A stretch of 37,125 nt of DNA from a virus: positions 1-37,125 of IMG/VR virus record IMGVR_UViG_3300042868_013613, one strand, 5' to 3'. The notes below the pieces were generated by a model. The model was not told the origin of the DNA. It saw nothing but the letters and a program-made list of their open reading frames with translations, and ran no database searches. Positions within the stretch are counted from its first letter, which is position 1. Each line of letters begins with the position of its first letter. Below, piece after piece: positions 1-37,125 of the stretch. Made by a program: the position numbers and the translations under genes.

Positions 1-414
1 TTGATCTTTCACATCAGGATAATCACCATCATAACTCCACTTATAGTGAAAAATAGCTTTATCACTCAGAACTAAATGGCCATTCAAAAATCCTGGAGGA
101 ACAAGTACGCTCAATTTTTCCTTACTATCAGCATCTAAAATAAAATCAGTCCAAGATAAATATTCAGAACATTCTTTGTCAAAATTTACAATAACTAATT
201 GAATTTTTCCATATAAACAAGTAATTAATTTCCACGATTTATCAGTATGCAAACCTCTCAATACATTTTTATTAGAAGTAGCTACCTTGTCATGATTGAA
301 ATTCAATGAAGCAGTGTCACTGTCTTTCCATATGGTAAACAATTCACCACGTTCATCAATAAATGAATCTTTGGTAAAAACTGTGACTCCGGAAAGACAA
401 TCAACTCTAGCCAT
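1..414 (-). CDS. RmlC-like NDP-4-keto-6-deoxyhexose 3,5-epimerase (partial, C-terminus outside window)
   Basis: The 138 visible residues read as a dTDP-4-dehydrorhamnose 3,5-epimerase (RmlC/cupin) family protein. Seen directly are an early ERGELF segment, the family hallmark RGLH near residue 55, and the barrel segment PPGFLNGH followed by LSDKAIFHYK. In the family these enzymes epimerise C3 and/or C5 of a 4-keto-6-deoxy sugar nucleotide in the cytoplasm. The ATG at 414 overlaps the stop of the upstream dehydratase gene by 8 bases and has a GAGG Shine-Dalgarno sequence, so it is translationally coupled as the last visible gene of the minus-strand sugar operon. The reading frame is open to base 1, so the stop is outside the window. 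A 3-epimerase or an RmlC-like isomerase of different specificity is equally possible. Confidence 0.88.
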   Translation of the reverse strand, partial: MARVDCLSGVTVFTKDSFIDERGELFTIWKDSDTASLNFNHDKVATSNKNVLRGLHTDKSWKLITCLYGKIQLVIVNFDKECSEYLSWTDFILDADSKEKLSVLVPPGFLNGHLVLSDKAIFHYKWSYDGDYPDVKDQ

Positions 415-1576
415 TTAATACCTCAAGAAGTTTGGTAATTTTTTCTTTTTCAAGCCCTGGATAATTGCCTATGTACCAAGAAAAATTATGTAAATGCTCA
501 ATATTTGGAAAGTTAGAAAAATCATTATAAATAGACTTGAAAAATGGTTGCCTCATTTGATTTCCACCACCAGAAAGTCCACGTCTAAATTCAATTCCAT
601 TATTTCTAAGCTTTCTTTCAACTTCATTACGTTTTGTAAAATCAGCGTCTTTCAAGATTACAATAAAAGCGTAGTTACAATTTCCTTCAGTATTTAAGGC
701 GATATGATACTTTTCAGGATCTAAATTCGAGATAAATATATCAAAATTTTCTCTTCTTTCTTGATTTTTATTATCTAGTTTTTTGAGCTGAGAAAGTCCA
801 ATTACAGCATTAATTTCTGTGCTTCTAAAATTGTGTGCTGGACGTAAGAAAATAAAGTCAGGATTTAAATCAGGATTGTCCATTGCTATTGAAATCTTCA
901 TGGAATCACTAGTCATTTCTCTAGTCATTCCATGTGATCGTAATGCCCTGCAAATTTGATAAAACTCCCAATTATTAGTAGAAATCATCCCGCCTTCAAT
1001 TGTGGACATATGGTGAGCAAAATAAAAACTGAAATTACTTGCGAATCCAAAATTACCCACTTTACATCCTTGGAAAGTTGTGCCGTGAGATTCGCATACA
1101 TCTTCAATTAGTAGAATATTTTTTTGTTCACAGATTTCTAAAAGCTCATCTGTAAGACCATTGATACCTAACACATGTGTAAGAAAAATAGCTTTAGTAT
1201 TTTCAGTAATTGCAGCTTTCAACTTATTAATATCAAATGACAAATTGGTAAAATTAACGTCAACAAAAACTAATTTATGACCAGCAAATAAGACGGAAGA
1301 AATGTCTGAAATCCAAGTTAAAGGTGGAACAATAATTTCACCTTCACCAATTAAATGTGATATGGCAAGCATTGTTAATTCATTAGCTGATGCTCCTGAA
1401 TTTACAAATAAATTATATTTTGTTCCAAGCCATTCGCCCCAAGACTTTTCAAATTCGGCAACCTTAGGTCCATTTGTCAATTTTGGAATTGTGTCTTGAG
1501 ACAAAAAATCAATAACAGACTTAACGTCTTCTTTATCGATATTGTCATTCATCAAAGGTAAATAAAACTGATTCAT
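407..1576 (-). CDS. ColD/RfbH-type PLP-dependent NDP-4-keto-6-deoxyhexose 3-dehydratase
   Basis: This 389-residue protein of the DegT/DnrJ/EryC1/StrS aminotransferase fold has almost the same length as GDP-4-keto-6-deoxymannose 3-dehydratase (ColD, about 388 residues). The decisive feature is SFYFAHHMSTIEGG (residues 183-196). The Lys that anchors PLP in sugar aminotransferases is His188, as in ColD and CDP-sugar E1 dehydratases. Those enzymes remove the C3 hydroxyl instead of transaminating. Also seen are SGAS (60-63, cofactor phosphate region), IEDVCESHG (157-165, Asp/Glu near the PLP ring) and RSHGMTR further on. ColD uses glutamate to make PMP, whereas E1/RfbH carries an Fe-S cluster; I see no obvious cluster-binding Cys set, so ColD chemistry is favoured. 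The gene starts one base after the stop of the E1-beta-like gene and ends inside the RmlC-like start. Confidence 0.88.
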   Translation of the reverse strand: MNQFYLPLMNDNIDKEDVKSVIDFLSQDTIPKLTNGPKVAEFEKSWGEWLGTKYNLFVNSGASANELTMLAISHLIGEGEIIVPPLTWISDISSVLFAGHKLVFVDVNFTNLSFDINKLKAAITENTKAIFLTHVLGINGLTDELLEICEQKNILLIEDVCESHGTTFQGCKVGNFGFASNFSFYFAHHMSTIEGGMISTNNWEFYQICRALRSHGMTREMTSDSMKISIAMDNPDLNPDFIFLRPAHNFRSTEINAVIGLSQLKKLDNKNQERRENFDIFISNLDPEKYHIALNTEGNCNYAFIVILKDADFTKRNEVERKLRNNGIEFRRGLSGGGNQMRQPFFKSIYNDFSNFPNIEHLHNFSWYIGNYPGLEKEKITKLLEVLNG

Positions 1577-1577
1577 T

Positions 1578-2114
1578 CTATTTCTCGTTATAAAAATCTC
1601 CCCACTCTACTAATACAGTGGGTCTATTGTCTGTTCTTAAGTAAGCATGTTTGTAAGCATCAAAAATCTGATTTGGTTCATCTAATCTAATAATATCTAC
1701 AAAATCACACATTGCCTTGAATCCGCCAGTAAAGTCCGCTATATGTTGATGCTGAGGATGTAAAGGTCTTTGGGAGCCGATAGATGTTCTTATGATGATT
1801 TTTGGCTTATAACCACCATCTGACATTACTTTTATTTTATCAACATGATTAACCAGTTGATTTGCTGCTAATAAAAGAAAGTTCCACCTAGGATAGATTG
1901 AAATTGGTACAGTTCCATTTAATGCCATTCCTAGAGTCATACCCATTTGCATATCTTCGTTGACAGGAACTTCAAGCAATTTAGACTTATCTATGTTAGC
2001 AAGAGTATTTGTCATTGCTGTGCCTGGATATTCAACAGCCTGACCCAAAAACAATGTGTCATTTTGTTCACCAAGCCATTCCATAGAACGTTTTAGTTCG
2101 TCAAAATATTTCAT
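1578..2114 (-). CDS. ThDP enzyme, E1-beta/transketolase PYR-domain subunit
   Basis: The 178-residue protein matches the pyrimidine-binding domain of 2-oxo acid dehydrogenase E1-beta or transketolase. Seen are VPVNEDMQMG (residues 50-59) holding the Glu that activates ThDP (E53), then GMALNGTVPISIYPRW, a NQLVNHVDKIK helix, and an IRTSIGSQRPLHPQHQH segment resembling the E1-beta glycine/histidine stretch. The usual C-terminal transketolase domain (about 130 residues) is absent. I chose the ATG at 2114, not an upstream in-frame codon, because it forms a TAATG overlap with the preceding E1-alpha-like gene and the homologous sequence begins there. It presumably pairs with that subunit as a two-chain enzyme for a sugar-nucleotide carbon-carbon bond reaction, by context. 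Confidence 0.82.
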   Translation of the reverse strand: MKYFDELKRSMEWLGEQNDTLFLGQAVEYPGTAMTNTLANIDKSKLLEVPVNEDMQMGMTLGMALNGTVPISIYPRWNFLLLAANQLVNHVDKIKVMSDGGYKPKIIIRTSIGSQRPLHPQHQHIADFTGGFKAMCDFVDIIRLDEPNQIFDAYKHAYLRTDNRPTVLVEWGDFYNEK

Positions 2115-2719
2115 TAAAATTGAATCCTTTTTCCAGCACCAGCATGAGGATAGCATGACTGGTAACTATAATGAATAATTTTTTCTTTATTTTCATTAAA
2201 AGTAAGATCAACTGTATTCCAAACTTTACGAGTATCTGTGCAAACTGATTTATTGTTGTCCTCAACTACAAATGTAATAGGCAAATCATGATTGACAGCA
2301 TACTTGTAATTTTCAAAAAATGTACCAGTTTCTGAAGCCATATCTCCAACAAAACACCAAACGTGATTTTTTAGATTTTTTCTTTTGATATCCATAGCCA
2401 CACCAGTAGCAATTGGTATGCTTCCAGTGACTATGGCAGAAGAATAAATACGATATTCTGGATAGCAAAGTGTGATAGATTTACCATCCAAAATATCTTG
2501 CATAAGGGTTTCTTGAGGCACACCTTTCAACAAACATTGATAGTGTGATCTCCAAGTGCAGAAAATCCAGTCATCATCAGAAATGTTTTCAAAAACATTA
2601 ATAATTTGCTCTTCATTTCCATCATAAAGATGCACTGGAGACTTAATCACTCCTGTGTTAAATATTTCTGCAACTTTTGTTTCAAAGTCAATAAGTTCTT
2701 GTTCAGTGTACTTTTTCAT
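2114..2719 (-). CDS. ThDP enzyme, E1-alpha/transketolase PP-domain subunit
   Basis: The 201-residue protein matches the diphosphate-binding half of E1-alpha enzymes. Visible are WRSHYQCLLKG (56-66, equivalent to the E1-alpha RDHG region), a TGSIPIATGVAMD helix, and the ThDP/Mg motif running from GDM (125-127) to EDNN (153-156). In that motif the usual GDG is GDM. Typical E1-alpha chains are about 330-370 residues, so this is a minimal form without the long N-terminal extension. It overlaps the upstream SDR by ATGA and the downstream PYR-domain gene by one base (TAATG), a strong sign of coupled synthesis of two subunits. Similar short transketolase-like pairs are known beside RfbH-type dehydratases in bacterial surface-polysaccharide clusters. 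The substrate is unknown. Confidence 0.83.
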   Translation of the reverse strand: MKKYTEQELIDFETKVAEIFNTGVIKSPVHLYDGNEEQIINVFENISDDDWIFCTWRSHYQCLLKGVPQETLMQDILDGKSITLCYPEYRIYSSAIVTGSIPIATGVAMDIKRKNLKNHVWCFVGDMASETGTFFENYKYAVNHDLPITFVVEDNNKSVCTDTRKVWNTVDLTFNENKEKIIHYSYQSCYPHAGAGKRIQF

Positions 2720-3675
2720 TTACTTAGATAATTTTCTTGATACCAAGCAACTGTTTTCTCAATGCCTTCTTGAAAGGTAAATTGTGGCTTGAACCCAAGC
2801 TCACTTGATATTCTTTCAGTACTTACCATTCTAAAAGGAATAGTAGTAGGTTTAGAATTGTCCCAAACAACATCTGGATTTTTGCCAGTTGCTTTTAAAA
2901 TACAATCTAAGATCTCACCAATTGTAATAGTTTGACCCATTCCAACATTGTATGGTCGCATTGGTATGCCTTTTTCCAGCACAAGCAAAGCAGCATTTAC
3001 AACATCTTCTACATAAAGAAAATCTCTTACAACATCAGGACTTCCCCAAGCAGTAAATGGATTTTCGCCAGTTAAGACTCTATTGATTAATGCTGGTACA
3101 ACGTGGCAAGTCTTGGTGTCATAATTATCATATGGACCAAAAATTGCTGTACCCCTAGTGAGCATAATCTCAGTGTTAGAAAACTTGGAGACATGCTCCA
3201 TAAGTTTTTCACGATATCTTCGCATCCAGCCATAACCATAATAAGCCTTGTATGGTTCATCATCCCAATATTCATCCTCAGTAATTGGATACCGCCTATC
3301 AGGATAACCAGTCGAGCTATTTAAGTCCAGGAACTTCTTTACGCCTGTTTGATTACAGGCATCTAAAACATTTCCCAATACATTGATGTTTTGAATTGAA
3401 ATTTGAATATCTGTAGGCACAGTAGATGGATGAGCAATGTTTCCTCCACTATGAATGACATAATCTGCATCTTCAACTAACTTGATACAATCATCAATAT
3501 TAGTCAAATCACAAAATGGCATCACAGTGATATTTTCTACTTTTGTTTGAAGAGGCTTGTGGTGAATATGTGTAAATACGTTCGCTCCTCTCTTGACGAG
3601 CCCTTCTATATAGTTACTGCCCAAAAATCCACTACCGCCAGTTACAACAACTTTCTTTCCTTCAAAAAAACTCAT
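2716..3675 (-). CDS. NAD(P)-dependent sugar epimerase/reductase (extended SDR), YxxxR active site
   Basis: A 319-residue extended SDR of the GDP-fucose-synthase/NDP-sugar epimerase type. The Rossmann motif GGSGFLG lies at 13-19. The strand carrying the catalytic Ser reads LDLNSSTGY (116-124). The substrate-domain segments TRGTAIFGPYDNY and VRDFLYVEDV are typical. The catalytic Tyr-Lys pair is altered: the helix reads YGWMR (148-152), so Lys is replaced by Arg. The gene sits 9 bases downstream of a sister SDR with a different active-site change and overlaps the E1-alpha-like gene by ATGA. The AGGGG upstream of the ATG supports the start. It could still be a reductase or epimerase with Arg doing the Lys job; the substrate is unknown. 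Confidence 0.82.
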   Translation of the reverse strand: MSFFEGKKVVVTGGSGFLGSNYIEGLVKRGANVFTHIHHKPLQTKVENITVMPFCDLTNIDDCIKLVEDADYVIHSGGNIAHPSTVPTDIQISIQNINVLGNVLDACNQTGVKKFLDLNSSTGYPDRRYPITEDEYWDDEPYKAYYGYGWMRRYREKLMEHVSKFSNTEIMLTRGTAIFGPYDNYDTKTCHVVPALINRVLTGENPFTAWGSPDVVRDFLYVEDVVNAALLVLEKGIPMRPYNVGMGQTITIGEILDCILKATGKNPDVVWDNSKPTTIPFRMVSTERISSELGFKPQFTFQEGIEKTVAWYQENYLSK

Positions 3676-3684
3676 ATTATTCCC

Positions 3685-4659
3685 CTAATGATTGACAAAT
3701 ACATTATAGCGCTGATCTAAAGTATTTTTATTATTTTTGAACCATTCTGTCACTACTCTGATGCCGTCCTCAAGTGAAGTGTTTGACTTAATTCCAAAAC
3801 TTTCTGCCCTTTCAGTTGACATAATTCTAATTGCATCACCATTACCTTTATCTACAAGCCATTTTACTTCTAGATTTTCTTTACCAGATGTCTTGACAAC
3901 AACATCAACTAACTCCTTGATTGTAAATCCTTTTCCAGAGCCTAAGTTAACAGGTAATGTAACTTTGTTTTCCACACACTTGATCATAGCGTCAGCAACA
4001 TCATCAGCAAAAATAAAATCACGAATTGGTGATCCATTTCCCCAAACTTCAAGCACATCATTTTCTTGTGCTTTCCTGATCAAAGATGGGATTACCATAG
4101 AATTGACTGGATTGAAATTATCATATTTGCCAAAAATATTTGCTGGTCTTACAATTGAAACTTTATCCCATCCATATTGAATTGAATATGCCTCTGCCTG
4201 TAGTTCTCCCATTCTTTTAGCCCATCCAGCAAACTTATCATTTGGTGACGGAAAACTTGTCCACACATCGTCTTCATGAAAAACATCTGCAGGAGAATAA
4301 ACTCCCACTGAACTTGTGTAAAGATACCATTGAACATCTGCTCTTCTTGCTGCTTCCATCATATTGGTGTTGAACTGAAGCATAGGAATCATAAAATCAG
4401 CAGGTTGGGTTGCACATACTTGAGGCGAACCCTTAACTCCTATGATATTGAAGACAAAATCTTTGCCTTGACAGATCTCTTCACAGTTATGTAGATACCT
4501 TAAGTCTTTATTCACAAAACTAACTTCTGGTTCTAAATCTGTTGGAAGATGTAAATCAGCGATTGTAACTTTTGCCCCTAATGCTAATATCTTGGAGACT
4601 AAAGCCCTTCCGACCATTCCAGCACCACCAGTCACTAATACATTTTTATTTTGAAACAT
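3685..4659 (-). CDS. Extended SDR, NDP-sugar epimerase/reductase-like, catalytic Tyr replaced by Ala
   Basis: A 324-residue extended SDR related in layout to the neighbouring 2716-3675 gene. Features in order are GGAGMVG (11-17), IADL (33-36, with the Asp that usually selects NAD), LYTSSVGVYSP (113-123), and the active-site helix FAGWAK (143-148). In this helix Lys148 is kept but the position four residues before it is Ala144, not the catalytic Tyr. Later segments VRPANIFGKYDNF and IRDFIFADDVADA fit the GDP-fucose-synthase-like group. AAGGA precedes the ATG at 4659. The two sister genes have complementary active-site defects, so this one may be a non-catalytic partner or may use another acid. 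Function is uncertain; family membership is clear. Confidence 0.8.
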   Translation of the reverse strand: MFQNKNVLVTGGAGMVGRALVSKILALGAKVTIADLHLPTDLEPEVSFVNKDLRYLHNCEEICQGKDFVFNIIGVKGSPQVCATQPADFMIPMLQFNTNMMEAARRADVQWYLYTSSVGVYSPADVFHEDDVWTSFPSPNDKFAGWAKRMGELQAEAYSIQYGWDKVSIVRPANIFGKYDNFNPVNSMVIPSLIRKAQENDVLEVWGNGSPIRDFIFADDVADAMIKCVENKVTLPVNLGSGKGFTIKELVDVVVKTSGKENLEVKWLVDKGNGDAIRIMSTERAESFGIKSNTSLEDGIRVVTEWFKNNKNTLDQRYNVFVNH

Positions 4660-4669
4660 TTTTGTATCC

Positions 4670-5608
4670 TTACAGATTTGTGAAATCTTTGTTCTTAAAA
4701 TTAGAAATCATTTTATACGCTTGAAGCAACTCTTGAATGCCTGCATCTAAAGAAAAATTACAATTCCAGCCAGTACTTTCAAGTTTTTCATTTGAGACTA
4801 CATAGTTTCTCTTGTCAAAATCTTCTTTGAATTGCTCTTCAATGATTACAAGATTAGGCACGTATTCTTTGATTTTTTGTGCAAGTTGAAGCTTGGACAT
4901 ATTTGCAGATGTTAGCCCCACATTGAATGCATTATTGTTGCAAGTTTGATAGTTTTCAATAAGATGAAGAAATGCATTTGCAACATCTCGTACATGAACA
5001 TAGTTTCTCAAAAAATGTGATTCAAAGAGAACTAAAAACTCGTCTGTAAATGCTCTGTAAACAAAATCGTTAACAAGCAAATCCATTCTTTGTCGATAAG
5101 AAACTCCAAAAACTGTAGCCAAGCGAAGAGAGATACCATTTCCTGAATCCAATACTGCCTTTTCTGCGTCACATTTTGTTTGAGCATATAAAGAAAGTGG
5201 ATTGAATGGACTATCTTCATTTATTACTGAATCAGAGCTTCCATATTGTGAATTAGTATTTGGTACTAGAAGTTTTTGACTTGGCCACATAAAAGCAACA
5301 ATATCTTTGATTTGCTCATAGTTGACTGCTACTGTTAACTCAGGATCTTTTTTACATGCTGGCATTCCTACAATAGCAGCCAAGGGAATAATAATATCGT
5401 GAGTCTCTACTAAATCTGATAACAACTGGCTATCTCTGACATCACCGTAAACAAACTTAAAATTTTTATTATGGCAAAATGTAGTAAGAGAAAGTTGTTT
5501 GTAAATAAGATTATCTAAAACAGTTACAGAGTAGCCTTTAGACAATAAAACTTCAGACATTACAGAGCCAAGATATCCAGCTCCACCAGTGATAAGTACT
5601 TTGTTCAT
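4670..5608 (-). CDS. NAD-dependent epimerase/dehydratase (extended SDR)
   Basis: A 312-residue extended SDR with an intact active site. The nucleotide-binding motif GGAGYLG is at 8-14 and LDN follows at 31-33. The catalytic region reads PNTNSQYGSS (116-125) and YAQTK (141-145), followed by LRLATVFG and LRNYVHVRDVANA, as in UDP-glucose/NDP-sugar 4-epimerase-like enzymes. It is the first gene of the seven-gene minus-strand sugar operon, 61 bases from the divergently transcribed glycosyltransferase. A GTATAAT box lies 11 bases before its ATG. It may convert an NDP-4-keto sugar or epimerise a hydroxyl; sequence alone does not decide. Confidence 0.83.
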   Translation of the reverse strand: MNKVLITGGAGYLGSVMSEVLLSKGYSVTVLDNLIYKQLSLTTFCHNKNFKFVYGDVRDSQLLSDLVETHDIIIPLAAIVGMPACKKDPELTVAVNYEQIKDIVAFMWPSQKLLVPNTNSQYGSSDSVINEDSPFNPLSLYAQTKCDAEKAVLDSGNGISLRLATVFGVSYRQRMDLLVNDFVYRAFTDEFLVLFESHFLRNYVHVRDVANAFLHLIENYQTCNNNAFNVGLTSANMSKLQLAQKIKEYVPNLVIIEEQFKEDFDKRNYVVSNEKLESTGWNCNFSLDAGIQELLQAYKMISNFKNKDFTNL

Positions 5609-5619
5609 ATTTTGATCAC

Positions 5620-5626
5620 ATTATAC
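5620..5626 (-). promoter_or_regulatory. Candidate promoter -10 box GTATAAT for the minus-strand sugar operon
   Basis: On the minus strand GTATAAT lies 11 bases upstream of the ATG at 5608, in the 61-base divergent gap. No convincing TTGACA-like -35 is visible. If it is a -10 element the leader would be only about 5 bases. The same box heads several other units in the window. Confidence 0.5.
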
Positions 5627-5656
5627 CAACGTAATGAACATATTATTTTTTTGATG

Positions 5657-5663
5657 GTATAAA
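5657..5663 (+). promoter_or_regulatory. Candidate leaderless promoter box GTATAAA, six bases before ATG
   Basis: GTATAAA is followed by TTAGAT and then the ATG at 5670. Six bases between a -10 hexamer and +1 is the standard bacterial spacing, so transcription could begin at the A of the start codon. No Shine-Dalgarno sequence is present in front of this gene. Confidence 0.5.
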
Positions 5664-5669
5664 TTAGAT

Positions 5670-6458
5670 ATGAATGTGATAGTAAATTACAATTGGGGTG
5701 ATAAACATACATTTTCTTTGTCCAATAAACTATATCTTGAAGGTCTTGCAAAGATCGATTGTTATAAACTTATTATAGTTTATGATATGAGTGAAGAGAC
5801 GATTGATAAACTAAAGACTATTTATGATCATGTTGAAGTCATACCAAAGCCAGATTCACATTTCACTTCTTTTTACACAATTTATAAAACTGTAGAAAAG
5901 TATTGCTCTCACTGTGATTTGTTTTTATATACTGATTCACATGATGTTATTTTTCAATCAGATCCTTTTGAATATCTTTCTAAATTTGATGAAGAAATTT
6001 TCTTAACTTCTCCAGGTTTTAAAGTAAAGGATCAATGGCCAGACCGAAATTGGCATGAATATTTTAATAAATCAACTAGCAAAAAAGTAGATTTCTGGGA
6101 AGATAAAGTTTTGAATGGTGGAATAACTGCTGGAAAAGTTCAAGCAATACTCAATTTCTATGCATTTGCAACTGCTAATTTAAACAGAAATGGTTGTCAT
6201 ATTGTAGATCAAACCGTATATTTATATTTTTATCATCTAATGAAAGACAGAGGTAATGTTAGAATTTTTGATACCAGAAATGATAATTTTGTGTATCACT
6301 GTCAAAATGAGCATTTTTTTGATCGCCCAGAAAATCCCAATGTTATAAACGGAAAAATATACACTGAGTCTGGTGAGTTATATTGTATTTGGCATCAATG
6401 GGATGATATTGGATACTCGGCTAATTTAGATGAGAAAGGTAATGTTTACATTAAATGA
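5670..6458 (+). CDS. Glycosyltransferase-like protein (GT-A type, DxxD motif)
   Basis: The 262-residue protein has the layout of a nucleotide-diphospho-sugar transferase of GT-A type. A DSHD metal/nucleotide-binding motif (89-92) in YTDSHDVIFQSDPF follows a Rossmann-like N-terminal half. NGG (149-151) fits the acceptor/sugar region, and a conserved DQ (180-181) and a C-terminal WHQWD follow. The same set of motifs recurs in the gene at 12685-13494, so the two are paralogs. There is no signal peptide or membrane segment, so it acts in the cytoplasm. It probably adds a sugar made by the neighbouring pathway to a glycan or virion protein; donor and acceptor are unknown. It is followed by a degenerate paralog with an ATGA overlap. 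Confidence 0.72.
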   Translation: MNVIVNYNWGDKHTFSLSNKLYLEGLAKIDCYKLIIVYDMSEETIDKLKTIYDHVEVIPKPDSHFTSFYTIYKTVEKYCSHCDLFLYTDSHDVIFQSDPFEYLSKFDEEIFLTSPGFKVKDQWPDRNWHEYFNKSTSKKVDFWEDKVLNGGITAGKVQAILNFYAFATANLNRNGCHIVDQTVYLYFYHLMKDRGNVRIFDTRNDNFVYHCQNEHFFDRPENPNVINGKIYTESGELYCIWHQWDDIGYSANLDEKGNVYIK

Positions 6459-7168
6459 ATATAATATTTGCGGTTATAAGAAATCCAGAATTTGTGATAA
6501 ATAATAAATATACCTCATTCATTAATTCACTTAAAAATTTGTCTGAGACATCTAAAATTGTTTTGATAAATGCAAGTTCAAAAGAAATTAAACTAGATCG
6601 TGCTAATATTGAAGTTTTGAATACTAATGCAATGGCTTCAGATTTAAACATTTATGGAGCAATTTCAGGATACTTGAATCAGTGTCATAGTGACGAAAAT
6701 GATTATGTTGCGATCTGTAACGTAGAAAATATATTGTTTACTCGTGATCCTTTATTGTTTCTAAAGCATTTTGATAAAGATCTATATTTTTATAGTTTGA
6801 GCCATATCAATAACGAAAGTACTCAAACGAAATCAGATTATGAGAATTTTGTAAAAACCTGTAATTTTTATATGGGAAATGATTTCGATTCTTTATCAAT
6901 TGGAACTCATTTCTTTGGCGGTAAATTATCAGCTATGAAAGCATTGTTATTAACATTGTTTTTGAATGTCAACAGAAACTCAGCCAATACAATCACCTCT
7001 CAAGCTGTTTTGTCTTATGTTCATAAGCACTTTTATAATTTATTCAAAGTTCAAATGTTTACAAATCAATTTTGCATGCTTGTAGATGATAAAAGCAAGG
7101 CTGAGTCTATTTTAGACGATGAAGAATTATCTAAAAAACAATATGCGGTAATATACTTTACCAGCTAA
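6455..7168 (+). CDS. Degenerate glycosyltransferase paralog lacking catalytic Asp residues
   Basis: This 237-residue protein aligns by eye with the two intact glycosyltransferases in the window. Its NVENILFTRDP segment (89-99) sits where they have DxxD-V-F/I-Q-x-DPF, so both motif Asp residues are Asn. The NGG motif has become IGT (149-151) and DQ has become SQ (182-183). The frame is full length, without stops, and begins in an ATGA overlap with the intact upstream paralog. This argues for a retained protein, not a decaying pseudogene. It may be a non-catalytic partner of the upstream enzyme, or may have a different activity. Its 3' end overlaps the convergent gene at 7158 by 11 bases. Confidence 0.65.
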   Translation: MNIIFAVIRNPEFVINNKYTSFINSLKNLSETSKIVLINASSKEIKLDRANIEVLNTNAMASDLNIYGAISGYLNQCHSDENDYVAICNVENILFTRDPLLFLKHFDKDLYFYSLSHINNESTQTKSDYENFVKTCNFYMGNDFDSLSIGTHFFGGKLSAMKALLLTLFLNVNRNSANTITSQAVLSYVHKHFYNLFKVQMFTNQFCMLVDDKSKAESILDDEELSKKQYAVIYFTS

Positions 7169-7559
7169 TTTCCCAATCTTTGAAATCAGCTGCTAAACAA
7201 TCAATTTTATAATCTTTTCTACCGCCAACGACTTCTTGAATTTTGTTTTTGGCGGTATTTCTTATTCCATTTAATCCATGTGTCAATTCGAGATTATTCC
7301 CATCTTTAATGCCTTTGCGATAATTGGTTTCATTATGCCAAATATGTAAATTCATCTGAGAAAGAACTACTATAGCTCTAATTACTTGAGCATCAACTAT
7401 TGCGTTATTTTCGTCTAAATGTGCTTGTATATCATGAACTATAGATGCTATTTCTTCAGCATATTCACTTTTATGATCTGTAATAAAAACTTCCTTAAGT
7501 TGAACTATAGAAAGTCTGTCAATTAATTCCGAAAGAGTTGGTAAATATTTGCGATTCAT
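7158..7559 (-). CDS. Small conserved-looking protein inside the sugar cluster, unknown function
   Basis: A 133-residue, mostly helical soluble protein. It begins MNRKYLPTLSELIDRLSI and has a central NLHIWHNETNYRKG segment that loosely resembles the W-H-x-E-x-x-x-R core of DUF4254-type proteins found in polysaccharide clusters; this resemblance is weak. There is no signal peptide or membrane helix. It is a single-gene minus-strand unit between two plus-strand units. GTATAAT is 7 bases before its ATG, and it converges on the degenerate glycosyltransferase with an 11-base overlap. It is probably real because it has its own promoter-like box and fills the space exactly. Confidence 0.6.
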   Translation of the reverse strand: MNRKYLPTLSELIDRLSIVQLKEVFITDHKSEYAEEIASIVHDIQAHLDENNAIVDAQVIRAIVVLSQMNLHIWHNETNYRKGIKDGNNLELTHGLNGIRNTAKNKIQEVVGGRKDYKIDCLAADFKDWEISW

Positions 7560-7566
7560 ATCTTGA

Positions 7567-7573
7567 ATTATAC
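7567..7573 (-). promoter_or_regulatory. Candidate leaderless promoter box GTATAAT, seven bases before ATG
   Basis: On the minus strand GTATAAT is followed by TCAAGAT and the ATG at 7559. It is arranged back to back with the plus-strand box at 7588-7594. A GAGG just upstream of the box is too far from the ATG for a good Shine-Dalgarno pairing. Confidence 0.5.
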
Positions 7574-7587
7574 CTCGCTAAATGCAC

Positions 7588-7594
7588 GTATAAT
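7588..7594 (+). promoter_or_regulatory. Candidate leaderless promoter box GTATAAT, six bases before ATG
   Basis: GTATAAT is followed by ATTTTT and the ATG at 7601. No Shine-Dalgarno sequence precedes this start, although the gene is clearly real (RmlB-like). This is the clearest example of the GTATAAT-N6-ATG arrangement. Confidence 0.55.
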
Positions 7595-7600
7595 ATTTTT

Positions 7601-8554
7601 ATGAAAATTGTATACATAACAGGTTGTTTAGGATTTATTGGAAGACATGTGGTTCTATCTTGTCTGGAAAAGGGGTGGTATGTATATGGAATTGACAAAT
7701 GTACTTACGCATCTGACATTAATTTATTGAGTGAATTTAATAAATATAAAAATTTCAACTTTCAGCAAATTGATATCTGTTCTTTAGATAGGTTGGTAGA
7801 TTGTGATTATTTCATAAACGTAGCAGCAGAAACGCATGTAGATAATTCTATTAGAAAAAGTGATGATTTTATTCATTCAAATATTAATGGAGTTTACAAT
7901 ATATTAGAATTACTTAAAAACTACAAAAAAGAAGGCTATGTAACACCTACATTTTTACATTTTAGCACTGATGAAGTTTATGGTGATATTACTGATGGAG
8001 CGCATATAGAAACTGATTTATTAAGGCCTTCTAATCCTTATTCAGCTACCAAAGCAGCAGCTGATCAACTCATCACTGCTTGGTCTAGAACTTATGATTT
8101 GCCATATGTTATTGTTAGACCCACTAATAATTATGGATGCGGTCAATATGTTGAAAAGCTAATTCCCAAAGCCTGTAAATTTTTATCATTAGGAAGGAAA
8201 ATTCCATTACACAACAATGGAACACCAACCCGAAATTGGCTGCATGCTAAAGATACAACTAAAGCAGTAATGACTATAGTTGAATCAGATGTAAAAAATG
8301 AAATTTATAATATTGCTGGTGGATTTGAACAATCTAACCTTGATACTGTTCACAAAATTATCAAAGAGTTTTACCCAGGCAGTGTCTTTGAAACAGAAGA
8401 TTACATAAATTTCAATGTTCATAGACCAGGACAGGATGTAAGATATGCTCTTGATGATTCGAAGATAAGAGCATTGGGTTGGAAGCCTGAATGTGTGTTT
8501 GATGAAGAAATTAAAGAAATAGTAAAATACTATAAAGAAAATTTTGTATGGTAA
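7601..8554 (+). CDS. RmlB-like NDP-glucose 4,6-dehydratase
   Basis: The 317-residue protein is a clear member of the dTDP-glucose 4,6-dehydratase group. The NAD-binding motif GCLGFIG is at 8-14. AAETHVDNSI (75-84) matches the family's hallmark. STDEVYG (122-128) carries the TDE triad used for water elimination and proton transfer. YSATK (147-151) is the catalytic Tyr-Lys pair, and RPTNNYG and GTPTRNWLH follow. The enzyme converts NDP-D-glucose to NDP-4-keto-6-deoxyglucose, the entry point for many deoxy sugars. I chose the ATG at 7601 because the Rossmann strand starts there; the frame is open upstream for 21 codons but adds nothing family-like. The protein is slightly shorter than typical RmlB. 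It heads a four-gene plus-strand unit with the ALS-like pair and an SDR. Confidence 0.9.
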   Translation: MKIVYITGCLGFIGRHVVLSCLEKGWYVYGIDKCTYASDINLLSEFNKYKNFNFQQIDICSLDRLVDCDYFINVAAETHVDNSIRKSDDFIHSNINGVYNILELLKNYKKEGYVTPTFLHFSTDEVYGDITDGAHIETDLLRPSNPYSATKAAADQLITAWSRTYDLPYVIVRPTNNYGCGQYVEKLIPKACKFLSLGRKIPLHNNGTPTRNWLHAKDTTKAVMTIVESDVKNEIYNIAGGFEQSNLDTVHKIIKEFYPGSVFETEDYINFNVHRPGQDVRYALDDSKIRALGWKPECVFDEEIKEIVKYYKENFVW

Positions 8555-8561
8555 TTATCAA

Positions 8562-9578
8562 ATGAAAGTAAATGATTACATTGCTGAAAGATTGTATCAA
8601 GAGGGTATCAGACACGTTTTTGGCATAATGGGTGGTGGAGCTGCTGGTATAAATGATGGTTTTATCAGAAGCAAAATTGAATACATTTGTTTTCATCATG
8701 AACAAGGTGCTTCGAATGCAGCTTTGGCTTATAGCAAGTCCAAAAATCAGATTTCAGTTGTTAACCCTACCACTGGATGCGGAGGATTAAATTGTGTAAC
8801 TTCTCTAGTGTCAGCCTTTCAAGATAGTGTGCCTTTATTATTTATATCAGGTAATTATCGACTTCAAGAGACGACCAGATATCTTAATAAAACTAAAAAC
8901 ATAAGTTTGAGAAAATTTGGTTTACAAGAGCATGATATTATTGAACATGTCAAGTATGCTACAAAGTTTTTTGCATTTATAGAAGACAAGAACGATGTTC
9001 CAATGGTCCTTGAAAAAGCAATTCTAAAATGTGTTTATGACAGACCTGGACCTTGCTGGATTGATATTCCTTCTGATATTCAAACCCAAGAAATCGATAA
9101 TAGTTTTTTATTTCCAAAGATTGAAACTGAAGAAAAAATTTCAAACAAAACTTATATTGAAGAATTTTTCAGTTTTTTAAATAATAGCAAGAGACCATTG
9201 ATTTTGTTAGGTTCAGGGGTAAATATTTCTGATTGTAAACAAGAAGTAATTGATTTTATTGAATTGAATCAAATTCCAACAGTCAGTACATTTTCTGCAA
9301 AAAATATTTTGCCTTTTGATCACAAATTAAGTATTGGCACTATTGGAATAAAAGGAAGTAGAGCTGGAAATTTTGCTTTACAAAATTGTGATCTGTTAAT
9401 TGCTTTAGGTTGTTCATTAAATTCATCACATACGGGATATGATAAAAAACTATTCTCACCAAAATCCAAAAAAATCTTGGTAAATATTGATGAGAATGAT
9501 TATTTGAAAAATAATGTAGATATTGATCTATTTATAAAAAAAGACTTAAAAGGCTTCTTAAATGACATCAAGAATTGA
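8562..9578 (+). CDS. Acetolactate-synthase-like ThDP enzyme, N-terminal and central domains
   Basis: The 338 residues match the PYR and central domains of the acetolactate synthase superfamily. HHEQGAS (45-51) carries the catalytic Glu47. NPTTGCGGLNCVT (68-80) and DSVPLLFISG correspond to the classic TxGPGxxN and DSxPxxxxxGQ segments. PGPCWIDIPSD is a family signature, and a FAD/ADP-binding-like central fold follows. The protein stops where the C-terminal ThDP-binding domain should begin. That domain is encoded by the next gene in the +1 frame with a 17-base overlap. In sugar clusters, the related flavoenzyme YerE adds a two-carbon unit from pyruvate to C4 of a 4-keto sugar. That is a plausible but unproven role here. 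The start is the ATG at 8562, just after the RmlB-like stop. Confidence 0.85.
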   Translation: MKVNDYIAERLYQEGIRHVFGIMGGGAAGINDGFIRSKIEYICFHHEQGASNAALAYSKSKNQISVVNPTTGCGGLNCVTSLVSAFQDSVPLLFISGNYRLQETTRYLNKTKNISLRKFGLQEHDIIEHVKYATKFFAFIEDKNDVPMVLEKAILKCVYDRPGPCWIDIPSDIQTQEIDNSFLFPKIETEEKISNKTYIEEFFSFLNNSKRPLILLGSGVNISDCKQEVIDFIELNQIPTVSTFSAKNILPFDHKLSIGTIGIKGSRAGNFALQNCDLLIALGCSLNSSHTGYDKKLFSPKSKKILVNIDENDYLKNNVDIDLFIKKDLKGFLNDIKN

Positions 9579-10317
9579 CTGGATTGAAAAGTGTAATTAT
9601 TGGAAAGAAAAATGGCCTTTGTATACAGATTGTTTCATTGATGACAATGATGGAATAAATTTATATACAATAATTGAGACTATAAATAATTGCTCTAACA
9701 CCAAAGACATTTTGATGACTGACGCTGGTTCTGCAAATTATGTTTGTTGCCAAAATTTAAAATTAAAGAAAGATCAAAAATTTATTTTTCCTGCAGCTCA
9801 AGGTGATATGGGATTTTGTATACCTGCTTGTGTTGGAGCACAATTGGCGAATCCTGACCATAATATAATTGCGATTATTGGAGATGGCAGTTTTCAAACA
9901 AATATTCAAGAACTTGCTTCTATAAAAGCAATAAAATCTAATTCTAAAATTGTAGTTTTGAACAATGAAGGCTATCTAAGTATTAGAAACACACAAAGTA
10001 AATTTTTTAATGGAAATGTCTATGGTGAATCTAAAAGTACAGGCTTATGGTTTCCTGATCTTAAAAAAATTGCTATAGCATATGAATTCGAATATTTCAG
10101 AATCGAAAGTAATAAACATTTAGTTGATATTTTTGAAAACGAACTTCACAGTGAAAAACCAATTATTTTTGACATCAAATGCAAATATTCTCAAGATGTA
10201 ATACCAACTTCAGCTTTAAAAATAGATAAAAATTCAGGTAAAAAAATTCAATGTGGCTTAGATGACATGTATCCTTTTATGAGCGATGAAGAGCATTCAA
10301 AAGAGATGTTATATTGA
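9562..10317 (+). CDS. Acetolactate-synthase-like ThDP enzyme, C-terminal PP domain
   Basis: The 251 residues supply the missing C-terminal domain of the preceding protein. TDAGSANY (53-60) and the GDMGFCIPACVGAQLANP region resemble the family's GxMGxxxPxAxGAxLA. The ThDP/Mg motif runs from GDGS (107-110) to NNEGY (134-138). The first 20 residues (WIEKCNYWKEKWP) look like the linker helix normally found inside a single-chain enzyme. This suggests that an ancestral full-length gene was split here, or that a frameshift joins the two. The two chains sum to about 589 residues, the usual length of the one-chain enzyme. An assembly error of one base cannot be excluded, but the ATG overlap is well formed. 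Confidence 0.83.
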   Translation: MTSRIDWIEKCNYWKEKWPLYTDCFIDDNDGINLYTIIETINNCSNTKDILMTDAGSANYVCCQNLKLKKDQKFIFPAAQGDMGFCIPACVGAQLANPDHNIIAIIGDGSFQTNIQELASIKAIKSNSKIVVLNNEGYLSIRNTQSKFFNGNVYGESKSTGLWFPDLKKIAIAYEFEYFRIESNKHLVDIFENELHSEKPIIFDIKCKYSQDVIPTSALKIDKNSGKKIQCGLDDMYPFMSDEEHSKEMLY

Positions 10318-11108
10318 TGAATATATTAATTACTGGTGGAGAAGGCTATGTTGCCTCAAACTTATATAAGAACCTTAAATCAAGTTATAATTTAACTACA
10401 ATTTCAAGAAAAGATTTAGATTTGACTATTTCTTCAGAGGTAAATGCTTTTTTTGAAAACAAATTTTTCGACATTGTTTTTCATTGTGCTGTATGTGGAG
10501 GTAGCAGGTTAAAATTAGATAGTTATTATGAAATGGATAATAATTTGAAAATGTATTATAATCTACATCAATTAAAAGATAAGCATTTCAAAAAATTTAT
10601 CACATTTGGTTCAGGTGCAGAAACGCACTCATCTCATACTCCTTATGGATTGAGCAAACATGTAATAGCTCAATCCATCTCTGAAACTGAGAACTTTTAT
10701 AATCTTGTAATTTTTGCTCTTTTTGATTCAAGTGAATGGGAATCTAGATTTATAAAAGCAAATATCTTACGTTACATAAATAAAGATTCTATAATTATTC
10801 ACCAAGATAAATACATGGATTTTTTTTACATGAATGATTTTATAAAAGTAATAAAATACTATATTGAAAATCAAAGCTGTCCAAAATCAATTAATTTTTC
10901 ATACAGTGAATCAACAAAACTTTCAGACATTGCAAAAAAAATCAACAATCTGAATAATTACAAAGTTGATATTTGTATAGAAAATCAAGAAATTGCACCA
11001 AGCTATTGTGGAGATTATAATTTGGATGCATTGAATATTAATTTTGATGGCTTATACAATGGCATTAAAAAAGTTTTTGATGAAATAAATTCTGCAAATT
11101 ACAAATAA
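10317..11108 (+). CDS. RmlD/GDP-fucose-synthase-like NDP-sugar reductase (SDR)
   Basis: A 263-residue short SDR. GGEGYVA (7-13) is the nucleotide-binding loop, with the third Gly replaced by Ala. VFHCAVCGG matches the fucose-synthase-like VxHxAxxxGG signature. FGSGAE (97-102) and YGLSK (110-114) provide the Ser/Tyr/Lys set. The C-terminal substrate domain is short. The start is the ATG in the TGATG overlap with the ALS-like C-terminal gene, in preference to the in-frame TTG one codon upstream. It probably reduces the 4-keto group of the sugar nucleotide made by this unit; that is inferred from family and operon position. Confidence 0.78.
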   Translation: MNILITGGEGYVASNLYKNLKSSYNLTTISRKDLDLTISSEVNAFFENKFFDIVFHCAVCGGSRLKLDSYYEMDNNLKMYYNLHQLKDKHFKKFITFGSGAETHSSHTPYGLSKHVIAQSISETENFYNLVIFALFDSSEWESRFIKANILRYINKDSIIIHQDKYMDFFYMNDFIKVIKYYIENQSCPKSINFSYSESTKLSDIAKKINNLNNYKVDICIENQEIAPSYCGDYNLDALNINFDGLYNGIKKVFDEINSANYK

Positions 11109-11117
11109 TAAAAATAA

Positions 11118-11124
11118 GTATAAT
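11118..11124 (+). promoter_or_regulatory. Candidate leaderless promoter box GTATAAT, six bases before ATG
   Basis: The box lies in the 22-base gap after the SDR gene. GTATAAT is followed by GTAAAT and the ATG at 11131. No Shine-Dalgarno sequence is visible, and the spacing is identical to other unit heads. Confidence 0.55.
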
Positions 11125-11130
11125 GTAAAT

Positions 11131-11787
11131 ATGTCCAGATTTGATACAGATTTAATTTTTAAGATAGATGATAAATGGTTTTGGCGTAAAGACGACCATA
11201 ATCTCAAGACATTTAATGGATTGTCAAGTGAAACAGACTTACTAGAGGTTGTAAAGCCTTATCTAAAAGGAAACAGAGTTGTAATCCAAGCAGGCGGAAA
11301 CTGTGGGATGCAAGTTGTAAAGTTTGCCGATCATTTTGAAATGGTTTACACGTTTGAACCCGATCCAGTAAACTTTCACTGCTTGGTAAATAATCTTCCA
11401 TACAATAATGTAATCAAATTTCAATGTTGCTTGGGAGATGACCACAGAATGGTATCTATGACAACACTTCCAAATGAAATTGGTGGTTTCTATGTCAACC
11501 CGAATTACGGAACAACACCAACATTAAGGATAGATGACTTAGCATTGAGCCATTGCGATTTCATTCAATTAGATGTTGAGGGATATCAACTATTTGCTTT
11601 GATGGGTGCTGTAAATACAATCAAAAAATTCAAACCTGTCATTAGTGTTGAATTTGACTGGGCATTTAGATACAACGTAAATGTTGGTGATATTAAGTCT
11701 TTTATGGCAAACTTGGGTTACGAAAAAGTAGAAACTTACACTACTGATCACATTTACACATATCAAAATCTTTCTTTTAGTTTATGA
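11131..11787 (+). CDS. FkbM-family SAM-dependent methyltransferase
   Basis: The 218-residue protein has the FkbM methyltransferase layout. The SAM-binding strand-loop is VIQAGGNCGMQVVKF (51-65), where the usual DVGANxG is QAGGNCG. YTFEPDPVNF (73-82) is the ribose-binding acidic loop, followed by PTLRIDDL and FIQLDVEGYQLFALMG, the very conserved D-x-E-G segment. FkbM enzymes O-methylate sugars or glycans, and they recur in phage and surface-polysaccharide clusters. Gly in place of Asp in the first motif is seen in some family members. The gene overlaps the downstream SDR by ATGA. It probably methylates the sugar made or transferred by the cluster. Confidence 0.86.
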   Translation: MSRFDTDLIFKIDDKWFWRKDDHNLKTFNGLSSETDLLEVVKPYLKGNRVVIQAGGNCGMQVVKFADHFEMVYTFEPDPVNFHCLVNNLPYNNVIKFQCCLGDDHRMVSMTTLPNEIGGFYVNPNYGTTPTLRIDDLALSHCDFIQLDVEGYQLFALMGAVNTIKKFKPVISVEFDWAFRYNVNVGDIKSFMANLGYEKVETYTTDHIYTYQNLSFSL

Positions 11788-12677
11788 ACATCTTAGTTAC
11801 TGGTGCAAATGGTTTTTTAGGCTCAAATATATGTAATTTGCTGTCAAAAAATCATAACATTTATGCTGCCTCTAGAACATTTACTAAATTATCAAAACAT
11901 AATATAGTCTGCATTCGTTCTGAAATGTCAGACTATATTACTTTAAACGAAACTATTAAAGATAATAAAATAGATACAGTTATTCATTGTGCTTGGATGG
12001 GAGGAAATTCATCTAAGGATACTAATGAATTGTGGCAAACAGAAAATATAAGCTACAGTACTATTCTATTAGAAGCTTGCGCAAAACACAAAATTAAACA
12101 TTTTATTGGTTTTGGTTCATCTGCAGAATACGGAAATCAAAATACTAAATTCAATGAAGACACAACGTGTTCTCCAACTACAATGTACGGAGTTAGCAAA
12201 AATTGTTTTAAAATGATTTCTGAAAATTATTGCAAATCTAATAATATTTTGCATAGTTGGATAAGGCCAGTATATACTTATGGCCCAAATGATGTAGAGA
12301 CTAGACTGATACCAAAAGTAATTTTGTCATTACTCAAAAATCAAAATTTGACATTGAATAAATGTTCTGCTGTAGTAGATTACTTGTATGTTGAAGATTT
12401 TGCCAAAGCAGTAAAAATTATTGTCGAAGAAAAACTTCAAGGCAACTACACTGTTTGTTCAGATGGAGAAATCGATATAAGAAACGTAGTTACATCTATA
12501 TACAATAAAATAAATCCTTCTTGCGTACTTAACTTTGATGATGAAATTGAAGAAATAGGCCCTAAGTATGTTTGTGGTACATCTCAAAAATTAAGGTCAG
12601 TAAGTAACTGGTTTCCTGAAATAGATTTTGAACAAGGTTTAGAACAAACTATTTCTTATTTTAAAAAGTTCGTATAA
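11784..12677 (+). CDS. NAD-dependent epimerase/dehydratase (extended SDR)
   Basis: A 297-residue extended SDR with a complete active site. GANGFLG (7-13), VIHCAWMGG (66-74), FGSSAEYG (110-117) and YGVSK (135-139) are visible, followed by IRPVYTYGP and VVDYLYVEDFAKA. The C-terminus ends in a typical GLEQTISYFKKF helix. It is most like GDP-fucose-synthase/NDP-sugar reductases that act on 4-keto sugars. It is coupled to the FkbM gene through an ATGA overlap. The stop codon lies inside the GTATAAT box of the next gene. Confidence 0.82.
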   Translation: MNILVTGANGFLGSNICNLLSKNHNIYAASRTFTKLSKHNIVCIRSEMSDYITLNETIKDNKIDTVIHCAWMGGNSSKDTNELWQTENISYSTILLEACAKHKIKHFIGFGSSAEYGNQNTKFNEDTTCSPTTMYGVSKNCFKMISENYCKSNNILHSWIRPVYTYGPNDVETRLIPKVILSLLKNQNLTLNKCSAVVDYLYVEDFAKAVKIIVEEKLQGNYTVCSDGEIDIRNVVTSIYNKINPSCVLNFDDEIEEIGPKYVCGTSQKLRSVSNWFPEIDFEQGLEQTISYFKKFV

Positions 12678-12678
12678 T
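12672..12678 (+). promoter_or_regulatory. Candidate leaderless promoter box GTATAAT, six bases before ATG
   Basis: GTATAAT is followed by GAGATT and the ATG at 12685. The upstream gene's TAA stop lies within the box, so the preceding coding sequence contributes to it and chance is a little more likely here than at the intergenic copies. Confidence 0.45.
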
Positions 12679-12684
12679 GAGATT

Positions 12685-13494
12685 ATGAATAATCTGTTGC
12701 TTAATTTTTTACAAGGTGGTCGAATTCTAGAATCTTTAGATGCTGAAATTTATCTTTCATCTTTATCCAAGCTCAAAACATTTAAAAAACTTGTTTGTGT
12801 TTTTGATGTTCCAGCAGAACAGATCGAAAAACTTAAAAAATATTACGATTATGTAATCCCGGTTAATTCTGGACTTGTTCCTGTAAACTTTTGTTACTTA
12901 GCATACTTCAATTGGCTGTGTGAACATGGAAAGGACTTTGACTATGTAATGCACTGCGATATGCGTGATGTTGTTATTCAAAGAGACCCATTTCATTTTA
13001 TGGAATCACATCCAGATAAAGAACTATTTTTAGTTTGCGAAGGTATGAAGATTGAGGAAAATGATTGCAATCAGATGTGGCATGATTGGGTTCTTAATAC
13101 AATAGTTTATAATAAAGAAAAGTATAGTGATTCATATGTTTTAAATGGTGGAACATATGGAGGGAAAACAAACGCTTTCTTGAATTATTGTACTCTCATT
13201 CTTACTGCTATGAATAGGAAGTACAACTATATTATTCCTGACCAGGCAATGTTAGGTTACTTGTATAGGCAACTTAATCAAAACCCAAATGTAATGCTTA
13301 CACATCCTATGTCTGATAACTTTTGCGCTACAGGAGAGGCAATTAAGAGAGATAATGTAACTGTTACTTTTGACGGTAAAAATGTCTGCACTGTAAACAA
13401 TGAACCATTCTATCTATTTCATCAATGGGATAGAACTATTTATGCAGACACTTTGAGACAAAAACAAGCGAATACTTTATCTTTTTCTATTTAG
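12685..13494 (+). CDS. Glycosyltransferase-like protein (GT-A type, DMRD motif)
   Basis: This 269-residue paralog of the 5670-6458 protein has all the same landmarks. MHCDMRDVVIQRDPFHF spans 89-105, with the DxxD pair at 92 and 95. VLNGGTYGG (152-160), PDQAMLGYLY (185-194) and a C-terminal FHQWD follow. The intact Asp residues suggest an active metal-dependent transferase. No signal peptide or membrane segment is seen. It closes the sugar cluster and converges on the virion block, with the two stop codons overlapping by two bases (13492-13493) and no hairpin between them. Donor and acceptor are unknown; a virion or host-surface glycan is suggested by the context. Confidence 0.72.
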   Translation: MNNLLLNFLQGGRILESLDAEIYLSSLSKLKTFKKLVCVFDVPAEQIEKLKKYYDYVIPVNSGLVPVNFCYLAYFNWLCEHGKDFDYVMHCDMRDVVIQRDPFHFMESHPDKELFLVCEGMKIEENDCNQMWHDWVLNTIVYNKEKYSDSYVLNGGTYGGKTNAFLNYCTLILTAMNRKYNYIIPDQAMLGYLYRQLNQNPNVMLTHPMSDNFCATGEAIKRDNVTVTFDGKNVCTVNNEPFYLFHQWDRTIYADTLRQKQANTLSFSI

Positions 13495-14078
13495 CCTAAT
13501 TGTCTTTCAACATCTATATCTATGTCAGCAATTGAACTTTTCCTTGACTCGTGTTTGGTAGCCAAGATTAGTTGCATAGTTTCAAATTCTTTCATAGACA
13601 ATTTTGAGAACTCGTCTCTGCCAAAAGATACTAAACCTCTAAGCATGTAGTCTATTTCAACAATAATAGGCGGAACAGGATATGTTTCTGTGTCATTGGG
13701 GTTAAAGTATTTTTTGGCAGATATGTAATAAAAGTTTGCTTCATCTGCCGAAAGATACAAATAATTTTGATATTGCACCCAAAGTTTTTCAACAATAGTG
13801 TGGTCTAAAAAGTCAATTAACGACTTATTATATTCTGGGAAAAATGTAACTCCATCTTCAGAATTATAAGCAGATAAAATTGCAATATTTAATATTTCTC
13901 TTTTTTCAAATTCAGTATTTTGATAAACTACATTGTCTTTCTTGCGGAAAGACTTAGCGTCAATAAGCAACCCTTCTTTCCAAGTAATTTCTTTAATCAA
14001 AAATTTGACATTATCAATATCAATAATGTGTACTTTATCTGATTTTACTTTTTCGTAATATTCTAAAAACTCTTTCAT
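13491..14078 (-). CDS. Hypothetical protein, possible tail assembly chaperone
   Basis: A 195-residue soluble protein. It follows the second tail-tube-like gene with an ATGA overlap and is last in the minus-strand virion block. An early ITWKEGLLIDAKSFRKKD stretch, followed by a mixed helical region and a charged C-terminus, is weakly reminiscent of T4 gp26/baseplate-type or tail-chaperone proteins that begin with a target-binding segment. I do not recognise a firm family. Position after the tube gene is where many phages encode the tail assembly chaperone, but no tape-measure gene follows on this strand. Confidence 0.6.
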   Translation of the reverse strand: MKEFLEYYEKVKSDKVHIIDIDNVKFLIKEITWKEGLLIDAKSFRKKDNVVYQNTEFEKREILNIAILSAYNSEDGVTFFPEYNKSLIDFLDHTIVEKLWVQYQNYLYLSADEANFYYISAKKYFNPNDTETYPVPPIIVEIDYMLRGLVSFGRDEFSKLSMKEFETMQLILATKHESRKSSIADIDIDVERQLG

Positions 14079-15391
14079 GATATATGAAATTCTGAAACCA
14101 GAGGATTTCCAGTACCAAAATATGCTGTAAACTCACCAAGCTTAGCAACAAACTTATACTCGTGAGTGTAACCGCCTGTTGGACTAATTTGTACATCAGG
14201 ATTTGACCAATCTACATTCTTTATTCTATAAAAATATAATGGCCCAAATGACATAGTTAGCGAAGTTGTGTTCTTGTTTACAATACTAGTATTCACATAA
14301 CTAAATATCTTAATGGATCCTGTCACTTCTCTTGAAGACAAACTTGCGAATCTTGGACCAACTTTGTCACCAAAATAAACTGGACTTGAGCCATCGTTCA
14401 ACAAATCTCCACCAGGCATTGTAAATTCAAACAAAATGTTTTGACTTACTTCTAAGGTCATACTTACAAGCCTGAAATTAACATTTTTGCTATTTCTAAC
14501 AAAATTTATAAAGCTTGCATACGATTTGTGAAATGTTGAAGCATCGAAAAAACAATCAGTTAAATTAATAGGCCTATAATAACTTTGAAATGGTAATGAC
14601 GATACGCCTGCAGAATTCAAAGTTAGATTATATTCTGGCAAAACATTACCATCTAAATCAAGCATATTAGTTCTTGCAGTTGTAGTGAAAGGTTTGTAAG
14701 GCGGAATATTACTAGGAGATATCATTGATTTACCTCCTGAAAATGATGCTTGAATTTCTACATCACCAACAGAACTAGAACCATCTACAGAAATTCTAAA
14801 ACTGCTCATGAAGCATGGACCAAACGTTTTGTGTGTTGGAATAGAAGATGCAGTCATCATTGGATACAAAGGTATAACACTTGCTTTGTAAATAAGATAC
14901 TCTGCATCATATTGAACATTAAATGAAGTTGAATAAAGTGGATTAAACGAAAAGTTTGCTGAGTATTTTTGTTCTGAAAATATTGGAACGTTATTTAATG
15001 TTAATCCAGTAAAGTTTGCAAGAGGTTTGTAAATATTGTTTCCTGCATTGTCATTATATGATGAACAATATAATGGAAAATAATTCTTATTGCTGCCTAG
15101 TAGATTTTGAGGATCATTGAAAAAAGGATCAGAAAAAATTGGGACTCGAGTAAAATGACCATATTCTTTTCTGTTATTAGAAGCAGTGTATCCTAGACGA
15201 TATAAATCCCAAATATATGCTCTTGATTTATTTGAGGCTTTATTTATTCTATGTCCACCATAACTTAAGATTAGTTGTGAGCCTGGAATAAAAAGTTTTT
15301 GAACATCAATGTTATTTAAGATATCAGTAAGATAGATATTATGTGATGATGCTGGAGTGTTGTTAATAACATTTGAAACATAATTTGGCAA
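14075..15391 (-). CDS. Second tail-tube-like virion protein
   Basis: A 438-residue beta-rich protein without charged helices, typical of virion proteins. Its last third parallels that of the tube-like gene at 15803-17251. A VTGSIKIF strand is followed by SLTMSFGPLYFY, then NVDWSNPDV and a closing strand pair, where the other has ISGTMSY, ITFNMGPVKL and EVVWTAQ. This suggests paralogous tube-fold proteins. The start appears to be TTG at 15391, two bases after the upstream stop: GGCGGAAAG lies just before it, and the first in-frame Met is far downstream. It may be a minor tube, tail-tip or head-proximal ring protein. Confidence 0.65.
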   Translation of the reverse strand: MPNYVSNVINNTPASSHNIYLTDILNNIDVQKLFIPGSQLILSYGGHRINKASNKSRAYIWDLYRLGYTASNNRKEYGHFTRVPIFSDPFFNDPQNLLGSNKNYFPLYCSSYNDNAGNNIYKPLANFTGLTLNNVPIFSEQKYSANFSFNPLYSTSFNVQYDAEYLIYKASVIPLYPMMTASSIPTHKTFGPCFMSSFRISVDGSSSVGDVEIQASFSGGKSMISPSNIPPYKPFTTTARTNMLDLDGNVLPEYNLTLNSAGVSSLPFQSYYRPINLTDCFFDASTFHKSYASFINFVRNSKNVNFRLVSMTLEVSQNILFEFTMPGGDLLNDGSSPVYFGDKVGPRFASLSSREVTGSIKIFSYVNTSIVNKNTTSLTMSFGPLYFYRIKNVDWSNPDVQISPTGGYTHEYKFVAKLGEFTAYFGTGNPLVSEFHIS

Positions 15392-15392
15392 T

Positions 15393-15803
15393 TTACTTTC
15401 CGCCTGTGAGCTCCAACCATTTCTTTGAGAGAGCTTTGACTAATTCATATCTCATATGATTAACATTATTGATATCAGGATAATAAACTTCTGTTTGATC
15501 TTCTTCTTTATCGTCAACAATTATTTTTTCTGTTATTCTGATACTTGAGAAAAAGGTAGATAAAATCATACGACAAAGAACTGAAGTCCTGAGAAGAGGA
15601 TTGCCTGTAACTGAATTTATAATTGTTGATTCTTCAATAATGTGTGACATCTCACTAAAACTTCTTGCCTTGACATCACAAGAAATTACTGACGAACCTG
15701 AAGGACTTATCTTATAACAAATAATTTCTTTTTCAGCATCTCTAATGACATCACAATTTAATTTGAGCTCAAACCTTTTGCTTGCATCAACAAATATACT
15801 CAT
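15393..15803 (-). CDS. Hypothetical small virion-block protein
   Basis: A 136-residue protein of unknown function between the two tube-like genes. It starts with a TAATG overlap on the tube gene and carries an AGGAAA Shine-Dalgarno sequence. It combines an N-terminal beta-rich half with a C-terminal helix (MRYELVKALSKKWLEL). No signal or membrane segment is visible. A tail assembly or tube-capping role would fit the position, but there is no motif to support one. Confidence 0.6.
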   Translation of the reverse strand: MSIFVDASKRFELKLNCDVIRDAEKEIICYKISPSGSSVISCDVKARSFSEMSHIIEESTIINSVTGNPLLRTSVLCRMILSTFFSSIRITEKIIVDDKEEDQTEVYYPDINNVNHMRYELVKALSKKWLELTGGK

Positions 15804-17251
15804 TAATAATTTCCTGTTGCTTCTAAAGTGAAGTCCTGGGTATAGTTTTGAGTAACAACTTGAAATGAAACTGTATTTTTTTGATACTGTTCACTGCCAT
15901 GTTCTTGTGATTGTGCTGTCCAAACAACTTCAGGCAAATCAAGTTTCACTGGTCCCATATTGAAAGTTATACCACCATTGTTTACACTTGAAGGACCTGA
16001 TAAAAACTCTGTCATCAAATACGGCTTCATGGGACCAGTATAAGACATTGTTCCTGATATACTTCTCCCTTCGCTGTAATACCCAAAAGGAAGAAGATTT
16101 TTCATTTTATTTTTGACAGCTACGGAAGATTTAGAATTCAAAGTATATACTGGCTTTAAGTTATTTGTAATTTCAACAGAGATACTATTTACAAAAATAC
16201 TATCTAGTCCGGTTTTTTGATAACCTTGAAATACCTTGCTGTCACTTACAGATCCCAAGCCAAAATATCCGTAGTCTGGTATATTTTTACTTACTTGTAA
16301 ACTGTATCCATTTAAGAGATAACTTGGTTTTTTAGTCAAATATTTTTGAACAATAGTTTCAAAGTTATTATAGATACTTGTCTGATACTTTCTATCTACA
16401 CCAAGTACTTTCAAGTCAACTTCAACATTGACTGTTTCTCCAGGGGTAAAACTAATTGAAAACTTATCTACAAGGCAACCAAAAAGTAATCCTTGCTTAA
16501 CTGAAAATAAATTGAAAGTAGAATCTTTAGTATAGTTTTTTACATAAGAGGCTATATAACTAGTATCTCTTACAAAAGATGTTCCCAATCCGCTTGACAG
16601 TGTTATAGACCTGTTTGCTTTAGAAACACTTATAACTTGCACACTTTGCGAAGACTCAGTGATGTCATTCTTTATTTTAGCAGTGAAAGGTGTGTCAACT
16701 GCTAAAATTTCTGCAATATTATCAACATACAACACACTAGTACCAGTGCCAATAGTTGCTGAATTTGCTGATGTAAATCTGGATAATATCGATGTGGGTG
16801 AACCATATTTTGCTTGCATACAATAATCAAAAAATGCTGCAAGAGAAAAGTCCATATATCCCCAAGCATCTATTCTAAATGGAAAACGTAATGTTACTGT
16901 ATTCTCTATATGACCTAAGCTGAAAGTTTGAGGATTGATACCCTCACCAGCCAATCTTTCAGTGCTTATCTGTTGATTTTTACCAATAGAAAAGTTCTCT
17001 ACTGAAAAAATATAATTTTGGTCAATATTATCAAAATTAAGATTATAGTCAGGGTCCTCACCATAATCTTTTGATAAAACTATCAAATCAAATGAGCCTA
17101 AATCATATGACGGATACGAAATAATACTTTGAAAGTTTTCGTATGATTGTTTGTATATGTGTTGTGTTGCTACTGATTCAGAGCTAGCAATACCAGATAC
17201 ACCAAGCGTAACGTCAGCAAATGCCCTGACATTATTGTTAGATTTTCTCAT
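15803..17251 (-). CDS. Tail tube-like (major tail) protein with inserted beta-barrel module
   Basis: The 482-residue protein fits the phage tail-tube fold. GCLVDKFSISFTPGETVNVE is the characteristic tube strand-turn-strand. It is followed by VDLKVLGVDR, a long exposed middle, then GRSISGTMSYTGPM and a closing pair ending in FTLEATGNY. Residues about 161-236 form a separable module (GTSVLYVDN ... RSITLSSG) that also occurs in the 817-residue protein. Tube proteins of well-known phages are usually 150-250 residues, so this is an enlarged version. The gene lies downstream of the connector and terminator-like genes, as expected for a tube. Confidence 0.68.
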   Translation of the reverse strand: MRKSNNNVRAFADVTLGVSGIASSESVATQHIYKQSYENFQSIISYPSYDLGSFDLIVLSKDYGEDPDYNLNFDNIDQNYIFSVENFSIGKNQQISTERLAGEGINPQTFSLGHIENTVTLRFPFRIDAWGYMDFSLAAFFDYCMQAKYGSPTSILSRFTSANSATIGTGTSVLYVDNIAEILAVDTPFTAKIKNDITESSQSVQVISVSKANRSITLSSGLGTSFVRDTSYIASYVKNYTKDSTFNLFSVKQGLLFGCLVDKFSISFTPGETVNVEVDLKVLGVDRKYQTSIYNNFETIVQKYLTKKPSYLLNGYSLQVSKNIPDYGYFGLGSVSDSKVFQGYQKTGLDSIFVNSISVEITNNLKPVYTLNSKSSVAVKNKMKNLLPFGYYSEGRSISGTMSYTGPMKPYLMTEFLSGPSSVNNGGITFNMGPVKLDLPEVVWTAQSQEHGSEQYQKNTVSFQVVTQNYTQDFTLEATGNY

Positions 17252-17256
17252 AATAT

Positions 17257-19710
17257 TTACGGCACAGTTTCCACTGTAATTAAGTCATAAATATCCCAAA
17301 TTATTGGACCATTGCTTTCTCTGTTTAAGTTTGTCCCAGGAACCACATAAACATCTAGCACTCTATCAAATAAATCGACTTCTGTTCCCAAAATAAATCT
17401 AGTATTTCTTGTTGTTCCTTGAGGTACAGTTGCACTTAAAGTCTTGACTTCACCGAATGAGCCGTTTCTTGCTGTTACATATACTACAAGATCATTTTTG
17501 ATAGTTGTATCTGTAGTTGTAGCAATGCCTGTAGCAGAACCATTAAGTCTTATGGCAGATGTTGATAAGTCGTCTACTTGAGGAACATAAACTGATAATC
17601 TTCTTGGCTCAAATGAGATTCTGTTTGTAAGTGATATGCCTTTTCTTACAACTTCTCCTGTGATGTTTCCATTATCTAAGTAACCTCTTGCTTCAAACCA
17701 AAGCGTTCCACCAGTGCCTGTCCAAGAAACTGCATTGTCTATTGAAGTTTTTGCAACTCCTGTGATTCCGCTTGTAGTTCTTGTAAACAAAGATGTTGTG
17801 CCTAAGGCTGTCGCAAAAGATTCTGGCTTATTTATCATTACATAATAAAAAGAATCTTCGACAACATTTACTCCAGTGTCAAACTTGACAGTGTATGTAT
17901 TTGTGCCTTGTGCTATGTCACTATATCTTAAGTATGCTTGGCTACTCAAGATACCATTATAAGTAGGTGTAGAACCAGTTGCTGAAAATATTGAGAGTGC
18001 TAGTCCTGTGTTTCCTGTGCCTGAAGTCTGACCACCAGCATCATATAGTAACTTTAAGCTCACTCCACCAATATATGCATCTTCTTTAGCTTGGAAAAGA
18101 AATGCATTGAATCCATTTACTAAAGATAAACTTGTATTGTCTGTGTATGATGGAATAGTATTGTAAGGTGGATATTGTATTTCGTCAATATTGGTTATTT
18201 TTCTTTCGTAAAGTTCGTCTGTAAGTCTAGGCTTTTTATAAATATTATAGAAAAGCACGTTTGATATTGCAGTCCCTGTCCAATTCAATTCAACAAAATA
18301 ATTATTGCTTGTTGTATTTGAAGAAATTAGATTGGTATAGGTATTTGTTGACTCAACATACTCAGAACCAGTAATATTGTATACGGTAGAAACTCCATAA
18401 ATCTGAGTTCCGCTATGTAATGAAGACAAATAGTTTGAACAAGAATATGTAGCGGCTGTCAATCCTACAGCACTAAAACTTGATGTACTACCTACTGCCG
18501 AATTATATGTATTCAAGTCTCCTCTGAAAATAGCAAAAGTGTGTTGTAAATCTTGACCTGTTGTGTTGTAATATGCTTTTGCAAAATTATATGGAAACTC
18601 AAATCTTTCTAAGCCGCTAAAACTTAAACCCTTAGAATAATACTCATTAGGTCTGAATGGTTGAGTTGATAGTAATTCTCTAACAGTAAGCCCACTAATA
18701 TTTGCAGTGTAAGTTATATAGTTAAATATGCCATTCATAAGTACACTCAGATACTCATTAGACTTATAACTTTGCAATAAACTCAATGTGTCGTTACAGC
18801 TTTGAATAATTAAGTTTTGATCTGCCGAAGTGCCTAAAATAGGATCGCTTGAAGTGGCTGTTGGCATATCAATTGCAGTTCTTGTGAAACCTGTTCCTGA
18901 AGAAATGACAACTGGGTTTTCAGGATTTTTGCACAAAACTTTTGCAATAGGTAACCAACTTTGTGGTAATGGTGGAAAATACTTAAAACCTGTAATATAT
19001 TCCAACGCTTCTTCAACAGGAAATCCAGTTATGTATTTAAGTTTTGGTTGAAATATGAATGTGACTGTAGAATTTACATATACAGCATTAGGAAGAGTGC
19101 CAAACGAACTTCCATTATAATACGCAGGATCAATAGTTAGTGCTGTTCTGTCATCATTAATACCAGAAAATGTTATGACAGAATTTCCTACTACTCCCTG
19201 TATTGGAAAGCCTAAATTTTCTGCTACATTTACATCATTTACATAAAGTATTGAAGTACCAGCAGCACAGTTTTGAGTCACTGTTGTAAAAAATAATTGC
19301 TTTGCTTTTTGTACTTCTTCTAATGGTAATCCAATAGTAATCCCATACTTATAGCCATCTGAGCCAACAAAAGTATCAGAGTAATCTTTTGACCATTCTT
19401 TTCTTAATGGTATTTTTTGTGTTGTTGTTTGAAGCAAACTGCCATCATAAGCAACTTGCCCACCATTTATTGTTAAATAATATGGGTCACTACTCAAGCT
19501 GTACGTTAGTCCGAAACCTAAGGGATTTGTTTCCACAACTCCAAAAAATGGATATCCATTGTTTGCCAAATTCAACAGATTATTAATTTCAAAAATTGAT
19601 GAGTTTGGCTGATTGAAATCTCCAAGTCCTAAACTTAAGGCATCATATATATTACCAGCAGTTTTTGATAACTCTAAGATAATTTCTTCTATTTTTGATG
19701 ATATTGCCAT
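17257..19710 (-). CDS. Large virion structural protein (tail/baseplate/fibre-like)
   Basis: An 817-residue, Ser/Thr/Asn/Gly-rich, beta-dominated protein. A short helical N-terminus (SSKIEEIILELSKTAGNIYD) suggests a docking segment. Residues about 144-220 share the GTSILYVND module with the tube-like protein. Around 465-520 an FN3-like strand pattern (ELNWTGTAISNVLFYNIYKK) is visible. The C-terminal third has jelly-roll-like repeats with EARGYLDNGN and RRLSVYVPQVDD. It sits between a 282-residue structural gene and the tube gene. An adsorption or tail-decoration role is likely but unproven, and no sheath or baseplate-J signature was found. Confidence 0.65.
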   Translation of the reverse strand: MAISSKIEEIILELSKTAGNIYDALSLGLGDFNQPNSSIFEINNLLNLANNGYPFFGVVETNPLGFGLTYSLSSDPYYLTINGGQVAYDGSLLQTTTQKIPLRKEWSKDYSDTFVGSDGYKYGITIGLPLEEVQKAKQLFFTTVTQNCAAGTSILYVNDVNVAENLGFPIQGVVGNSVITFSGINDDRTALTIDPAYYNGSSFGTLPNAVYVNSTVTFIFQPKLKYITGFPVEEALEYITGFKYFPPLPQSWLPIAKVLCKNPENPVVISSGTGFTRTAIDMPTATSSDPILGTSADQNLIIQSCNDTLSLLQSYKSNEYLSVLMNGIFNYITYTANISGLTVRELLSTQPFRPNEYYSKGLSFSGLERFEFPYNFAKAYYNTTGQDLQHTFAIFRGDLNTYNSAVGSTSSFSAVGLTAATYSCSNYLSSLHSGTQIYGVSTVYNITGSEYVESTNTYTNLISSNTTSNNYFVELNWTGTAISNVLFYNIYKKPRLTDELYERKITNIDEIQYPPYNTIPSYTDNTSLSLVNGFNAFLFQAKEDAYIGGVSLKLLYDAGGQTSGTGNTGLALSIFSATGSTPTYNGILSSQAYLRYSDIAQGTNTYTVKFDTGVNVVEDSFYYVMINKPESFATALGTTSLFTRTTSGITGVAKTSIDNAVSWTGTGGTLWFEARGYLDNGNITGEVVRKGISLTNRISFEPRRLSVYVPQVDDLSTSAIRLNGSATGIATTTDTTIKNDLVVYVTARNGSFGEVKTLSATVPQGTTRNTRFILGTEVDLFDRVLDVYVVPGTNLNRESNGPIIWDIYDLITVETVP

Positions 19711-19711
19711 T

Positions 19712-20560
19712 TTAAATAATTATACCCAACTCATTTTGGATGTATGTTTCAAGTGCTTCTGGTAAACCCTCTTCAGATACTGACCAAAATGTCCTGAAGT
19801 CTGGATCCCAACCGGAATTGCCAACCCAGTTTGAAATAATAGATTTGACCAAACTATTTTGATTATTATATATTTCTAGAATTTGTTCATAATTTCTTAT
19901 GACTACTGGAGTTATAAACTGATTAAGAGTCTGATCATTAAAACCAAAATACCCTCTTGGCTGTCTCAAATCATACAATTTGAAAAACACTCTTGAATTT
20001 GATATAGTTTGATCATAATATTGGACGTCTGCTAGAAACTTATAAACTACTATGTGATAATCAGGATTATACTCAGGAAAAACTATTTCATTAGAATTAA
20101 GTAATATATCTTCTGCTGTTTTCTCATCAATATCTTTGCTTATGATGATTGGATCTCCATTGTAATCACTGGCTGGTCTTGCCAAAGATATATATAAAGA
20201 ACTTCCATATTGATCGTTTGCTAAATATATTGCACCAAAAATATATCCATTTGACATTTTATCCAAAGGACCTAGCATGTCGTAAACAGATAAACTTTCT
20301 TGATTACCAGATGGAAAAGAAAGATTTGTTGTTGAAGTGACTGATTTTAAGAGAGATTTTCCAAAAGATACAGTGTCATTGTAGTTGCTGTAAGCTATAG
20401 ATTTTAATGCTGACAGTCCATAAAGTAACTGTATATTTCTTTCTTCCGAGTTATTAGCAAGCGCATATTCTCTTGAAGATAAAGCCAAATCTAAAGTTGA
20501 ACGAGTTTTTTCTAGCGCTAAAACTAACTTATTTAATATATAGGCTGAGGCATAGTTCAT
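19712..20560 (-). CDS. Hypothetical virion structural protein
   Basis: A 282-residue protein with a helical N-terminal third (YILNKLVLALEKTRSTLDLA) and a mixed C-terminal part containing YKFLADVQYYDQTISNSRVF. GAGGAATAA precedes the ATG at 20560, immediately after the stop of the giant upstream gene. The following gene starts one base after its own stop. Position in an uninterrupted run of large tail genes suggests a tail or baseplate component. No known family was recognised. Confidence 0.6.
   Translation of the reverse strand: MNYASAYILNKLVLALEKTRSTLDLALSSREYALANNSEERNIQLLYGLSALKSIAYSNYNDTVSFGKSLLKSVTSTTNLSFPSGNQESLSVYDMLGPLDKMSNGYIFGAIYLANDQYGSSLYISLARPASDYNGDPIIISKDIDEKTAEDILLNSNEIVFPEYNPDYHIVVYKFLADVQYYDQTISNSRVFFKLYDLRQPRGYFGFNDQTLNQFITPVVIRNYEQILEIYNNQNSLVKSIISNWVGNSGWDPDFRTFWSVSEEGLPEALETYIQNELGIII
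19719..19725 (-). promoter_or_regulatory. Possible GTATAAT box before the 817-residue structural gene
   Basis: On the minus strand GTATAAT is followed by eight bases and the ATG at 19710. It lies within the last codons of the preceding gene, so a chance match is more likely than at the intergenic copies. Recorded as a weak candidate. Confidence 0.25.
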
Positions 20561-23500
20561 TTACTTATTCCTCACAACAATTCTATCTGTTTCTGGGAAT
20601 CCTAAAGTTGGCGTATTTATTTCAGACTGAGTTTTGCCAACTACAAGATAAGATAAATTTTTGATTTTACTTGCATTAATTAAGACGGGACTTATATCTG
20701 GTTCAGAATAAAACGAAGAGTCAATATTATTCCAAGATACTTCTCCTGTTTTTCTCCATTCAGCCTTTATGGAATGATCATTTTGAGCATTGCAGAATTG
20801 AACTTTCAGATTAATAGATACTGATGAGCCTGTTGCAACGTAGGAGGTTGTAAATGAATTTGTTGACTCATTTTTCCATTGATTAATATAAGGAGCATCT
20901 TGTTCATTGATAAACAACTTTACTCCACCATTTGTAGTAACTCTAAAATCAAATGTGCTTCCAATAGAAGATTTTGTTATAAAATCTCCAACAATTTCTC
21001 CGTTGAAATAGTTTGACTGACCTAACCCTGAAAAGTTAGAAATATCAAGTTTATTATGTGTACTTACCAAGCTTGATTTTTCATTAATGTCTAAATCGTT
21101 ATAACTCCAATCTTCTTTTTTGTACCAACGAGAAACCCAAGTTGGAGATTTGTCAAGCTTAAAATAAGATGTATTCAATGTATCGTTTACGTAGTATCTT
21201 AGATATATGTGTATATCATTTACTCGTTTTACAAACTTCATTGAATCATTTCCAAAATAGTATGTTGTATTTGCAACACCAGATGCATTACCGGATAGAA
21301 AAACCTTATAGTTATTATTTGATTGGTCGTAAATAATGTTTGTAATCGCTATACCAGATGACAAAGATGAACTTGTTACTCCTAATCCAATCATTACAAT
21401 ATCATCAAAATTTTGACCATAAATGTTGATTTGATTAGAACCTGATGCTCCAGTAGCAGCAATACCTGTAAATCTGTTTAGCAAACTTCTTGGATAAATT
21501 CTCATCAAGCTTGGAGTGAAAACTTCTTTATTGTTCAAAGAATAAAAACCATCAACAAAATAGTTTTGAGTTGCTCTAGTTTTATTTGCTTGAGCCATAA
21601 TTAAGTTGGTATTTTCATAATCCCTGTTAAACGAAGCATATATTTCTTCTTCATTTGTAAAGAATATTCTATAAGGAGTCCCTGTTTGATAACTCCATTC
21701 GTAACCATTGTAAACTGCAATATTTTCCACTGTAGGAGATGACTCTTGTATTGCAATGTTGAAAGAATATTTAATTACATAATTTTGATTTGATAATGTA
21801 GCACCTGTGCTTGCAATTGTCATTGTGCTACTAGATCCAATGCTACTTATTGTATACCAGTTTGAAACTTGTGAAGCAGTCGTAGCACCAATGCCAATTT
21901 GAGAATTTGCAAGATAATTTTCAAAAACTGTATTAGTGTTGTTTGCTGGGTTAAATACGCCACTTATTTGAGAATCATTTACATCTACAAGCCCTTTGGT
22001 ATTTTGATCGTAAATAGGAGGCGTAGTGTTTGATTCAAGTACCATCCAATATGTTCTGTCTTTTGTTAGAGAAAAATTAATATAGAAATAAAAATCTTTC
22101 AAAACGTTTTCTATATTTGAATAGTAAACTTTTGAGCCTGTGCAAAGTTTATTTGATGGCAAATTTTCATAATTGTCATAAATAGAACATTGTATATAAG
22201 CGTCATTGTTTAACCATAATGAAGTTTTAGACAATTTCATTTTGAAAGATTTTATGTCTTGCTTTTCATTTGAAGTAAACTTGAAGGCAATTTTTTGATA
22301 GTTTAGATTCTTAGTGTTTGCTGTTGAAGAAACGTTGATACCAACTGAGTTTTCAACTTGCATTTGTTGTTTCAAGACATTTTCAATTGAGTTCACAGAA
22401 TTATCGGCTGTGCCATAGCCTGATACACAAACAAGGAATGAATCTGAACGTAAATCGTCTATGTTTTTAGGGGTATAGAACTTTGTATCTCCTACACCAC
22501 CTAAAACTTTTTCAATATTTGAGAACCAGTAAGGTTCTCCAGAATTGTAATCTGAAACAGTTACGCCTACTTCGTCTATTCCATTAAATAAATTTGGAAT
22601 TGATGAAGTGTCTGAAGAATAGAATGACTTAGTTAACTCATATTCTGCAACGCTATTGTCAATTTGAGTTTGTGTAATAGATGGATTTGTGGACTTCAAG
22701 TCGTTTACAAAGTCTGTTTTAGAGATTTTGGTACTATCAACTGGGGCAACTTGCTTCATTGCAATATTGCGATTTTCTCCCATTTGCAAATCTGCTATGA
22801 TTGCTGAATTGCCAAATAGTCTATAAAGATCAATGCTGTTCAAAGTGCCTTGTGCAGCGTCTTTTTGTTCTTGCGAAGAGCCTTTTTTGAAATAACCATC
22901 TAAAGATAATTTTTTATTTATTCTTTGAAGATATTCTTGATCTGTTAATAAATATTTACTTGAATTTAAGAAAAGATTTTTGATAATAAAGTTTTGATTT
23001 GTATCGCTAAATTTAATAGACAAAGAATAATCTTTAACTAACTTGTTACCAGAATCTAAATGGTTTGTAATATTTTCAAGAAATTTATTCTTTTGATAAA
23101 CTTCAAATTCTGTATTTGTATTAAGTTGTTGATTATTTATATAAATACCGTCATTAGAGTACTCAAAAAAGTTTGTTGTTGGAGCCTTTATACCTAAGTC
23201 AGATATTGAATTGACTCCTGGAATATCTAACTCTATAAATCCTGGTTCTAATGTTTCGATACTATTTTTTATCTTAAAGTTAATATCTGAAACTGTCTTT
23301 TTATATTGACTTTGCAAAACTAAATATGTGTTGCTGTTTATGCTTGAAACTATTCCATAAAGGACTGTTCCGTCATTGCTGTAAAGATAGTCGCCGACAC
23401 TTAATTGGGTTAAAAAACTTGTATTTCTACCAATAACTACATCAGTTCCACCATTAATGCTTATTGTTCCAAAACAACTAATAAAATCATTATTGCTTCT

Positions 23501-25258
23501 AAGTAAGTCAGTATTAGGGTATTTCAAAAGATTGTGCAATAACTGAAGATTATTTGGGCTTAAGCTTGTAATATTTTGTGAGCCTCTTGATTTGAAATTA
23601 GAAAATGGCACAATTAATTTTGACATCAGAGAATCAAAGTATTGAAGAAAATCTGTATTTCTTGTAAATTGTGTAAATGCTAAAATTTCTTGCAAACTAA
23701 AATTTATAAAATCTGTGTCTCCAAGAGAAGGCACAGCGAAGTTATTGGCTTTTCTTTCGATATAAACGATTGATGCATTATTAATATTATAAGATGTATT
23801 ACTTACTTTCTTAATTGTCCCGGATGTTGACAATGATGGGTAAGTTAATATTAACTTAGCAATTACATTGTATTGTTGATCTATGTCTGGGTAATTATTA
23901 AACTCACTCCAATTTGATGGAGCCATTGTACTAGACATAGGCTTTCCAAAAAATAAAAATATTTCATTGTCACCATCTTCAAATTCATTACCAGAAATAA
24001 TGTTAGTTGAAGTGATAACTAATGGTATAAATTCATCTTTTCTCAAGGAATAAAAATTACTTAATGAATTGGTATCGCCAGTTGAAGCCTTGTCTATTGT
24101 TTCAGGATATACATATCTAAAAGGAGACAATGTGTAAGGATTATCTCCATCATAAAGTTTATTATTAGTTTTATTTTGTGAAAACAAATATACTTTATTG
24201 TCATTTACACCAGTTTTATCAAATGTCAAATAGTTCGTAATATCTTTTTGAAAATATGTTTTTCTTGGGAATATATACCAAGAAGAATCTAGTGTTGAAC
24301 TATTGAAAGTTGTTGCTGTGCCGGAAGTGTATGTGGGTAAAGAATTTTTGAAAAACAAATCATACGATTCCCAATAAAAACCAAAATGCAACCAATAATT
24401 ATTGGGCCAAGTTGTTGGAGTCTTAACTTTAATAAGATAGTTGTCTCTTATTCTTGCAGTTGTACTTCCAGTGCTATTGGACTCTTGTATACTGTATGGC
24501 ATCAATGTCAAAGCAATACCTGACATTGAACCGCCTAAAGAAAATGTTGAACCAATACCTTGCGTAATAAGGAACTGGTGAGAGTATATCGCAAAATCTT
24601 TAGGTGTATTTGTTCTTGGATCAATATGCAAGCAATTATCAAAGTAAGATTTTGGAATAATAATTCTTGCTTCATCGAAACTAGAGGACCCGGTTGTATT
24701 TTTTAACGAAATCCATCTTGAAGAATTAAATAAATTAACCTGAGTATATCCAGTTCCTGTGTATCTTACTGGGTAGGTATAGTTTGCCCTAGATTGTCCA
24801 GTTCCAGGTTCAGAGTTAATATTATAAATTATATAAGAAGTGTTTGCAACTCCAGCAGAATTATAAGGTGGTAAAAAAGATGACCAAGCGTTGTAGTCAT
24901 AAACTCCCCATCCTTCAGTTGTTGGAGGATTGTGATATTCTGGAGTCCAATTTCCAGTATTTGCAAAACCTGCAATCTTGGAATCTACAGAATACTCTCC
25001 ACCTTGAAAGCCAAAAGATATATTTTCATTGGAGTTGTAAACTTGATACGGAGTTGTTACTGAACCTGTTAAAGTTTTACCAGCCAAATCGTAGTCATGA
25101 AAGATTGTTGAACCTTTGATTTTAGGAACAATTGCTTCATAGTCCAAGAACAAACCTCTATTCACAGTCAAATCACCAACCAAATTTTTATAGATATACT
25201 TGGCTTTTCCGATTTGATCTATTATGAACTTAAGTCCTTTTCTTTTAACTTGACTCAT
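20561..25258 (-). CDS. Giant virion protein (1565 aa) with PA14-like and anchor-R-like domains
   Basis: A very large Asn/Ser/Thr/Tyr-rich extracellular-type protein. The N-terminus (LKFIIDQIGKAKYIYKNLVG) may dock to the tail. A small barrel with NTSFLTQLSVGDYLYS lies near 593-665. Residues about 976-1080 look like a choice-of-anchor-R domain: FKMKLSKTS, IQCSIYDN, then DRTYWMVLES. Residues about 1416-1520 look like a PA14 domain: NYFNGEIVGDF, TTNGGVKLFINEQ and IKAEWRKTG. PA14 domains commonly bind carbohydrate or serve as accessory modules in adhesins. A receptor-binding or baseplate-peripheral role is likely. The gene is the longest complete one in the window. It follows the terminator-like gene by three bases and is followed immediately by a structural gene. 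Confidence 0.72.
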   Translation of the reverse strand: MSQVKRKGLKFIIDQIGKAKYIYKNLVGDLTVNRGLFLDYEAIVPKIKGSTIFHDYDLAGKTLTGSVTTPYQVYNSNENISFGFQGGEYSVDSKIAGFANTGNWTPEYHNPPTTEGWGVYDYNAWSSFLPPYNSAGVANTSYIIYNINSEPGTGQSRANYTYPVRYTGTGYTQVNLFNSSRWISLKNTTGSSSFDEARIIIPKSYFDNCLHIDPRTNTPKDFAIYSHQFLITQGIGSTFSLGGSMSGIALTLMPYSIQESNSTGSTTARIRDNYLIKVKTPTTWPNNYWLHFGFYWESYDLFFKNSLPTYTSGTATTFNSSTLDSSWYIFPRKTYFQKDITNYLTFDKTGVNDNKVYLFSQNKTNNKLYDGDNPYTLSPFRYVYPETIDKASTGDTNSLSNFYSLRKDEFIPLVITSTNIISGNEFEDGDNEIFLFFGKPMSSTMAPSNWSEFNNYPDIDQQYNVIAKLILTYPSLSTSGTIKKVSNTSYNINNASIVYIERKANNFAVPSLGDTDFINFSLQEILAFTQFTRNTDFLQYFDSLMSKLIVPFSNFKSRGSQNITSLSPNNLQLLHNLLKYPNTDLLRSNNDFISCFGTISINGGTDVVIGRNTSFLTQLSVGDYLYSNDGTVLYGIVSSINSNTYLVLQSQYKKTVSDINFKIKNSIETLEPGFIELDIPGVNSISDLGIKAPTTNFFEYSNDGIYINNQQLNTNTEFEVYQKNKFLENITNHLDSGNKLVKDYSLSIKFSDTNQNFIIKNLFLNSSKYLLTDQEYLQRINKKLSLDGYFKKGSSQEQKDAAQGTLNSIDLYRLFGNSAIIADLQMGENRNIAMKQVAPVDSTKISKTDFVNDLKSTNPSITQTQIDNSVAEYELTKSFYSSDTSSIPNLFNGIDEVGVTVSDYNSGEPYWFSNIEKVLGGVGDTKFYTPKNIDDLRSDSFLVCVSGYGTADNSVNSIENVLKQQMQVENSVGINVSSTANTKNLNYQKIAFKFTSNEKQDIKSFKMKLSKTSLWLNNDAYIQCSIYDNYENLPSNKLCTGSKVYYSNIENVLKDFYFYINFSLTKDRTYWMVLESNTTPPIYDQNTKGLVDVNDSQISGVFNPANNTNTVFENYLANSQIGIGATTASQVSNWYTISSIGSSSTMTIASTGATLSNQNYVIKYSFNIAIQESSPTVENIAVYNGYEWSYQTGTPYRIFFTNEEEIYASFNRDYENTNLIMAQANKTRATQNYFVDGFYSLNNKEVFTPSLMRIYPRSLLNRFTGIAATGASGSNQINIYGQNFDDIVMIGLGVTSSSLSSGIAITNIIYDQSNNNYKVFLSGNASGVANTTYYFGNDSMKFVKRVNDIHIYLRYYVNDTLNTSYFKLDKSPTWVSRWYKKEDWSYNDLDINEKSSLVSTHNKLDISNFSGLGQSNYFNGEIVGDFITKSSIGSTFDFRVTTNGGVKLFINEQDAPYINQWKNESTNSFTTSYVATGSSVSINLKVQFCNAQNDHSIKAEWRKTGEVSWNNIDSSFYSEPDISPVLINASKIKNLSYLVVGKTQSEINTPTLGFPETDRIVVRNK

Positions 25259-25261
25259 TTT

Positions 25262-26038
25262 TTAATATGCAGTTGTTGGAACATTATCTGGGCCGAAATA
25301 AAGTTGCCTGACAAGTTCTTTAGCCCTTATTGTAATAGTTCCATTTCTAAAAAGTTGTCTGTTGGTAGCATCATCAGATGATTTAATATCATTGCACATT
25401 ACATCATAAAGCATTCTGACTGGTTCAACATTATCAGTTCTCATTCTTAAGATGTTGTTTCTTGCAGTAGTTCCTAAGTTTGTTACAGTCACTCCTGCGC
25501 CAACATCATTGTACATTCTGATAAATGCTTCAGCCGCTAAACCTGATGCTGGCAGAGAAGGAGCAGATATATCAGGATCGTGTGTGTCACTCCATAAATT
25601 GTTAAACTCATTAGTTACAGTTGTAACATAAGTAGACAATATATTGTTGTGATCAACTGTAAAGTGCTGAGGATTTAATGTAAACTTGTTGCAAATTGGA
25701 CAAGTGTCAACAATCCACATCCTTCTATGCTTTCTAAGAACAGACAATACTATTCTTGTTGCTTCTTGAGTGACTCTTTCCGTTGTTTCAATATTGTCTG
25801 CACCAACAGAAATATCAATGGTCAATGAGTGTTCAAATTCTTGAAGTCCAAAAGCAATATCTTTCAGTGGTGAACTTGAGCCTTTAAAAGTGAAAGAAAT
25901 TCCATTAGGCTTTACTGCTTGCTCGCCAATATAAAATCCGGTGACAGGTCTATCAAAAATAACTAATTGGTTTTTAGCATTTTTAGGTAACTCGTGATAT
26001 AAAATACCACGCAAGGTATCATAAACTTTTTCAAGCAT
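25262..26038 (-). CDS. Candidate tail terminator / neck protein with CxxC-H-H insertion
   Basis: A 258-residue protein. The first half has the alternating pattern of tail-terminator (tail completion) proteins: a helix, FGLQEFEHSLTIDISVGADN (64-83), then a long RVTQEATRIVLSVLRKH helix. Directly afterwards C113, C116, H125 and H130 (TCPICNKFTLNPQHFTVDH) could bind zinc. The C-terminal half has a NDIKSSDDATNRQLF segment of unknown role. The ATG has an AGGTGA Shine-Dalgarno sequence. Placement directly after the DUF1320-like connector and before tail genes is the classical terminator position; the family call is an inference. Confidence 0.55.
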   Translation of the reverse strand: MLEKVYDTLRGILYHELPKNAKNQLVIFDRPVTGFYIGEQAVKPNGISFTFKGSSSPLKDIAFGLQEFEHSLTIDISVGADNIETTERVTQEATRIVLSVLRKHRRMWIVDTCPICNKFTLNPQHFTVDHNNILSTYVTTVTNEFNNLWSDTHDPDISAPSLPASGLAAEAFIRMYNDVGAGVTVTNLGTTARNNILRMRTDNVEPVRMLYDVMCNDIKSSDDATNRQLFRNGTITIRAKELVRQLYFGPDNVPTTAY

Positions 26039-26048
26039 AATATGTCAC

Positions 26049-26543
26049 CTATTGATTTTGACCCTTGGATCTTTTGCCTTCAGTAGGATTTATAGAAATA
26101 CCTCTCAGCGTAGACCTAACGAATCTGTCACCTCTAAGATTTCTTTGTCCAAATAATCTAATCTCACCATTTTGAATACGAACAATTTGGTTTTGTGCAA
26201 AATCAAACCTAACTTTTTGAGCTTCGGAATATTGTTGATCTGAACCTTGTAATGCTTGCATATAAAACATTTGTGCTGCTAAGATTGCACATATAACTGG
26301 AACTGGATGAGGGTAAGATACATCTCCACCCATATTTACTTGTTTAAGCGGGACATCATAAATTGTTGCCAAACTAGCATCAATATCTGCAGAAGCTTGT
26401 TGAATAAAGAAATCAATATTTATATTAGACGCAGACTCAGGAGTAGGATTTCTAAAATTAGGCACAGGATTATCGCCTTCTGTTACAACGTTAGGCGGCA
26501 AATATTGTTTCACGTCACTTACTGAACAATAAGATCTAGGCAT
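26049..26543 (-). CDS. DUF1320/gp36-like head-tail connector (head completion) protein
   Basis: The 164-residue protein begins with the typical YCSVSDVKQYLPP segment. Helices follow with IQQASADIDASLATIYDVPL (47-66) and VPVICAILAAQMFYMQ. This matches the connector pattern of helix, As-x-x-IdxxLa-x-x-Y-xvPl and a hydrophobic helix seen in Mu gp36 and DUF1320 proteins. The C-terminus is basic and extended. Such proteins form a ring under the portal. The ATG overlaps the preceding stop as TAATG and has a GGAG Shine-Dalgarno sequence. Confidence 0.72.
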   Translation of the reverse strand: MPRSYCSVSDVKQYLPPNVVTEGDNPVPNFRNPTPESASNINIDFFIQQASADIDASLATIYDVPLKQVNMGGDVSYPHPVPVICAILAAQMFYMQALQGSDQQYSEAQKVRFDFAQNQIVRIQNGEIRLFGQRNLRGDRFVRSTLRGISINPTEGKRSKGQNQ

Positions 26544-27220
26544 TATACTTCTCCAGATTGAGGATTGAGATATTTTGGTTCATAATCGATACCTTGCTCT
26601 TCGTGAATAAATCCCATTTTTACGGCATTTTTCCTCTCAATGAGTGTAAAAACGTTAGTTTCTTCTAACTCATTTGCTGAAGTTGCCCCGGATGAAACAA
26701 ATCTTGGAAAATCTATATCGATATCTCTGTATCCACCAACTTGTGCGTTAAAAACTTCTACCGCATCAGGTGCATACAAACTTCCTTGCAATCTATTGAT
26801 TTTTTGCCCGATTGCTTTTGTTACATTTGTTGCCATTACAAATCCACCTTGCTTGTGTGCATACTCACACGCTTTATCAATGGTGAGATTTTTTGGCATT
26901 GGTTTTGTGAGCCTGTATATGAAGAGAGACTCTTTATCCCTACAAATATACGTTTGACCAGGAACGACAGCAATATCCATTTTTTGTTCAATAGACATTT
27001 GCTGTGCTTTTAATCCGACAGAAGGATCATCTTCTGAAAGTATTCCTACTATGTCAAGCCCATTAATGATTGCTGATGTAAGAATAGATTTTATGGTTGA
27101 ATCTAAATAATCTACATTTGCAAACTGTTCTTCTTTGTCGATGAATATGCAAAGATCTACTCGTAAAACATTTTTACGAATAGCAACACATTCTTTAGCA
27201 GTTTTGTACCAAGGAGACAT
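26543..27220 (-). CDS. PHP-fold-like protein lacking metal ligands, in the head-tail module
   Basis: The 225-residue protein follows the motif order of PHP phosphoesterases, but the metal-binding residues are gone. DLCIFI (22-27) stands for DLHxHT, SEDD (62-65) for TDHD, and VPGQT (86-90) for PGxE. ATN (130-132) after AHKQGG stands for AHP, and SSGATSANELEE (176-187) for SDAH. Non-catalytic landmarks remain: NGLDIVGI before SEDD, PDAVEVFNAQ (151-160) for the xxIEVyN strand, and the closing FTLIE. It therefore looks like a fold reused without hydrolase activity, perhaps as a virion or assembly protein. It lies directly upstream of the connector gene, with a TAATG overlap. The fold assignment is by eye and needs structural confirmation. 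Confidence 0.6.
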   Translation of the reverse strand: MSPWYKTAKECVAIRKNVLRVDLCIFIDKEEQFANVDYLDSTIKSILTSAIINGLDIVGILSEDDPSVGLKAQQMSIEQKMDIAVVPGQTYICRDKESLFIYRLTKPMPKNLTIDKACEYAHKQGGFVMATNVTKAIGQKINRLQGSLYAPDAVEVFNAQVGGYRDIDIDFPRFVSSGATSANELEETNVFTLIERKNAVKMGFIHEEQGIDYEPKYLNPQSGEV

Positions 27221-27257
27221 AATAGATTTTTCTCAAGTAAACCTTTTTGTTCCTTGA

Positions 27258-27812
27258 TTATCTTTTATTTCCACAGTCTGGGCAGAACTTTTCCATTCCA
27301 GGGAAACTATATCCGCATTCAGTGCAAAATTTCGGCATTTGAGCGGTGCCACATTTTAAACAAAATTTAGCATCTTTGGGAAGATTGTACATGCAGTCTT
27401 TGTTCAAGCAATTCTTAAACAATTGTTCTTCAGCTTGCTTACGTTCAGCAGTACCATCCATTTCATCAAGTTCATTTATCAATGCTTCAAAGTTAACATT
27501 ATTTGGTGAGATATTTAATTTTTCTTCTTCTACGAGAGAATTTGACTCGTACTGCTCTTCAGGTTCAAAACTTTCAGAGAGAGGCCTTTTTTCTGCCCAT
27601 TTTTTGAATTCTGGACTGTCGAAGACGCTACGCTTGGGTTCAGCACTAACTGCGCCAAATTCATCGATTTTCAGGTCAATTTCTTGGTCTTGCATTACCC
27701 TTTCGTCCCCAAGAACTGTATGCCCAAACTTATTTACCTTTGGTTTAGGCATATCTTCTCGAAATGGGTTTGTGAATGATGCTCTTAGGGATTTGATTTG
27801 TTCTTCGTCCAT
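27258..27812 (-). CDS. C-terminal double zinc-ribbon protein
   Basis: A 184-residue protein. The first 130 residues are acidic and probably disordered. The last 55 hold two zinc-ribbon units: C135/C140 with C151/C154, and C163/C166 with C177/C180 (FCLKCG, FCTECG and FCPDCG). This resembles double-zinc-ribbon (DZR) modules that mediate protein-protein or nucleic-acid contacts. It lies at the head of the connector module. A GTATAAT box is six bases before its ATG and no Shine-Dalgarno sequence is present. Its partner is unknown. Confidence 0.75.
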   Translation of the reverse strand: MDEEQIKSLRASFTNPFREDMPKPKVNKFGHTVLGDERVMQDQEIDLKIDEFGAVSAEPKRSVFDSPEFKKWAEKRPLSESFEPEEQYESNSLVEEEKLNISPNNVNFEALINELDEMDGTAERKQAEEQLFKNCLNKDCMYNLPKDAKFCLKCGTAQMPKFCTECGYSFPGMEKFCPDCGNKR

Positions 27813-27818
27813 AAGAAA

Positions 27819-27825
27819 ATTATAC
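27819..27825 (-). promoter_or_regulatory. Candidate leaderless promoter box GTATAAT, six bases before ATG
   Basis: On the minus strand GTATAAT is followed by TTTCTT and the ATG at 27812. It lies in the 12-base gap after the upstream stop. It repeats the sugar-cluster arrangement at the head of the connector module, so the box is not restricted to cargo genes. Confidence 0.55.
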
Positions 27826-28262
27826 TACTTTGCGTTCTTTTTGTCGTCTCTTCTTTCGTATTTAAAACTTACAACTTCAAAAGAATTTCCAGGCTCATCA
27901 CCACTTGCATACTCAGAAACATTGTCGGAATGACTTTCAACAGCCTGAAGTATTTTTGACATTAGTTGAGTGTCTGGTATTGGGCCGCTGTGTTTGGCCT
28001 TAATTTCCACTGCAAAACTGTGCACTGTACCGTCTTCAGTCTTTAGAGCCACACTAGGCCTTGGTCTTGCAAATGACTCTATTTTTGGGGTTTCCGTTGT
28101 GTTTATCATTGGGTTGAACATTGGCTCTTCAGATTCCATAGGTCCCATCGGTTCCATAGGATCTTCCGGAATAATAGCATCGTCTATTCTTCCAGCTAAT
28201 GCTGGGTCCACTTGTGCAACCCTGGTCTTGATATTCTCAAGAAGCTTAATCACTTTATTCAT
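27825..28262 (-). CDS. Hypothetical small acidic protein
   Basis: A 145-residue protein. It has a short N-terminal helix (VIKLLENIKTRVAQV), a low-complexity MEPMGPMESEEPMF linker (36-49) and a C-terminal beta-alpha-beta-like half ending in VVSFKYERRDDKKNAK. The ATG has AAGGAACAAG in front. It lies after a 153-base AT-rich gap, so it may head a transcription unit that includes the zinc-ribbon and connector genes. No family was recognised. Confidence 0.6.
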   Translation of the reverse strand: MNKVIKLLENIKTRVAQVDPALAGRIDDAIIPEDPMEPMGPMESEEPMFNPMINTTETPKIESFARPRPSVALKTEDGTVHSFAVEIKAKHSGPIPDTQLMSKILQAVESHSDNVSEYASGDEPGNSFEVVSFKYERRDDKKNAK

Positions 28263-28415
28263 TTTTCTTGTTCCTTACATTTAGTCCGTTATCTTACACC
28301 CATTAATTAAGGGAAGTATAATTATATATATTAATGTTAAATTTAAAGTAATTAAATTGAATTTAACAATTTAATAAATTATTTAAATTTAAATTGCAAA
28401 ATTTGGAAGAATAAT
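28263..28415. promoter_or_regulatory. AT-rich intergenic region, likely regulatory
   Basis: This is the largest non-coding gap in the window. Bases 28316-28400 are almost entirely A and T. They contain an inverted repeat (GTTAAATT at 28336-28343 with AATTTAAC at 28360-28367) and a TTAATTAA palindrome at about 28303. A plus-strand GTATAAT is present at 28316, but no gene follows it on that strand. The region probably carries the promoter for the 28262-to-26049 genes. A replication or binding site is possible but unsupported. Confidence 0.4.
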
Positions 28416-29525
28416 CTATCCTCCAGTACCAATATTCCAAATGTATCTGAAGAATCTACTTCTTCCTCCTGGCATGTTGTATTCTGGAACAACAACAGAC
28501 CTAACACCTGGGTATGTAGCAATTGGAAGTTTTTCTAACATCTTGTCAAAGTCTTCTTTGTACATAGTTGCTGTTTGTCTAAGTTGGTCTGTAAACTGAG
28601 CATCAGGATCTTCAACTAATAATCTGCGTTGTCTATTTGTCAAACTTATCAAGAGACTTCTCAAAAGATAATAAACTGCACCATAAACAATTGCTGGTTC
28701 ATAGAAAAACGGTGTTGAAATTACATTTTGATATTTTGATGCACCTGGTTGAGCATTTATTTGCTGCAATGCCATATAAAGTGCATTGTTTATGTGATCA
28801 TTTGTGAACATCTTGATACTATACGAAACTAACACATTGTCATATGAGTTTATAGAAACTGGGTCTCCATTTGTACTAATGAAATAAATGTTTCCTTTGT
28901 AATCGCATTTGTATCTCAATCCGTTTGGATAGTTGTTTCCGCCTGATAAAGGAGATTCATAGCCATCTCTGTTTTTAATTATTGGATCAAAAGTGTCATT
29001 TATCGTGGTATAAATAGGATCTGTTTCAGATAGTTGAATCATTGGATCTCTGTCGCCTTCATTAGAAGGTCCACTAATTCTTACATCTGGTCTTGGAAAA
29101 TAATTCCAATAAGGAAATGCTACTGTGGCTATGGATCTGTTTTTTCTAAAAACTGCTTCTTCATCATATATTGCTACGTTGAGCAAATGTTCAAGCTCAT
29201 ATCTGATGCTTGATTTTATCAATAGTTCATCGCCTAAAAATGGTGAACTTGTATTTAAGACTGTCCCATTTGTATCAACTTCTTGAATTCTGTAGTAACT
29301 AGTAGGAACTCCATTTGAGTCCCATCCTTCATTGATTGGAAAAGGAACAGTCTCTATTGTTGTGTATGTACCATCAAATTGGTCAGATTTTTGAATCTTG
29401 TAAAATGCTACCCCATTTGCTCCAGATCTTTCCCATTCAATAAAAATACCTGGTGTTGTTGTTGCTGTGTTGTAATATACTAAAGCGCTTTGAGTATAGG
29501 ACATTGATTGTATTTCGTCTGACAT
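28416..29525 (-). CDS. Virion structural protein with N-terminal FN3-like domain
   Basis: A 369-residue protein. Residues 14-95 read as an FN3/Ig-like strand set (GIFIEWERSGANGVAFYKIQ, then YYRIQEVDTNG). The rest is a different domain with HINNALYMALQQIN, a hydrophobic YGAVYYLLRSLLISLTNRQRRLL helix, and a basic, Gly-rich C-terminus (NMPGGRSRFFRYIW). GGAG is positioned well before the ATG. It lies upstream of the connector genes, just after a strong terminator. It is possibly a neck, portal-proximal or capsid-decoration protein; I cannot identify it further. Confidence 0.62.
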   Translation of the reverse strand: MSDEIQSMSYTQSALVYYNTATTTPGIFIEWERSGANGVAFYKIQKSDQFDGTYTTIETVPFPINEGWDSNGVPTSYYRIQEVDTNGTVLNTSSPFLGDELLIKSSIRYELEHLLNVAIYDEEAVFRKNRSIATVAFPYWNYFPRPDVRISGPSNEGDRDPMIQLSETDPIYTTINDTFDPIIKNRDGYESPLSGGNNYPNGLRYKCDYKGNIYFISTNGDPVSINSYDNVLVSYSIKMFTNDHINNALYMALQQINAQPGASKYQNVISTPFFYEPAIVYGAVYYLLRSLLISLTNRQRRLLVEDPDAQFTDQLRQTATMYKEDFDKMLEKLPIATYPGVRSVVVPEYNMPGGRSRFFRYIWNIGTGG

Positions 29526-29534
29526 ATTTTCTCC

Positions 29535-29566
29535 AAAAAAATAAGGCTATCGACAAGATAGCCTTA
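29535..29566 (-). terminator. Rho-independent terminator
   Basis: On the minus strand a perfect 10-bp stem, TAAGGCTATC with GATAGCCTTA, closes a 5-base TTGTC loop and is followed directly by seven T. It lies 22 bases after the 29588-30361 gene and just before the Shine-Dalgarno sequence of the next gene. This is the only clear intrinsic terminator seen in the window. Confidence 0.9.
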
Positions 29567-29587
29567 ATCAAGTCATACTAAGTTTTT

Positions 29588-30361
29588 CTAAACTCTTCTG
29601 ATTGAGCCCTTGTCGCTTTCAAGGTCAATTTCATTTTCTAGATCAATAGAGTCTGCAATTCCATCATCATCTGGCATATCAAGAAAATTCATGTCTCCAC
29701 CAGCAACAACTCTATCTCTATTGTAGTTAGTCATATTAACTTGTCTTACTGAAGTCCCGTCTGTTGCATTTTCTGATGCTTGAGCAACGAATGCTTTTCC
29801 TCTTCTCTCATCTCCTGAAGTTGAAGAATTTTCATTGAGATTTTTTTGTTGTCTTAGCAAGTTTTGAACCAAATTTGCATTATTGTTAACTTGTTCTGCA
29901 AATTCTTCAACAGTTAGTTCATCACCCCGAAGTTGTGCTTGTGTTTGTGCAATATCAAATGCAGTTGCATAAGATAATGAATCATTTGCATATCCTACAG
30001 TTGACACTTCGCCTTCTTTACGATATGCTTTTTCTGCATCAATTGTTTCAACTTCTAACTGCTTACCATCAACATCTACTGTTCTGAGATTATTTGCATT
30101 TTGTTGCCTAAGAAGTTCTTTCTTGCCTCTGATTGCTGCTTTTTCTTCAATAGAATCAAACTGTTCAGGGCTAATCTTTCTTAGTAAACCCATTCTGATG
30201 GAACTTCTAAGATCTTTACTTGCTTTGATTGTTTTTGGATCTTCCCATGTTAAATCAATCGCTTCAAGTGGCCCAAAATTAAGTCTAATGTCACTCACAT
30301 AATGAGGACCCATTGTTACATTTTGAACGATAAATGATTCTGGTTCTAAATTTTCTTCCAT
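29588..30361 (-). CDS. Hypothetical virion-block protein
   Basis: A 257-residue acidic protein. The first 35 residues are beta-like (YVSDIRLNFGPLEAIDL). The middle is helical (residues about 45-90, RMGLLRKISPEQFDSIEEKA). A long Gln/Asn-rich region follows (LVQNLLRQQKNLNENSS), and the C-terminus is very acidic. AAGGAT precedes the ATG. It follows the FmdB-like gene by one base, and an intrinsic terminator ends the unit. A head-associated or portal-bound role is possible, but no family was recognised. Confidence 0.6.
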   Translation of the reverse strand: MEENLEPESFIVQNVTMGPHYVSDIRLNFGPLEAIDLTWEDPKTIKASKDLRSSIRMGLLRKISPEQFDSIEEKAAIRGKKELLRQQNANNLRTVDVDGKQLEVETIDAEKAYRKEGEVSTVGYANDSLSYATAFDIAQTQAQLRGDELTVEEFAEQVNNNANLVQNLLRQQKNLNENSSTSGDERRGKAFVAQASENATDGTSVRQVNMTNYNRDRVVAGGDMNFLDMPDDDGIADSIDLENEIDLESDKGSIRRV

Positions 30362-30362
30362 A

Positions 30363-30710
30363 TTAATCCTTTTTTCTCTCTATTGGCAATGAAGTTATGC
30401 CATCTAGCCCCTCTTTTCCAGTCCACAATTCATTTGATTGAGATTCTCTCGAATTTGGGTCATAAGATTGTTTTCTCACATTTTTTTGGTCTTTAACAAA
30501 GTCTGCCATTTGCTTTCTTTTCGTTGTAGTTCCAAATTGTTTTTCTTTTGCAGATAATCCTTCTTGAATATTAAAGGAATTGAAAACTCTTTTTGCAGTT
30601 CCATCTCCACAAGGACAAGGAATTTCTGCTTTGTAATCACTAAATGAAAGTGAAATTACAAAAGTTTTAGGTTCATTTTGACAATTACAAACAAATTCAT
30701 ATCGTGGCAT
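30363..30710 (-). CDS. FmdB-like zinc-ribbon protein with CxC pairs
   Basis: A 115-residue protein starting MPRYEFVC, the classic FmdB/CxxC_CXXC_SSSS opening. The metal ligands are C8/C10 (VCNC) and C32/C34 (PCPCG). Both knuckles are therefore CxC, not the usual CxxC. AKRVFNSF then matches the family's R-x-F/L-S ending. The basic, Gln/Lys-rich C-terminal half has no recognisable domain. I chose the ATG at 30710, since family homology begins there, although the frame is open upstream. It is divergent from a second zinc-ribbon gene 52 bases away. Small FmdB-like ribbons are common in phage packaging and late regions, with no defined role. Confidence 0.75.
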   Translation of the reverse strand: MPRYEFVCNCQNEPKTFVISLSFSDYKAEIPCPCGDGTAKRVFNSFNIQEGLSAKEKQFGTTTKRKQMADFVKDQKNVRKQSYDPNSRESQSNELWTGKEGLDGITSLPIERKKD

Positions 30711-30762
30711 ATAAAGGTACTTGTACAAAATTCTATGAAATCTACAAGGGAGAAAATATAAA

Positions 30763-30939
30763 ATGAGTTCTGATTTATCTGACGCAGCGAATACACACAA
30801 AATGTATTGTGTTAAGTGTAGAACTATGGTAATGGTTACAGCACCAAAGAGAGTTGTAATGAAATCCAGCAGACACGCTCTTCAAGGGAAGTGTCCTCAT
30901 TGTTCTTGCTCAACATTCAAAATTACAAAAGCAGAGTAA
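30763..30939 (+). CDS. DUF5679-like small zinc-ribbon protein
   Basis: A 58-residue ORF: MSSDLSDAANTHK, then YCVKCRTM, KRVVMKSSRHALQGKCPHC and STFKITKAE. The CxxC pairs (CVKC and CPHC) and the intervening basic hairpin match the DUF5679 pattern found in archaeal and viral small proteins. AAGGGAGA lies 10-12 bases before the ATG. The stop is followed one base later by the ATG of the 857-residue gene, so the two are probably cotranscribed. Function is unknown. Confidence 0.72.
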   Translation: MSSDLSDAANTHKMYCVKCRTMVMVTAPKRVVMKSSRHALQGKCPHCSCSTFKITKAE

Positions 30940-30940
30940 T

Positions 30941-33514
30941 ATGAAGTTTATTTTCAACGATAGTTTTTCAACAGACCCTAATTTGTTTAAGACACAAACA
31001 AATGAAAGGTCTGTTTTCGTTTCTGGTAATCTTATTTTTGAAAAATCATCTTTTGCTGCTTCTGGTAGAGTTATAAATTTAGCCAAAAAGTGGAGATCAT
31101 CTAGTGCTAGCGAAAGAAGAAAGATCTCAAAAGATGTTGAAGATGGAACAGGCGATGCAGCAGGTTGGTCAGACAGTGAGAAAGATGATTTTCAAACTGA
31201 AATAACTTCTTCTTCAAGTTCGTCATCATCTAATAGACCTCCTGATGAATCTATCACTCGAAAGTACTTAGATACAATAGTTGACAGTTCTGATGCTATG
31301 GGTAGTGCCGCTGATCAAGCAAGTGCTAAACTTTCATTAAGAAGTAGAATTGTTGATCAATTGAAGCCTTTTATGTCAGAAGATGAAATTGGAAAACTTT
31401 TTGATAATTTTATTTTTGATATTGGACTACCAGAGTCAGAAGTTCTTGACTTTATTAATTATATTATAGACTTTTCTTCTGAAGCTGGTTCTAATATCAA
31501 AGAACTTTTTAGCTTCGCTACTATGCACTATGCAACTAGAAGAGAGAAAGGTTTAACTTTACTTCTTTTAGAATTAGGTTCAAAACTTCAGAAAAAGTAT
31601 CCTGAAGTAAACTTTTTCCAAATGATGATTGATTCTGCTAATGGAAAAAAACCCAAGCTTGGTAAATTAGCAATAATTAATGATCAAACAGATATGGAGT
31701 CTGCTAAAAAAATCTTCTCTCTTGCACAACATAGAATTGTTGAACAAAATGAGGCATTAAACAGAGAAAGAAGAGAAGTCAAAGATAGACTTCAAGCAAT
31801 GCAAGAAAGAACTAATCTTCAAAGAGCACTTTTTGATGCTATGAAGATGAATGAAGTAGAACGTGCTTTAACTACTGAACTTGAAAAATTTGGCGAAACT
31901 TTTAGAAGAATCATTACAAACCCTCAGTTTAGAGCATTAAAAGATCTTCAATATACAATTAATGCTGGCAGGAGATTATTAGACGCTTGGATGTCATTAT
32001 ATCAAGATGTTCAACCAGTGTCTCCAAGACTTTCTCCTACAGAATCCAGAGATGATCCGAGATCAGTTAGTAGATTTACAGGTGAATCTCAAGGCGTTAA
32101 CCCAAATAATTTCCCATCAAGAAGAAAACTTTTAAGCTCAAGACCTTCTAAGTTTATAAAAGTTGCTCAAGCACAAAATCAACAAAATCAACAAAACCAA
32201 GCTTTACAAGTACAAAGATACTTAATAAATGGATTTATAAGTTCTATAAATTCTAAAGTGGTTCCTCACTATAGAAATGGAAATTACCCACCTCTACTTA
32301 AAGATTTTATGCTTAATTATTTAAATATATTCTCTTCTGAGTTTGGTAAAGCCCTTAGATCTAATCAACCAGTTTCATTTACAGATTTGTATAGAAATGT
32401 AAAATCTAAACTTTCATTAACTGCTAATAGAAGAATTGCTTCTTTGCAAAATAACTCAAGAGAAGTAACTGCTCAACAAGGTGGTGCTCAAACACAAAGA
32501 CCAGCAGTTCAACCCCAGTTAGAAGTATTTTCCGGGTACATTGATGCTTTGACGGGAATATTATTTAATCTTGGAAAATACGAAACATTTGTGAGAATGT
32601 TTAGTACTGGTAAGATGCTTGACTATGCTAGTGTGTTAAAAATGCATGGACTTTATGAAAATCAACTTTTCATGGAGTTAGACTTGCAACTTGGAAACGT
32701 AGGAAGATTTGCACCATCAGATCAATCAATCATGCCTGGTGGAAAAATCAGCCCACAAGGTGCTACTATTATCGCAAATGCTGAAGAAGTCGATGCAATA
32801 ATAGGATTATTTCCTCAAGAACAAGCAGCTGCAGAAAGACTTGATACTAAAATAAAGCAAGATGAAGCAACTCTGGGACAAGCAGAAAATAACTTAGGTA
32901 TAGAAGCATCCCAAACAGTTCAACTAGAAGAAGACAAAGTTACTCCTGAAGGCGACAAGGCACCATTAGAATTTCCTGCTGAACTTATGCAGAAATACGA
33001 AGCTTTTGTAAATGAAACACAAAATATAATCAAGAATCTTTATGTCCTTTTAGGGATTAGAAGAAATATGAGAACTCGTGCTGAGACTGAAGGTATCGAC
33101 CCTATTATAACAAGTACTCTTCGCAGATACGAGCAAGACATTCTTATAAGAATTAAGAAACATGAAGAAACTCGTGATAAATATAAATCAACAAATTTGA
33201 TAAGAGTTGAGCTTGAAAGAAAAAGAAGATTAAAGCAACTATTGGGTCCATTAGAAAAACAAATCCAATTATTTGCTGATGCTGGAATTTCTATTGCTTC
33301 GCTCATCTCTGAACCTAATGGTTTACTTAATGTTATGAAAAAAATAAGAGATGAAGAAGAAAATGCTTTAGACAAGTTGATTGATAGGTACACAGAATTA
33401 AAAGAAAATATTACTCCTGTAAACTTAGGCAATTTCCAAAAACCAACTGTAACAAAAGATACAGGACAAGTTGAAATTGGTGAACCTGAAGAGCCAACTA
33501 GCGAGATGATTTAA
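30941..33514 (+). CDS. Large helical protein of unknown function (857 aa)
   Basis: The protein is mostly helical. A basic N-terminal segment leads to a poly-Ser linker near residues 89-98. A helical core follows (about 105-370), including long charged stretches such as EQNEALNRERREVKDRL. Next come a low-complexity linker with a SKFIKVA motif (403-409) and a QNQ tandem repeat. A second helical domain and a coiled-coil-rich C-terminal half (about 625-840) complete it. No signal peptide, membrane segment or enzyme motif is seen. It is coupled to the DUF5679-like gene and precedes a smaller gene that also carries SKFIKVA. Possible roles include scaffold, tape-measure-like or inner-virion protein; none is established. 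Confidence 0.62.
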   Translation: MKFIFNDSFSTDPNLFKTQTNERSVFVSGNLIFEKSSFAASGRVINLAKKWRSSSASERRKISKDVEDGTGDAAGWSDSEKDDFQTEITSSSSSSSSNRPPDESITRKYLDTIVDSSDAMGSAADQASAKLSLRSRIVDQLKPFMSEDEIGKLFDNFIFDIGLPESEVLDFINYIIDFSSEAGSNIKELFSFATMHYATRREKGLTLLLLELGSKLQKKYPEVNFFQMMIDSANGKKPKLGKLAIINDQTDMESAKKIFSLAQHRIVEQNEALNRERREVKDRLQAMQERTNLQRALFDAMKMNEVERALTTELEKFGETFRRIITNPQFRALKDLQYTINAGRRLLDAWMSLYQDVQPVSPRLSPTESRDDPRSVSRFTGESQGVNPNNFPSRRKLLSSRPSKFIKVAQAQNQQNQQNQALQVQRYLINGFISSINSKVVPHYRNGNYPPLLKDFMLNYLNIFSSEFGKALRSNQPVSFTDLYRNVKSKLSLTANRRIASLQNNSREVTAQQGGAQTQRPAVQPQLEVFSGYIDALTGILFNLGKYETFVRMFSTGKMLDYASVLKMHGLYENQLFMELDLQLGNVGRFAPSDQSIMPGGKISPQGATIIANAEEVDAIIGLFPQEQAAAERLDTKIKQDEATLGQAENNLGIEASQTVQLEEDKVTPEGDKAPLEFPAELMQKYEAFVNETQNIIKNLYVLLGIRRNMRTRAETEGIDPIITSTLRRYEQDILIRIKKHEETRDKYKSTNLIRVELERKRRLKQLLGPLEKQIQLFADAGISIASLISEPNGLLNVMKKIRDEEENALDKLIDRYTELKENITPVNLGNFQKPTVTKDTGQVEIGEPEEPTSEMI
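32174..32200 (+). repeat. Tandem 9-bp repeat encoding QNQ units
   Basis: Three consecutive units, CAAAATCAA, CAAAATCAA and CAAAACCAA, lie in the linker of the 857-residue gene directly after the SKFIKVA motif. The repeat keeps the reading frame and may vary in copy number between relatives. Confidence 0.7.
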
Positions 33515-33516
33515 TT

Positions 33517-34191
33517 ATGAGATTTATTTTATCAGCAACAAGTCACCCTATAGTCAATGACCCTAGATATTCTGACTATACCAAAACATTCTTAACTCCT
33601 CAAGATGTCAAGAGTGATAAGGATTTAGTTGCTGCTGAAGTTGATAGAATAAAAAATATTATTCCAAAAGAACAAACTTCAATATTAGATGAAAATGCCA
33701 GAGCAGTAGACAAAGCGCTATTTCTTCAGCGTATGAATGGTGCACTTAAGAATTTGGAACAGCAACAAGGGTTTTCTGATGTTCTGCGGTCTGAGCTTGT
33801 TTCGGGAACTGGATTAACTTCAGATTACAAAATTGGAGAAATACCAGAACAATCTGATGCCGAAAATAAGAGAGAGCTTGCTTCTATACAAAGATTGATT
33901 AGAGAAAGACAAGAAAATCTTGCAGAAATTGACGGTTATATATTGAGAATACTTATGGGCAAACCTTTCCAAAAATTTAATTCTAACATTAAAAGCAAGT
34001 TTATTAAAGTTGCAGATGATATGGATAAAGAAGCAGATAAAGTTACTAAAAGATATTTTAATGAACTTTATGAAGACTCTGAAGGAAGTCCAAATTACGG
34101 GGATATTCTAGAAAACCCTGAAGACTATCATCACACTTTAACTACTGGGTCAAGCGAAGAACCAAAGCCAAAAAGGTTCAAGAAAGTATAA
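33517..34191 (+). CDS. Hypothetical protein sharing the SKFIKVA motif
   Basis: A 224-residue charged, helical protein. It opens MRFILSATSHP, similar in style to the MKFIFNDSF opening of the preceding 857-residue protein. It has a central helix (NKRELASIQRLIRERQENLAEI) and carries SKFIKVA at 160-166. The C-terminus is acidic and then basic (PKPKRFKKV). It begins two bases after the upstream stop, so the genes form one unit. The shared motif suggests that both bind the same partner or are processed alike. No family was recognised. Confidence 0.6.
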   Translation: MRFILSATSHPIVNDPRYSDYTKTFLTPQDVKSDKDLVAAEVDRIKNIIPKEQTSILDENARAVDKALFLQRMNGALKNLEQQQGFSDVLRSELVSGTGLTSDYKIGEIPEQSDAENKRELASIQRLIRERQENLAEIDGYILRILMGKPFQKFNSNIKSKFIKVADDMDKEADKVTKRYFNELYEDSEGSPNYGDILENPEDYHHTLTTGSSEEPKPKRFKKV

Positions 34192-34210
34192 ACTGCTTTA
34201 CAAGTAATTT

Positions 34211-37125
34211 ATGTCAGAAATAAATTTTATCGATTACGATAAAATTACGATTCACTCTGATGCATTTGTGTCATCAGATGAGTTGAATTGTTATTTTCAG
34301 TATATTCCCTCAACAAAAGCACTTTCTTATAATATTAAGAAAGACAAGCATACTGCTGGCACAACTGAAGATCCTAATGACTATAAGATACCAGATGTAA
34401 AAGAAAAAATTTCACCTAAAAAATTATATAGAGTGAATCCTTTTCATCGTAACTTTGCAGAATATTTGCAACTTCATAAAACTAATACTGATCCTGAAAT
34501 TATTTTTCCAACTGTTGTTACAGAAGTAAAAGTTGTCGAGAATGACTATTCAGATATGGGTTTGAATCAAGACCAAATTGATTTTCTTTTGGCATTGAAA
34601 AACTTAAAAAATCTCAAAGTAGAAGACACTAGCCGTGAACTTAATATAGATAAATTTGAGATTACTGAAAACAAATTATTAGATGGTTTTTTCCAACTTT
34701 ATCCAAGATATATGGAAAACTCAGTAGTTGCAAGTAACTCTTCTAATCTTTATATGGAAGAAGAGAATGCTGAAGATACTATGTCTTTTAATGAAGATCA
34801 GAGTTCAGTTGCATATCACTTAAAACAAATGGGCTTAAATCCAAATGAAGTTAAGGTAAAAAAAAACTTTCAAGTAAGAACAGGTAATGCTAAAGATAAG
34901 CAAATAACCCCATTCTTACAAGAGAAAAAGATTGAAAATAATTTTGAAACAAAAATAGGTACTGTTAATAATACTGAAAATTTGACAAATCTTAACATTG
35001 CAAATAATAATAAACAACAATACCTAAGTAAAATTTCCACTAGTACTTTTACTAACAATCAAAGTTTCAACTCTTTAGTCCAGAATATAAATCAAACTAA
35101 GAATTTCGCCGTCTCTCAAAATATAAGAGTAAGAAAAAGTGTTTCACAAGAACAAGTTGATTATCAAAATATATTCAAGTCATTACTAAAAGACTTAAGC
35201 CTTAAGAATGATGTTACAAATTTATATAATAGAGAAATTAATCTTCACAGCAGAAATATTACATTTGATTTTCTTTCTCAGATAAATCAATCATTTTCCA
35301 AAGAATACAATACAACTATTAAGAATCAAACTTCTGCTTATAATTTCTATCGATATATTGAAAATAGGTACAGAGAGTTTGTTCAAAATCTTAACTTCTT
35401 CAATGAGTCATTTCAAGAGTTTAAGCGTACTGAATATAAAATCAGGAATTCTTATCAGAATTTACATCAACATAATTTTACTCAAAAGAATCAATACAAC
35501 AAGAGTGTTATTAATTTAACTAAAGAAATAAACTTTGAAAACAACATGAATGACTATAGTTTCCAAAGCGCAATTTTGAAAACTGTAGAAACGTCAAACA
35601 CAATTACAAAAAATAATATTGAAAAAATTAAAGAAACACTTAATGTAGTTCAATATAACGTTCAAAATGTAAATCAAAAAGTTTCTTACTTACAATATAA
35701 AACAAAAAACACAATAAACAAAGAGTATAGAAACGTATTAAACAGTCAAGAATTTTCTGACGAATATTCCAATTTGATTATCAACAAAATTAGTAATGTA
35801 ACAAATAATACAGAAGTAAAGAAAATACTTTCTTTAGTCAAAAATGAACAAACACTAGAAAATTTATCTTACATAGTTCGTCAAAGTCAAATTAATGTTG
35901 AAAATCTTAAATCTATTTCAGAATTCATCAACATTTCAAAAAATAACAATTTTGATATATTTAAGATAAGTAGCGAATCAATTCACAAAGTTAAAAACTT
36001 GATTTCATTATCTAATTCATTTGAAAACAACTATGTCAAAAACAATATTGCTAACAATTATCAAGTTCAAAGAATTTCCAAAAATTCAGAAATAAATCAG
36101 ATAACTAATTTGGTCAATCAAGTTTCGAATGTAAACAATTTGAGTGAAATCGCCAATAATGTTATAAGGCTATCAAAAGTAGAAGACGTAAAGATTTTTG
36201 ATAATATAAATCTCTTAAGCCAACAAAAAATCAAGCAGTCTTTCAAGATTGTAAGAAAAGTAAGCGAACTCAAAAATATCAATGAGTTAGAACAAAATAT
36301 TTCTTTAGTAAATAATAAATCTAATTTTAATAACGAGTCCATCAGTCTTAAAACTTCAAACATAAACCAAATCAATAAGTTTATTAACCTAATTGAAAAT
36401 ACCAATTTGAACTCAACTCAAATCTCTGCTTTGAATAAATTAAGTACTGAAAATATCAATAACGTTTTGCAGACAGTCAGTAAAGTTTCAAATAACAATT
36501 TCGATAAAATAATTAACGCAATTTCAAATGAAAATATAACTAAAATTGTAAAAATTAGCAATATCAATGAAAATCAAATTTCCAATATCAATTTGACTAA
36601 AAATGAAATCCAAAGTGTTGTTAGGTTAGAAAGACAAATTAGAAATTACTCTGAAAAAGTTAAAGTCAGAGAAACCTTAAAAACTTTGGACCTGATTGAA
36701 AGCAAACCAGAGATAAATCAAATATTTTCAAACAAAATATCTAACACCAAATTAAGTCAGATATCAGAAGTTTTGCAAAATATAAATTTAATAAAGAGTG
36801 ATAAACATCTTGCTTTCATTACTAAATTGAGTTTTGATTCAAATAAGAAAAATATTTCTAATGTCTACAATGAATTGAACGTCACTTCAATCCAAAAGTC
36901 TGAAAAGAAGACAGAAAAATCATTCACATCTATAAATAAGCAGATTGATAGATTGTATAGAATGAGTGAAAGAGTTGAGTCAAAAGCAGCTCGAGCAGAA
37001 CAATCATTTTACGACTTGATTAATTTTAGTGATTATTCTTTCACTAAAAAAACAAGTACAAAAAAAGAAATTAAAAATTTCTTCCAAACTTTAAATCAAG
37101 TAAAGATTACTAACGAGCAAGTAAG
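34211..37125 (+). CDS. Asn-rich helical repeat protein, partial (at least 971 codons)
   Basis: An ATG at 34211 opens a frame with no stop for 2915 bases to the window end. The first 120 or so residues look globular (SSDELNCYFQYIPSTKA, KLYRVNPFHRNFAEYLQ). The rest is extremely Asn/Lys/Ile/Ser-rich and helical. From about base 36070 to 36620 there are short Asn-capped helical units of roughly 13-16 residues, for example NINQINKFINLIENT, NINNVLQTVSKVSNN and NITKIVKISNINEN. There is no signal peptide or long hydrophobic segment. Length and helicity resemble a tape-measure or fibrous virion protein, but it is on the strand opposite to the tube genes. The true C-terminus and full length are unknown. 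Confidence 0.7.
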   Translation, partial: MSEINFIDYDKITIHSDAFVSSDELNCYFQYIPSTKALSYNIKKDKHTAGTTEDPNDYKIPDVKEKISPKKLYRVNPFHRNFAEYLQLHKTNTDPEIIFPTVVTEVKVVENDYSDMGLNQDQIDFLLALKNLKNLKVEDTSRELNIDKFEITENKLLDGFFQLYPRYMENSVVASNSSNLYMEEENAEDTMSFNEDQSSVAYHLKQMGLNPNEVKVKKNFQVRTGNAKDKQITPFLQEKKIENNFETKIGTVNNTENLTNLNIANNNKQQYLSKISTSTFTNNQSFNSLVQNINQTKNFAVSQNIRVRKSVSQEQVDYQNIFKSLLKDLSLKNDVTNLYNREINLHSRNITFDFLSQINQSFSKEYNTTIKNQTSAYNFYRYIENRYREFVQNLNFFNESFQEFKRTEYKIRNSYQNLHQHNFTQKNQYNKSVINLTKEINFENNMNDYSFQSAILKTVETSNTITKNNIEKIKETLNVVQYNVQNVNQKVSYLQYKTKNTINKEYRNVLNSQEFSDEYSNLIINKISNVTNNTEVKKILSLVKNEQTLENLSYIVRQSQINVENLKSISEFINISKNNNFDIFKISSESIHKVKNLISLSNSFENNYVKNNIANNYQVQRISKNSEINQITNLVNQVSNVNNLSEIANNVIRLSKVEDVKIFDNINLLSQQKIKQSFKIVRKVSELKNINELEQNISLVNNKSNFNNESISLKTSNINQINKFINLIENTNLNSTQISALNKLSTENINNVLQTVSKVSNNNFDKIINAISNENITKIVKISNINENQISNINLTKNEIQSVVRLERQIRNYSEKVKVRETLKTLDLIESKPEINQIFSNKISNTKLSQISEVLQNINLIKSDKHLAFITKLSFDSNKKNISNVYNELNVTSIQKSEKKTEKSFTSINKQIDRLYRMSERVESKAARAEQSFYDLINFSDYSFTKKTSTKKEIKNFFQTLNQVKITNEQV

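Follow-up and report, generated by a model that had tools for sequence, protein, structure and literature searches.

What does a phage gain from a very long, Asn-rich reading frame that runs off the end of its sequenced genome, and what kind of protein could it encode? The question is raised by the last gene of a 37,125-base virus record in IMG/VR, the whole of which was analysed here and is referred to as the window. An unfinished Asn-rich frame of at least 971 codons had originally been predicted at this place, and this was borne out, since a single stop-free frame (P0001) extends from the ATG at 34211 over 971 codons of the plus strand to the end of the window. The frame does not close because the record itself stops there; in a relative it closes about 134 codons further on. 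Asn accounts for 15.8% of the residues, with 10% Lys, 9.5% Ile, only 0.6% Gly and 1.1% Pro, and no Trp. The GC content of the genome is 32-34%, and AT-richness alone does not explain the Asn content, given that the other long ORFs of a related genome (G001) mostly have 4-11% Asn, far below the value in P0001. The frame can be divided as follows.

34211 to 37125, plus strand: main ORF (P0001), truncated where the record stops; the complete protein is estimated at about 1,105 aa.
34211 to 34930, plus strand: conserved N-terminal domain, residues 1-240, of non-helical pattern and with 4% Pro.
34931 to 35155, plus strand: Asn-rich variable linker, residues 241-315, with 23% Asn; conserved less than any other part of the N-terminal half.
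35156 to 35770, plus strand: predicted long helices, residues 316-520, without Pro or Gly (low-confidence model).
35771 to 36790, plus strand: length-variable block, residues 521-860, of short Asn-punctuated helical units with hydrophobic residues three apart.
36791 to 37123, plus strand: residues 861-971, with which the conserved helical C-terminal region begins; its remainder lies beyond the record.

The missing end is available in the closest relative, IMGVR_UViG_3300027759_006101 (G001), a near-complete jumbo phage genome of 358,269 bases, whose terminase, portal and head protease genes indicate a tailed phage. The ends of this contig (1-545 and 357606-358150) overlap by 545 bases with 97% identity inside the P0001-family gene, which makes the 358-kb record effectively circular. 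The homologue is divided between both contig ends and, across the join, forms an in-frame gene of 1,127 codons including the stop (1,126 aa). In the alignment to this protein P0001 is short by a stretch of about 134 residues that is helix-prone throughout, so that the full window protein should have about 1,105 aa. A downstream membrane or enzymatic domain, which would count against the original prediction, was looked for in the complete proteins of the relatives and is absent from them, including from the part that the window lacks; these proteins are predicted, in low-confidence models, to be helical and free of strands.

Homologues of P0001 were found in nine distinct other contigs, G001 among them (contig 3300034093 apparently duplicates 3300034082), and the complete members have 1,126 aa (G001), 1,294-1,324 aa and, in one case, 1,548 aa. 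When the most conserved N-terminal block was used for another viral scan, the same contigs came up and no additional ones. A tblastn search of 50,697 phage records gave no match, and none was found in a bacterial and archaeal genome collection. Searches of PHROGs, Pfam and PDB sequences with P0001 and its homologues gave no significant match either, the nearest tape-measure family being Tape_meas_lam_C, with an E value of only 0.06 in 2 of 11 members. Judged by its sequence, P0001 is not assigned to any known tape-measure family of Pfam or PHROGs.

Members of the family share a layout in which about 520 conserved N-terminal residues and about 280 C-terminal residues are arranged around a middle of variable length. 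Identity with distant homologues over residues 1-240 is 80% in the first block and 48-58% thereafter, and the C-terminal 280 or so residues, with 79-97% identity within the main group, are among the best conserved parts. Beyond about residue 316 P0001 is predicted to be almost all helix, with very low AlphaFold confidence (mean pLDDT 32.7); the model of the C-terminal half of one homologue (L019), built with nine sequences, is also of low confidence (mean pLDDT 38.5). In a crude propensity ranking of the G001 ORFs longer than 450 aa, the P0001-family protein is the most helix-prone, and its composition is matched by none of the others. No hydrophobic segment is present in P0001 (maximum 19-residue hydropathy 0.5), and no cell-wall enzyme domain was found in the family.

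A regular repeat of 13-16 residues, as first perceived, was not confirmed in the window copy, where the autocorrelation over lags 5-60 never exceeded that of shuffled sequences (best z 2.6, 95% shuffle level 3.2). What is left of the proposed, unrecognised class of Asn-capped repeats is an irregular pattern with non-random junctions: residues 481-971 contain 19 N[ILV][STDN] junctions against 8.5 expected (z 4.0, about twofold) and 24 [ILV]..[ILV]..[ILV] runs against 9.1 expected (z 4.7). In the variable block, hydrophobic residues are strongly enriched at a distance of three (z 4.7-5.8) and depleted at distances of two and four, a spacing that would suit short helices and not strands or a standard coiled coil. 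A weak heptad-like signal occurs in residues 316-520 (i+7 z 2.5); in the 521-860 block no heptad periodicity was detected, with an i+7 z near 0 as compared with 4.9 for T4 fibritin. An Asn spacing of 15 is preferred in three homologues (z about 4), which are mutually close and not independent. The non-random Asn and hydrophobic patterns point to a selected structure.

The middle has grown by in-frame duplication, as scored by local alignment against shuffles. Two homologues (L018 and L019) carry an in-frame tandem duplication of about 120 residues (z 19-28), and within P0001 itself one weak, older duplication covers about 100 residues, at an offset of 165 (score 103, the highest of 60 shuffles being 91-93). 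Repeat units of some tape measures were likewise reported to duplicate and get lost (Belcaid 2011, PMC3271669), and the tape measure of RcGTA (g11) carries 12-13-residue repeats (PMC7296036). The P0001 family resembles these proteins in its short units and in their duplication and loss. It differs in that their units span 11-13 residues and are marked by F/W or other large residues, whereas P0001 has no Trp and lacks F/W patterns, including the 11-residue register ([FW]-x(10) or 11-11-18) of some tape measures; the Asn spacing of about 15 residues, in turn, stands out only in the P0001 relatives.

The genes of the window that bear on the function of P0001 are the following.

33517 to 34191, plus strand: 224-aa gene directly 5' of P0001, in a place conserved in the relatives.
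30941 to 33514, plus strand: 857-aa gene, first of the plus-strand operon and alternative tape-measure candidate; 834-938 aa and fast evolving in the relatives.
26049 to 26543, minus strand: head-tail adaptor-like gene (phrog_195, E 6.6e-5).
15803 to 17251, minus strand: probable tail-tube or tail protein, whose homologues weakly match the phrog_290 minor tail protein (8 of 9, best E 0.0018).
14075 to 15391, minus strand: 438-aa gene without family match, putative second tail-tube-like protein by eye.
13491 to 14078, minus strand: 195-aa gene, last of the tail cluster and, by its position, a possible tail assembly chaperone.

Between the adaptor-like gene and the probable tail protein the minus strand holds large unassigned genes, and the 195-aa gene is followed by sugar-nucleotide genes and no tape measure. 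P0001 lies on the opposite strand from the tube cluster, about 17 kb away. Where the order is readable, it consists of divergent operons followed by the 857-aa gene, the 224-aa gene, the P0001-family gene, a gene for a PKD protein of about 3,470 aa and the baseplate-hub gene; the same-strand order of P0001, giant PKD gene and hub is kept in all seven readable contigs (G001 and six others). The hub protein of the relatives matches phrog_196 in 7 of 7 homologues (best E 1.3e-10), and the giant protein, with PKD and RCC1 domains (Pfam PKD_4, E 7e-150), is probably a surface appendage. Its gene (L009:7522-17961 in G001) has a near-constant length of about 10.42-10.48 kb in seven contigs, measured in G003-G008 as the gap between the P0001-family gene and the hub, next to a P0001-family gene of 1,126-1,548 aa. 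The hub gene of G001 is surrounded and followed (292333-298161 and the cluster 316628-345753) by an array of genes for fibre-like, beta-rich proteins of very large size (974-2,856 aa), and domains in some of these match head-decoration and tail-fibre families of PHROGs. At the other side, the minus-strand operon is headed by a small zinc-ribbon gene (30363-30800, FmdB-like by eye), whose position is kept in the relatives.

The order of the genes, the size and helix-prone composition of the protein, and its conserved ends, between which a middle of variable length has grown by duplication, together suggest that P0001 is a divergent tape-measure protein for the tail of phages from a large, uncultured lineage of jumbo type, encoded beside the hub and not beside the tube, a reading to which we assign a probability of roughly 0.6. 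Two of the traits expected of a tape measure are found, namely conserved ends with a middle that varies by in-frame repeat change, and a tail operon adjoining hub or tip genes. A third, a position immediately behind the genes for tube and chaperone, is not; this arrangement is common among tape-measure genes and not universal, and the same can be said of hydrophobic segments and cell-wall enzyme domains in tape measures. The points counted against the tape-measure reading are the lack of a hydrophobic segment, of a profile match and of the F/W register, the location opposite to the tube strand, the low pLDDT of both models, and the presence in the same operon of the 857-aa protein, also long, partly helical and fast evolving. 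Of the two roles named in the original prediction, tape measure or fibre, the former is the better supported and the latter the worse. The gene order, seen there as an obstacle to a tape-measure role, is largely accounted for by the conserved split layout, the hub operon and a parallel in phage T4.

In T4, gene 29 also belongs to the baseplate-hub cluster, at a distance of about 18 kb from gene 19, which encodes the tube, and its product reportedly starts in the baseplate and lengthens as the tube grows (PMC3004832). In contrast to the situation in the window, the T4 hub and tube clusters share one strand, and gp29 (590 aa) is Ala-rich and has Trp and a hydrophobic stretch (2.2). Phage λ gpH and P2 gpT are also long, helix-prone and encoded upstream of baseplate or tip genes, with P2 gene T placed just before U and D, the latter of which we take to be the hub gene. 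In contrast to P0001, both are Ala/Gly-rich, contain hydrophobic segments and are encoded on the same strand straight after the tube and chaperone genes, a slot that holds a sugar-nucleotide gene here. The maximum 19-residue hydropathy of T4 gp29, λ H and P2 T ranges from 1.6 to 2.5, against 0.5 for P0001, and P0001 shows no detectable similarity in sequence to tape measures for which a structure or a profile exists.

If P0001 is a tape measure, its copies would join the baseplate hub, encoded downstream in the same operon, and would stretch out as helices through the lumen of the tail as the tube subunits, products of the other-strand genes, polymerise around them. The span of the helical part would set the number of tube rings added before the terminator caps the tube, and the conserved ends may contact the hub or baseplate and the terminator of the tail. 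The helical block with its Asn punctuation would act as an adjustable ruler, lengthened by in-frame duplication and shortened by loss. At about 1.5 angstrom per helical residue (PMC9024508), the tail predicted for the window phage measures roughly 120 nm if the helical part alone is counted and 170 nm if the whole protein is, and that of the longest relative roughly 185-230 nm. The natural length series from 1,126 to 1,548 aa makes this prediction testable.

An external rod, such as a whisker, a collar or the shaft of a tail fibre, made of helical bundles and attached through the conserved N-terminal domain is an unlikely alternative, in spite of the helical, rod-prone character of P0001 in the low-confidence models, the weak heptad signal and the position before a giant protein that is itself probably a surface appendage. 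The C-terminal region, where a fibre tip would be expected to vary, is conserved, the long block lacks heptads, and length differences arise through internal duplication and not through domain exchange. Among specific fibres, a fibritin-like coiled coil was rejected because heptads along the rod are restricted to the weak signal in residues 316-520, and a receptor-binding tail fibre because the C-terminal region is strongly conserved in place of forming a variable tip.

It also seems rather improbable that the 857-aa protein is the tape measure and P0001 some other tail or baseplate component. Tape measures often evolve fast, and the 857-aa family does so (25-40% identity over lengths of 834-938 aa); it is partly helical, third in the crude G001 ranking, and its hydropathy maximum of 1.12 is nearer to that of known tape measures. 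Against this, the protein has 5% Gly and 4% Pro and contains long stretches that include prolines and look disordered; its variation in length falls mainly within a linker at about alignment columns 400-640 and not in a repeat block, and its gene is further from the hub gene than P0001. Least credible is a different helical structural or assembly protein, such as an ejected internal protein, a scaffold or a chaperone of the giant PKD protein, with Asn mostly a by-product of the AT-rich genome. The missing family assignment and the strictly kept order of P0001 and the giant gene would suit it; the much lower Asn content of most other long ORFs in the same genome, and the selected structure to which the hydrophobic and Asn pattern points, would not.

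More tentatively, and with doubts outweighing confidence, the tape-measure reading may be extended to a new sequence class, defined by irregular, approximately 15-residue Asn-punctuated short helices, hydrophobic residues three apart instead of heptads, no Trp, almost no Gly, no membrane segment and a location in a hub operon that diverges from the tube operon. If true, the class would add a ruler whose repeats follow another grammar, and the lineage would cross the host envelope without a membrane channel derived from the tape measure. The sequence of P0001 resembles nothing in the searched libraries, the tape-measure job itself being common in such viruses. In divergent large phages tape measures often go unannotated, and a family with conserved ends and a variable middle, combined with hub synteny, offers a way to locate them. 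The moraphages, aquatic jumbo phages like the P0001 lineage, are a case in which the authors could identify no tape-measure gene (PMC12619734).

Past the tail cluster, positions 1-13494 of the window contain sugar-nucleotide, aminotransferase and TPP-dehydrogenase-like genes, part of which are common to G001 and part exchanged. A thiamine-pyrophosphate (acetolactate-synthase-like) enzyme is encoded there on the plus strand in two overlapping frames (8544-9578 and 9562-10317), which in G001 correspond to one 575-aa ORF (L007:4379-6106), the split in the window being due to a frameshift, a natural split or a sequence error.
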